DNA from: Kappaphycus alvarezii
Lineage: Eukaryota; Rhodophyta; Florideophyceae; Gigartinales; Solieriaceae
Direction: 5' to 3'
DNA length: 64,000 nt
Assembly: GCA_002205965.3 (NCBI GenBank)
Contig: NADL03000027.1
Location: 558,001 to 622,000 of the forward strand
Shown here in pieces: positions 1 through 64,000 of the stretch (within the stretch, counting starts at the first letter, position 1; every line of letters starts with the position of its first letter). The notes under the pieces were generated by a model that did not search any database, was not told where the DNA came from, and saw nothing but the letters and a program-made list of their open reading frames with translations. The translations under genes were made by a program, and so were the position numbers.

Positions 1-2138
1 TTTGCGGTCATCACTTGTGCATGAGAATCTATCTGGGGCTACGGAAAGGTTGCCGGAGTGTATAGCACACTTACCAGGCCTTAAAACGAACATAACATTG
101 AAGGCTTCCTGCGTGCCTTTCTATTGAAATTAATTCTAATTAAACTAATGAAAAGAATATAATAAAAGTCTACTTAGCCGAACATGTCTAAAAGTGCGCA
201 TACTGTATGTGTAGTCGAGCTTGCGACTCCAAGAAGCGCTTTGAAGAGAATGTTAGAAATATTTCCACGATATTTTGAATCACTTGGCAATGAAAGCCCG
301 ACTATATCTGAAGATACTAGGTATCCTCAAATATAGCTGTTAAAATGAAGCAATTGATTTATCTCTCAGGAGAAGTTAGTTGTTCTAAGTCACTGGTGAC
401 AAAATGCATGCTCAGAATTGAAGTAGTCCATATTTTGCTCGTTTGATCACTACATTGATACTTATGCCTTTTTTGGGTTTCAAAAAGGTGCCATGCGATG
501 GGACTTTAAGATTTGCTACGAGGCTGGTATGGCATTCCATGCCACCAAAATTCATCCGGAATAATGAAGAAGAGATCTTTATTCTTCTATGAACTCCGTT
601 TTATGAAACATCCTCTAGTGCGGAACTAAGTCTCCCTTAATCGTTGTGATCAATGTATTGATCTCCATGTAATGAGATTAGGGGTACAGCTGTCAAAGCT
701 TACAGTTTTTCAAATTACAACGAACTCAAATTGTTATAATCCCGGAAAATCAACATAACAAACATAATTATTCTTCGACCCTAATTCTTCTGTAGCATCA
801 CTGGGACGGGAATGAGCCTGGTTCTGCCAGGTGCTCCGGCTATGTACCCCCATTACCTTCGTACCCTGGTAAATAATACGGGTACTTATGGAGTACGTGT
901 GGACAGCCACAAGTAGAGAATATGTCGAGAACAGGTGGATCAATAGTGGTTATCTACTGCAGTGCTCCCTGTGCAGTCCACTGGTCGGCCACAGTGGTCC
1001 TCATATTTTCGACCACTTGTCCAGAAACAGCCCCAACACTCCACGTGTGCTCCACATGAACCCCTCTGGCAGTGATTATATGCATATTCTGAAAGAGGAC
1101 ATGGTAGTCACGCGACCATGCAGTGACACGTTACGCTTCATTTATTCTACACATCACTGCTGTCATTTGCCTCCTATTGGCTAAAATTTATTCTTCCGAT
1201 CCCTAGATTACTGTCAGTACTCCCTCAACTGATAGGATACCCTCAACGTCTCTCGCTCCTGCCCCCTTCTATCTGTTCTCGATGCCCCTCTTCCCTTTCT
1301 TCTTTATCCACAGTTTTTCAAATCCACGCTTTCATCTTCATCGGATCCTAAAGCTCTCATTTGTCCCATTCCCTTCGCCAAGCGATCGCTTTTTCGTCCC
1401 GCCAGTCGCGCCTTTCTTCTTCCCTGTGCCACTCAATTCTTCTTTTTCTCTCAATATTGAACGACTGGATCCATCTCTCACTCTCTTATATCCCTCGATT
1501 CAGAATGCCGTTTCTCTTTCAACTACGAATTGATCGCATTACTTCCTATCCTAGTCATCGTACTGATTTTACAATCCCCAAACAATGACCGAGATAATTA
1601 CGATACTGAACCTCATCAATATCAAGAATTCACTCCAGAAAGCACTCTATTCACACCATCCGGAGAGCATTCTCGGGTAGATAAGAAGTTATGCACACGT
1701 CTCTGCGGATCGATGAGTATGTTCTCGTCCCGGCGCCAGGCAAACGACGCTCCAAAATGCCTATTCCATGCAATATGGTACCATCCCATTCCACAGTTCT
1801 GTACCCACTGAATACCCTGTCGCCAGCGTGTATGGAGTAGACTTCCCCAAGCGGTCCTTTTCAAGACGATCGACCCACCGCATAAGTATAAGAAGTGAGT
1901 CTTGGATTGCCGCTCGAAGTCATATTTGTACTCGATGTACAGCAACACCTGACCGTAGTAAACCTGTCTGATACGCTCTTCAGCATCGATTCAGCGCAAA
2001 TATAAAAGTCCGACCTGGTTTTTGTGGCACGTCCAGTGGTCTTGGAACCAATGTCGACACTTGAATCTCCACACATCATTCGAGTGCGTTCATACGACAC
2101 AAATGTATCTTCTTTCACCGCATTTTTCGCAAGCTTTG
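1..2138. other. No recognisable gene
   Basis: I see no protein I can name on either strand. The stretch is AT-rich with many stops. A pyrimidine-rich tract at about 1,250-1,560 gives open frames made mostly of Pro, Ser and Phe and looks like a leader or LTR-type sequence, but I found no partner copy in the window. Minus-strand frames at 1,622-2,142 lie downstream of the CACTA remnant and could be its tail; nothing in them is diagnostic. Confidence 0.4.
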
Positions 2139-3715
2139 TCATGCTTCATTAAATTTCGAAGCGTATTCGATGTGAAGAGTCCTCAACCTCCAGCGACGTG
2201 CATCTCTCCCATTTAGAGAGTAACCGACGAGTTTGTAGAAAGCGGATGGGTCCTCGTCCGTCAGCCAAGTCACCCTCGTCTTACCTGATGGTATTTCTTC
2301 ACTGTCAGTATGCGAGAAAGTCTCCGGAAGAATTGCTTGTAGCTTTCCATTATTTGTCATTCTCCGTTAAAGACTCAGCCGCCCTCACAGTGTAATTTAG
2401 CCTATTTTTATGAAACCCACGTATCTTTCCATCCAGCACTGGCTGAAAAGAACGGGAGGACGAAAACGCTCAATGGTTTCCGCAAGATGCAGCAAGGCAT
2501 GAATGGTAACTTGCACATATGTAGCCTCTGAATGCTAAACTGGACGTAGTCCTTCTCGAAGTGTAGGGAAACTGAAAGCGCAAGACGTGAAATAGAATTG
2601 AGATCCTGTTGCAATAGTGTTGGACGCATGCATAGCTCGAAGAGGTCAGAAAATTGTCTTAACCCCTTCATAAAGCATTGGGGTGGTTTCCTTGCAGTTA
2701 TCATGAAGTAGTATGAGATGAACATTCGCACTCCTATGCCTTCGAACACGAATATTTGGAGGAGTCCCTTGGCCTTCGTCCGAAACTAGCATAAGACGAG
2801 CCGTTACCAAGCTTGAGTATCATCGTCAATGCTACTCAAGCTTCGCTCTTGATTACAAAATCAGCCGTTCCTTCAATCAATTCAAGAGACGCTGCCTCCC
2901 TTTCCACAAAGCCATAAATTCTTTCGTGATATTGATCATTAAGTGCATGATGTCCAGCGGGAATGACACGAAAGGAACAATTGAAGGATCATTATACAAT
3001 TCAGTACGCCTTATTATGCCAGTTCTCCTTGTAATATTCCTTCACCGGCTCTTGGACAAATCTGGATTGGCAAGAGCGCGGAACGTTCTTTCGATTCCAC
3101 TTCGAGTGCGAAGCGCTAGCCTTTCGGATCATATTTTTTGACCATACGAGATCGAGAATTGGGGGATGAGGGCACACGAAACTTCGACGGAAAGTAGTAA
3201 CTGTTCAATGTGGGCATTTAACCCCTAAATGTCGCAAAACCGGCACATGAAAATCCCTTTTGCTCGGCAAACCCTCCACTCTTCTGAGATGCTGGACCAT
3301 CTCCCTTTAACCACAGCACGTGAACCATTACCTTGTGTCGAGAGCCGTCGAAAAACTCAAACTACGTACTTCCATCCTTATTTATATCTTGAACCTCCTC
3401 AATGAAAGGAATCAAGAAAGTATCCAGACGCACTGGTTCCCCTGGGCCATTGACAAAACCCAAAGGGAGAACATTGTTCATGATAAATCGTTGTTAGGGA
3501 TGTAGATTGTGTATCATGCTGGTTATTGGCCAGCAGTCGTACTGGTTTTCCTTGAAAGCATCGAATCCGTCAGTGTAAATATCAATGAACAAATCGCAGG
3601 TGTCAGCTCCTTCACCGCCCCTCGCATTGAAAATACTCTTGTACAAAGATTCATCCACATAATCCTCGTAAAAGTCATCAAGTCTTTCACCGGCTTGTCT
3701 TGCTGTGACCAAAGA
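2139..3715 (-). pseudogene. CACTA (En/Spm-like) transposase remnant
   Basis: Reading the minus strand, successive frames carry the ordered signatures of a Tnp2-like (Transposase_21) protein. About 3,500-3,600 encodes IDIYTDGFDAF followed by WPITSMIHNLHP, the usual 'TDGF...W...YNLPP' block. About 3,400-3,470 encodes a PGEPVRLDTFLIPFIEEV block, about 3,230-3,310 a GDGPASQK segment with a later Cys, and about 2,890-2,960 the FPLDIMHLMINITKEF block near the third acidic residue. The frame at 2,408-2,749 matches the helical C-terminal part by pattern (FEKDYV, RLHMCK). The order and spacing are what the family shows; the family name is from established knowledge. Several stops and frame changes break it, including one in-frame stop near 3,370. 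No terminal CACTA repeats or target duplication were found, so the ends are unknown. Confidence 0.72.
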
Positions 3716-3758
3716 TCGCCGATACTCATATAATTGCTTAATAGCACTCTTCCCGGAA

Positions 3759-4802
3759 CTAGATCTTTAGTCGTGGGAGGATTGGAATGTACTCAAACGT
3801 TACCACCGTGCCAGTTGTTTTTCTCTCCACGCAGACTGAACAGTTTTCCAGTCGTCCTTGCTCCTCTAGCTCGTCTCGTAGTGCGTTACCTTCATTATCG
3901 CTTGCAGTTTGTAGAAGCATATGCCCATGGTAAGTGAGGTACTTCCATGTGTCAAGCCATGAGTACTTGATCATATTAACTTGATGGTGACCCATGCTTC
4001 ATACTGTGCTTCAAGGTTGCGTAGCACTTAGACATGACTATCTGCTTCAGTCCAAATCTTACGCCCAGCTTGACCCACTTCTTGTTCTCCATTCTCCAAG
4101 TATGGAATCGAAAGAACGCCTCACTTCTCCAATCACTCAAATCCATTTGAGGTTGCGGAAAACGGGCAGCCACTCCAGGACGCTGTAGGGCCGAAGAGCC
4201 GTCGGATATTGTGCCTTCAAATTCAGGCTCATCATAAAACAAAACCCCGTCATCATGGTCAGGACTGTCAATAATCGAGAAAACGTTGATCTCATTCAAT
4301 TGTTCCGTCAATAAAGGCTCCTCCGGATCAATAATAGCTCCTGTCGAGGCGTTACAGGATTTATAGAGAGATCTTCTTGCGAATACTGTCCTCTATCTCT
4401 TCTGAAATTGGATACCATTTTCAAACTGATGAACATATTTTGCGCCATCATCATCGTGTAGTATTGCAAATGTGGGTGAGTAGTCCCAATATTCAACCTG
4501 TACACTGATCCATCTGGATTGAGAAGTTTGCACGAACGGCTTGAACCCTCTATTCCATCGTACTTGTAGGGTGAAAAGATATATTCGAACCTTTCTCGCT
4601 GTTTATTCGCCTCTTGAGACGTGTAACTCTTTCCCCGAGGTAGTAAGGGCAGGTTAAATTTGGTAGGTTCTTGATTTGCAAGGGGCATGTGCCGCTTCAT
4701 CGTCGATAGATCAACGGCCTTTCCAACAGGTCGACAAACGCTTTTGTAATCCGCCAGACACACAAATCGAAAGCTCATACTACGTAGAAGCATCGATGTC
4801 AC
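3759..4802 (-). pseudogene. Possible N-terminal part of the CACTA transposase
   Basis: Three minus-strand frames (4,308-4,802, 3,976-4,311 and 3,759-3,995) lie directly upstream of, and in the same direction as, the Tnp2-like block and overlap each other slightly. This is the arrangement of one coding sequence cut by frame changes. I recognise no domain in them. The segment at 3,976-4,311 is acidic, then rich in aromatic residues (WRSEAFFRFHTWRMENKKW). Their link to the transposase rests on position and strand only. They could equally be unrelated filler. Confidence 0.3.
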
Positions 4803-7221
4803 CAGACGAAGTGGTCAATGCAGCATCGTACGATGCTGAATGTAGTTTCCGGCAAAGTCGATTGCGACCGGAATTATTCTGCCGATTACCTTTAATGCTG
4901 CCTGCTTTGACGATAATATCTGCTGCAAATTTTCGTGTGATTACTTTAGTCGAACAAACGTTCGTTTCATAAAAAGTACGACATAGCGTTTGAAACGAAA
5001 ATTCGATGATTGTGTTGACAAGAAGCTCTTTTAGCAACCATATTAAACTTTCCCACTGCGCCATTCATTGTGTCCACTTCGCTCATAGTCGCACTTCACG
5101 TTAAAAATTCAATAATGGCGAGCAGTAATGCTACATACTTTGAGATGCCACCGCTATCGGGCAACCCTCCGATCATGAGGGAGCCTGCAAGGAAGCAAAA
5201 GCAGCAAGATGGGAAAAAATATTTCCTCAGATCTCTCAACGTATCAAGATATTATGAATAGGTGGCGACTTGTTGGAATGAAAATAGCACGTCAGCGACA
5301 GCAAAATTCCCTTCGTTCGAAGATGGACTCACCCACCGCAGGCGCAACCAGCTCCACAAACGTTAAATTGGAAACTTACTCATTCGTAGTATACCTCAGT
5401 TGTATCAGGAGAAGACTTTAAGCCAGGCATACATATGTCCTGCGATAAATATGGATGCTGCAATGCAAAAAATCGCGGATCTTCCCGATCTGCATTACTA
5501 TGTCAAGCATTCTCAGCTTCATTGGCTTGTAAAGAAGCTAACTGGAAACATATGGAAACTATGTGACGTGTTGAGCGTACCAAGAGCAGAAGAGGGGAAG
5601 GGCAAGTCCTGCGCATTACTCTGGTCTTGGCATCACGCAACAGGATCGTTCTGGACTCAATGATTCTCCTTCGCAAGAAACATTTGGCATAAATCACATT
5701 TACGTCGCTCGAGAAAGTGGGCAGCCTCCTTGGTTCCAGACTTATGCAATGCTGCCCAGAGTTGGTAGATTACGTTGAAGTCGGTTTGGTTGATGTATAG
5801 GATGAACCACACCAATCTGTTGCAACAAACGACAAGATGAATCGTATATACACGAAGCGGATGATACTGCTGCATATAATCCAGGTGAGGAACCCTTAAA
5901 CTCTGCACAGCATGAAGCATACATTCGAAGGGATAACTCTGGCGTTGACGATCATAGCATCGCTACAGCAAAACGGACCGAAGCGTATCACCGTGGTGTC
6001 ATTTCGGATCAATGTCAAAGAGGAGATCAACAAGAAGCCCGTATCGGTGAGTGTGAAGAGCGGATTGCAGCGTTGATAAGCGATTCTCGCTTCAGAACTG
6101 AAAGCCGTGGAGGAAGAGCCAATAATTTGGAAAACTAATCCGGAGATTCAAAATCATTGCAATCCAGCGGGGATCGAATGACGACAAAACGGGTCGCTAC
6201 TTCGCCTATCGCGGGGAGATCCAGAAACATGGAAAACGCCTGGGAACGAACCCGAATGCATTCATCGTGAACCAAAATCATGCAGCAACACCAAACTGGA
6301 ACGACCGTCGTGAACGAAACGGCATAGCAGAAAGGAACAGAAACCGTGCTGTCAGTCGTACTCAGATGCCTTCCATGACAGGTTCAAATAACGGGCGCAG
6401 CTAGAGAGGACTGGAAAGGCGCGGTAGATGACTTGGAAGCCAAGCAGGATTGAGGGAAGTGATGCATGGACGTACTACAAATTGACTCATTAGGGTATTG
6501 AAGGTATAACTCCGGATACATATCGAAACCGTACGTAACGTTCTTCTTGTGGATTCTTACCCTGGTGAGGACGAGCGAAATAGTTGTCCGATAACCGCGT
6601 GTCAAATCAGATAGAACGTCCAAAAACGATCGAATCACACCGGAAGGAAATGAAAACGTTGTTCAAAAGAAAAATGGATTGAAGTTGACGTCTTTCGAGG
6701 TTCAACGAGGATGTTGAAAGGCATATTAATACAGTTTAAAACTGTTGTTTTGATGATTTTTCATGATCGGAGCGAGTTCGACCCAGTCAAAACCTGCGTT
6801 ATTCAGATCCTATTTGCTACAATGTGCGATGGTAAACCACGTTTCTGCAGATTTGGGAATGAGTACACCCTATTTCCATCCTTGTGCGAATTTCCAACAT
6901 CTGTAGCCCACACCCCCGGCCCAAATATCGTAAACAGTTCCCGTTTGACGTCGTATAATTGGCTTACCGTCGGGTCGTCACCTGCCCGACTTCCTTCCCG
7001 TTCAGTTCTGGCCTGCTTTCTCATCCATCCATCCCAACCTCTCCGGACTCGCTTCATGCACTTGGCGTTTAAGATAATTGATACCACGCAGAATGTTCCC
7101 CGGTCTGTACGCATAACAAAATCATAAACAATCACGCTGTATCATCAGCCTTGTCATCACATCAGACCGAAAAGTATCATCTCCAGCTGTAGTCCAACAC
7201 AGGGCTGCACTAGGTCGGAGT
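4803..7221. other. No recognisable gene; decayed repeat DNA
   Basis: Open frames exist at 5,070-5,261, 5,400-5,663 and 6,711-7,127 on the plus strand and at 5,657-5,920, 6,384-6,638 and 6,803-7,135 on the minus strand, but none shows a motif I can name. The mixture of short frames on both strands looks like old transposon sequence. Confidence 0.4.
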
Positions 7222-8026
7222 GTGGCCGACGAGAGCTGCGATCGTTCACATTCGCGAAAAGAAACTTGTTATCCATCCTTGTCACTCGCTATATCCGATC
7301 CTCCTCCAACAAAACATTCGGCCGACCTTCCCTTGCCAAGTACATCCCGTCCATCAAAAATAGAACGCCCCTCTCCCAGCTCCGCCATCTCCGAGCAGAC
7401 GGCTTCTAATTCCCCTCCAGCGCAGTCACCATGGATGCTACCTTCATAAGCGGCGCGTTTGACGTCCGCGTAACGGAATCCGCAACAATTCACTTGTTCA
7501 CAAACATCAATTCGAAGTCATGCCGGCCAAAGTCCCATGGTGTGAGTGCCTCCAACATAGAGATAAAGATATTCCTGTATCCGGTGCACAAACGAGCTGT
7601 TCGCTCGGGTCGGATACGTCTGCGTTGGTTCGCGCGCAATGGCAGCCACCTAGGTCGATGCTACGTCCTCGTGTCGGAACACGTCCGAATCAAGTTACAA
7701 GAAGGTCAATTCCTTTTCATAGCATGTCTCATCTCCGCCACGACAAGAGAAAATACACATAAATGCAAGTCTGGCAATGTCATACGTTCCATCTCTGGCA
7801 TGTCAAGCGGGACTGATCATGCTCATATGGGCCATATTCGGAATCTTCCTGGCTGCCACCAACGTCAATTTCAACCATAACTTATACTGCATCGTTCATC
7901 CATTGCCTTTCTCAACGCTTATTTGAACTTTACTATTGCGCAGTTCGGGTTGTTCTTCAGCGACTCGGCCGGTGTCGCAATACTTTTTGAATTAGATAAA
8001 TCTGTCGAAGTCAACAACTGTTATAG
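7222..8026 (+). CDS. Unrecognised protein with a C-terminal membrane segment, frame-interrupted
   Basis: A run of overlapping plus-strand frames (7,222-7,449, 7,431-7,880, then other frames to about 8,026) reads as one protein cut by one-base shifts. The first part is Ser/Pro-rich and low complexity. The middle is basic. Around 7,765-7,915 a third frame encodes LIMLIWAIFGIFLAATNVNF, a strong transmembrane-helix candidate. About 7,915-7,998 in another frame encodes LNFTIAQFGLFFSDSAGVAI. I do not recognise the family. The same pattern of frame shifts occurs in the certain genes of this window, which makes a real gene plausible. The alternative is chance open frames in repeat DNA. Confidence 0.3.
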
Positions 8027-8036
8027 TTGTTGACTT
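8008..8036. repeat. Perfect hairpin, 12-bp arms, 5-nt loop
   Basis: The arms at 8,008-8,019 (AAGTCAACAACT) and 8,025-8,036 (AGTTGTTGACTT) are exact reverse complements around GTTAT. It lies at the 3' end of the possible membrane-protein gene. It could be a terminator-like RNA hairpin or the end of a small mobile element. Confidence 0.7.
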
Positions 8037-8200
8037 ACGGTATTTCGATTAATACTCCCCAGATCATACTGTAACGGCTGCGAGGTTAATGTGAACCTAA
8101 CGCTATATGGAACGCTCTAGTTGGACGATCCAGCGGTTGTCCGGGCAACAGTTTTTTCTAACCGTAGCTGGTCGTTGATTGGTTCTACTCCGTCAATCAA

Positions 8201-8229
8201 TTCCAAAATCCAATAATTGGATTTTGGAA
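8201..8229. repeat. Perfect palindrome, 14-bp arms, 1-nt centre
   Basis: The arms at 8,201-8,214 (TTCCAAAATCCAAT) and 8,216-8,229 (ATTGGATTTTGGAA) are exact reverse complements around a single A. Such a near-uninterrupted palindrome can extrude as a cruciform or bind a dimeric protein. I see no duplicated flanks that would make it a foldback element. Confidence 0.75.
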
Positions 8230-9352
8230 AAAAGGTACATTGCTCGAATCTCGATCCTTTCATGACTAAGACGAGGTCGTCGATGCGTTGAGGCTCGAGT
8301 TGGTCCAGAGCGAGGATTTTGAGGCGAGAAGGAACTGTGCGCTCTCGCTGGGGAGATTGCGATAAAGGTGCTAGTGCTTCAGGTCTATGATATCTATCCA
8401 ACCCATTCAACGCCAACTGCCCGCCACCGGTCCATCCAGGGCGCGTCCAAGTTGGCAAACAAGAAAACAACGTCCATCGCGTCGCGTCGTCCGAGACGGC
8501 GCCCGTATTGCGACACCAGACCCTCCAGTTCGATCTGTCCCACCGCTCCACCACTTCGCGCGTCTTCTCCGCCCCGCTCTTCGCGTCGTCGCTTCTTCCA
8601 TCGTCTCTCTCCCCTACCACGCACTTCTCTCTTTCCCACCACGCTGCGGTGTTGACTGCATGCCGCCACCCCACTTGTTTACTTGCAGCCGACGTGGACT
8701 TCGTCTAGAGATTTGGTGGCTATGTCTCTTGCGATTGCCGATAGTCCCTACTCGCCCATGGAGAGATAAAGGAATAGGCGAAGCGCACAGCTATTATTAT
8801 ATCATTGTTCAGTCTTGCACATTCCCCGTCACGGGGAGCGGATGCCTGACGAGGGAAAGACGTAGCGCGGAAGAACGGTGCAGCTTTGGGTTGTTTGGGT
8901 TGCGCGTGAACGGGGCGTCGTTGTTGACGTCGGCTGAGAAGATTCGTAGCGGACGCGGCTCCTATTTAAAGGGATGGGCGCGTCGGATGCGCGGCAGTCG
9001 GCTGTTGTGGCTTTGGCGAGGGGAAATTTGGTTTTCTTGTGGATGAGCTATGTGGACTTTGATGCGGGTTTCCCAGAGCTTCGGCAATGGGCGGGTTGGA
9101 GACGGTTGGATGGGTGATATCTAGGTTTGGGGGGCGCGATGGTGGTTGGTGGTAGCTGGTGCTTGCGGGCGAGGGTTGTGCGGGTGGGGCGATTTGCACG
9201 GCGAATGGACTCGAAGACTTGAATGGTTTTTTGTGTGTGCGGCACGGCGGGTGCGCTCGACGACGGAGGGCTTTTGTCGGACGGGGATTGCGGGAAGCGG
9301 GTAGGAGGCTGGATGGGAGGGTTCGGGAGGGGGGTTGGGGGTGCGGACGGGC

Positions 9353-10495
9353 TCAAAGTCGGTGGTTGTGGTTGTGCGAGGGAGCTTTTGCGCGATTGAC
9401 TGGATGGAGATAGGCAGGCTTTTCTCTTAACGGGAGCGAGGGGCGCGAGGATGGGTTGAGATTGGTTGGATGGTAGGCGGAGATGGTGGGGTGGTACGAT
9501 AGGAGGAGATGGATGTCGCCGAGGTGCCGATGAGCGGTGGTTTGGGTGAAAGTGCTGCGTGAGGGCTTGCAGAGAGCGATGTGGATTGGTTGGAGGAGGG
9601 AGGGTTGTCGGACCGGTTGGATTCTGCGCTGGGCTCTATTTTTTCCTTGTCGGATGGGAGCGGAGTTAGCTTCTTCCTTAACGACTTGGGGGTGCGACGC
9701 GGGGGGAGTGGACGGGGATTGGGGAGAATTGGGATGGACAGAATTTGACAAGTTGGACGTCGTCGTCGGAATCGTCCGATTTTTGTATGACGTGGCTCTT
9801 CTTTTTTCTAGCCTTCGTCTTTTATTTTGACCGTTGCTTTGGCCTTGGCTTGGGCTTTTCGGCGGTGCGGGACGATGATGGGATTGAAAGACGTCCTTGC
9901 GACGGAAGACGACTGGCTTGTTGATACCTTCGCCTATAAAGACGTTTCGCTTTCGGAAATGATCGCGCTCGACGCGGAGAATGGGGCCGACCTCGACTGC
10001 GTACGAGATGTCTTCCTTGCGCGGTGCTTTGCCAGGGGGCGGAGAGGGGGCGGTAGTGCGGGTTGGTAAGCGGGTTTGCCTTGCGGGCGGGACGGTTACT
10101 TTTCGAAGGAAAAAGTTGAACGGAAGTGTCATCGGAAATGTGACTCGGGAGGTGGGGATATTCAGCGGGGAGGACACGGTCTTTGAGATGCGGGGATGCT
10201 TGGGCTGTCGTGTTCTGGCGGGAGACGGAGGCTTGGGGAATGGTGGGGTAGGGCAAGTGTGGAGCGATGGGGGATTTGGGGGCGACGTGGAGCCAGTGGC
10301 GCTTGGTTTTGGAGCGGGAGGTTGGACCGGAGGCGTCTGTTTGTTTGGAAGGTGGACAATGGTCTTGGGAGATGGTTTTGGAGAAGGTAGTTTAGGGGGT
10401 GGATGCTGTGTGGATGGCGTTTTGCGTGACGGGTTTGGACAAGGTTGGGATTTTGGAAAAGTAGGGGTATAAGAATGGTGGCCGAGCAGCGGCAA
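9353..10495 (-). CDS. Unrecognised proline/serine-rich protein
   Basis: The minus strand stays open for 380 codons in a GC-rich tract (9.0-10.6 kb). The product is very rich in Pro, Ser, Thr, Lys and Arg for the first ~150 residues. A more ordinary segment follows near residues 160-210 (RKRNVFIGEGINKPVVFRRK), then a basic stretch with KRRRLEKRR that could act as a nuclear localisation signal. The frame begins at TTG, not ATG, and a stop lies four codons upstream, so the true start is probably in another frame; an ATG frame opens at about 10,570. Other minus-strand frames (9,048-9,356, 9,822-10,256, 10,162-10,596) are open too, as expected in low-complexity sequence, so frame choice is uncertain. 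A disordered nuclear protein is one reading; a non-coding GC-rich tract is another. Confidence 0.35.
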   Translation of the reverse strand: MPLLGHHSYTPTFPKSQPCPNPSRKTPSTQHPPPKLPSPKPSPKTIVHLPNKQTPPVQPPAPKPSATGSTSPPNPPSLHTCPTPPFPKPPSPARTRQPKHPRISKTVSSPLNIPTSRVTFPMTLPFNFFLRKVTVPPARQTRLPTRTTAPSPPPGKAPRKEDISYAVEVGPILRVERDHFRKRNVFIGEGINKPVVFRRKDVFQSHHRPAPPKSPSQGQSNGQNKRRRLEKRRATSYKNRTIPTTTSNLSNSVHPNSPQSPSTPPASHPQVVKEEANSAPIRQGKNRAQRRIQPVRQPSLLQPIHIALCKPSRSTFTQTTAHRHLGDIHLLLSYHPTISAYHPTNLNPSSRPSLPLREKPAYLHPVNRAKAPSHNHNHRL

Positions 10496-10599
10496 TGGTG
10501 GATATATCTACGCCGAGCGGTTGCTGTGATTTCCATTTTCAGGTCGTGGACGGTGAGAACCATTATCTCGCTCAGGAGATATGAGGAGGGTGACATGAA

Positions 10600-11462
10600 G
10601 GGAAATTACGTGACCAAAATGAGCTGTCCGATTCAGCAATCGTCCACCTGTACTCCAAAATGTTAATTTAATATATTTAATAAATAAAAACATCCTCCAG
10701 AAGCTCCACATGTCACCTCACATCATCCAAAGTGAGGATCAAATTTTAACGAAAATATTGAAGACAGTATGTTGCGCCAGCAATGCTCCAAAAGCAGTCC
10801 ACAGGTGCTCCAGCTGCCTTCATATCCATCCACACGTCATCCGAAAGTAGCCTTAACGTTTACTAGGGTAGCTATCAGCCTAAGCAGACTCTAAAAACTT
10901 GCCAGTGGGTTGAGGTTTCTCATTCTGAGATTAAAAGAAGAAGGCGAATTCAAAAACAGATGAAAGCAGGTACCAATAGGTGATTTATTTCTTTAATGGA
11001 TTACTCGTTTACGTCCTTTGCAGAAGACGGCTCTCGTTCTATGTATCTGTCGAAGAAACTATCAGGCTCTTTCAAAAGCAGCCAAATAGTTAACTACCCA
11101 AATTTTTCTCTCTAGTTACCACGGCATATTCGTCAGGATGCCACTCACCAAGACCGTCCATTGGGTTGGGAACGAGCATGAGATAGTCGCCGGAACAATC
11201 CAGGGACTCGGAACAGTTTCTCCTCGGATATAGTGTGCCTAGATCGAAGAGCTGGACTTGGGTAGAACTGAAGCCAAACCGAGAATTGTGGACAGTCAAT
11301 ATGGCCTTATGGCGGGGGCAGGCCACAATACACCAAATTCCTGTCGCTAGGGAGGGCTGTGGAAGCGCTGAATGCCTGCCTCCTGCCAATCCCTGGTGGG
11401 ATCCCTTCCTATACTGCTTCATGGGTAATGTCAGCTAGTATGTTTTGCGATGGTCGTAACAA
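10600..11462. other. No recognisable gene
   Basis: An AT-rich stretch. The only sizeable frame (11,090-11,422, minus, 110 codons) has no motif I can name, although it is reasonably balanced in composition and might be a coding fragment. Confidence 0.4.
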
Positions 11463-11468
11463 TGTCTC

Positions 11469-11876
11469 TGTTACACCGCTGCGTAATAGAGACTTGTTCG
11501 GTTTTGTTATTTCAGTTCTCTACTACACAGTGGTGTAACAGAGAATCTGCAATGTCTTGAATAAATTTTAGAAGTATTATTTCCCTTCAATGTTTTATTT
11601 GTCGTGGAGCCCCAAGTCATCGTTTTATTTACTTAGTTATATTCTAGATAGTACAATTCTATAGTTACACCTCTACTTCTCGTAAGTTCTACTGAGCTAA
11701 CAAAGTATAGAATTTCTAGAGTAGAGCTACATTACTATCTATATAAAAGGGCTCATCTGGATTCTTGTGGGAATCCAGGTACACTCCACACACCCTTTGC
11801 CCCCAACTTTCTGAAACCCACTACCATCGTCTACTGTTCCTTTAGCAGCGCCCCGGCTGCCTCCCTCTCTGTTTCA
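11469..11876 (+). repeat. 5' LTR of gypsy element 1
   Basis: Begins TGTTACACC and ends TTTCA. It matches 17,118-17,525 along its length. A TATA box (TATAAAAG) lies at 11,742-11,749. An inverted repeat sits at the very start: 11,465-11,481 pairs with 11,528-11,544 with one mismatch. The start could be six bases earlier, at TGTCTCTG. Confidence 0.88.
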
Positions 11877-11877
11877 C

Positions 11878-11889
11878 TGGTAGCATCGC
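11878..11889 (+). other. Primer-binding site of gypsy element 1
   Basis: TGGTAGCATCGC lies one base after the LTR. TGGTAGC is the usual start of a site complementary to the 3' end of initiator methionine tRNA. The match beyond seven bases is unclear without the host tRNA sequence. Confidence 0.6.
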
Positions 11890-12719
11890 TTTCGCCGGTT
11901 CCGCTGCTTTTTCGCTTTCGTCTGCTCTAGTTCGAGGTTTTTTACACGTGTATTTTTTTGGGTTTTGAATTTTTGGAAAAATTTTGCTGACAGGTTTACT
12001 TAAGCAAATCATATACTGTACTTGTGGGCTGGAGTGCCAAGTAAGGAGAGTACCTGTGGGCTGGAGTGCCAGGTACCTAAACCTCATTTTTCCACACAGG
12101 TCGCGGTTACTAATTGGAGATCTTAGTAACCGGGAACGTGAGGTGCAGCAAAGGCTGTTTCTAGTTCATTCTGTCAGGTAGCGTGCAGGCCTCACGAAGC
12201 TGCGTGATCCTGTTAGAATACTTAGACTGGACAGCTGGGCTTAACTAAGCTGCCTTAGTAAAGCCGTGCTTCTGACCAAGTCCCCATTGAGGGTCCTGTC
12301 AGAATTCCTCTACAATCCTATTGCACTGGTTGGCTGCCAGCTAGGTGCACCGACTGGGTCACGGGTTCAGATAACTCTTAAAGGGTCGATTGGACTGGAC
12401 TTGGACTAAGGGGCACGTGCTCAGAAAAGGTACTACTTGGTTGTTGACCAGCTTAAGCTCGGCTTGGAGCCTTTCCTATAGGGTAAGGACACCGATCGCG
12501 GTCTACATAGTGGACTGGTGGGGATATCCCGAACAGATTGCTTGAGTCATACCGGAGTGTAGGTGTGATCAAAGCTGCTATCGAGTCACTCTCTCCGCGG
12601 GTAGGGAGCCAACCGTCGTCCAGGGACGAATCCCTTGCAGATTTCAACTTCAAGTGCTTGTATTCAAGTTTAGGTGTTGGTGTAAGGCTTTAAGTAAGAG
12701 GTTTGTTGACATGTCTTTC

Positions 12720-13440
12720 TTCAGACCAAATAAGCTTGTTGTTCGATGGACTCTAGATACGTTGACGGTTCGTTCATGGTCGCATTCAGTCAAAAAGTTC
12801 CTAAGGCTTATTCAGGTGGGTCAGAGCGAAGTATCAGTACCCAGAATGCATTGGCTTTGCTTCCACTTTAAAACCGGTACGCGGCAAACTGGTGGTACAC
12901 GCTTGTTTCTGAAAAATTGTCCGCCGACGTGGGAAGCTTCAAACTCTTAGTTGAAGGCTGATTTTTTCCCCAGGATAGTGTTATTAGAGCTCGTGACAGC
13001 TTGCCAAGCTCCGCCAGAAAACAAGTGTGGCTGCGTCTCTCAGAGTTCAGGAATTTGGTTATCAATATTCCCGGTATAAGTGAGTCGGAAAAACTGGCGC
13101 GGTTCTGTGAAAGGTCTCAAGACCCACACATTCTGCTGGAGGTTCGTAAGGGAACCCTTCCAAGTTTGAAGCTGCTACCATTGCTCTCAACGTTGATGGA
13201 GCATTTTACGGAGGTTTCTTCACTGGCAGATGTTCATTTCACAATCTAAATGCCTCAGGCCTTCACCAATGGAGATAGGAAACCTGGAACGTAGTCCAGT
13301 GGGAAAGACTTGATGGAGAAACCGATGCTTACGTGCCATAAGGTGGGATGTAGACCTTGGAAACACAAAGAAAAGGAAATAAAAGGTAACAGGGGTGGTA
13401 CTCGCATAGGCGAACAATACACAGGCAGGACACAGTAATG
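12720..13440 (+). pseudogene. gag of gypsy element 1, frame-interrupted
   Basis: Capsid-like sequence is spread over the frames. About 12,740-12,960 gives a helical region, and 13,001-13,249 carries the typical run 'R..L..L.Q..S....SEFRNLVINI....SE.EKL..F', seen as SEFRNLVINIPGISESEKLA. A short Cys/His segment near 13,328-13,370 (CHKVGCRPWKHK) resembles a zinc knuckle. The frame changes are several. Confidence 0.6.
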
Positions 13441-13446
13441 ATTTGA

Positions 13447-13908
13447 ATGGCTTTGACTCGGGAAACTAGTTGGTCCACCAGACTTGGTGAACACTCAGGT
13501 GAGACCAGTAGTGAGTGTGAAAGATGTCCCAATGAGCAGAGTGAAACTGTTGTGGACATCACCGGAGCTAAATTCTCAGAGGACAGGGAAAAGTCGAGAA
13601 TCTCCGAAGCCGAGTCTAATGGAATCACGTCTAGTCATGATGACAGCATCCCCACTGATGGACCTATACCAGTGGAGCCTTTGTTAGTACTTGAAGGTAG
13701 ACTGAATGGAATAGCAGTCAAAGTACTAAAGGACGATGGATGCAATACAAACGTGGTTTCAGCCGAGTTCCTGAAGCGAAATAGGAACTTGTTTGAGATT
13801 CGGCGTGAACGAGTCATTGTTTGCCATTCACAGAAGGGAGTTACTGAGGAAGTATCTGAGATCATTTCCAACGGAACTATTAAGTTAGGCGAACATACAT
13901 ACTTCTAG
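13447..13908 (+). pseudogene. Aspartic protease region of gypsy element 1
   Basis: The reading frame carries LNGIAVKVLKDDGCNTNVVS, which fits the retropepsin layout 'v.aLlDsGat.nfIS' with the catalytic Asp in DDG, followed by a strand-rich segment to TIKLGEHTYF. The residue after Gly is Cys, not the usual Ala/Ser-Thr pair. The domain continues past the stop in another frame (13,915-14,060). Confidence 0.7.
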
Positions 13909-14070
13909 TTGGGCTGTGTCCCAAACCAGGTATGATGTTCTGTTGGGAATGCCGTGGCATGTTGCCCACAATCCACGTGTCGACTATCGGAAACGATTGT
14001 GATGGTGAAAGATGCTTCCATTCCAGTGATTGATCCGATGAAGAAAACCGTATTGATGTGTCCAATTTGA

Positions 14071-14990
14071 GTGAAGAAATTTAGACGAATGCTGAGGCAT
14101 GGGGGTGACTTCGAAGTATTTCAGTTACTTGAAGTTCACAGTATGACAGGAGTGACAGATTCAAAGTTTGATGGAAGACTGAGCAGATTACTGGATAATT
14201 TTAAAGAGGTCTTTCAGGATGAATTGCCAAGAGGGCTTCCTCCGATTCGATCAGTTGATCATGAGATCAAAGTGGAGGAAGGAGCAAAGGCACCTCATCG
14301 ACCTTTATTCCAGTTGTCTCCATCCGAACTTAGGGCAGCAAAAGAGTACGTCGAGTCTCTTCTGAGGAAAGGGAAGATCAGGTCCAGTAAATCACCATAT
14401 GGAGCACCACTTTTCTTTGTGAAAGAAAGGATGGAAAACTTAGAGGTGTTGTCGATTATCGCGCTTTGAATCGCATCACCAAAAAGAATAATGCTCCACT
14501 CCCTCGTTCTGATGAAATGTTCGATCGACTTGGAGATGCGAGATTTTTCTCCAAGCTTGATCTGAAAACGGATTCCATCAGATAAGGGTGAAACCAGAGG
14601 ACATCGAAAAGACTGCGTTCAATACAAAGTATGGGCAATTTGAATATCTTGTTATGCCAATGGGACTTTGCAACGCTCCTGCTACGTTCCAAACTTTGAT
14701 GAACCAGATCTTCTATGATTGCATCGATGTCTTCTTGGTTGTCTATATGGATGATCTTCTTATATTCAGTAAGAATGGGAAGAACATTACGAACATCTGG
14801 AAATTGTATTAAAGAGACTTAAGGATCACAAGCTGTACATCTCTCCGAAAAAATGCTCTTTCTTTCAGACTGAGCTGAGTTTTTGGGTTTAATAGTCGGG
14901 AAGGACGGCATTCGTGTCAATCCTGAGAAGGTCGAAGCTTACAAACTTGGCCGAAACCTGAATCTCTAACGGAGTTGAGAAGTTTCTTAG
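14071..14990 (+). pseudogene. Reverse transcriptase of gypsy element 1
   Basis: Frame 14,071-14,469 has the N-terminal block (DELPRGLPPIRSVDHEI, then SSKSPYGAPLFFVKE). A second frame at about 14,530-14,580 has FFSKLDLK with the first catalytic Asp, and 14,588-14,812 has [17 protein letters not shown] and the YMDD active-site motif. Thumb-region sequence follows to about 14,990. At least three frame changes divide it. Confidence 0.9.
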
Positions 14991-15536
14991 GTCTAATACA
15001 GTTTTTTCCGTAGGTTCATTCCGAAGTTCTCTGCAATTGCTGCACCTCTCACAGATCTGACAAAGAAAGTCGAGGTATAGGGAAATGGGATCAACAGTGT
15101 GATAGCTTTCCAGGCTAAAGGAAAATGACATTGGCTCCAATCTTAGTGCTCCTAATTGGAAAAAGCCATTTCGTGGTCATGTAGATGCTTCACAGCTTGC
15201 TGTCGGTGGAACTCTAACACAGTTGGATGAGAATGGAAAGATCGTAATTTCTTTCTATTCAAAGAAACTTTCCCAACTGAGTCGGACTACACTGCAAATG
15301 ACAGAGAGCTTCTGGCTTTGATTAATTTTCTGGAAGATTCAGGTGCTATCTTGAAGGTTCTGAATTTGAGATTTTCACAGACAACCAGTGCTTAAGAGCT
15401 TCTTCACAAAACCGAAACTGAGTCGGAAAGAAGCACGTTGGTTGGAAACTCTCGGTAACTTCGGAATCTTTCCCATCACACTGAAGCCTGGAAGAATTCA
15501 CGTCTTGGGAGACGCATTATCCGAGCTCCGCACGTG
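14991..15536 (+). pseudogene. RNase H of gypsy element 1
   Basis: Several frames together give the domain. About 15,148-15,275 encodes HVDASQLAVGGTLTQLDENG, with the first catalytic Asp. About 15,290-15,340 encodes NDRELLALINF, about 15,365-15,395 FEIFTDNQCL, and about 15,480-15,530 the terminal 'kpGR..vLgDaLS' block. These are the standard tether and RNase H blocks of gypsy pol. Confidence 0.75.
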
Positions 15537-15599
15537 AAGAGGAGATCGTGACGTCTCAGTGAATGACGTTGAAGTTCCCTACCTTGATGTTGATCAGAT

Positions 15600-16660
15600 C
15601 ATTCCTCGGTATGATGACGACCAGTTTTTGGTCCAGTGGTAAAAGCCATGGAAGGAGAGTGGCAGAGGATATGGTTCAGAAGCAGAAACTTGAAAGAATT
15701 CTGGATGTTCCGAAAAGATGGTTCGAGGCTGTTTTACAATGGAAAGTTGTGCATACCAAGAAGGTCAGTTTCGGATATTTTTCAAATTGCTCACGACTCG
15801 AAAGTTAGTGGACATTTTAAATTTGCGAAGACACTGTCCAGATTAGAAATTCCATTGGAAACATAAGAGCCGGGATGTTCGAAAGTATTGTGAAGGATGT
15901 CTCACGTGTCAGCAGTATAAGGACTCTAATCAAAAAAGTTGACTGATCCAATGTCACTGGAATTGCCTGACCGCAGATGGGGATCATTAGCTACAGATTC
16001 ATTGTGAGGCTACCTCTGACGAGGAGCGGTCATGATGCGATCACGACTTGGGTTGATCGACTTACTCGTCGAGTCCATTTTCTGAAATCAAAACATCAGA
16101 TACTGCTGAGGACACGGCTCGAGACTTCTTCGCGAACATCTTCAAGAACCACGGGTTGCCGGATGATGTGACTTCAGATAGGGACAGCAAGTTCATTTCA
16201 AAGTTTTGGAAGACACTGATGAATCTTTGGGGGTAAATTAAGAATGTCTACAAGTAGACACCCACAAACAGATGGTGCTTCCGAGATTATGAATAGGATG
16301 ATCGAGAACTATCTCCGTTGCTATTGCTCGTATCATCAGGATGACTGGGATGAACTGCTTCCTTCTGCAGAATTTGTATACAACTCGGCTGTGAGCGATG
16401 ATCTATGTCACCATTTGAGCTGGACTTGGGATGGACACCTAAATCGCCATTGGACTTCTTGGCGCAGAAGCATACCTCTTCAGAATTTGGGCTGCTTTCA
16501 TGCCAAGCTCAAGGTTTCTCTTGAGGATGCGCAATTTGCCTACAAAGGGCAAAAGCTCGGCAATCTGCATATGCTTCAAGGCGATACAAGGTTCCAGATT
16601 ACAAAGTCGGTTCAAAGCATGGATCAATCGTTCGTTGTTTACGGATGTTTATTCTAGTCC
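15600..16660 (+). pseudogene. Integrase of gypsy element 1
   Basis: The zinc-binding HHCC part lies at about 15,770-15,930 (HDSKVSGH, later C..CQQYK). The DDE core is at about 15,970-16,400: an RRWGSLATD-type block, WVDRLTRRVHF, LPDDVTSDRDSKF with the second Asp, and HPQTDGASEIMNRMIE with the acidic third residue. The tail at 16,340-16,400 has DDWDELLPSAEFVYNSA, typical of gypsy integrases. Frames alternate, as elsewhere in the element. Confidence 0.85.
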
Positions 16661-17075
16661 CAGGATTCTAAAAAGCTTGGTGTGCGCAGATATGGGCCAT
16701 TTGTTAAGGAGCTAATTGGTAAGAATGCTGTTCGACTGGATCTCCCTGCTCATTTTAAATCCATCCAGTCATTCATATCATTCACCACACCACATTTGGA
16801 GCAGCCCGATGACATTGCTTTACCCATTCCTCCTGCGCCTGCACCGCTTGAACTGCCTGGTGGACCAGAACAGGAAGTTGAGTTATCTTGGATCACAAAA
16901 ACGTTGTACGGGTTACAAATTCTTGGTTTTGATGCGTGGTGTGCCATGTCATGATGCGAGTGGCAACCAACGAGGGACTTTGTAGATGTTATGGAAGATG
17001 GATCTGTCATGGTAACTGAGGCTTTTCAGCAGTATATTCGGAAGAACAATATACTACCGCAGTACCATTAACGAG
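16661..17075 (+). pseudogene. Integrase C-terminal and possible chromodomain-like tail
   Basis: After a GPFxVKEIIGxNAVRLDLP-type block (16,680-16,760, split over frames) comes a proline-rich linker (about 16,815-16,880) and a short tail. The last frame, before about 17,070, reads DFVDVMEDGSVMVTEAFQQY. This position is where chromodomain-bearing gypsy elements carry their targeting module, but the aromatic residues that define a chromodomain are not clear, so the call is tentative. Confidence 0.4.
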
Positions 17076-17117
17076 GACGTCAACAGTACGGTGGAGGGAA
17101 TAGTGAAACAATTTCTT

Positions 17118-17525
17118 TGTTACACCGCTGTGAAATAGAGACTTGTTCGGTTTTGTTATTTCAGTTCTCTACTACACAGTGGTGTAACAGAGAATCTGCA
17201 ATGTCTTGAATAAATTTAGAAGTATTATTTCCCTTCAATGTTTTATTTGACGTGGAGCCCCAAGTCATCGTTTTATTTACTTAGTTATATTCTAGATGGT
17301 ACAATTCTATAGTTACACCTCTACTCTCTCGTAAGTTCTACTGAGCTAACAAAGTATAGAATTTCTATAGTAGAGCTGCATTACTATCTATATAAAGGGG
17401 GCTCATCTGGATTCTTGTGGGAATCCAGGTACACTCCACACACCCTTTGCCCCCAACTTTCTGAAACCCACTACCATCGTGTCTACTGTTTCTTTAGCAG
17501 CGCCCCGGCTGCCTCCTCTGTTTAA
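17118..17525 (+). repeat. 3' LTR of gypsy element 1
   Basis: A copy of the 5' LTR, same length, beginning TGTTACACC and ending TTTAA where the 5' copy ends TTTCA. The TATA box is at 17,390-17,397. Confidence 0.88.
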
Positions 17526-17813
17526 ATGGTAAAGTGTTTGATCTCTAATCTAAAATCAATACGCAGTTCTTTATTTTTTAGCCTCACTACTCAAGGAGAC
17601 CTCGGCAAGCCTGCTCAAGATGTCCTGGTCTTCCTCGCCTTCACTTTTGAAGTGAGAGGCGAGGAAGGCCAGGATGCCCTGGGCAGGCCCGTGAAAATTA
17701 CTCGTCGCTGCTCCAACGAATACCTCCAAGTTCTGACCACTCTTTCACCGCCTACCCTGCAACGCACGGCTGACGCCGTTTTTCATAGAATTCTTGCCCT
17801 GTCCACTCCGTAA
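17526..17813 (+). other. Unrecognised 95-codon open frame
   Basis: The frame starts just after the 3' LTR of gypsy element 1. The product (residues about 20-90) has no motif I recognise. It contains the long inverted repeat at 17,609-17,690, so its apparent coding capacity may be incidental. No gene is seen from here to 18,320. Confidence 0.2.
17609..17690. repeat. Long imperfect hairpin, about 37-bp arms
   Basis: TTCCTCGCC...TCACTT (ending 17,646), a 3-nt loop TTG, then AAGTGA...GGCGAGGAA and on to about 17,690 form a fold-back with a few mismatches and one bulge. Size and shape resemble a microRNA precursor or a small foldback element. Confidence 0.65.
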
Positions 17814-18319
17814 GAAAAGTCCCTGCTCATGCCAATTAGAGGTTCCTTGACGCCTCGCCCTAATAAAGCTCTACCCGGCCTGATAGCTTTGGTAAACGAT
17901 GTGCCAATGAATAAAATTCTAATAACAAAAAACCACTATTTTAATTAAGAACTGTTTGCAACTTAAAAGAAATGTAGCCCACTGGCATTGGCACCATATC
18001 AAGCACTCTTCCATAGCCCCGATTAAATTTGTGCACAAAAAACGTAATTCATGCCGATAGAATCAGATCTACAAGAGCTTTCCGACGGTATGCATTAAAT
18101 ACCCATTCTGGAAGAACGGTCTCAAGTCCGCTTTTATTTTTTTGAGTCCGATTATAATTAATATCGTGTTGATGTTGGCACCGAAACTCTAAAAATGACT
18201 TAGGAAACGTGGCACTTCTCCGGATTTTCCCGGGATCTAGGCACAATCTGTTCCTCAGTGGTTAACTTGAAAGCTCTGTGCGGGTAGATTTGCAGTCAAT
18301 TCTTGAATAATTTGGCAAC

Positions 18320-19915
18320 ATGGTGTTTCCAGCTCATCAAGCTCACGATTTTACCTCTCACGTTCTGCAGCAGTCTTATGCTATAGAAGACGAAAGCTTC
18401 AAGGGTGCCGGCCGTGTGGTTCCACTTTCAGTTCCATTGATGCGGACATTATTGCGCCACATATGCTCTGCAAGATCAAAGTTGATGAAGACAAAGCGCT
18501 TAAGCTCAAATCCTGCATTGATCCTCACGGAAATGAGGACTGTATTCGATGTATTCGAAATGAGCTCGGCTCTGATTGTTCCATGTGGGCTCCTGTTAGT
18601 GTACGGATATTGACCTCTGTAGATTCCATTAGAAGTTGGCGCATCTCACGCACTGATGTGAAAATAGCATTCATACAAACAGGCGCTGCTGAGCGCGATG
18701 TCTAGTTTGTCCCATTTCGCCAGTCAGATGATCGATTCCGGTTTCTATGTCTTTTTCTTGCCATATCCTATGGCTTAGTGAATGCTAACACTATGCACCA
18801 TACTCAATTAGACAATTTGCTCCCCAATTTGGGTTTGAAACGTCTCATAGATTTTCTAAAGCTGTTCTAATGCATGATCGACGGCAATATATGTGTTCTT
18901 GTTGCTAAAATTGTGGATGAAATTCTAGCAACCGGCGAAAAATCCGAAGTTAGAAAGGTTATTAGCGATTTCAATGATAGGTTCAAGTTTGGCACTGTGT
19001 TAATGGTGACAAACTTACGTTAGTGCACGTGTTTGCCAAATCACTCATGCCTCCTCAAAGAGTAACACAGCTTTGGATAAGTGCAATAATAGTACGTACG
19101 TGTGGTAATCAATCTATTTTATTGATTTGTCTATCGACAACAACTGTTGACCTCAGGAGAGAGGCAGCACAGGTCTAGGGCGCCGAGAGACACGTCTGAA
19201 CCATAACATTACTTAGAATAAATACCCGACTCCCCGAGCAGAAGAGGGAGGACGGGGCATCCCAGAGGGACTTCTGGTTTCTTGTGCCCATTTTTGTGCT
19301 TCGCCCAAACAGCGACTACGCCCGAGCAGCTGGGGTTTCTCTGTCACCCTATCCTGAACAACACACTGTTGTGCATGGTCCTAGGAAATTTCGGTTCTTT
19401 TGTTTTAACATTATTCAGATCGTTGACTTCACTTGTGCTATTGACGGAGATGATAATCCCAATTAGCTTGAACTGCGTCACTAACGCGAATTCGTCGCAA
19501 AACTGGCAGGAAATCTAATTCGAAAGACACACGTTTTGCTCAATCAACAGCTCTCTTGGTTGGCTTGGCACTACTGTTTCCTCATTTTTTTCTTCTTTTT
19601 CCAGTCGTCTCCAACAGCCTCTACCCAGTTTACTTGTATCTGATCTGATTCAGCAGAAGTATGCTTTGTACGAGCTGCAAAGACTTGGTATGACCGTCAA
19701 GTATGGACGACCAAACGATGGAAAGGAATACCGGGTTTCAGTTTTTTGTTTTTGCAGATGCTGCACACCCTCAGAAAGTGCTCATCTTTCTACTTTGTGC
19801 GGTTTGCTTATTGTTTCTATTGAAGAAGATTCCTTTTACCATACTGTTTTACGGTCCTCGCTCAAATACAAGCCCCCTGTTCGTTCCATAGCAGGAGGAG
19901 AGGTTTTTTAAAACA
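18320..19915 (+). pseudogene. Ty1/copia RT and RNase H remnant
   Basis: Ordered copia blocks occur on the plus strand. About 18,455-18,550 encodes KIKVDEDKALKLKSCIDPHG, 18,640-18,700 has SRTDVKIAFIQTG (first RT Asp in DVK.AF), about 18,770-18,800 has YGLVNAN, and 18,890-18,935 has VAKIVDEILATG at the active-site position. After the solo LTR insertion come the QQLSWLGLA-type connection (about 19,540) and RNase H at 19,690-19,910 (FADAAHP, later SLKYKPPVRSIAGGE). The active-site motif reads IVDEI rather than the usual YVDDI. Removing the solo LTR joins GTV to VHGP in frame, confirming that one element was split. I cannot see its own LTRs. Confidence 0.85.
18998..19363. repeat. Solo LTR inserted in the copia remnant
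   Basis: The 366-bp segment starts TGTTAATGG and ends AACAACA, and is flanked by perfect 5-bp direct repeats CACTG at 18,993-18,997 and 19,364-19,368. Excision restores the RT reading frame across the site. TG...CA ends, size and target duplication make this a solo LTR left by recombination between two LTRs. It has no close copy elsewhere in the window that I could find. Confidence 0.88.
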
Positions 19916-20518
19916 CATGAAAAGATTCCTCTCCACCATAAGCATTCTTCCCGCCCCCCTCGGAATAAGTCAACGGCCGTTACGATCTAACCCTACTGAT
20001 ATTCAGCGTTGGGTAACAATATTCCGTTCATGCAATTAACATGATCTGTGACGTACGTTATGCATATGAATTATCATGGTAAACAGGCTCCGGCTGTTTA
20101 CTATGATACTTGAAACGGCAAGCAGGGACACGGAGAGACGGAGTGTGTAAATAATGCGTGGAGAATATCCGGAAAGCGGAAAACAACTCAGGTCATCCTT
20201 GTTTGCTGTCTTCAATAGCATTTCAACGAATTAGATTGCAATTCTATTGGAGAGCTTGACAAGATCAAATGTAAAGTGTGATTGTAATAAGCATTGTACT
20301 GTAGTTGATAACCAAAAAATGTCTAGTTCGATGAAGACTTGCAGGTAATAATGCATGACTACCGTGCTGTGAACAGCGTGTCTGTGATAACACAAGTAAC
20401 TTCCTTAATTACCGCCAGTAATCATAGCCGCGAAAGTCATGTGCCACCATCAACATGCAACGGACAAAGCTCGCAGAAAACGATGTGTGACGATTGCAGT
20501 TCTCCTGACAAACCTCTT
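19916..20518. other. No recognisable gene
   Basis: AT-rich spacer between the copia remnant and the 3' end of the TBC1D23-like gene. Nothing on either strand is supported. Confidence 0.4.
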
Positions 20519-23506
20519 TTACAACCTCTTCGGAGCTTCTTGAAATTCTCCGAACTCCAAGTATTCAGCTTCCAGATCCGCACGTTCAGGTTTTGGTGAA
20601 TCAGTTAGCGATGGATCAGAGCTTACCCGTACATCTGAAGACTGATCTAATTGTCTACTCGACTTAGCTACGTCGCCTCCTCCCACTGCTACAGCTCCTC
20701 TCAGCTTACTTTCAGCAGAGTTCTTGCTCTTTCCTTCATTTACATCGCTTCCCATGTCATCTGCCCTCGCGGTGGAGACCATGCGTTGCGATTCGTTGAC
20801 ATTACCACCAGAACTATCCTTCCTCTCGCTCCTCACTGGCGTCTCCGCCTCATTGCTGACCCCGACGTCGGCTAGGTACTCCTTTATCAACGCAACGCAT
20901 TCCTTGAGACCATCCGGCATAATGCACACAACCGATTCTGGAGTTACGGTATTCCCATCTCCTGCCAAAATTTCAAAGGTGACAAGCTCTGGTCTGCTTC
21001 TCTTGAACGTTATTCTCGAAATATCTTGAAGGTACCTTATAAGTTTCACTTCAAGCAAGTGACTTCGGTTGCTATGTGGACTGAACAAAGAAAATAATTC
21101 GCAGAGACACCCACATAACGCCTCCTAAATTCGTTCGTGCGACCACGTAAGCTTGCGCTATGATCTGATCTCGCTTTGCACGGGAATAAGCGCAAGCCAG
21201 CCATCACACGATCATCCATGACGTTCACAGTGAAACCCTTAGGCATAGTCGCAATCTCGAAGGAGAGGGTCTCATCCCGAGCCAACCCGGCTTGGCATCT
21301 CTTCCCCAGGGAGATTTGTTTGCGCTGAAAAATCCAGAGCTGCTCGTGCGTGCCGTTTGTCGGATAGGACTCTCGGCTGGAACTAGATTTGGATCCACCT
21401 GCACCCCGGCCGAGGGCTCATTGCATAAGATGGAGTATCAAGCAACCTTGGACTATTCTCAGCAGTTAATGCCCCGCTCCTCGCAAGATTTTGGCTGCTT
21501 TCTGAGGCCCATTTCCGGTGGTGCTATTCATGGAGGATATTGATCTCTGCAAGTGGGCCCTCCAGTAAGGAACTCCTAGTTCGAACGCCTTTTGTCCTCT
21601 CTGGAGGTTCTAACCGCTCGGGCGACATCTCTGCAGCATGTTTGTCTACAGAACCAGAGGGTGACGGATAGGCATTCGGTGAATAAGGGTTATAACTTGG
21701 TGCTGGCGGTGAGGCTTTGAAAATTCTCAGCTCGCCCGCTGTCCTTCTCTGCGGATTGCCCCGAAGTTAATGTTGATAAGGAGTATTTTAGCCCAATCCC
21801 ACTCAATGCCTTGTTAAGTGCACGTGACACTTCAGCATCTGTCTTTTCCAAAAATGAAGAAATACCTTGGACCCCACTGGGTGTATCTGCCTGATCAGAC
21901 GACGACACACGAGATGAACCCTGCGCTATGCCATCCTCATCATTCCTCCCTTTCGGCGTCTCGGCGACTTGCTTTCTCTATCTGCCCAACCACCCGCGGA
22001 ATTGATTTTCCTCTCCCTATCCCGCCTCCTGCGGCTTTGAGCCGTCACACGAGCCTTTCTCGCCCGCTCATGTTTCCTGTGGTCATAATCTACCAATTCC
22101 ACACCACTCAGACTGTCATCGGCATTTCCAGCAGCCGCCAAAGCCTCACGAAAACCTCCTCGCAGCGTGGACACGTACCGAATCCCGATACGAGTCAAAT
22201 AAAGCGCAAGGACATTAATGTCCATGTTATCTTCCTCCCGAATTCCAGAGCCCACCAAACAAATATGGGATTTATCTTTCAAAGGCTCACACAAGTCGAC
22301 TGCATTCTGCAACTCTCTCCTGGCGGCATCGCTCGTCTCATACGTAATCTTACCATTGGCCTCCCTCAAGGAATCCAAGGGCAGATGAGCAGCCTGTGCT
22401 AAATGCCCCGAGTTGTATTCGTCCAATGTGCGGCAATCCCATGTGAAGTAATGAGCCTCGCCTGCGACAAGATCCTCTGGGGTTGTTTGCAAGCAAACGC
22501 TGGCTTGCATTGCACGGGCAGCAGCCAAGCCGACAAGGTTGGGCTTTCCCGGAGTGGCGAGCAAGCGATCGATCATGAGACGCTGAAACGAGGGAGGGGT
22601 ATGCGTGACACGCATTCGACTGCCAATCTGCCATAAACGACGGACATCTTCTGGAGAATGGGCAGTAAGCATCATCAAGGATTCCGGAATTCTGCTTTCG
22701 TCGACGGAAAGTAAAACATCGCGTTTGGAACACAGTAAGGCGACCCCGAAAAATGTGGTGCCTAAAGGATTGTCCTCCAACAACAACAAATCCCACAGGG
22801 CGAGGACGGACTCAACAGTAAAGTTGCGTGCGAAAAGGGTTACAAACCACGAGGTGGCGTACAAATCCGGAGTCATCATATGTCGCTCCAAAAGCCAGTA
22901 AAGCTCGGGGTCATGGTAAAGCAAGACGCGGCCAAAATATTTAAAGAGGCGTTTGAGGACATCAAATACCCTTGTTTCTGAGGTTTCAAGCATCCACGGA
23001 GCAAAGCGATCAACAAACTCTGCAAACAGAGCATAGACTATGCGGGGATTACCGCCAGTATCAGCCAGCAAAACAAAAGGAGCAAGTAGCTCATTGAACC
23101 CCTGGACATATGCGACACCTTTGCGATCACAAAACAAACTCAGCAATCTCAACAAGGCCCCGCGCACAGCGGGTTGCTTGAAGCGTGCTAAGCCAGGGCG
23201 TGTTCTCTCGACATCCTTTTCGATTTGCTCCCTCGCATTTGCATCAGCGACAGAATCTCGTGCTGCTTGAGCAAAGGTGGCGGCATCCTCTGCAAGAAGT
23301 GCTTCGACTCGAAGGCGGAGTAGAAGAAGCCAGACTGCACCGCGCACTTCGTGAGGGATCGCACCATGAAAGGGAGCGGAAAGAAGGGCGGTGCGTAGAT
23401 TGGACAAGTCATGGGTTGAGGCGCAGGCGTTGGCGGCGGCACGGACCTTGCGAAGAAGGGTTGGGTCAGTAGGGAGGGGCTCCCATTCTTCGTCTTTCAA
23501 ATTCAT
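20519..23506 (-). CDS. TBC1D23: TBC1D23-like protein (TBC, rhodanese-like and C-terminal PH-like domains)
   Basis: The ATG is at 23,506 and an intact frame runs 526 codons to 21,926. Residues ~50-330 are a TBC (Rab-GAP) domain with IEKDVER (arginine finger, IxxDxxR) and YVQG (glutamine finger). Residues ~345-465 are rhodanese-like (WDCRTLDEYNSGHL, HICLVGSGIREEDNMD, STLRGGF). The match to TBC1D23 is specific because of the GSG.EEED block and the order of domains. Downstream frames continue the protein after several one-base shifts (near 21,930, 21,720, 21,400 and 21,075, plus one apparent in-frame stop near 21,535) and end with LQDISRITFKRSRPELVTFEI, the C-terminal domain that in animals contacts the WASH/FAM21 complex. 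In animals the protein bridges endosome-derived vesicles to golgins at the trans-Golgi. It is divergently arranged with the MePCE-like gene, 654 bp apart. The shifts are probably sequence errors. Confidence 0.9.
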
Positions 23507-23884
23507 AATTGTCAGAGGACGGCTGGGAACATGGTCGCGTGGAGTAGAGGGTTTGGTAAAGGGTTTGTTTGTTGATTCCGAGGCGGAGGGGATGGGGAGG
23601 CAAGAGGCGTTGGATGAAAAGACGGTACGGAACGAGCGTTAATGCAGAGGGACATGAAATGGGGGAAGACGCGGACATTTGCAGATAGCATGGAGGTTTG
23701 TCGAGTCGCTATCTACTCAGATATCTTGCAATTATTTCAATTTTCCCCCCTTCCAATCAAGAGGCCACCGCTATCCAGCAATGCAACCTGGCCCAGAAAC
23801 ATATTACATTATAGTGTACAACCTCGATGCAGTGACTGCTCTACCACTGCATTACAGTCCATAATGTGACAGTTTCAAAAGGGC

Positions 23885-24080
23885 CGTACTGTTCATGTAC
23901 GGTACTGTACAGTACAGTAAAGTACAATATCAACAGAGGCCTTGAAACCTGTTGTCCCGGAAAATTTCTGACGGCGTTTGTTGTTGACTGCCCGAAATGT
24001 ACTACTGTACAGCTAAATTTTTTGCAACCCAATTCGACAAAAATCTGCAGCGCTGTACTGTACAGTACTGTACCGTCCTT
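23885..24080. promoter_or_regulatory. GTACTGTAC palindrome cluster between divergent genes
   Basis: Two clusters (about 23,885-23,925 and 23,998-24,078) of overlapping GTACTGTAC/GTACAGTAC units lie in the space between the TBC1D23-like and MePCE-like start codons. Similar clusters precede other genes here. A shared promoter role is inference from position. Confidence 0.4.
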
Positions 24081-24160
24081 TACAAGCTGTACTGCATTAG
24101 GCAGCACTGTAAGCATCGCCCGGCTCAACCGTTTCAATCCCTCATAACGTTCAACGGCGG

Positions 24161-25608
24161 ATGTTCAACCTGCGAAAACGTCCGTCGATTCTTCAAGTTC
24201 GTGACGCCCCTCCACTGTTGCCAGCACGCAATGCCTCCCGACTCCCTCCATCCCCAGGCAGCCCCGAATCCGCCCACCCGTCTTCCGCATCGAACAAAAC
24301 CCAACCGTCCACTCAATCCGTTTCCCACGGCTCGTACAAGCGCTACTACCGTCGTCGACTCAACGGTGCCCATCCCGCCAACGATAACCGCCTCCCTCAC
24401 ATTCGTGCCGCCCTCTCCTCTTATCCTGCTGCCAAAATTCTCGACATTGGCTGCAATGATGGCCTCATCACGTCGCAACTAGCGAGACTCAACAACGCCC
24501 ATTCCGTCATTGGAGTTGACCTTGACCCGTCTCTCATATCCCGCGCTCGTCGAGTTAACAAAAGGCGCAAACGTGATGAAAGAGACCGTCTCAAAAAGTT
24601 GAAAAACTCAGACCCATCTTTTGTTCCTCTCAGTTGCAAAGTTGTCCAAGGCAGTCGCCTCTCTTCCAGACCTTCTGCTCCTGACGCAAACACCCCCGCC
24701 TCTGACCAGATTGACAACTCGACTTCAAGACCACTTTTTCACGACAGATTTCCTTCAACCTGTCTTACCGTTGTGAAGATGTCGCATCAGCGACGCCAGG
24801 CAGTATTGCGACTCAAGTTGCTGAATACGATGTTGTTCTTTGTCTCAGTGTCACCAAGTGGGTTCATTTACATGATGGAGATGTTGGTCTTGAACGTCTC
24901 TTTAAGCGCATCTATTCCCTCCTTAAACCAGGTGGCATTCTTATTTTGGAACCGCAACTTAGCCACAGTTACAGGCGCGCCCGTCAACGCGCCAGTAAAG
25001 CCTCCAAAGATACTTTCGAGAAAGACTTGAAACTCAAACCTGCAGAGTTTCCTTCATATTTAACTAGCACAGAGGTTGGCTTTGAGAAATTCAGGGTGTT
25101 GAAAGGAATAGGGGAAAAGGGACAAAGCTTTAACAGGCGCATATATGCCTTTTACAAGAAACACAACAAGTATACACACTCGGTTGTTGAAGAAATTGTG
25201 GAACAGATACTGGAAGAGGCAAGCGGTGGAACGGATGCTAGTTCGGCACACGGAGTAGCTGGGATTCTAGGATCTATCCTAGAGGATGCCACTGTAGGGG
25301 AGACGCATGCGGGAACCAAAAACTCGATCACGCCAGAGGAGGAAGGCAAGAGAGGTGTGAAGCGGAAGAGATCGTTGCCTATGGAAGGTGATAAGTCAAA
25401 TGGCGGTGGTGGTTGTAAATATCGCAGGAAGGACACGGTTGGTAGAGATGGCGCGAGGATTTCAGATACTCTCAAAGTCTCTGATACAACGGCGCACGAT
25501 GATAAAAGTGAGAATGCGGTAAAACAAGGCCTGAAGAAAGAAGATGTAGGCCGAGGAGAAGAGAAGGGCGAAGCAACTGCACAGGCTAGTGGGAATCGCG
25601 TGGAATAG
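24161..25608 (+). CDS. MEPCE: Bin3/MePCE-type RNA 5'-cap methyltransferase
   Basis: The ATG is at 24,161; two frames join at about 24,740-24,755 by one missing base and give ~482 residues. Residues ~65-140 hold the N-terminal Bin3 signature (YKRYYRRR, then ILDIGCNDGLITSQLA, the SAM-binding motif I, and VIGVDLDPSLI, motif II). Residues ~225-310 hold the Bin3 domain proper (LSVTKWVHLHDGDVGLERLF, LKPGGILILEPQ, then a K/R-rich helix and LKPAEFPSYL...VGF). Family members methylate the gamma phosphate of snRNAs such as 7SK, or the 5' phosphate of small RNAs. The KWIHLN-type block seen here is their hallmark. The C-terminal ~150 residues are charged and low complexity with KRKRS, a likely nuclear signal. 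Which RNA is methylated cannot be told from the sequence. Confidence 0.92.
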
Positions 25609-27650
25609 AAGGACAGGAGCGGGAAGTGGTTGAGATCATTGACGTGGAAGAGGAGGCTACATCGGATGATCAGAAGCAGATCTGTGCAACTCCGGCTTTG
25701 AATGGGTTTAACGATGGACCGCGCACGAGTGGAGTTAACGATGATGGCATAGGAGTGAGGGCTTTACGGTAGTTGATGCCGTTGGATTGATCAAGATGAG
25801 TACTTCACTGACCTCACGGCTCGGGCCGAGCCACCAGCTCGGAGCAATTGGTAAATAGTAACATGAGCACTAACGTAGACTTCATAACATACATTCTCAA
25901 GATAAGAGTAAATGAAGCTGTAGCTCTCCACTAATTTCCAAATGACTCTCGATCAGGAGAATGACACTTTGAGATTTGTCCATGTCAATACGGCAAGATG
26001 ATTTCTGCAACAAACATATTCATGAAACAAATCTCAATGCTTTGGTGAGCGGTGGTAGGTGCATGCCACCTGGTAACCAAACGTCCGCGCGGCCTCCGAC
26101 CTAGAGTCCGCCGCCAATGTTATTGCTGGCGATATAATGAAGCCCACACTTGCAACTTGGGCAGGCCCTTCACCTCCCAGATTCGGCTGAGATACCCGCA
26201 CTGGGCTGGACGTTCGTCTCCTCGCCCCCGGAACCACTAGGTGTACAGACCCAGTCGGTCATACGCTGCACAACAATCGCTGCGTTTCAGGTTTACCCTG
26301 GATGCCACAATGGCACTGCCATTTTCAACCATGTTTTCCAGGAATTCAAACCTGCGACTTTTGTGCAGCGATGCTGCTGTGGCTTTCGCTCGCAACTGGA
26401 ATCAGGAGGTGCAGTATCGTGTACGGAGGTGTGCAGTGAACACCTTCAACTGACAAAAGAAAGCGTCTCCTCTCTACTCGGGTCTTACGTTGAAGCCTTC
26501 AACTTGAAGGGAGTAAATGAGGTTCGGGCAGAATGCACGAAACGTGTTGTTGCCCTCGCTACAGGGATGATTAAGCCTCATGAAATCAACGCATCAATAA
26601 GCGAAACAGACCAAAGACCTATCGCGGCGATATCTCTTTGGTCTGTAACAAAAGGTCCTCCTGCTGTTTCTTCTCTGAGGCAAATGTTACCAGTCGTCCT
26701 TCCATTTGTATTGAAAAGCACAAATCTATAGCATACAAGTGTCATCGATGTCCTACCTTCAGGACTGACTACACTTCAACTAAGAGCTTCTAATCAGTCC
26801 CGCGGCAGGACTTGTATCGGTCCGCAAATCCAAGACCATTCTGTACCCAACACAAAAGTAGACGCTTTACCTTCAATTAGAAACTGTGCTTGTGCGCTAC
26901 AATGGCAGTATTGCATCGATGCCCAAATTGACCCAAGGACCTAAAACCCCTTACCGAGGTTAAAGCCGGGATAACAATAATTACAGAATTTGCCACTCAA
27001 AATATATTGAAATCTGTGAATACTCGGGCAGTGATTTACAGACCGAGTCCATAATCGCAGATTGATCTGATCAAGGAAGAATGACGCTTTATTGTTTGAA
27101 GACAAGTCCGCACTACGGTACACAGGACCTCGGGTTCTGCTAGACGGACGACTCCGGGCAATGGCTGAACCGATTGCCCACTCAAGCGAAAAAGGGACCG
27201 GAAGAAAACTCCACCACCTGAACCGGGGATTCAGAAGGCTTAACTAGGAAACTAAAGACAGTAGTGGTGATTTTGCTACGGTTGCATTAAAGCATGTACC
27301 AAAGAATACCATATGTCATGCTGATAATTTTTACTTTGTAGAGAGTGCGTTAAAACTCTTGCAGGCCCACAGTCTTTCTCACTAGTTTGAAATTTCAAAT
27401 TGCAAGGGTGAAACACAGTACCGACCTCTCCATGCATGTAAGAGGGCAACAACCTCTCTATCAGGATGTAACCAAAACTGAAGCGCAGGTACGGGTAGTG
27501 TCGCAAGTCACCAGGGAAGGATAGGCACTTGGAGCGCCGAAAAGCGTGTATCCATCAAGTAGCTTGTCCCATGATTTTACCCTATACCAAATGAGGGAGC
27601 AAAGTTGTCCATGTGAATGATTTGTGTACAATTCCGCTGTTATACTGTAG
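25609..27650. other. Intergenic; one unrecognised 193-codon frame at 26,150-26,731
   Basis: The plus-strand frame at 26,150-26,731 is open and not strongly biased. It contains a Cys cluster (QRCCCGFRS) and a KESVSSLLGSYVEAFNLKGV segment that looks helical. I cannot assign a family, and overlapping frames at 26,241-26,453 make a chance frame possible. The rest of the region shows no gene. Confidence 0.3.
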
Positions 27651-29662
27651 TTACACGCCACCGGCTTTCTTGTCCTTTTCCTCCGCTTCGGGCTTGCCCT
27701 CCTCCTTGTCGCTCTTGGGTTCATCGGAAGAAGTTGAAGACGAATCCGAGTTGGCATCCCGCTGAGCGTTTGCCTCCTGCGATGCCTTATACATCGCTTC
27801 CCCTATGGTCATGGCAGCCTTTTGTAGGGCCTCTGTCTTTTCCTTGATATCACTCGCAGTAGCACCGTCCTTTTCTAGTTGGCTTCTGAGGTCAGCAATG
27901 GCACCTTCCACACTCGCGACTTGGTCCGCATTCAACTTGTCCTTGTGTTCACCAAAGCTCTTCTCTGTGCTGTACAGGAGACTGTCAGCGTCGTTTTTCG
28001 CCTCTATCATTTCGCGCCTTTCCTTGTCCGCGGCGGCAAAGGACTCGGCATTGTTGACCATTTCTTGAATGTCGGCTTCAGAAAGTCCGCCAGAGCTCTG
28101 AATGACAATGCTCTGTTCCTTTCCAGTCGCCTTGTCGCGTGCAGAAACATTCAAGATACCATTCGCATCGATATCAAACACGACATCGATTTGTGGTACA
28201 CCACGGGGCGCCGGCGGGATTCCGACCAAATCAAATTGGCCCAGCATCTTGTTATCTACCGCCATTTCACGCTCTCCTTGCAACACCTTGATGCCCACCT
28301 GGGTCTGATTGTCAGCAGCAGTGGAGAATACCTGGGACTTTTTGGTTGGAATAGTGGTATTCCTGTTGATGAGCCTGGTGAACACCCCGCCCAGGGTTTC
28401 CAATCCAAGCGACAACGGGTAACATCCAAAAGCAAAATGTCCTTGACATCTCCCCGCAACACGCCACCCTGGACGGCAGCACCCATAGCGACAACCTCAT
28501 CCGGGTTTACGCTCTTGGATGGATCCTTTCCAAAGAATTCCTTGACCACCTCCTGTACACGTGGGACTCGTGTCATACCGCCGACCATAAGCACATCGCC
28601 AATATCCTTTGCCGAGATTCCAGCATCCTTCAAGCAGCTCTTCATGGGGTCCAGGGTTCGCCTGACAAGGGGATCGACGAGGGACTCGTACTTTGCACGG
28701 GTAAGCTTGAGGTTCATATGCTTTGGACCCGACGCATCGGCAGTAATAAACGGCAAATTGATGTCCGTTTGCATGGTAGACGAGAGTTCAATCTTTGCCT
28801 TTTCCGCGGCCTCACGCAAACGCTGAAGGGCGAGACGATCCTTGGAAAGATCGATCCCTTGCTCCTTCTTAAACTCTGTGACAAGGTAGTCGAGCAGAAC
28901 ATTGTCAAAGTCCTCTCCTCCAAGATGAGTATCTCCATTGGTAGCTTTGACTTCAAACACACCGCCAGAGATCTCAAGAATGCTAACATCAAATGTACCA
29001 CCACCCAGATCATATACGGCGACAATCTTCCCATCAGCCTTTTCCAGACCATAAGCCAATGCTGCGGCCGTAGGTTCGTTAATAATCCTAGCGACATCCA
29101 AACCAGCAATCTTTCCAGCATCCTTTGTAGCCTGTCGTTGGGCATCATTAAAGTAAGCAGGGACAGTGACGACGGCATGTTGAACCTTTCTCCCCAGGAA
29201 GCTCTCTGCAGTTTCCTTCATCTTTTGCAAGACAAAAGCGCCAACCTGGCTCGGGGAATACTTATCACCACCAGCCTCCACCCAGGCATCCCATTTGGCC
29301 CCTGAACAATCTTGTACGGCATTTGGCCAATATCCTGCTGTGTCTCCTTGTCTGAATATCGTCTACCGATGAGACGCTTTGTAGCAAAGAGGGTATTCTG
29401 TGGATTGGTAACTGCCTGACGACGTGCTGGAATTCCGACAAGCTTTTCGCCGTCGGTAGTGAAAGCGACGACGGAAGGGGTTGTGCGAACACCTTCGGCA
29501 TTCTGATGACACGTGGGGATTTGCCCTCCATGACGGCGACACACGAGTTGGTAGTGCCTAAATCGATTCCAATGACATCGCCAGATATGGCCGACGAGAG
29601 GCCACGTCGCGGCTGGGCAATGGGCGGCGGAGAAGAACGCCGAAACGGGTTAGGGCACGCAT
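27651..29662 (-). CDS. Mitochondrial-type Hsp70 (DnaK family)
   Basis: The ATG at 29,662 opens an Arg-rich N-terminus ([13 protein letters not shown]) typical of a mitochondrial presequence. The chaperone then follows: [13 protein letters not shown] (phosphate 1), [14 protein letters not shown] and [14 protein letters not shown] (nucleotide site), [15 protein letters not shown] (adenosine), the [10 protein letters not shown] linker into the substrate domain, and a helical lid ending in KKAGGV with TAA at 27,651. It folds imported proteins in the matrix and drives import with Tim44 and Mge1. Four one-base losses interrupt it (about 29,616-29,632, 29,503-29,507, 29,288-29,293 and 28,415-28,420); counting them back gives 671 residues, normal for the family. 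The alternative, a plastid Hsp70, fits less well because red algae usually keep dnaK in the plastid genome. It is divergent with the MBOAT gene. Confidence 0.95.
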
Positions 29663-29983
29663 AGTGAATTGGTGGTGAGATGAGATGAAAGACCAGGGGC
29701 CGGAGTGTGTGCGAATGCGGGTGCGGAGGTTGTGCAAGGGATAGCGAAAGGGCGGGTGTAGATGGAAAGCTGGCGAGTGTATCTCTCTGGTTACGGGCTC
29801 GGAAGAAATGTGCCGCTGCGGCGAGGAAAAGGTTGCGGCGGAAAGGAGGTATCAAGTATATATGTGGCGTACAGAGGGATATTGGGGGATTGACGCGCGG
29901 CTGCGAGATGGCAAATTGGCAGGATTGCGGGGCTTGGTGATGATCCTGGCATGGTTTGCGGGTTGAGTGAGCCGGTTGATCCC

Positions 29984-30016
29984 GCCGTCGGCCCGCAAAT
30001 GGGCCCGGCCGACGGC
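29984..30016. repeat. GC-rich hairpin upstream of mtHsp70
   Basis: GCCGTCGGCC (29,984-29,993) and GGCCGACGGC (30,007-30,016) are perfect inverted 10-bp arms about 320 bp upstream of the Hsp70 start. It may be a regulatory site; no heat-shock element array was recognised. Confidence 0.5.
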
Positions 30017-30509
30017 CCCGGTCACTCTGGCAGCGTTTTGCCACACCGACCAATAGACGGGAGTGGATGTGTTGCTAGATGCTTCCAGAACAGAGTGCAT
30101 AGCGTCCAATACATTACTTACACGCGTCCTGTAATAGAAACCACTTGGGATAGTGTGATTGGAGGTAGGACAAAATGTGGGGACGTGAGGAGGGGAGCAC
30201 TTGGAAGAGAATGATTGGATGAAATGTGGTGGGAATTTGCGAATTTTCATAGGATCCGGGTTGGGTGATTGGCAGTGGTGCGCTCCACCTGGCGGACTTG
30301 AAGGGGGGCAACGGACTGGAAGGGCAGTTGTGCGTTGACCGCGATGGTGGCCATTACCTGTGGTGCTTGATGTGATTGGCTAGGGTAAACTTGGAGCAAC
30401 GTTTGGGGAGGAAAGATCCTCAAAAGTAGAGTAAAATTCCTGCTGAGAGAATCGTACAGTAACTTACCATGCCATGTTCCATGCCATTCACAAATGTGTG
30501 GCATCAACA

Positions 30510-30588
30510 CTACTGTACAGTACAGTACTGTACTGTACTGCCGTATCTACACAGCATTGCACAGTACAGTACAGTACTGTACTGTATC
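30510..30588. promoter_or_regulatory. GTACTGTAC palindrome cluster between mtHsp70 and MBOAT
   Basis: Two blocks of repeated CAGTACAGTACTGTACTG-type units (30,512-30,541 and 30,559-30,585) lie about 530-600 bp upstream of the MBOAT start codon and within the divergent intergenic space. They can pair with each other as a larger stem. Confidence 0.4.
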
Positions 30589-31112
30589 ATAGTTCAATTG
30601 CTCGCGGGTGCCTCAGTTTTACAGTTGAACAAGTTTCAGAGGAAATGTCAGTCAAGTGATTTCAATGAATTTTTTCAAGGCAGTCGGGGAATTGGCAAGG
30701 GTGAAAATCCCGCGAATCTGCATTCCTCGCATCGGCACAACCTCATCATCCTGGCAGCCAATCTGAAATGAGCCAGCTATGATCCAATGTCCTCATACAG
30801 CACTGCAGTACGGCCGGCAACCCTCCTCTTTTCATTAACACATTCTTGTCGCCACACTGCTCAACCATCACATTTGCCTTGAACAAAAAGGGTAAACCCT
30901 TCCAATCCAATCCCCCCGATAATAACCAACCGCATACCACTACCACCACCAACCTATTCCCCTTTCGTCGGCCGTACAAATACACTCCTTATTCGCTCTA
31001 CACATCCCCTCACCTCATCCTCTTGGACAACCCCCTCGACCACACCACACCTCTTCCCCTCAATCCCCATCCCCCCCCCCTCCCCCCTTCCCTCCCACCG
31101 TCACTCCTCAAC

Positions 31113-32541
31113 ATGGCTACCACCCTCTACAATGCCATACTCTCAACCGATCAATTCCTAACCCCGCCCCTCTCCTCTCCGCCGTCTCCACCCTCGCCGA
31201 TACCGCCGCCGTCTCCCCCGCAGAGATCCGTCTCTTCCTCTGCCTCCTTTCCTCCTATCCCATCGCCCTCACCTGGCGCGCCCTGCCCTCCGGCCCCTCT
31301 GCTTTCTTCAAGGATCTCTTCTCCGTGCTCGTCGGCTTTTGGATCCTTCAATTTATCAACGGCTATCAAGCTTTTCTCAACCTCGCCGCCTGTATCTTCT
31401 GCTATGCTTTGATGGCTATTCTTGGCCCCGTTCCGCTCGCATCGTCTCTTTTTTTGCAATGGCTATCCTTGCCGCCGGCCATTTGTACAGGCAGCTTACA
31501 GATTATCTCGGTTGGACTCTGGATTGGACTTTGATTGCAATGGTCACTACACAAAAGGTTATGGGCTTGGCTTACAATGTTCAGGATGCTGCAGATCCCA
31601 ATGCTACTCCAGAGCAAAAGTCCCGCGCAGTTGACAAGCTACCTTCCTTGTTCCAGTTTTTGAGTTTCATTCTATTCCCTGCAAATATCGCTATCGGGCC
31701 CTCGTTCGAATACGCTGATTACCGTGCTTTTGCTCAAGGTTGCTTGGCCTCCCCTGCACCTTATATACCAGGCATATGGAGATTGGCCCAGGGGCTGTTC
31801 TTCTTTGTCGCGCATACGGCCTTGAATATCAAATTGCCATGTGCCGCTTTATTGAGCAGTCGTGAGTTTTTCAAGACGGGCACCTTTTTGTCGCGCTATG
31901 CTACCGTATGGGTTGCGCTGTTGGGTGTCCGGTTCAAGTATTACTTTGGGTGGAAGATTGCAGAGGGCGCCGCATGCATGTCTGGCCTTGGTTATAATGG
32001 TATTGACAAGGAGACTGGGGCACAGCGTTGGGATCGCGTGGAGAATATTAATGTGTGGAAGTATGAAACAAGTCAATCCTTGCGAACAAGTTCGCAGAAT
32101 TGGAACAAGACCACCAACCTTTGGCTGCGTCGATATGTGTATGATCGTGCACCGCCGTCGATCAATTTGTACTTTACTTATTTGGTGTCGGCGTTTTGGC
32201 ATGGATTCTATCCCGGGTATTACATGTTCTTCTTGTCGGTGGCGGCGGCAACAATGGTGCATCGACAGGTGCGACGCACGATTCGACCAAGATTCATGCA
32301 GGTGGATGGGAAGACGCCAGGGCCCTACAAGGGTCTTTATGATGTGATGTCAGCGTTGGCAACGACGGTGACGCTAAACTACTTTATCATGTCCTTTGTG
32401 ATGCTGGCGTTTGACCTGTCGGTGCAGGCATTCCGCGGGTTTGGGTTTTATGGGCATTGGGTGCTGTTGGTGGCATTAGTTGTGTTTAACTCAGGTTTAG
32501 TCAGGCCACCCCAGAAAAAGTTGGTGGCAAAGAAGGAATAG
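31113..32541 (+). CDS. MBOAT-family lysophospholipid acyltransferase
   Basis: The ATG at 31,113 follows a long C/T-rich leader. Three frames (start frame to ~31,165, 31,165-31,430, then 31,430 to TAG at 32,541) each step by one lost base and together give ~476 residues, close to LPCAT3-type enzymes. Recognisable are GHLYRQLTDYLGW and TLIAMVTTQKVMGLAYNVQD, the 'MvltqKl..laf...DG' block. The two MBOAT catalytic regions follow: SQNWNKTTNLWLRRYVY (Asn) and VSAFWHGFYPGYY (His). These match the ALE1/LPCAT3/MBOAT5 branch, which moves acyl groups from acyl-CoA to lysophospholipids at the ER. Many hydrophobic segments fit a polytopic membrane enzyme. It is divergent from mtHsp70. Acceptor preference cannot be read from the sequence. 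Confidence 0.93.
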
Positions 32542-33380
32542 GAGAAAGGAGTAGTAGAGTTTGTTTATTGATGTTGTTTCTTTGCTGCCCATTCTGTTTT
32601 CCTCTAGTCTAATGCCGCGTCGGCTGTCGCTGCCATCGTGAGTATCCACAATGTTTCACGTAAACAATGGTTGTTGGCTAAATGTATTACTGCCGTCACT
32701 CACGCATATTTCCGAGTAGAGAATTTGAACAGCAGACAAACAGAGAACCGTTTCATTTGCGCAGCACAGGGTATAAAGGAAACCCAGCGATTCTGGAGCT
32801 GATACTGTACCCCTTGCTGTAGCAAAGGCGAATAACTAGATACCAAGTATCAATTTTTCTCGTTCCCGGGGCTTGGTGACGCGGCGTGCACGACGTGTTA
32901 GAGGTCGAGATGAGGTCTACAAACACGAAATATGGTGAGTTTGGGATTCGGGGAAAATCAATCGCGGTGCCCGCATTGGACATGACCAACCACGACGATT
33001 AGTCATATCATGACGGGCGCTTCAAGCGTGCGGCCAAGGGCCAATTGCTCGTTTCAAGAGGCGACATGCGGATTAAGACGCGCTCTGGCTAGTTGAGGTA
33101 CGGAACCAACAGAGGTGTGGTGGTGAAACATCCAACTCTTCACACTTGACGAAAAGCCGCCGAAAGGGCAGTAGTGAGAGGTGAGCCACAGTACAGTACG
33201 TACAGTACTGTGCGAGGATTTGTGGAAGAGTAGGCGATGTGACATATGCCACGTGGCATGTTTCTTATTATTCAATGCATCCGTAGAGTACATACAGCAC
33301 AAAACAAGATCTCTTGGCCCCTTGGCGCGGCAGTGAGGTGAGTGGAGGATGTAGCGGACCGGAGCTCGGTGCCAGGGCGG
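32542..33380. other. No recognisable gene
   Basis: Spacer after the MBOAT gene. It contains a short GTACTGTAC-type palindrome at about 33,188-33,212. Confidence 0.45.
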
Positions 33381-33386
33381 GGAAAT

Positions 33387-34761
33387 TCATCTTGAACTGG
33401 CAAAGGAGTCCCGCGGGTAGATAAATGTGGTTCTATCGAGGATTGCGGAGCGAGTTGTGGCAGTGAGTGCGAATGGGCAACTCTCACGGCGGGAGTAGCG
33501 TCTGTGGCGAGGAAGGGACAGGAGGGGCTTGGTGGGAAGGGCGAGCGGGCGCAGGACGGCGGCCCTGGCTTGGAGGGCGGGCCTTCTCAATGTTTTGGAC
33601 GTGTTTGAGAAGGGCATCAGCAAAGGAGTCAAGAATATGAGGACCCACCCGGGCACCTTTGCTCGGCGCTCTTGAGAAGCGGGCTTCAAGTCGGAGGCGG
33701 GTTTTCATTCTCCTTGCGGCAAGAGTCCCGAGGGCCTGGACGGCGGCGTTGGGGTAGCGGCGACACCCGGAGTTGAGGCAGCAGACTATGCATATGCTTG
33801 AGAGTGGTCTTCATCGATTAGGCCGCGTAGGCCAGGAAGTAGGCGTATGTCCGCATTCCGACAAATGTTACGATGATATGCGACGGAAGGGTGCTGCCAG
33901 CGGTCTGGGCAGTATCCAGAATGACGTTCCCGGCAGCGCGGAGCGACCTAAACGTGATCGCAGGCGAGGAGGGATGACGATACGAAGAGCGGATGCAGCT
34001 CTGCTTCCTTTGCCGGGGACCCCAGGCAAGGAGGGTCACCGGGTAAGCATTCCGCCGATCTTGCCCCCCTTCACCCTGCAACCCTTGCTGCAACATCCGC
34101 CATCATCCACACACAACTAAATCGGGTGCAAGAGGAGGCCAGAGCGAGGGCCTCCTGGCAGGACGACTCATAGGCGGCTTGCTGCAGCCCAGCTGACCAT
34201 ACTGCCGATGACAACCGGCACCGGATACGCGGCCTCGCCCACCGCCACAGCGCCCCTGCCGCATTCCTCCTCGCCCACCTCTCCAACGCCACCCAGGTGT
34301 CGACGGGCCACTTGACCGTCATGCTCTCTCGACTTCTAGGACTCGATGTCTCCACCTACTCCCTACCGCTCATCTGCCTCCGTTGTGCTCGCAGCGTAGA
34401 CCCCCCGCTAATCACGCGGCTGAACCCTTCCGTTTCTAGATTCGGTCGCGCGCACCGTCACAACTCGCTCCGCAATGCTCTTACCACCCACATCTCCGCG
34501 TCACGAGACTTGACTGCCAGTTCGAGGTGCCTCTTTTCGTCCCTAATACAAAACTCCGCCCCGTGGACATCCTTTTTCCCTCCCCGCTGCTCGGAGGGCC
34601 GACCAGACCCGACCCGTCGCCTTTGACATCGCTGTCCGCGCCGAGGCCTCCTTAGCCGCTGGCGGCGTCACGGACGCAGCACCTCGAAACAAAGCCACGA
34701 TTTTTCGAACGCAAACTCTCGTGCAGCCTCCCTCGCTTCTCTCACGTCTCAAATCATTCAC
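33387..34761 (-). CDS. Unrecognised gene, heavily frame-interrupted (tentative)
   Basis: A GC-rich tract in which several minus-strand frames look like pieces of one protein. From 34,761 comes NDLRRERSEGG, then AALRAAGREK-like sequence. About 34,480-34,580 in another frame encodes EFCIRDEKRHLELAVKSRDA, which looks like a genuine helix; 34,071-34,355 has SRESMTVKWPVDTWVALERW. The 33,484-33,708 frame encodes GPHILDSFADALLKHVQNIE before an Arg/Pro-rich tail. I cannot name the family. The composition is more gene-like than the neighbouring spacers and the frame breaks match those in the certain genes. It may also be chance frames in GC-rich DNA. Confidence 0.3.
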
Positions 34762-34829
34762 CGGATTTCACATTTGACTCCCGCGCTGCGCCCTCTCCCC
34801 AGTGAGAAACTTGCCTCGCACGATCGAGG

Positions 34830-35510
34830 AAGCACAGTATTGTACTGCACATATACTGCACATAACTGATGTTGTGACGAGATTGACCCGGTCTGATGCA
34901 GCGAATACCCCGCCCCTCCCCCGGTGGCTATGCCATCATAGTATCATTGCCATTCCAGGCGAGCTATGTATGTTGATGGCAGTACGGGAAGCGCAAGCCG
35001 TTACCACTGGAGTGGAAGAAAAGGGTCTTGGCCGCGAAAGTGGCAGCCATTCCTGGCGTGGCACTGCCGGGAAGATCGAGGCTAGGATGGCATTCTGTGT
35101 TGCTAGCTTTCGACTCGTCAGGATCACCTTTTGGGACAGCATCCAAGGTCGGAGAGAGGATCTTGGCTGCTGTCGCATCTCGTAGCGGACGCTTGACAGG
35201 AGGAGTGAAGACTCGCCTGTATCAGAAGCTTAGCTACGCAATCTGGTCAACGTGTGCCGCGTCCGTAATTTGTCGTGCCCCGCAAACCGCGACCTGCAGC
35301 CCAGTCACTCGATTCTAACTTTTAGTTGTTGCAAGGACTGCGGCGCTGCATACCGTGCATAAGCGGCCAAAGAATGATTACGGATAGATGTACAGTAGGG
35401 TACTGTATTGTCCTAATTCTTCGTGGCGCCCAGTGCTGTGCATGTACTGTGCAGTACCAAAATGCACCCTTCCGTTGTTTTACTGCAACCTACTGTACCA
35501 TAGCTGATCC
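34830..35510. promoter_or_regulatory. Spacer upstream of the P450 with GTACTGTAC palindromes
   Basis: Units occur at about 34,838-34,862 and more densely at 35,388-35,505 (TACAGTAGGGTACTGTA, GTACTGTGCAGTAC, CTACTGTAC), ending some 145 bp before the P450 ATG. The open frame at 35,028-35,318 has no recognisable motif. Confidence 0.35.
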
Positions 35511-35648
35511 AGCTTGCCACCATTCGAGGTCGTCCGCTGCAGTGAAGATAGACTACAGGTGACGCGATCGCCGTCAAGTCTACCAAACTTGCACGACCCC
35601 TCCCTTTAATTCCCAAATCCCTGTGTCAGCAACATCTGCTTCTCAAAC

Positions 35649-37288
35649 ATGAGATCGAACGCGTCCATCACAACCACCTACTTTCCCTCCCTCACTGACT
35701 TGGTGAGGGACACTTCACATTACTTCACTTCAATCCCATCCTCAATGACCACCTCTTTCTCGTCCCTTCATGGCCCTCCAAAAGTAGCTCTCTGCGTAAC
35801 CGCCGCCACTGTTTCCACCCTTGCACTTCGATCACTTTTCAAGATGTATCTCTGGCGCCGAGCCCTGCGAACATGTGTTACCAATGACCCACCTCCAGGC
35901 CCAACTCCCCTTCCTTTCCTCGGGAATCTCCTTCCTCTGAGCGAGCACTACTACAAGACCCTTTACGATTATGTTGACCATCCCGTTAGCATCTATTGGG
36001 TTCTCTCCACCCCCTTTCTTGTCGTTAACGACGAGCACGGCCTCCGTCGTGTCCTCGGCGGTTCCAATGGCCTCTACGCAAAGCCCAAGTACTTTGGTTA
36101 CCGATCACGTGTAGTAAGTCAAGCCGTGAAACTTCACACTCAAAGGTCGTTCATGAATCCCGCCAGTACGATCCGGACGGCGATGCCTCACGTATAGCTT
36201 TGGAGAACTTGACACTCGACTCTGTGCCCACCATGAAACTTTCAATGCAATCTCTCTTGGCAAAACTTGCCGCAGAGCCTGCACCCCAAAATAATCATCC
36301 CTCATTCAGTACCCTTTCTACCATTCGAGAAATAGTGGTGCAGCTAAACTTGAAAGTTCTCTTTGGATTAGATACGGATCGTGATTCCGAGGAAGATCCC
36401 GCTAAAATCGCCGCGATGATCGGTCTTGCAGGCACTGAGTTTGCGCGACGAATGGTGAACCCTCTTAAAATGTTTTGGGACATCTTCGGGAATGTGCGTT
36501 ACGTTCGTGACGTGTATGGCCTAATTTCTTTGGGACGAAGATTGTGCAAAGTTCTTGACGAGGCAGGCGATGTCATTTCCAATTACGCTGCCCAGAACGG
36601 CAAGTCAGGGGAAAGTCTCTCAGGGTTGAGTTGGGTCCACGCGTGGGGAAAGGTCGGCAAGGTCGGCAAGTTGGGAAAAGTGGTAGGATTATTAATGGCA
36701 TCAACGCAGACGGTACCCTTAACGGCGGTTTGGATGTTGTATTTGGTGGGAGGAAATCCAGAGGTCAAAAAGAAATTGCTTGTCGAGTTGAATAAGGCTG
36801 GGGCAGCGGAGGTCAACGAGTTGACGGCTGAGCTCTTAGGGAAGCTCAAGTATGCAGATGCGGTTATTCGTGAGACCTTGAGGTTATTCCCTCCATTTCC
36901 GCTGATTCAACGAGAAGCACAGGATGACGACAATTTGTGCGGAATACAGGTAACAAGAGGCACGCCAGTGTACGTTGTGCCCTGGTTGGTGCATAGGAAT
37001 CCAAAGTTGTGGCCAGATGCGGATGAGTTTAAACCGCAGAGGTTCCTCAGCAACGAAGCACACGGAGATGGGAAAAGTGACTGGGTGTATTTGCCATTTG
37101 GAAGAGGATCGAGAATGTGTGCGGGGTCAAAGTTAGCCATGATGGAGCTAAAGGTGTTACTGGCCTGTGCTATACTGGGTTACGAGTGGGAAAGTGACAG
37201 TAAGCATGCACTAGGTGGTGGACAGTTTCCAGAGCTTGGGATGGTGCCCAAGGGGATAGAGCTGCATATGAAAGCCAAGGCACATTAA
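35649..37288 (+). CDS. Cytochrome P450 monooxygenase
   Basis: The ATG at 35,649 and TAA at 37,288, joined across one lost base near 36,125-36,135, give about 546 residues. Residues ~38-62 form a membrane anchor, followed by the hinge PPPGPTPLPFLGN. Helix I is represented by LLMASTQTVPLTAVW (the T of A/GGxxT is present but the Gly-rich part is atypical). Helix K has VIRETLRLFPP with ExxR, then FKPQRFL (PERF region), and the heme loop PFGRGSRMCAG with the axial Cys. It is a class II, ER-anchored enzyme using a P450 reductase. Substrate and CYP family cannot be assigned by eye. The 3' end lies 46 bp from the convergent zinc-ribbon gene. Confidence 0.95.
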
Positions 37289-37334
37289 CACTAGCACAGG
37301 TAAAAACCAGCCGGCGGGAATTATATTGCGGCCG

Positions 37335-37889
37335 TTATTCCTCCGGCTGGGGATCATCAAAGCTGCAATCATCCTCAGTCTGACGTACGTACGAAAAGCG
37401 GTAATTGTCGTCTATGCAGAGCGGACAGTCAATTTGCTTGCTGCCTCGACAATAGTAACAGGTAATTGTCCGACCGTGATAACCTCGACCCTCACAGACG
37501 GGGCATTCAACCACTTTATGGTTGTCGCAGTACGTGCACGGAGCAGGTCGAGTGGAGGCTGGTCGAGGTGGTTCTGGAATGTCACTGCGTGTGGCGTGGG
37601 GAGTGGTACGTGTACGAGGTTTTGATGTGACAGGGCGCGGTGAGGGTTTCAGTGGTTTGGAGCGCGTTGGACAGGGGGGTTGTGGAGGAGGGGAGCGGGC
37701 CCCATGAACGATAGAATGTGCATTTTGATGAGAGTAGGATGTCCTCGTGTGGATGATTTGGTAAACGACGGTCCTTTTCTTCGGTGGTGCGGTGGTTGAG
37801 GTCAGTTGGGCGTCAGAGTAAACAGTAACGTTGGAGCAAGGTTTCGGTGCGGCTTTGGCAAGGGGAAAGGAAGACCTTTTGTTGACCAT
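37335..37889 (-). CDS. DnaJ-type CxxC zinc-ribbon protein
   Basis: An intact 184-codon gene, one of the few without a frame break, with ATG at 37,889. The first ~115 residues are basic, Pro/Thr-rich and probably disordered. The C-terminal ~60 residues hold four CxxC pairs (CTYC, CPVC in CPVCEGRGY, CYYC, CPLC), the layout of the DnaJ central zinc domain without a J domain, as in BSD2/HCF222-like and thiol-disulphide helper proteins. These bind two zinc ions and assist folding of client proteins. A plastid location is possible from the basic N-terminus, but I see no clear transit peptide. It is tail-to-tail with the P450. Confidence 0.75.
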   Translation of the reverse strand: MVNKRSSFPLAKAAPKPCSNVTVYSDAQLTSTTAPPKKRTVVYQIIHTRTSYSHQNAHSIVHGARSPPPQPPCPTRSKPLKPSPRPVTSKPRTRTTPHATRSDIPEPPRPASTRPAPCTYCDNHKVVECPVCEGRGYHGRTITCYYCRGSKQIDCPLCIDDNYRFSYVRQTEDDCSFDDPQPEE

Positions 37890-38178
37890 CTGATGTTTTT
37901 GAGGCCTTCTCAGTGACTCTTCTTGAAACGGAAACGGCCGAAAATTGCGGTAAAAATGAAAGAATTTCTGGACGGTGATAGAGGAACAGCGCTATCTTTT
38001 GAGGCGGGTATGTATGATCGCGAGGTCATGCCCCATGCCCTTTTTGCACCAGCGCCATAGTTGTCGAGCTTGCCTGGGACAACATACAGTTCTTATGATA
38101 ATTCTGTATACAGAGCTCGACACGCGTGTGTGGCAGGAAATCGTAGAAAATTACAGAAGATAGATAAAAGGACAAATA

Positions 38179-38204
38179 CAGAGAAAACTCGCATTTTAGT
38201 GACC
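38179..38204 (+). repeat. Left terminal inverted repeat of the pogo element
   Basis: Begins CAGAGAAAACTCGC and ends TTTTAGTGACC. It is an exact reverse complement of 40,711-40,736. Confidence 0.95.
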
Positions 38205-38544
38205 ACTCATTTTAGTGACCATCTGCGGTAGAGTGTATTTTTGGCCTACAATATCATGCGACATGTGTGTTTTAAATCTATGAGTGCACAAATGGATATT
38301 AATAGTGACCCATTCCATGACAGTGACTTTTTCCACAGAGTGACCCTCGTTTCATGTACGGTCACTCAAAAAACCTTATTTTTAATTAAATTCAACAGAT
38401 TTAATTTATTTCTCTACTCTTCATTGGACTTACAAAAATTCACTGATTCTGCTTTGATGAGAGGTTTTCTGGCGATAGTCCATCACGCTCTGAATTTCCA
38501 GGTCAATAATACCAGCAAGGTCTGCTCGTGATCCTTTCAGGAGC

Positions 38545-40370
38545 TCATGATTGGCTGCAACCATTATTTTGAGCTCCTGGGCAAGCGCCTCCGCTGCCCT
38601 CTGAAATTAATAATAAATGTTGGCGGTGCTCCACATCAATTTCTATATCTGGTTCCGTATCTGATATATTAAGCACAGGGACCGTTTCTGAATCCGCCTC
38701 TATTGCCGCTGATACGGCTACATCCACAGCATTTCCCTCTGTTACTGGTTGGCAACAGTCCAGTACATCCTCTTCGCTCAGAAATGCCTCCAAATCCAAC
38801 TCAGAAAAGCCTTCAATGACCTCCAATTCACCCGATGTGTCCACATCGTTAATAAATTCCCTCATGTTGTCTTCATTCCATCGATTACAGTTCTCATCTG
38901 GATCAATCAACGAGTTTACGGAAGCATCATCCAATGTTTTGAGCCACGCTTCACCTTCCATCTTGGCATTTTTTGCCCTTAACGTAAAAACAGCCTTTTC
39001 TGTACTTAGAGCGGAACCACGTGGAGGCCTAAAAGAGGGTTCTACCTTTGTGATATTCTCGTCACGAATAGATTACAGTTTCTCCTGCTGAAAAGGGGCC
39101 AATATTCCTGTCTGTAACCAACCATTAATAATAACTGACTGAGGGACCATATTCCACGCCTTTGCCATCATACATACAGCATCATAGGTAGTAACGGCTT
39201 GCCATATTTCAAGAGTACCGCGCTCTTCCGCTGGAAGCACACATAAGCTTGTCCACGTATTCAAGTATATGTTCCACGAGAAGCCGCGAAAGGCGCATTT
39301 AAAAGATCTGCCCATGGATGCATCCACTGGCTGTAAACATGAAGTCATGTTGGGAGGCAAAAAATGCTAACGACGTTATGATACACGTTGTAGTCAAATT
39401 GCATGAGCTGAACACTTGTCGACAATGTTGACAAGTGTCCTTCCTTCCAGTTCGCCAATCTTATCGTACCCTCTCATTGTTATTGCCCACAAATGTTTCG
39501 TATTCCAGGCATTACATTGGGACTGATAAAATATCCCCAGATCTCGCATCGGATCGAAATGTCGAGGGAAGCTGCGTGGCGTCTTCGATTTTCCAATTAC
39601 CACTAATGGAGCTTTCCTTCCATCAGCGAATACAGTAGTACTGCTGTCAATCGATCCTTTACACGCCCATACGTGGCCGCCCTATTACTAGAGCGAATTG
39701 CCCGACTTGGAAACGATCTATACAGCAGTGCCACTTCATCCGTATTTGAGATTTCTTGAATTGGAAACACGGCGAGCTGTTTCTGTAACGCCAATCGTGC
39801 GGAAGCAACCGTTGCTTCAGTGAAGTGACATTCTGTCCTAGACCCTTGCTGCTATGCAACGCATTCCGTTTGATGAAGTTATCGACCCAGCCATGGCTAG
39901 CCTTAAACGCCTTCAAGCGGTCAATCTTAGCTTGGATGGTAGTGCTTGAATCCATATCGGCTGTTTCGATGCGTGCTGATAGAGATTCCACAAGTTTATC
40001 ACGCAACTCAATGGATATTTGCATGCAGACGTCAGCTCTGAACAGAGACTATCCCTTCATATAAACAATTCGCTCCATCATGAATTATGAAGTGCCTTTT
40101 CCAACTCTGGAAACTGTCCCGTTGACATTCTAGACATTTTGCGCAGTTTCTTGCTGCCATTCGATAAGGCCATTATTTCTGCACTCTTCTTTCTCCAAGC
40201 AAACACTGCGGCTTTTGATATGTTTAGTTCTCTGGCTACAGCGGCATTAGTGTACGGCTTGTTGGTTTTTGGGTCAGTTTGTGCCGTTCCAAAGGTTCAT
40301 CGTTTCGCACCCCAAGAAGGCGGAGCGCCTTTTCCTTCGTCTCAAAATTGGGTTGCTGTCGTTTTGTCAT
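38545..40370 (-). pseudogene. pogo/Tigger transposase (CENP-B-like HTH plus DDE_1)
   Basis: The ATG is at 40,370 (MTKRQQPNFETKEKALRL). A first helix-turn-helix follows at about 40,200-40,260 (another frame), then the CENP-B-type domain at about 39,880-40,010 (KASHGWVDNFIKRN). The DDE domain is spread over frames: about 39,660-39,760, GRVKDRLTAVLLY; 39,394-39,603, VIGKSKTPRSF and LVNIVDKCSAHAI (second Asp region); 39,290-39,360, MPPNMTSCLQPVDASMGRSF with the third acidic residue. The 38,545-38,961 tail is acidic. At least four frame changes occur. With perfect termini this may reflect sequence errors more than decay. Confidence 0.85.
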
Positions 40371-40710
40371 TGTAAAGGATAGCTGTCGGTTGTGTTGTGT
40401 GAATGTTAAGGAAGAAGTGTGGAGTGGGTTTGGTAACTGCAATGCTTGTCGCCTAGTTTTCATTCACCTACATTCAATTACTGAAGGTAACGGGTGTGGA
40501 TCTGTAACGGTTGTGGATCTGTAACGGTGGGTTATGTAATACAGTACAGTACATGGCATGTTATTTAACACACCGTTAAAACTGTAAATAGTTCATGGGG
40601 AATTGATACCTTTATTCTGCCGGTCTGTGGACTGGTACACGTCACTTGTTACTATTGTGAACCCCTCAATACAGCGACATAAAAGACTAAATCGCGCCGC
40701 TGCAAATAGG

Positions 40711-40736
40711 GGTCACTAAAATGCGAGTTTTCTCTG
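40711..40736 (-). repeat. Right terminal inverted repeat of the pogo element
   Basis: Begins GGTCACTAAAATGC on the plus strand and ends GTTTTCTCTG. It is the exact partner of the left repeat, followed by TA. Confidence 0.95.
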
Positions 40737-40988
40737 TACCAGAAAACGTTTCAAACTTGTCAAGGCAACCAAGACAGGCTGTCCTAAAGGCCAAAGCAGT
40801 ATAAGAGTATCTCCACCGGGTGGATTTCATATTATCAAATCACCTAAATTTTTGACAGCATAGCGCGTTATTATTGGTCCGACTGGTCTGTACCATTTTT
40901 GAAAATTTAGTGATTTGAAGGTAGAACAGGCTTCCCCCCACCGGTGTCGGTGCAGAGGTAAATCGGGAAGAAGAGACGTCCGACGACA

Positions 40989-42226
40989 TGGACTTCTTCC
41001 AGCAGGCCGATGGGAAAAAACTGTTCTAAATCACAGCCAACTTGCTCGACACGAGCAGCGACGAGGAGCAGCAGGGACGGAAGCATGGGGGGTCGGTGCC
41101 CGGGAAGGCGGGCAAATTTAACCACGAGCTTCACCAGCTGGGCAACCTCTTTTTCCGTCAGTACTTCTCCACCGACCCATCTACAACCACGGCACTTTCC
41201 GCCGCCGCTTTCGCGTGACGCAAAACATCTTCGACCGTCTGTTCAACGCCGCCGTCGCGCACGAATCGTGCTTCGAGCAGCGCCGGGGCTGCACGGACAA
41301 CTCGGGCTGTCCACTTTTCAGAAAGTGACGGCCGCGATATACACCATGGCGCACGGCAAGGTGCCGAACGCGGTCGACGAGAAGCTGGGCATGTCCCATT
41401 CAACTGCACTTCAGTGTCTGATGCTCCTCTGCAACATCGTCGTCGACATATTCGAGGCGGTGTACCTACGCGCGCCGACGGAGGCCGACGTCGCGCGCTC
41501 TCAGTACTTAAGAGAAGCGCGAGTTCCCGGGTATGTTGGGCAACATCGACTGCAGCAAGTGGCGATGGAAAGAACTGCTCAAATGACTTCTATGGCCACT
41601 ACAAGGGCAAGGAGAAAGAGCTGGCGGTGACGGTGGAGGCGATCGCGGACCAATCCCTGTGGATTTGGCATGCGTTCTTCGGGATGCCCGGCTGCTTGAA
41701 CGTCATCGACGTCGTTGAGGCATCACCGCTGTCTGAGATGATCGCGTCCGGCAACTACCCACCCGCCATGCGAGTCCCACATCAACGGCTTGCGATCGAA
41801 CAAGCCATACTGGCTTTTCGACTGCATCTACCCAAGTGGCTGGTGTTCATCGAGACGATCATAGACGCAATCAGCCGGAAGCACGAGTACTTCACAACAA
41901 TGCAGGAAGCAGCTTGGAAGGATGTATAATGCGCGTTCGGGGTCCTTCAGAGCATGTGGCATGTCCTCGTTGTTCCATCGCTCCTAAGGGGACTGGAGGA
42001 TATGAAGCACATCATAAAGTGCGTCATAATCCTGCACAATACGATGGTGGACGAGCGGTCATTTACCTCCTGTGGGACGAAGATGTGACCGCAGACGGCG
42101 TGGTGGTCGGGCAGGGTCGCTCGCCTATGTGGGGCGGGCTGGTTCAGCTGCACGGAGCGGTAACGGGGGCGGCGGAGGGCTCCTATCGCGGCTATGTGCG
42201 CCCTGAAAGAGTACAAGGAGAACTAG
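40989..42226 (+). pseudogene. PIF/Harbinger transposase
   Basis: From ATG 40,989 the frames give PGKAGKFNHELHQLGNLFFR, then FRRRFRVTQNIFDRLFNAAV (about 41,190-41,270). After that come FQKVTAAIYTMAHGK-type and DEKLGMSHSTALQCL (41,320-41,430), a YLRAPTEADVAR segment, PGMLGNIDCSKWRWKE with the first DDE Asp (about 41,530), and SLWIWHAFFGMPGCLN (41,655-41,705). A CAFGVLQS tail sits near 41,940 where families usually read ERAFGVLQ, with the third acidic residue; a stop codon precedes it. Four or more frame changes occur, and it ends at the TAG at 42,226. Confidence 0.85.
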
Positions 42227-42514
42227 GAGCAGCAAGTTGTGACGAAGCGTTTCCTCATCGATCATTTATGGGCGCGGCATGGCACGTCATAAGAACGAAG
42301 GACAAAACGCTGATAGCAGAAGGACGAAACGCGCGATAAGCGTTGCTCGCTGGGGCTCGCAACCGCCTTGCGCTCCATTTTCCAAGCTCTGGCGACTTTT
42401 CAAGTCTTCTGGACCGTGAGACTATCCTCACAGCGTTTACATGGTAAAACTCGACTTGCTCCGGCATGAGCAGTATGCACCTGCACGACTCCTTCTCGAC
42501 AAGCGCGACGTCTG

Positions 42515-43375
42515 CTAAATGCGATAGCGCGCCCTCGCCCGCCTTTTCTTCAGAGACTCCTTCAGAGCCATGAACCGCTCTTCCTGCTTCAGGGCAAAGA
42601 ACTGCTTCGCCACGTCTGACTCAGACCCGCTCGCACCGTTCATGAACAACTGGATGTCGTTGTGCCGCTCAAGTACGATCACATGAAGCTTCTGCAGGTC
42701 CAGCGCTTCGACACCATTCGTGCTTCTTCTACCTTTTCTCCTCCAGGGCGCGGAGTTCCTTCGAACTCTGGCGACTGGACGGTCGGTCCATACCCTTCCG
42801 CTTTCTCTCTCCACACATTGCCCTCAGAAGCGCTGGACGACGGTTGCGTACCATCATCAGGCCCAGGCCCACCAGCTCTCCTACTGGACTGCTCTGCCCC
42901 CCACGTCACCTCCTCCCGACTCACTACAACCACCTGCCTTGAAATTGGGAAGCTCGCGCAAGACCAGCCACGACGACATGAACTTGAACTTCGGACCGAC
43001 CTCGTCGTCCGGGTGCTGCACCTGCTTCTTGTTAAAGAAGGCTGTCGCGATATGTATCTCATACGCCTCGTTCGTCCCGCTCTGTCTAAGCGCCTCCGCG
43101 CTCGCAAAGCACGTGCTGAAGCGCGTACACTGGATCAGCATGTGCTTGCATCGCGTTTCGATCGACGTGAACGGGCGTACGGCGCAATTTACCGGTTTAT
43201 TATCCTTGGACGCGTCGTAGATGCGTTCGTAGAACGTCCCGCACTTCTGATCAGACCCGACGATTGGGTCCGTGCACAACACGACGTACGAACGCGCAGC
43301 CGCCCCATCCTCCACCGCTGTGAAGCTGCACCCACGCTTGGGCTTTGTTTGCGTCGTGTTTCCGCTCGTCAACAT
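42515..43375 (-). pseudogene. Harbinger Myb/SANT-like DNA-binding protein
   Basis: The ATG is at 43,375. Frame 42,881-43,375 reads RGCSFTAVEDGAAARSYVVL, then DPIVGSDQKCGTFYERIYD, then RPFTSIETRCKHMLIQCTRF. That is the 'eD..L..aW...s.DpivG.dQ....FW.ri' layout of the Myb-like partner that brings Harbinger transposase to DNA. KFKFMSSWLVLRELPNF follows. The C-terminal part (42,515-42,814 and 42,679-43,107 frames) has RRKGRRS and a coiled basic end. It is interrupted by frame changes and converges on the transposase. Confidence 0.75.
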
Positions 43376-43798
43376 GATACTTTGGTTGGTGTCACTCTAT
43401 CTCAATGTCCACTGCCTACCGCATGCCTCTCTCAATTTCATTACGTCCGTCGTATGCCCAGAGCTTTTCGCGGGTACCAACGTCGCTAAGTGTTTCGGTC
43501 TTCCCGCGAGAAATCTCTTGTCTATTGCCACGACCACACATATTAATGTTGGTGCTAAACTGCGAAAACAGGAGGTAATTTTTTTTGGATTTGCCTCCTC
43601 GATTTTCCCCTTTGCCACCGCTGCTAGCTTGCTCCCGCGTTGGTGCGCGGAGCGATATGACACCAAATCATTAATTTTTTTCAATTTGATAATTTCCAAC
43701 CGATCAGTGGAGATACTCTACATAGTCGTCGTCATACCAACGGTTACAGAGAGCTTTGCAGAAAGAACGGCGTCCGAGAACTAGACGAACGTCCCAAC

Positions 43799-44455
43799 GT
43801 GGGGAATGAGGACGTGCGGGGGAAGCGGAGTGTTTGCGAGGGTCGCAACTTCGCGGAAGAAACGTTGAGTCTGTGCCGAGCTCTCCCCGTCCTTCGGGTA
43901 GAGGGTCCGGCTTTCGGCCTCTACGTCAACGCGAGGAAGACGAGCATCTACTGGAAGAACACGATCCTACCGGACCGTACGGTCTTCCTCCGCGAATTTC
44001 CTCTGCCCGGGTTCTATCGCGACGGCTTCGAGCTCCTGGGAGTGCCGATCGGCAACCGGGCCTTCACCGACTCATTACTCCAGGGCAAGGTGACCCTCAG
44101 ATTGCTGACCCACGTCCGTGACCCCCGCGCCCGATTTCATATACACCGTCTCTACGCGCAGGAATGTCTCGTCACCACGCGTTGCGGCTCGCCGACCCAC
44201 AAAACGCGGCCCCGCTGCACACGCCTTCGAAGCGCTGCAGAGGTCATGTTACACGGGGCTACACGGATCGACCTGCCGGATACCGCATGGGACCAAGCCA
44301 CGCTACCCATCCGCCTAGGAGGTCACGTATTTACCCTCATCTCCCCGTTACTACATCGCGCGGTTGTCGCTAGCATCATCACAGGGCTTCGGCTTGCGAG
44401 AGATCAGCAAAATAAACCACGCAGGGAAGCGGAAGGCTTATGGAACTTCAACTGA
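43799..44455 (+). pseudogene. Non-LTR (LINE) reverse transcriptase C-terminal fragment
   Basis: 218 open codons contain GLYVNARKTSIYW, FELLGVPIGNRAF and DQATLPIRLGGHVF, blocks found after the RT active site in LINE polymerases (the 'G..lN..Kt..w', 'LG.piG' and 'LP...GG.G' segments). The catalytic part is missing and the fragment begins right behind the PIF element, so it is a 5'-truncated copy, as LINEs usually are. The start codon is not meaningful. Confidence 0.75.
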
Positions 44456-44485
44456 TATGCTGCAAAACTGCACTTTTCCATTTGG

Positions 44486-44542
44486 CGGTATCGTGCTCTA
44501 AGGGTGACCTCTCAGAGGTAACCTCACAGGGGTACGATACCG
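44486..44542. repeat. Nested hairpin downstream of the LINE fragment
   Basis: CGGTATCGT (44,486-44,494) pairs with ACGATACCG (44,534-44,542), and inside it ACCTCT (44,507-44,512) pairs with AGAGGT (44,514-44,519). This is the position of a LINE 3' tail, where an RNA stem can be recognised by the reverse transcriptase. Confidence 0.6.
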
Positions 44543-45570
44543 CACGAAACTTCTTATGGGTATAGCCTCTGTACGCGGTCATATGTTTTGTTGACCTCTC
44601 CATAAGAGTGGTCCTTTTTAAGCTCCAGTGAAGGTTCTCCCCCCACCCTGAAAGGTGCGTGTCAGACCATCGACGAGTTCGTAATTTTAATTTACGAAGC
44701 GATTTTATCCGTGAGTCTATGGACTGCGCTTGCTCACAATCAACATCCGCGTCATTCCCGCAAACTTTTGGTATTATAGCAGTGGATCACTCCAATGGGT
44801 ACCGCATGATCACAGACTCCAAACAACTCCCCGCTTCCCCCTTGGCGAGGAATCCTCGCACTGAATTTTCATCTTTCCTTCAAAAAACCCATTCGACGCT
44901 CCCCTTTCCCTCCCATCTGCGACCCTCACACACCTTCACACCACTGTCGATACGCATTCTCCGTATTTAGCCCTCCGCAGGCACACAATACTACGCCATC
45001 ACCTCCCAATTTGCCAATGGTGGGTTAGGAGGTGGCAACAGGAACAAGGACGGCGGACATGGCATCGCATATGGAGGCGGGAACGCATATGCCGGGAACA
45101 TGAGGACGAGGATGGGGCTGGTATGGAGCTGGGACGTGAGGGCAGAGGGAGGGCATTGAGTTCCTGCATCACCCCAAGTTAATGCTATATGGTGCGCAGG
45201 GCTTCCATCTTGGGCCGAGGTGGCATTGGTGGCTCCTGAGGGGTCACCAAAAATCTGCCCTTTTCGCTACTTGTATGACGCTTTTCTCAGTTTTCTACGT
45301 TTGTCAGCTACTGTATTCCAGAGTTATTTTCTATTATATTCTACAGTATTTTAGTCATTTTTTAATTATTGTCGGCCTCGTGGCTTGTGGGTCTGGAACG
45401 TTCGGCCACATTCGCGAGTGCCATATAAACAGTGCCGGCTGTTGGTGGCGAAGGGGGGAACGGGGACAAAAGATCCACAAGCACTACAGAACCCCCCTTT
45501 GTACGGTCACTAACCTTTCAATTTTTCCAATTTTCGATCCTATCAACATCCAGTCTTCGAGCCGCGGGAG
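44543..45570. other. No recognisable gene
   Basis: A spacer between the LINE fragment and the second gypsy element. The open frame 45,182-45,673 runs into the LTR and shows no motif. Confidence 0.45.
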
Positions 45571-45575
45571 GACTC

Positions 45576-46037
45576 TGTTGTGGACGATTTGGAATGCGGG
45601 GAACCACTTGAGCGATGTACTGTACTCGCCTGGTGAGAATGGGGGGAGCTCAAGTGTAACGATAGGAGAATAGCGACAAAGGAACTAGTCGGACGGTTGG
45701 GAGGGTCGGAGGTGCGGGGGTCGAGATATATGTGGCACATAAGTACTTTGTCGCACCTCGCCCGCACTGTGTGCCGCCCAGAACCTCACGTGGTCCACGA
45801 GTCTACTTCTAGAAACTTCGCTGATACTGCACTGTAGCTCGTTTATTTTTACACTGTACAGTGCGGCATATAATAACCCTAGCGAGGGGGAGAGTAGAGA
45901 AAAGGTACAACAACAAAAATAATCACTTTTCAAAACTTCGGCAACCCTACATCCCTTCTCCGAAAACATCACCCCTTCCTCCGCGTCACGCCCCCTCCCG
46001 AACTCACGCGCGCGACCCTGCACTCGCGCCCTCAATA
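45576..46037 (+). repeat. 5' LTR of gypsy element 2
   Basis: Begins TGTTGTGGACG and ends CTCAATA, where the 3' copy ends CTCGACA. A TATA-like CATATAATAA is at about 45,865. A GTACTGTAC unit (about 45,618) and a CACTGTACAGTG palindrome (about 45,850) lie inside the LTR. Confidence 0.9.
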
Positions 46038-46048
46038 TGGTATTTCTG
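46038..46048 (+). other. Primer-binding site of gypsy element 2 (tentative)
   Basis: TGGTATTTCTG directly abuts the LTR. The TGG start is universal for sites complementary to a tRNA CCA end; the tRNA itself is not identifiable by eye. Confidence 0.45.
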
Positions 46049-46059
46049 TCGAGGGGAGG

Positions 46060-47525
46060 TGACGCTCCAGCAGCTGCATCGACTCACATATTTCGTGGGG
46101 GCTCCGACGTAAAAAGATTCTTTTTCTTCCTTGAGAACGTCATAATGCGCGGTAAGAGTGAGGAAGGTAAGTTGCTCGAGCTTTTGTCCTAACTAGGTGG
46201 CGAAGCGTTCGAATTTTTCTTCCAGACGTTACGAACGAGAATAGAGATCTTTTGCAAGAAGGAAAAGACTATGAAGTTGTCAAGGCGGCGATGCTAGAGA
46301 AGTTCGGAGAAAAGTGTCAGCCGCATGAAGTTATTCGACGCGCAATGGATGCAAGACTAAATCCGGCCCGCCTTACGGAGTCGAAAAGGAAAACAGACTC
46401 GTTCTTCGCGAAAGCAAATTTCAATGAAGAGGCCAAGTTCGGCCTTCTACGTAGAGCCGCTATGGAACATCCAGACCTAGTCCCATAAATCATTTACACC
46501 GCAGTCCGAGGGACTACCAGCCTATGAAGTCCATTATAGCCGATTATGATGAAGGAAAAAAGGCGTTTGATTCGTCGCAAAGGTTTACCAACTCTTCGCC
46601 GATAGCCGACACTATAATAGGAGCCGGCGCAAGTTTAGTCCCCGACGAGGGAAAAGCTGGACCGTCAAATCCGGTCATTAACGTTGAGAAAAAGGCACCG
46701 CGATTGTTGGTTTCGTACTGACTCAAGGTACCAGAAGTAGAAAGAAAAGTGGATAGCTTAGTTACAGCTTTCCAACACCTCCTCTTTAATGATTAAGAAA
46801 CAGCAAAGCAGCTGACTCGATGAAAAGAGCCCCGACTGGAGTTGGAAAACCGCTTAGGCTGATCGTGATCGAGTGTTCATTCTGTCAAAAGCAGGGTCAC
46901 AGTGCGAATCGTTGTCCTGATAACCCACATAGGGATACTAAATGTTCCAAGTGCGGTAAGAAGGGACACACGGAAGCCACGTGCTGGAGTCGCGGGAGGA
47001 AAGAACCCGCTGTAGGGAAGATTTACATGGCAATTGAAGGATCTAGTGATGAGCGCTCGGAAGAAGACGAAAGGGAGGCCGTTTCTGTTTTTATTAGTTC
47101 GGATGATGAGGAAGTTCTCGATGTCAAAACGTAATCCGGACGGAGAACCCCTTCAGAAGCTGGCTCGTGGATCGCGGGTGCCCAATTGAGGCGATACTTA
47201 ACCCTCGTTCGGCCGGGGCCACCTAGACCCCGGAGTTTGATTAAGCCTCGTCCCCGCTGTAGTAAGTCGGAAAAGAACACCCCTAACAAGGGCAAGAAGT
47301 CGACTGGGAAAAGAACAAGGCAAGGGAGCCAAAAAGAAGGACCATAGAGCGGTGGGAAGATAGGGAAATCTCTGAGATTGTCCCAAAGTACGACGTCCTC
47401 AACGCGTTGGCGAATTCCCCTGCCAGTCTTTCATTTGGTCAACTCCTACGTGGTGACGCTATACAGGCGCAAGGTGTTCTCAAAGAACTTTTCGGTGGCG
47501 GACTTGTTAGCACCGTCAACGGTGA
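46060..47525 (+). pseudogene. gag of gypsy element 2
   Basis: The capsid-like part (46,144-46,490) includes EVVKAAMLEKFGEKCQPHEV. Two zinc knuckles lie at about 46,875-46,985: CSFCQKQGHSANRC and CSKCGKKGHTEATC, both CCHC. The linker before protease (47,376-47,520) reads YDVLNALANSPASLSFGQLL, a segment normally found just upstream of the protease. Several frame changes are present. The solo LTR cuts the reading frame at 47,526. Confidence 0.85.
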
Positions 47526-48500
47526 TGTAGTGCAATAGGCACTCGCATTGTACTGCCATCGGCAGAGCTAATTTTGGTGATCTTTTTTTGATCTGATTCA
47601 CTGCTAACCGGCGGGAACTGTACTGTACTGTACAGTAAGGGCAATTTTCTTTTGTCGCCCACTATTATTTTTGTACCTGTATACCCACCCGATGGGGCTT
47701 GAGTGCTTTCCATCTGGACCACTCGGCCCCAAAATTGGACCTGATATTTTCGCAGGTGAAAGGTAACTATTGGGCCAAGTGTCGAGTTATCTTATATCTA
47801 ACTTGGATCTCCCTAACTTCACTCACCCCGCCGTCGTAGATAACCCTAACCTACCTAACTAGTATTTATACCTACCTGGCCACAAGGGCCCCAGAGAACA
47901 GCCACCCTGGTGTTGGCTCTGAACTTGACTCCCAACTTCCGCCTTGCAGAAACCTTGCCAACGGCAAATTTGGCTATAGCCACGTTTATCCGCCCGGGTC
48001 CCCCTTTCTATTGCCTCCTCTCTCTATCCAATATTGCAATACACTTTTTTTTTTTTTTTGTATTTACTCATGCTTCCCGGACTCGGCGTCTATATATAAA
48101 TAGGAACTTCAAGGTTGTCGTTGGTGACAACATACTTATCTCGAAAGGAGATATTCAGCACAGCTGACCCAATACTACATCTTATTTGTCCAGTATTACA
48201 CCCCTGGTGTCTACAGTTCTTTGGAATCGATCCTTACCAAGTTTCTAGCACGCGGACCACGGCCCGGCCTTACAACTCTGGGGACAAGTATACCGTCCAG
48301 CCGTCCAAGGAATTACCCCCGCTCTTCCAACTCCATTTCTCCTCCGTCGGCGAGCTGTGCTACTGCATCGCAGGGTGCTTAAAGAGAAAGAGGGACAGCG
48401 AACACCCTGTGGGTCTTCGTGTGTGTGTGTTGGGTTTCTCATTGTCTGACGGTGTTCCGTTCCCAGACGAGAAGAACTGCGCACCGCGCATTGCACTACA
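47526..48500 (+). repeat. Nested solo LTR (family B) inside gypsy element 2
   Basis: 975 bp, starting TGTAGTGCA and ending CACTACA, flanked by GGTGA (47,521-47,525) and GGTAA (48,501-48,505), a 5-bp duplication with one change. It matches 53,102-54,126 along its length. It holds a GTACTGTAC-type cluster (about 47,617-47,635), a TATA box (TATATATAAATA, about 48,090-48,101) and a long T run near 48,045-48,060. The host gag-pol resumes with the protease immediately after, so it is a later insertion. Confidence 0.88.
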
Positions 48501-48533
48501 GGTAAGGCACAGGGCAGGAAGCGCTGCCTGAAA

Positions 48534-49031
48534 GTGGTGGAAGTGAGTGTTTATGGTACTAAGGCGCATGCACTGTGCGATAATGGAGCAACAACGGATA
48601 TTATTTCCTTAGAGTTTGCCGCGAAATTGTCGGTCGAACCGGAAGTCGTCAACTGTACGATCACCGTCGCTACGGGAGTGAAGTGTCAAGTGAATTCAAT
48701 CATGAAAAAGGCCCCTATCTCCTTCGGAGGGCTCTTCGTATGCTTAGATTTCATCGTCGTTGAAGGATCTCCCTTCGACGTCCTCATCAGCGACCCGACC
48801 ATGGAGGCTTTAATGGCCACTCTCGACTATGGAACAAGAACCGTGACGCTGAAGTATGACTCTAAGGTTGCTGTGCTCGACTGGTTTCCCGAGTTCGCCC
48901 GCTTAACTGCAGAGGACCCCGTGAAAGAAGGTGAAGAGACGGACAGCGAGGACTTTACCTCATCGTCTTCAGCAGCACATTCTGAGGAAGAAGACTCCGA
49001 TGGAGCGGAGGAAGAGAAGACGAGGACGTAG
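48534..49031 (+). pseudogene. Aspartic protease of gypsy element 2
   Basis: 166 open codons. ALCDNGATTDIISLEFA is the catalytic block (here D-N-G-A, with Asn in the position usually Ser or Thr), followed by the GSPFDVLISDPTMEAL flap-to-C-terminal part (the 'dviLG.dwl' equivalent). An acidic tail (about 48,930-49,030) links to RT. Confidence 0.85.
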
Positions 49032-49199
49032 GACTCGTATTGGCGATTCAAGGGGATATAGAGGAGCTATTTGATAAGGAAGAACCCCTCACAACTTCTA
49101 GAAGCGACACTCATCCACTACCAAGAAGGGACAGTTTGAGAAGGTCCTCTCCAAGGGCGATGTCATCGCTGAATCCCTGTTCGATCTTCGACCTTCGAG

Positions 49200-50003
49200 T
49201 GTCCCGATAGAACACTCTTTCGAGCTTACGGACGCCAAGCCTATCTATCATAGGGAGAGCCGCCTACCTAAGAAGCAAAACAAACTGGTAAGAGAGGAAT
49301 CGGATAAGATCCTTGAGGCCGGCATAATCAGGCCCGCTTTGTCCGCTTGGTCTTTTCCGGTGGTCATAGCTACCAAGAGGGACGGGAAACCTCGCTTCTG
49401 TGTCGATTACCGGACGCTTAATAAGAAGATGAAGGGCGACCGTTGGCCCCTCCCTAAGATAGATGAAATCTTTGACGCCCTTTGCGGCGAGACGGTATTC
49501 AAATCCTTAGAACTGCTCAATGGGTACTGGCAGGTCCGTCTAGAAGATTACTGCAAAGAAAAGACGACATTTGTGTTCCGTTTCGGCACTTATCAGTTCA
49601 ACGTCATTTTGTTTGGACTCATGAACGCGCAATCGACTTTACAGCAAATGGTGGACCATGTGTTAGCAGATATGGACTTTGCTCGCGTTTATCTGGACGA
49701 TGTCGTAGTCTTTTAGAGTAATTTGGAGGAAAATTTGGAGCACGTTTCGGCGGTCACAAACGCCATTGCCAAGTACGGGCTAAAGCTCAAGCTGGCCAAA
49801 CGCCACCTGGCGCAAAGACAGATAAGTCTCTTGGGTCACCTTGGTGATGAATGTGGGGTTCTTGTGGACCCGGGGAATGTAGAGGCGATTCAATCCATAC
49901 CAAGTCCAGTGAATATCACGCGGGTACGCAGTTTCCTCGGGCTAGCAGGATATTACGGGAGATTCATTAATGATTTCGCGGGAAGGCGGCTGTCTTACAT
50001 GCC
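49200..50003 (+). pseudogene. Reverse transcriptase of gypsy element 2
   Basis: Frame 49,339-49,716 covers SAWSFPVVIATKRDGKPRFC, DRWPLPKIDEIFDAL, and LELLNGYWQVRL, where motif A has Glu for the usual Asp. It continues to FNVILFGLMNAQSTLQQM and YLDDVVVF with the paired Asp of the active site. A stop follows directly, then 49,723-50,007 continues in frame with the thumb (LGHLGDECGVLVDP, RSFLGLAGYYGRFI). Confidence 0.92.
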
Positions 50004-50483
50004 GTGACCTCGACAATAAAGAAGTTCGCATGGGGCGACCTGGAAGAAGAGGCGTTCCCCGCGCTAAAGGAGGCTCTGACCTCCCCACCTGTTCTAGAAT
50101 TTTCTGACTTTAAAAGATCGTTCATCGCCGAAACTGATGATTCTGTCACTGCCGTAGGCGCTTTTTTGTCGCAGAAGCAGTCGGATGGCAAAATACATCC
50201 GGTCCAATACGCCAGTAGGACGATGAACCCGGCGGAGAAGCGCTACTCAGCCTGCGAGAGGGAAGCATTGGCAGTCGTTTTCGGACTACGGAAGTTTCGA
50301 GTTTACCTTTTATCGAGTCACCCTTTCGAGCTTATTACCGACTATCAGTCGCTAAAGGACGCCTTTGTGCGCAAAGAAATACACGGAAGGCTAGCCCGTT
50401 GGCTCGACTTCCTAGCGGAATGCGACTACGTCATTCGTTATCGGCCGGGAAAGATGAATGGTGTTGGCGGATGGGTTATCTAG
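50004..50483 (+). pseudogene. RNase H of gypsy element 2
   Basis: An open frame with AETDDSVTAVGAFLSQKQ (first catalytic Asp), YSACEREALAVVFGLRKFRV, ELITDYQSLKDAF and ARWLDFLAECDYVIRYRPGK, the full RNase H block series. The final catalytic segment (DGLSR type) lies just after, in the next frame (50,458-50,480, ADGLSRLAIEV). Confidence 0.92.
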
Positions 50484-50651
50484 ACTGGCAATAGAAGTCG
50501 AAGTCGGCACTGAGCACGATGAAGGAGACCTCCTACTATCCGTGAAGGGCCCCTCTGAGGAAATCGGAGGTGCCGATCTAGAACCACACCTCACACTGGT
50601 TCAGAAGTACCTGTTTTTGAGTGATATTTCCTACGCCATACCGAAAGAGGG

Positions 50652-51787
50652 TTGAAGGCTAGGAGAGCAGCCAAGTATTTCCTAATCTGGGATAGGCACC
50701 TGTTCCGCTGTACAAAGAGTGGCCCGAGGATTGTCGCCAATATATCAAAGCGTGCAGGCATCTTGCGTTTCCTTCACGACAATGTGGGCCATTGGGACAC
50801 TTGGACCCTGGGGTTCATACAAGACAGGTTCTGTTGGCCTAGGATGATATCAGATATACATGAGTACGTACGTTCGTGCGATTCTAGACAAATGATGCGC
50901 GGACTGCCGAAGTACGCACAGATAATAGGGACACCACTACATGGATTGTTTTCGACATTCTCTATTGATTTCGTGGGTCCTTTGCAGCGGTTCAAGGACG
51001 GTCATCAATTTATATTGATTTGTGTCGAACACCTCACCGATGGCCGATATCTATTCCCACCGGGGACGCTACAACGCCCACAGTCATAAGTTTCATTGAA
51101 GAGGAAGTAATTCGCCCTTTTGGCCCACCTCGGGAGATCGTGAGCGACAACGGAAGTTGCTTCAAGGCTGCTGCGCTCGTGGATTATATGACAGGGCATG
51201 GGATCAAGTGACGTACGGTCATGGCATACGCCCATGTCCAACGGGAGGGCGGAGAGGTGGTTCGTACGCTTAAGTCTGGGATAGGAAAAGTTATCCGTGA
51301 TGGCCCGGATTGGGCGGAAGCCCTCCATAAGTGCGTTTTCGGATATCTTCGGCGCCCAGGACCGAAGAGAATTGCCCCGTCTGAGCTTCTAAATGGAGTT
51401 AAAACACGTCTTCAAGGGGACGTGTACATCAGTTCGCCGCAGGCGCAGCACGGTGAAGACAGATCTATCCAGACCCAGACTCGCGCGGTCCTTCGCGCGG
51501 AACGAGTCCTGGATTCAGAAAAGGCCAATAAGGATGCTCCTCAGGTGCAAGAGTTCGCCGTGGGGACCGGGTCCTGGTTGCTCACGGAAGGGCCTTCCAA
51601 GGGGCTAAAGGGCCGGACTTGCAGTCGAAATAATTCGGTCCATGCGAATTGGTGCGAGCTTTCCACCCTCAGTATGTCCTGCGCTCCCGTCATGGGAGAT
51701 TCTCGCGCCAATCCATTCATGCTAGGCGTTTCAGCAGGTACCACCCGCGCCGGTACCACCTCAAGTATACTCAAAATTGAGTACTAA
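50652..51787 (+). pseudogene. Integrase of gypsy element 2
   Basis: The zinc-binding part is at 50,755-50,900 (LRFLHDNVGHWD, FCWPRMISDIHEYVRSC). The DDE core runs over two frames: SIDFVGPLQRF (first Asp, about 50,965), then FGPPREIVSDNGSCFKAA (second Asp, about 51,140), then REGGEVVRTLKSGIGKVI, where the third residue is the Glu. KRIAPSELLNG and the C-terminal part follow to 51,787. It is interrupted by frame changes and one stop at about 51,209. Confidence 0.9.
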
Positions 51788-52273
51788 CCTTCTTACGCAA
51801 TTATTTTGTGTCCTTTACTCATATCTACCCCCCACCGTAAGGGAAGAGATGAGGGGAGTGCAGTGAGTGAAATGTGATGAAATCGTGAAGCCGCATGAAT
51901 CTTAGGGTTTCTTGCGCCGCCCTAGAAGGTTTCGAGCCGCCACACAAAAGGGTTCTTCTCTGTTGGTTTCGCAAAAAGTCAGTACCCCTCCACATCGCCA
52001 CCTGAACCTGGATGACCTTGCAGACACCGAACGGCAAGGACTGCCAATCGACTCCGCCGTGCCCTGCTCCACGTCGACTTGGTCGCTGGCTGCTTTGCCC
52101 GCACTCTCTACGATGCACCCACCGGCCGAGACCGAACCGACACAACGGGAGGCTCACGACCGACAACACGGGCAAAACAGACGCTAGACATGTCAAGAAG
52201 GGTAAGGCACTCGCGACGTGAAAGGACGACAGGTAAGGTAATGCACCCCGTGTTGTGCCGTGGGAGGAGGTGG

Positions 52274-52735
52274 TGTTGTGGACGCTTTGAACGCGGGGGA
52301 CACTTGAGCGAATTGCTGTACTTGACTGGTGAGAATGGGGGGAGCTCAAGTGTAACGATAGGAGAATAGCGACAAAGGAACTAGTCGGACGGTTGGAAGG
52401 TCGGAGGTGCGGGGGGTCGAGATACTGTGGCACATAAGTACTGTGTCGCACCTCGCCCGCACTGTATGCCATCCAAGAACCTTACGTGGCACACGAGTCT
52501 ACTTCTAGAAACTTTGCTGATACTGCACTGTAGCTCGTTTATTTTGACACTGTACAGTGCGGCATATAATAAACCCAGCGAGGGGAGAGTAGAGAAAAGG
52601 TACAACAACAAAAATAATCACTTTTCAAAACTTCGGCACACTCTACATCCCTTCTCCGAAAACATCACCCCCTTCCTCTGCGTCACGCTCCCTCCCCTAA
52701 CTCACGCACGCGACCCTACACTCGCGCCCTCGACA
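52274..52735 (+). repeat. 3' LTR of gypsy element 2
   Basis: A 462-bp copy of 45,576-46,037, preceded by a purine-rich GTGGGAGGAGGTGG tract (polypurine primer) and followed by GACTC. It differs from the 5' LTR at many scattered positions, so the insertion is not recent. Confidence 0.92.
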
Positions 52736-52740
52736 GACTC

Positions 52741-53101
52741 CACCCCACCAGATCTGATATTCGTGCAATGGGACGCACTGGTGGAACAGAATCCGTCGAT
52801 GTCCCCTTCGTCAACCCCTGATTCCCTCGAACAGGAGAGAAAGGACTTTCAACCCGCTAACCTCGCTCAACGCAACCAGAATGGCGAAGCAAAGAAGAAA
52901 AGATTCCTTCATAGCATCTTCCACCAGAAGAAGGCTGGTCCCCGTCCCTATCTCTCCCCTCAGACGTGGGCATCCGGACACTCAAGCGTTGCTAACCGAC
53001 GTCGAACGCAACGTCGCTTCGAGGGCTGTGTATTAGGTCACCTTCACCATATGATCGCTCACGATTTCCAGGAGCGATACAAGCTTGACATCATTTCCCC
53101 G
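52741..53101 (+). other. Unrecognised coding-like remnant
   Basis: Between the gypsy element 2 duplication and LTR family B, the plus strand is open (part of the 52,427-53,167 frame). It encodes a Ser/Pro then basic segment (QRNQNGEAKKKRFLHS) and HHMIAHDFQERYKLDI. I do not recognise it; a gag-like remnant of another retroelement would fit the surroundings. Confidence 0.3.
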
Positions 53102-54126
53102 TGTAGTGCAGTTAACACTCCTACTGTAGTGCCACCGGCAGAGCCGATTTTGGTGACCTTTTTATGATCCATTTTTTTGTAAAGGGCATCGCACTTCTAC
53201 CAGCAATTACTGTAATGTAAAGTACAGCACTGCAAGGGCAAATTTTTATTGTCGGCCACAATTAACCTCGGACTGCATACTCAACCGAAAGGGCCTGAGG
53301 ACGTGTGGTCCGGACCAGTCGGCCCTAAACTTCTACCTGGTAATTTCGCCGGCGCAAGCCACCCATTGGGCCAAGTGCCGACTACCTCATCTTTAACTTT
53401 AATATTTATTTCTTGGCGGTCGTTGACTTTACTTACCGCACCGCAGTCGGTCACCCCAACTTAGCCAACTAGCATTATTTATACCTACCTGGCCACTAGG
53501 TCCCCTATTAAACGGCTACCCGGTGTTGGCTCTGAACTTGACTCCCAACTTTCGCCTTTGCAGGAACTTTGCCAACAGCAACTTTGGCTGTAGCCACGTT
53601 TATCCGCCCGGGTCCTCCTTTTTTTTCGCTCCTCTCTATCCAATATTATGCTACCTATTTTGCCGTTTGTTTTTGATATTTACTCTCATTTGGCGCCCCG
53701 GACTCCGACGTCTATATACAAGTAGAAGCTTCAATATTGTCGTTGGTGACAACATCCTTATCTCCAAAGTATATATTCAGCACTGCTGACGCACTACTAC
53801 ATCTTCTTTTTCCAGTATTACACCCCTAGTGTCTATGGTTCTTCGGACTCGATTCTTATCAAGATTCCAGCAATCCACGGATCACGATCGGGCCTTACAA
53901 CCCAGGGGACAAGTCTAACGTCCAACCTTCTACGTAATTACCCCGCTCTACCATCCAAACTTCTCCTCGCCGTAGACGAGTTGTGCTACTGCGTCGCAGG
54001 TTGCTTAAAAAGAAAGATGGACGGCGAATGACTTGTGAGTCTTGGCTTGTGTGTGTTATTATTCTCATTTTCTGACGGGGTTCCGTTCTTGGACGAGGAG
54101 AACTACGCACCGCGCATTACACTACA
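53102..54126 (+). repeat. Second copy of LTR family B
   Basis: A homologue of the nested solo LTR, starting TGTAGTGCA and ending ACACTACA, about 1,025 bp. A TATA-like TCTATATACAAG is at about 53,711. The flanks (CCCCG before, TACCA after) do not match, so this is either an old solo LTR or an LTR whose partner is lost or outside the window. No primer-binding site follows it. Confidence 0.8.
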
Positions 54127-56440
54127 TACCATTCCGCTTCCTCCAAGGTTCCCGGCTTCGATTTATTATCCAAATTGTCAGACTGCGCTTCTTTATCACT
54201 CGCGATTACAGTTTCACTGCCTCCGTCCACATCGTCCCTCAAAGTGCGGTCCTCGTTCATGATGTTCGTATGTTCAATTTCCCTTCCCACTTCCGTCACT
54301 GTCTCCTGTTTGTCCCCAATGCCCATCTCATCAGACAGGCCGTCCTTTTAATGCGCTTTCGTCATAGTTTCACTCTCTTGATCCACATTCACGTCGACAA
54401 AATTGTCGTCCTCGACCTATTCACTCGCTTTAGTTGCATTTTCGCCTGCATGAACATAATCGCTCCCAATGCGGACCCCGTTAATGGCGTTATTATCTTG
54501 GTGTTCTGCACGCACCTGTTCTCCATCAATTGGCTCCCCTCTTCCGTGAGAACGGCAGGCTCCTTCTCGAAGTCCGTATCGTTCTGGCGCTTCTTCGCTT
54601 TCGTCTTCCTCTTTCCACGACGGGGGATTTTCCTAGTCTTGCTGGCTTATCATTGTGCTTATACACGTGCTGGCCCTCCTTCGAAGCGAAGGTTGTAGTT
54701 CGGGACTCGATGTGATCGCGCCTGAACTTCACGTTGAGCTTCTGTAGCGCATTATTGGTTATAACCATTTTGTCTGAAGGATGAAACACAGAGAGTGAGT
54801 GGAAGGTGAATTGATGCGTGGGTTTCAACGTGAGCTAGATATCCTATCGCAAATTAGCACTTACAGAAGGCGCGTACAAGCTTTTGGCACCAGATGATTG
54901 TATCCCAAAAAGGATATGAGCAAGTTGGTGCAGCTTAAACTACTGAGATACCAGTCGTGCGATTCAAAGTTCCACAACTGTTAAGGGGGATGCGGTATCC
55001 CCCTGACATCTGTCATGCTTCGATTCAAAATGCGATATTGTGGATAATACCCGTTATGCAAAGCAAACTCAGATTGGGGAGGTATCTGACCCCTACCATT
55101 TTCCCTTCCCTAATGTTGACTGGCATCAGTACAAATTTCATGGAGTCATTGATGACGTTCGAAATGAGTATGATGTTGATCATCAACAGGGTCAACATCA
55201 ATGGCGTTTCATTACCTTTTGAATAGCCTGGAACCGTTTGATCCAGTTGATTGAGCCAGGCTCAGCGATCTTGGCCAGCAGCTACATTATATCAGCATCA
55301 ATCAGTAATACTATGTACGTGCGGACACGAAAAACCACACATAATGTTGGGGGCGCAGAAGGGGGCTGTCGAGGTTGCGAGAGCGTTCGAGAAGGGAGGA
55401 GCGTCGGTAGGGGATGTGAAGGAGGATGGAGAGGGATATGGAGAGATAGCTGGCAAGGGCGGCGGTGATTGGACTACATATGTCCCGTTTTGCTCCTAGC
55501 GTCATAAATTCTCCTTTGTAGGTAGCTGCACCCCTAGTGGGCAATAAATAATCTAAATAGCCTAGAATGCAGTGAGCCATCTCGATCCCTCCGTAAACTC
55601 TGGAAGCCACGTGTATGGATGAAGGGTGGCAGCGATGACCACAGTAAAGTGTGAGGTGTGGCCGAGCGCAGTACTTGAGCCTCCGATTTTTCTTGGCGCT
55701 CCTGGCTCCCTGTTCCGCTGACTTCCCGTGCACCCACTTCCCTCCTACCAACTGCCTCTCACAACCGCGCTCTACACGCGGCTCTACACGCGGCTGCTCA
55801 GCACGCCAAAATTTCATTACTGTACCAGTCACAGCACATACTACGAAAAACCATAACATTACTCAAGCGAAGAGCCCTTCAAAGGTCGAAATATGCGGAA
55901 ATATAAAGCAGGAAGGTGTACCGTTCCAAGGAACAGCCCAAACGTGGCTCTCTCAATCCTCTCTCGGGCATCCTCCCTCTGCTTGGAGTCCGGACTGTTC
56001 ACGGTTCCCGGCGTCACAGCACTTCATCACGACCAGGTGAGCTACTAAAGAGTACATATCTGACCATTCGTTGAAGACTGCAAATCATTTTCATTCCAAC
56101 TGTTGTACAAATTCGCTGGATGAACATGCACAGACTGCGGCGACCAGGTTCTGCACTTGGATGCCAATTTCGTCAACAATCGCAAGGCGGTCAGTGTAAC
56201 GCTCAATACAACTCCATCTCTCATTAAAAATCAAAGAATGGTTCAGATTTGGCAACCAAAAAACACGTAGCGGAAACCAATGCATCCATTGATGCATTGA
56301 ACAGAATAATCAAGAGCCCAATGACGACGACACCTCTCGAGAGCAGAATTGCCGTCTGTTTCAAACTCTGCTACAGCAGACTGAAAAAACAAAGCTAAAT
56401 CTAAGAAGGGATGTACAATAAAAGCTGATTCTAAAGAAAC
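54127..56440. other. No recognisable gene; several open frames
   Basis: Minus-strand frames at 54,117-54,326 (acidic) and 54,526-54,828 (basic, VVERGRRKRRSARTIR) may be parts of one charged protein. The plus frame 55,040-55,222 (SDPYHFPFPNVDWHQYKFHG) looks protein-like but is short. The minus frame 55,311-55,859 is long but without motifs. A 12-bp tandem duplication (GCTCTACACGCG, twice) lies at 55,769-55,792. None can be named. Confidence 0.3.
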
Positions 56441-56444
56441 CTTC

Positions 56445-56950
56445 TTGCCGTCTCTCCTACCTCCTTATTCCTCCTACTCATCAATGGCGACTATGGATAA
56501 GGTTCAAAAGGCTATAAGGCAGTCAAATGAGGCTAGACGAGTCGCGATGGGGTTTTTGGTGCTGTTGGAAGGGTTAGGGACTAGACCACTGGGAAGGACA
56601 GCTCCAGGAGAACCAATGACTATGAGAAGGTAAAAAAGGATGCTCGGACGCATTAGCAGCAGCCAGAAGGGTGGTTGAGGACATGCTGAGGCTCGAACGA
56701 TGCTTGTAGAGTACCAGAAACGCTGCTGGGAGAGAATAGAGCAAATGGAAGAAAAGGAGGTTGAGTTTGTTAGGGAGGTGAGGTAAAGGCAGAGGGGCTA
56801 GTTTGCAAGTCAAGTGGGGTGGACGAGCTGCAGTGCTAAAAATTGACATGCAGAATGGTGGGAGGCAACAAGGACAGCGAAGATGTATAGAGCGGCAGTA
56901 AGAACTCATCAAGATCAGAGATAAACGCGATACAATCGGAAGAATGAAGT
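56445..56950 (+). pseudogene. Unrecognised coiled-coil-like fragment
   Basis: The 56,445-56,633 frame encodes DKVQKAIRQSNEARRVAMGF. Later frames give ARRVVEDMLRLER and YQKRCWERIEQMEEKEVEFV, charged and helical. The pieces read as one short helical protein broken by one-base shifts. No family is recognised. Confidence 0.25.
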
Positions 56951-59655
56951 CTCAGGGGGAAGGTGCCACATTTTAATATTCTTTTGATTTGCATTTGTAC
57001 GGTATAAGTCGATTTTTAATTGAATTTTACGTACACGAGGAGTGTACAAGGCACGATTGTACGGTTGAAATTAGTGCGGGGCATGTACATGTGTGTCTTT
57101 CAGCTGAAATGCAGTAAACACCTGTAGTAGTATTTTGCCATTAGCTCACCTAATGTGCATTCAATGCCCCTCTTTGATCTATGCAAAGTGCACCTGAATT
57201 TGTTTCCAAGATCAGAGAGGTACCAGTGACTCTGTAGATATCGAATGGTCTGTGCTTTGAACTTCGCAATGAAGTTTGAACAGTACAGTACTGCAGTTAA
57301 GCACTGCTTACAGCAAGCACTATACAATTCTTGTTTTATACAGCACACTATACCCAACATTGGCCAGTAAGTACTATACAGTACTGTAGATCTAAAGTCA
57401 GTAGTTTAAAGTTTGGACGTAAAGATAAAGTAAAAATGCAGTCTAGTACACTGTGCACTCGACTGTGTGTGCGTACCTGTAATGCTTGCAATCTGACCTT
57501 TTTTCCCAGGGCCAAACGGAACCTCCCCCTTTTCCTCCTCGCCCAGTCACGCCACTTATCATCTTATAAAGGAAAGGTGGAGCCGGTCGTAAAGTAGTCT
57601 ACGGTAGAAATCAAAACCTGTGAAGTCAAAAACTGACGCATGGTAATCTCAAGTAGTCCCGCTATATATTCTAGATGAATGGGTCATGAGGCCTGTAAGT
57701 GCCTAAAATGCCCCTCCCGTAGCACTCGACCGCCGAGCGCAAGGTGTCACGGTATGTACACCTGAAAACTCAAGCCTATATATCTATGCCCCACCCGGCT
57801 AAGCGAGCTTTCCACCAGCTTAAGCTGCACATTCCCGGCTTCTCGCCTCATTTTTCCCAACACCACTTGTTTTGCGATTGCTTATGCTTACTCTTTGCTA
57901 GGTTTATATCTTTTTCCGCTAAAAAATCTGCATAAAACTGCTTATCTATTTCACTTTAACGCTGTCTCTTCCTTATTTCTCTTTAGCTCTTGTTTCTTGA
58001 CTTTTTGAGTCTCATTGGCGCAATATTTATACTTGATCTTTCTTTCACTGCTCGCTTCTTGCTTCTGACTCGTCTTTGTATTGTATGACTATTTATTCTT
58101 GGCCTATTGTACTGTACATAATACTCGTCCCTCGCGTTCTCTGCCTTGCCGCGTGTACCGTCTCGTCTTTGCTAGCTATACGCATTTTGCATCCTGCCTT
58201 TCTCTATCTTTTTCCATGCTTGCGTTCCGCATTTTTTTTTGCTTAACGTCTGATCGCGCCCCGATCTTTCTATCTGCTCATTTTGCTTAATTTGTAAGAC
58301 CGGGCTTAAGTTCTCTAGAGCATGACCGGATGATCGCCGCGAGGCGCCGTTTTGCAGTCTATTTGGGAGGCATACCCAGGGAAAGAAGCGATTGGTCTTG
58401 CCTTGCGTGCTGCTTCCCTCATAGGGCTGGCTGTGCTGCGTGTTGCAAGTCTCGAATTCGACTAAGCCTAGGAAAGACTGCCTTTTACGCTTCCATGGCC
58501 GCCAGGGGTAACAGTTTTGCACGGAAATGTCCTAAAATATCCTAACCGTATCCCGCCACTAGCCATTACCAAGGATTTACACTGTATCAAGACATAAGTT
58601 GCACCAGACCCAAACAATAGTGTAAAACAAAGCACCGTACAAGTTCATGTCGAGCCAATGGCATGAAGCAAGAGTAGTTCCCGCAACAGTTTGCACTTCC
58701 CAACCAGAATAATTATATGCCTCTTCGCCGATTGGACCAATGGAGCTTTGCTATGATGTTTAATGGTGCCAATCTCAACAATTATCGCTACATCATCCCT
58801 TCAGAACGTTTATTTTGATACCTCTAGGGTCATTTCTATATTAACGTTGTAAGAACACCGTTCTCATATGTAGGATAGCGGCACTCGCTATAAAATACTG
58901 TCTTCTTCCCTGACCTTTTTTTTTTTTTTATAAAAAAAGTCTTCCCACCTATTTCCTTTCAAGAACGAAATCTTAAGAAGCATTTTCCCGTATGAATCCA
59001 AATTCATTGTACAACTCCATTTTCCATTTTTTCTTTGAGGATTTCGGTCCTCCTTTTCCACAAAAGAAAATTTTCGACCCGTGATCCTCTCCGTCATTCA
59101 AATTCAGTTCCGATACTTTATCAAGCAGATATTTATTCTTTTCCCCTATTCCATGCAAACTAAAAATAGAAGCATGACGTCGCACTTTTTACATCGCCCA
59201 AGTCTGAAAAGTTTCGAAGACATTAAAGTCCGATAGTTCCGCAGTTGGAGCAAACCTACCTGCCATTAACCACTCCATCGACTCTTACCCTCTTTCTTCA
59301 ACTTGACTATTCTCTCCTTGTCCCTCACAATCGAGGAGGAATCCAAGCCCTCCGCCCCCTCGACGCCCTGGCCAATGGACCAACTGACTACGAAGACTAG
59401 CAACACATTGCGAAGAAAGAGTATCACTCTTCTCGTCGCAATGTGTTGGTATGCTGATACCTTGAGCCATCCGCGGAAATCTCGTTCTTTCTGGAGCGGA
59501 GGGTATAGAAGGCGCAGTGCATGAACCAACGAAGCAAACTTGCGTACCGCAGCAACTGTTTTCTCCGACAGCCAGCATTGCCCACCCTCTTAGTGTAATT
59601 ACTTTCTGTCGCCTCTGCTGACAGGTTACAGCTAGCGAAGAGGCTTCCAGACGTC
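56951..59655. other. No recognisable gene; palindrome cluster at 57,275-57,390
   Basis: AT-rich spacer. GTACTGTAC-type units occur at about 57,280-57,296 and 57,370-57,390 and another near 58,110. A pyrimidine-rich tract with a TATA-like sequence (about 57,775-58,330) resembles an LTR leader, but no partner copy is visible. A T run lies at about 58,917-58,930. Confidence 0.4.
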
Positions 59656-60008
59656 TGTTACTGTATTTTAATGTACAACCTAGATTTTGACCGTGACGGT
59701 TTTGCGCTGTACAGTGCTGTAAGCTTGAGCTGATCTTCTTTAGATCAGCTCAAGAAGGTTGAGGGTTACTCCCCGCATCATCGTCTACATAGTTTCTGGA
59801 AACTTTCTTCGATCTTCTGGAAGCACAGTCGAATCGCCTGGAGGTCTATATAAACCCCGGTCTCCTCCATGTTCTGTCCGAGTAAAGTCCCTAACCACCT
59901 TCTCACCTCTCAACTCTCTTCCTTGGTCCCTCAATCCTCTCTACCAATCTTCTTCTCTCTTTCCCTCCTTTTTCTCTCCCTCACTCCATAACCTGCTTCC
60001 CTCTATCA
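59656..60008 (+). repeat. Probable 5' LTR of the copia element
   Basis: Bounds are tentative: a TGTTACTG start and CTCTATCA end just before the primer site. A TATA box TATATAAA is at 59,847-59,854, followed by a long pyrimidine tract, typical of a retroelement promoter and leader. A perfect 13-bp inverted repeat lies at 59,724-59,736 and 59,742-59,754. Without the 3' LTR the ends cannot be checked. Confidence 0.5.
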
Positions 60009-60012
60009 AGAT

Positions 60013-60023
60013 ATGGGCCCAGG
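60013..60023 (+). other. Putative half-tRNA primer-binding site
   Basis: ATGGGCCCAGG, five bases after the presumed LTR end, matches the complement of the anticodon stem-loop of eukaryotic initiator methionine tRNA (which contains CTGGGCCCAT). Drosophila copia and yeast Ty5 are primed this way by a cleaved initiator tRNA. Confidence 0.55.
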
Positions 60024-60699
60024 CCGCTAACTCTACTCAACGACTTACCTCTTAGGCTTCACTCTCCTCGTCGGCGACCACCCGAGGGCTATCCTACACT
60101 CCGTGTAGGGGAAGAAAACGCACTTCGCGCAGTCTAAGGACTAAGAAAAGCTGCTGTTGGTTTGGGCGTGAGCTTTACGTCGTCTCTTCATTATCTAGTC
60201 ACTTCTGTCTTGTGGCCTGTCTAACATTTGTCGTCTCTGTACTACCTATCTCGGTTGGTTTTGCGGCCCGTATTCGTTCTACATCTCTGCAACGTAGACA
60301 TAGCTTAGCTTGCCGCCCGACTTCTTCCCATTGCTACCTGTCTCGTCTTTTTGCTACATACCTTGGCTTGTTTCACGGCCCGTGGCTCGTTTCAACGGTA
60401 AGTCTAAACCATCTCGCGCTCTTTCTTTCTATATCTACCCACTCTACTGCCTCAGACCCTGCCTACTCCCGCAACGCTTGCGTCTAGTGGTCATTTGTCG
60501 TTCCGACTTTCGTCGCGGCATCGAATCGCCCAAGGCGACCCCGTCGTTCGCGAGCTCTGCTTCGACTCACAAGAATACCTTGCTCCAAGTGTCGCTTCAT
60601 CGACGACTCAACCATCGAGTAGGACGGCGAGGGTGGTGACGTCGCTTCTACCACTACCACTCCAGACGTAATTGTAATTGTAAAGACTTCCTTCTGCAT

Positions 60700-61290
60700 A
60701 TCTTTGTTCTTGGAAAGAAGAAGGCTGCTGCTGGAAACGCGTCAAAATAGGCCATCAAAATTCGCTCGAAGCCCCTCCATTTGTCATCTACTCGCATCAA
60801 GAAAGCCAACCAGGGAAGTTGGAACATCAAGCCAGCCGTCCAAGCATCAAGCCAGCTGCTTCCGTCAAAGTTTTTTCCATGATTTCCTCGTCTCTCGCTC
60901 CTGCAACTCCGAATCTAGTTCTGCCGACTACGTCTCCAGGTACTCTTTCTATGAGGTCTCCCCTGCCTCCTACTGCTCCCTCTCTTGCATCTGCTCCTCC
61001 ACCTGCAAGGGTTCAGACTTTTCTCTTCGTCAAACCTCTCTCTCCGGCTCCTCATCGCCTCGCTCCTATTTCTCGATCTCGATTCCATGTCCTGGCATCC
61101 AAGCGCAAGGATTCCTTGCTCAGCTCGTCTGGACAAGGGCCGTGTTGGCGGAAAGGGACTTGTAGCGTTAGAGAAAAGTGTTAATTACGAAGAAACCAAT
61201 GACTTTGTACGTCTAACGAACGTATCTGAAGATCCAAATTTGGCTCAATCGAATAATAATCGTTACGTTTAAAACAGGTTCTATTCTGGG
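60700..61290 (+). pseudogene. Presumed gag region of the copia element
   Basis: Open frames are Ser/Pro-rich (for example 60,819-61,184) and end with a segment reading EKSVNYEETNDFVRLTNVSE. The position, 0.7-1.3 kb after the LTR and just before protease, is where gag belongs, but no zinc knuckle or capsid motif is visible. Confidence 0.35.
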
Positions 61291-61369
61291 TACCAGTGGT
61301 ATCGAGATTTCCAGCTCTGCTCAATCTCTCCGAACAGACGAATGTTGCATTACAGACCATTGGCACATA

Positions 61370-61860
61370 AATATCACTTTCGAATGATTGGGTTATTGAT
61401 TCGGGATGCACTTCGCATATGAAAAATGATCGCTCACCTTTCACTGCGTAAAATACCTATTCATTCCATTCAGCACCGGATCCGGGAGCTGACTCCTCAG
61501 CACCCATCGAGGGTTCAGGGGGTGTAATCTTAACTCTTCAACGGAGTGGCGCGACAGTCAAACGCATACTGAAAAACGTTCTGCAGCCCGAGCTTGCGCT
61601 ATCAATTGGTTTCAGCATCTTCCATGGCAGATCGAGGATCAACTTTAATTTCTATTGCAAGGGAGTTTCTCTCGTCAGTCGTACAAACGGCTCTACCCTT
61701 GCAACTGGAGCACTTGTTAAAGGTTTTACATTGGACATGTCCAAGGACTCTCAATACCTGCTGCTTCAGAGGCATCCTTGCTTACTTCCCTTTCAACATG
61801 GCAGGAGTGACTTGCGCACGTCAACACCAGTGCGATCAAATCAATGGTTAGAAATGGGGC
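61370..61860 (+). pseudogene. Copia protease and linker to integrase
   Basis: At 61,378-61,450 the frame reads NDWVIDSGCTSHMKNDRSPF, the copia retropepsin signature with the catalytic DSG. A stop follows. The linker to the integrase zinc domain (61,460-61,860) is spread over frames. Confidence 0.85.
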
Positions 61861-62650
61861 CGTAGATGTCATTAAGCTCAAAGACTCAAACGAGAATGAC
61901 TCTTGCCTTGTTTGTATCCTCAGCAAGTCCAATAGTGCCCCGATCCCTAAGAATAGGGATACTCGCTCTACAAAGCTCCCTGATTTAGTTCACTCAGATG
62001 TTATGGGACCTTTCTTGACTCCTTCGCTTGGCTGGGCAAGTTTTTTTGTATCATTTATTGACGACCAATCCAAATGGACGACCTTCTAAACTCTGACGCA
62101 CAATTCAAAGGTTCTGGAATGTTTCAAAAAAGTACAAGGCATTCGCAAAAAAACATACTGGTCGATCTCTAAGGGAACTTCACGTCCATGAGGTTCATAA
62201 CAAAAATCCTGTTCCGGAATAAGACCATCTCCTCCTCAAAGCTTTCCGATCTGAAAATGGCAGGGAGTATCTACTTTACGCTTTCAGGGATTTCCTCGAC
62301 CCAGAATGTATTCAAAATCAGCTCATCGTATCACACAAGCCCCAGAAAAATGGTGTTGCTGAACGAATGGATCGTAAACTTATCAACCTGGTCCGCTCGA
62401 TAATGCATCATAGGAGTCTCCCAAACACTTCTTGGCAGAGGATCTCTCCACCTTTTTTGATGGTCTGAGACGAATAACTTTCAGCTCTGTACCAGATAAC
62501 TCCACCCTCTATTTCCTTTGGGACGGAACAATTCCAAATATATTGCATCTGCGAGCATTCGGATCACAATGCTGGTATTCAGTTCCTAGAACAGACCTCA
62601 AAAAATGGATCCTAAGTCAAAGGATTCCCTTGTGGTGGGATAATCCTTGA
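61844..62650 (+). pseudogene. Copia integrase
   Basis: Frame 61,844-62,089 has the CLVC pair of the zinc domain, then KLPDLVHSDVMGPFLTPS (first Asp) and FVSFIDDQSKWTTF. About 62,238-62,400 in another frame has FRSENGREYLLYAFRDF, where the second position reads Glu for the usual Asp, and NGVAERMDRKLINL with the third, Glu. LHLRAFGSQCW (62,540-62,580) marks the C-terminal part. Confidence 0.88.
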
Positions 62651-62899
62651 AAAGTAAATGTTACAAGCTTTGGGGTATCGAGGCAGAGAAAATATTTGTA
62701 TCTCGCGACGTAATATTTAATGAATCTTGAAATTCAGAAGTTCAATATACTAAAGAAGATCTAGAAGAGTATTCGGAACAAGAAATTTTCCCAGTTGAAG
62801 ACAAGTCCTTAGTGGGAGATATTTTCACAGATTCACCTGCAGCGCAAGATACTGAAGAAGTAGACTTATCCCCGGAAAACGACAATCATCATTCACTTC

Positions 62900-63990
62900 A
62901 GGATGACTCCTGTGCAGTAATCCCTCGTCGGTCATCTTAAGTATCCAGGAATCCGAATATGTGGGGGTTTCCTGGCCCTGCAGAAGATTTATTTCTAATT
63001 GCTGATACTGTATCGACCTCCGTCGGCATCTCTGCTTCGTACGAAGACGCTACCTCTCCGAGAACATCAATTTCTGGATGCCTAGAATCAAGAAGGAAAA
63101 AGACTCCATTCGAAAAAACGAAATTTCAAACTCGTCCAAGAGAACCAGGAATGCACGTAAATTGGAGTACAACGACATGTATGCTCCTGTGATTTCTCTG
63201 TCTGTTTTCTGCATGTTTCATTGCTTGATAAGTCTCCTCGACCTCTAATAGGATCAAATGTATGATGGCATCCCTTAACGGAGATTCCGAGGAGGAGATA
63301 TGTATGAAAATTCCATCCGCCTTTCGTGATGCAAAAATTCTGGTCAAGTTTGAAGAATTCTAAATGCCTTGTACGGGCTGATGAAGGCGACACGTCAATG
63401 GTATGCCAAAATAAACGAGTTTTCAATCTGAAATCCTCGATTCGAAAGCAACTCACATGAACCATGCCTTTATGTGTATAGGCATGGTGACTCAAGTTCC
63501 AATAATTGTGCTATACGTCGATGATATATTGATTGTAGGATCCAATAGGGCTGGGTTGGAAAGTATCAAAAAAGAGTTGAAAAGCCGCTTTAATATGAAA
63601 GATCGTGTCCATTTCAAAGAGTTTCTGGAATTCAAGTTGTCCGTTACCGTGCAAAAAGGACTTTACACCTTTCTCAAGCATATTATACGGAGTAGATACT
63701 CGAAACGTTCAAAATGATTGACTGAAAACCCGTAGACACTCCTATGACGCTTTCGGATGGGTACAAATCCGGGAAAAAGGACAGCGAACTTCCTTCGTCG
63801 ACACCATATCGCTCCGAAATTAGAAGCGTCATATATTTAATGATATGGAATCGTCCAGACATTGGTTTTGCAGTTGGAAAACTTTCGCAGAACTGCGAAA
63901 GGCCTCAGTAGAGTCACTGGAGAGCAGTGAAGCGAGTGTATCTCTGCCTTAAGTGAACCATGAATCTTGGTATTTGTTATGAACCCTATT
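62900..63990 (+). pseudogene. Copia reverse transcriptase, partial
   Basis: About 63,136-63,180 encodes NARKLEYNDMYAPV, about 63,364-63,420 LNALYGLMKATRQWYAKINE, and 63,457-63,717 has VLYVDDILIVGSN with an intact YVDD active site followed by the IKKELKSRFNMKD block. The downstream connection (PDIGFAVGKLSQ, about 63,855-63,890) reaches the window end. The N-terminal palm between 63,180 and 63,360 seems shortened and scrambled. Confidence 0.88.
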
Positions 63991-64000
63991 CTGCCGTTAC

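Follow-up and report, generated by a model that had tools for sequence, protein, structure and literature searches.

Four frame steps in a mitochondrial Hsp70 gene of Kappaphycus alvarezii very probably reflect residual long-read consensus error

The window, a stretch of 64,000 nucleotides at C27:558001-622000 of the 336-Mb, 884-contig assembly, carries on its minus strand a mitochondrial Hsp70 gene of the DnaK family whose coding region is divided into five frame segments, with four one-base shortfalls between them. Along the 625 positions of the DnaK profile NF001413, four minus-strand window frames give successive matches, at 2-29, 22-98, 102-389 and 389-618; positions 99-101, which are matched by no window frame, fall at one of the steps. 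These matches place three steps within the conserved Hsp70 protein. The fourth is in the presequence, beyond the reach of profiles alone, and is visible only against the sister copy of the gene on contig C497. Among the best 60 of 133 matches to solved structures (phmmer), the largest window piece is closest to mitochondrial Stress-70 (452 bits), followed by DnaK (437 bits), BiP (327 bits) and cytosolic Hsp70/Hsc70 (310 bits). Taken with the DnaK profile matches, this closest structure identifies the gene as mitochondrial Hsp70 (Stress-70 protein, mortalin; bacterial DnaK), and nothing unusual was noticed in the protein itself. The 55 Hsp70 loci on viral contigs were kept out of the analysis. 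The features of the locus are as follows.

19906-41770, no strand: stretch collinear with C497:605551-621831, inverted; aligned in eight pieces of 86-97 per cent identity, which are separated by insertions in the window.
20522-23708, minus strand: RabGAP/TBC-domain gene; C497 copy open for 1070 aa, 1060 aa from the first Met; window losses are six of one base, two of two bases, one of ten bases and one of three bases.
24161-25769, plus strand: Bin3-like methyltransferase gene; C497 copy open for 538 aa; the window has three one-base losses, one four-base loss and one two-base gain.
27651-29662, minus strand: mitochondrial Hsp70 coding region, start codon at 29662 and stop at 27651; one base short at each of four points relative to the intact C497 copy.
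29622-29624, minus strand: frame step 1, within a base run of the presequence (a run of 4 in C497).
29504-29505, minus strand: frame step 2, outside base runs (run length 1).
29290-29291, minus strand: frame step 3, outside base runs in C497 (run length 1).
28417-28419, minus strand: frame step 4, in a base run, a run of 4 in C497.
30947-32538, plus strand: MBOAT-family gene; 478 aa from the first Met in C497; in the window its coding part lacks one base at each of 31162 and 31426 and six bases at 31124.
35610-37291, plus strand: cytochrome P450 gene; 550 aa from the first Met in C497; the window has a one-base loss at 36136 and two three-base losses.

The sister copy of the mitochondrial Hsp70 gene, which runs from C497:612870 onward in the same assembly, is open for 671 codons and matches PF00012 over positions 1-599 of 599 in a single frame, with an arginine-rich leader (judged by eye) ahead of the conserved domain that may be a mitochondrial targeting sequence. 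Over 2012 aligned coding bases the two copies differ by four indels only, each a one-base loss in the window. The sequence-only reading had described four steps in one direction and predicted 671 residues once the missing bases were restored, and the C497 copy agrees with it on both; the two run contexts that it had named, at 28,415-28,420 and about 29,620, are both runs of four in C497. Hsp70 counts are those of the true coding region, and the counts for an upstream-extended frame (796 aa) and the stop-to-stop row (7 and 3) were left unused. Substitutions number 46, with 44 synonymous and two nonsynonymous (pN/pS of 0.014), and are distributed over codon positions 1, 2 and 3 as 2, 0 and 44. 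This near-absence of nonsynonymous change, with none at the second position, marks the reading frame as that of a strongly constrained gene. The relaxed constraint by which a pseudogene is recognized, in nonsynonymous changes and mixed indels, is not seen in the window copy, in which the indels are one-base losses only.

The same comparison bears on whether any base is missing at all. If the steps were short introns, or the first of them an alternative start, no loss would be needed, and the presequence step does lie outside the conserved domain, where the profile alone could not exclude an upstream exon. At the inner steps, however, the frame pieces abut or overlap, and C497 has a single open frame from the same start codon, with differences of a single base at the steps. 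We give this reading a negligible probability.

The Hsp70 gene lies within the block collinear with C497, beyond which six further, more distant pieces (80-85 per cent identical) align with window positions 1-19883. The block counts given below cover seven of the eight pieces, leaving out window 30574-30915 and the six distant pieces. A search of the assembly DNA with 3.4 kb around Hsp70 gave at least 41 matches (40 of 668 candidates were scored), which, as listed, are C27 itself, C497 (in two pieces) and a further 38 places sharing only a short repeat beside the gene. All five genes of the block (RabGAP/TBC, Bin3-like, mitochondrial Hsp70, MBOAT and P450) are open in the C497 copy and stepped in the window copy; longer indels are also present in the four neighbours, with none in Hsp70. 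The Bin3-like gene is the weakest case of the five. Over its whole length it shows 31 synonymous and 53 nonsynonymous substitutions, indicating weak constraint, and a loss at 24752 separates the part that matches a methyltransferase from the part that matches Bin3, the two lying in different frames. The rate in the other four genes predicts 3.1 losses in Hsp70, so that the four observed are ordinary for the block.

Comparison of the block with C497 as the reference covers 15,733 aligned bases, of which 9842 are coding (five genes) and 5891 non-coding. Substitutions reach 2.9 per cent in coding and 8.1 per cent in non-coding DNA, and indels of two or more bases number 9 and 25, respectively (0.91 and 4.24 per kb, p = 2e-5). 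One-base gains in the window number 0 in coding and 10 in non-coding DNA (p = 5e-5); coding DNA was here defined as frames open on C497, a choice that tends to keep losses in C497, scored as window gains, out of the coding count. Frames of at least 150 aa were examined on either copy, and no window frame with a codon-position bias was found to break on C497. One-base losses in the window number 16 in each class (1.63 and 2.72 per kb, Fisher p = 0.15). The genes are thus clearly poorer in substitutions, gains and longer indels, and not significantly poorer in one-base losses. For want of a clear third-position bias in its substitutions, the Bin3-like frame had at first been placed in the non-coding class; that four-gene count was dropped after a match to the Pfam Bin3 domain, and recounting with five genes changed the coding and non-coding one-base losses from 13 and 19 to 16 and 16, leaving the conclusion unchanged.

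Across the block, single-base losses exceed single-base gains (32 versus 10, p = 0.0009), and longer indels are balanced (19 losses, 15 gains). The excess of the non-coding over the coding one-base loss rate, 1.1 per kb, is close to the gain rate of 1.7 per kb, and the block counts can be explained by ordinary, balanced indels plus a uniform error of approximately 1.6 losses per kb. Single-base indels little affected by coding constraint, together with substitutions and longer indels that obey it, are the pattern expected of long-read error, and this is the pattern found, with coding frames chosen on C497. The enrichment in base runs that such error also predicts is present: of the 13 one-base losses counted in the coding DNA of four genes, 8 lie within runs of at least four, against about 0.8 expected, and in Hsp70 alone the figure is two of four.

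These counts also bear on a real loss of function, in which the C27 allele would be a very young pseudogene beside an intact copy. Such a loss would be tolerable, given the second copy, and slippage in runs is a real type of mutation. With no more than two nonsynonymous changes, however, there is room for only some 8 neutral substitutions (95 per cent bound). For that number the gain rate of the block predicts 0.29-0.34 losses, with a probability of four or more of 0.0002-0.0004, and the non-coding losses predict 0.55, with a probability of 0.002; even counting every one of the 32 losses as real, despite the suspected errors among them, predicts 0.93-1.10, with a probability of 0.015-0.025 (all rough bounds). 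Four unrelated neighbouring genes would also need to have been broken, and Hsp70 shows neither a gain nor a longer indel. A young pseudogene is therefore very unlikely.

We conclude, with a probability of roughly 0.93, that the four steps are residual long-read consensus error, that is, bases dropped from the sequence of a normal, functional mitochondrial Hsp70 gene present as two diverged sister copies. The window Hsp70 is not new biology. The two copies would most likely represent two haplotypes of a diploid or dikaryotic eukaryote, and the window copy would lie on a stretch of C27 with an incompletely corrected long-read consensus. Roughly 1.6 single bases per kb would have been dropped from this stretch, most of them from short runs and four of them from Hsp70, and the missing bases would be present in the DNA of the organism. 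Counting against consensus error, base runs are also where real slippage tends to occur, and only two of the four sites are in runs. The proposal of the sequence-only reading that the steps are residual long-read indel error is nevertheless supported by the intact sister copy, by the almost purely synonymous divergence, by one-base losses in excess, with no significant reduction in coding DNA, and by four neighbouring genes that behave alike.

Sister copies are common in the assembly: 44 loci were compared and 13 sister pairs aligned, comprising mitochondrial Hsp70, BiP, three Hsp90 and eight CCT or CCT-like pairs. Hsp70 on C562, C1, C556 and C534, and CCT on C479, C571, C569 and C585:4.44 Mb, have no same-gene partner among the compared loci and are uninformative on sister copies. 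Nine of the pairs include an open copy, and in five of these (mitochondrial Hsp70 and four CCT) the partner is stepped, with 126 synonymous and 3 nonsynonymous substitutions across the five. In the four CCT pairs, the stepped copies are those on C447, C446, C675 and C36 (82 synonymous substitutions and 1 nonsynonymous), and they carry 10 one-base losses, 5 one-base gains and one two-base loss. Four of the gains, with one loss, are in the C36 copy, so the error is not one-directional everywhere. Four further CCT or CCT-like pairs lack a clean full-length reference, and their differences were counted in the sequences as given; CCT at C585:1.62 Mb differs from its sister on C736, within the longest open frame of the latter, by 3 substitutions, 7 one-base indels and 1 longer indel.

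Two readings that take the losses as real can be set against these pairs. In the first, one diverged haplotype would recently have shed single bases across many genes, with substitutions lagging behind and one intact haplotype remaining at each locus; we consider this highly improbable. In the second, the steps would be real and made good at expression, through programmed frameshifting or base-inserting RNA editing. The profile matches are in register on either side of the three inner steps, and all four steps are in the same direction, as such a correction would have it. The C497 sister copy, however, requires no correction, one-base losses also occur outside genes, and gains are found among the stepped genes elsewhere; by inspection, rather than by a motif search, the four sites are dissimilar, two in base runs and two outside. 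Correction in expression thus has only about the slimmest of chances.

Other conserved genes are clean. All six Hsp90 matches lie in one frame, with both copies open in each of the three Hsp90 sister pairs, and both BiP copies are open with no indel. C497 is open at all three places compared (the mitochondrial Hsp70 block, an Hsp90 and a CCT). Stop-to-stop frames, which reach past the genes, give one-base differences in the four intact pairs of 0/1 for BiP and of 1/3, 0/0 and 0/1 for Hsp90. In the extended frame of the Hsp90 copy on C675 (longest frames of 823 and 736 aa), two gains, of one and three bases, are found at positions 90 and 195, although across the Hsp90 profile both copies of this pair are single-frame. 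The flanks of the Hsp90 pair on C552 and C24 show 14 one-base and 8 longer losses against none, yet the coding frame is intact, so an asymmetry in the flanks does not always mean error in the genes too. Consensus error is therefore patchy across the assembly, and the warning is a regional one. The suggestion that the steps change how every apparent pseudogene here should be read is supported for this gene and this stretch; for the whole genome, and for the transposon remnants of the window, it would overreach the evidence.

Some further Hsp70 matches were noted in the same survey. Those on C1, C556 and C748 are split between frames at abutting or overlapping coordinates. The match at C120:174137-175955 contains seven TGA codons and is distributed over several frame pieces, and is a candidate for a true pseudogene, unlike the window gene. 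At C562:85585-87366 and its flanks, the genes (named by eye) follow a bacterial-type grpE-dnaK-dnaJ order, by which C562 appears to be a bacterial contaminant or associate in this eukaryotic assembly.

False pseudogenes arising from long-read indel errors are already known (PMC12007338, PMC8445201; Watson and Warr 2019 as cited there). The cases described in PMC12007338, and in Watson and Warr 2019 as cited, resemble the present one in that single-base indels split genes and inflate pseudogene counts. They differ in that here two diverged copies within one eukaryotic assembly were compared, with no reference genomes or reads, and in that the error here is patchy, with other conserved genes clean. 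PMC8445201 reports apparent frameshifts in a Trypanosoma brucei assembly that were fixed by allele-specific assembly, likewise a case of apparently gene-breaking frameshifts in a diploid eukaryote traced to assembly; there, by that account, the cause was partly the collapse of two alleles, whereas here the copies were kept apart and the losses are seen in one of them. Wherever the consensus of the present assembly is equally poor, the numbers of genes, the pseudogenes called and any allele reported as lost would be wrong, and caution is needed before genes near Hsp70 in the window are called dead, a caution that applies to this stretch and its like. The comparison between sister copies of one-base losses with gains and longer indels, inside and outside genes, provides an estimate of error that requires no reads.

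Inserted DNA is a further large difference between the two copies. The stretches at window 845-10877, 11455-17525, 33178-35233 and 38147-40739, each 2 to 10 kb long, have almost no counterpart at the corresponding points of C497, and the window in turn lacks the 3.3 kb at C497:621832-625138. By eye, from reverse transcriptase, integrase and zinc-knuckle motifs, window 13447-16654, 46171-51784 and 63415-63714 are presumably remnants of LTR retrotransposons; the one frame searched, at 13447-13905 in the first of these, has no Pfam match. A frame at 39662-40048, in a stretch without a C497 counterpart, matches the DNA-binding domain of Tc5 transposase (PF03221, E = 8.8e-06). A repeat of roughly 170 bases at 27075-27241, approximately 400 bases past the Hsp70 stop codon, is 93-97 per cent identical to at least 38 other places and missing from the C497 copy, and probably represents a short mobile element in which the two copies differ. 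The 8-mer TACTGTAC occurs 30 times in the window, for example at 23903-24073 and 30454-30582, against 0.84 expected (100 shuffles, with a largest shuffled count of 3), and 25 times in 80 kb of C497. Some of the window occurrences lie in overlapping clusters on both strands; the 8-mer may belong to a small dispersed repeat or serve as a binding site.
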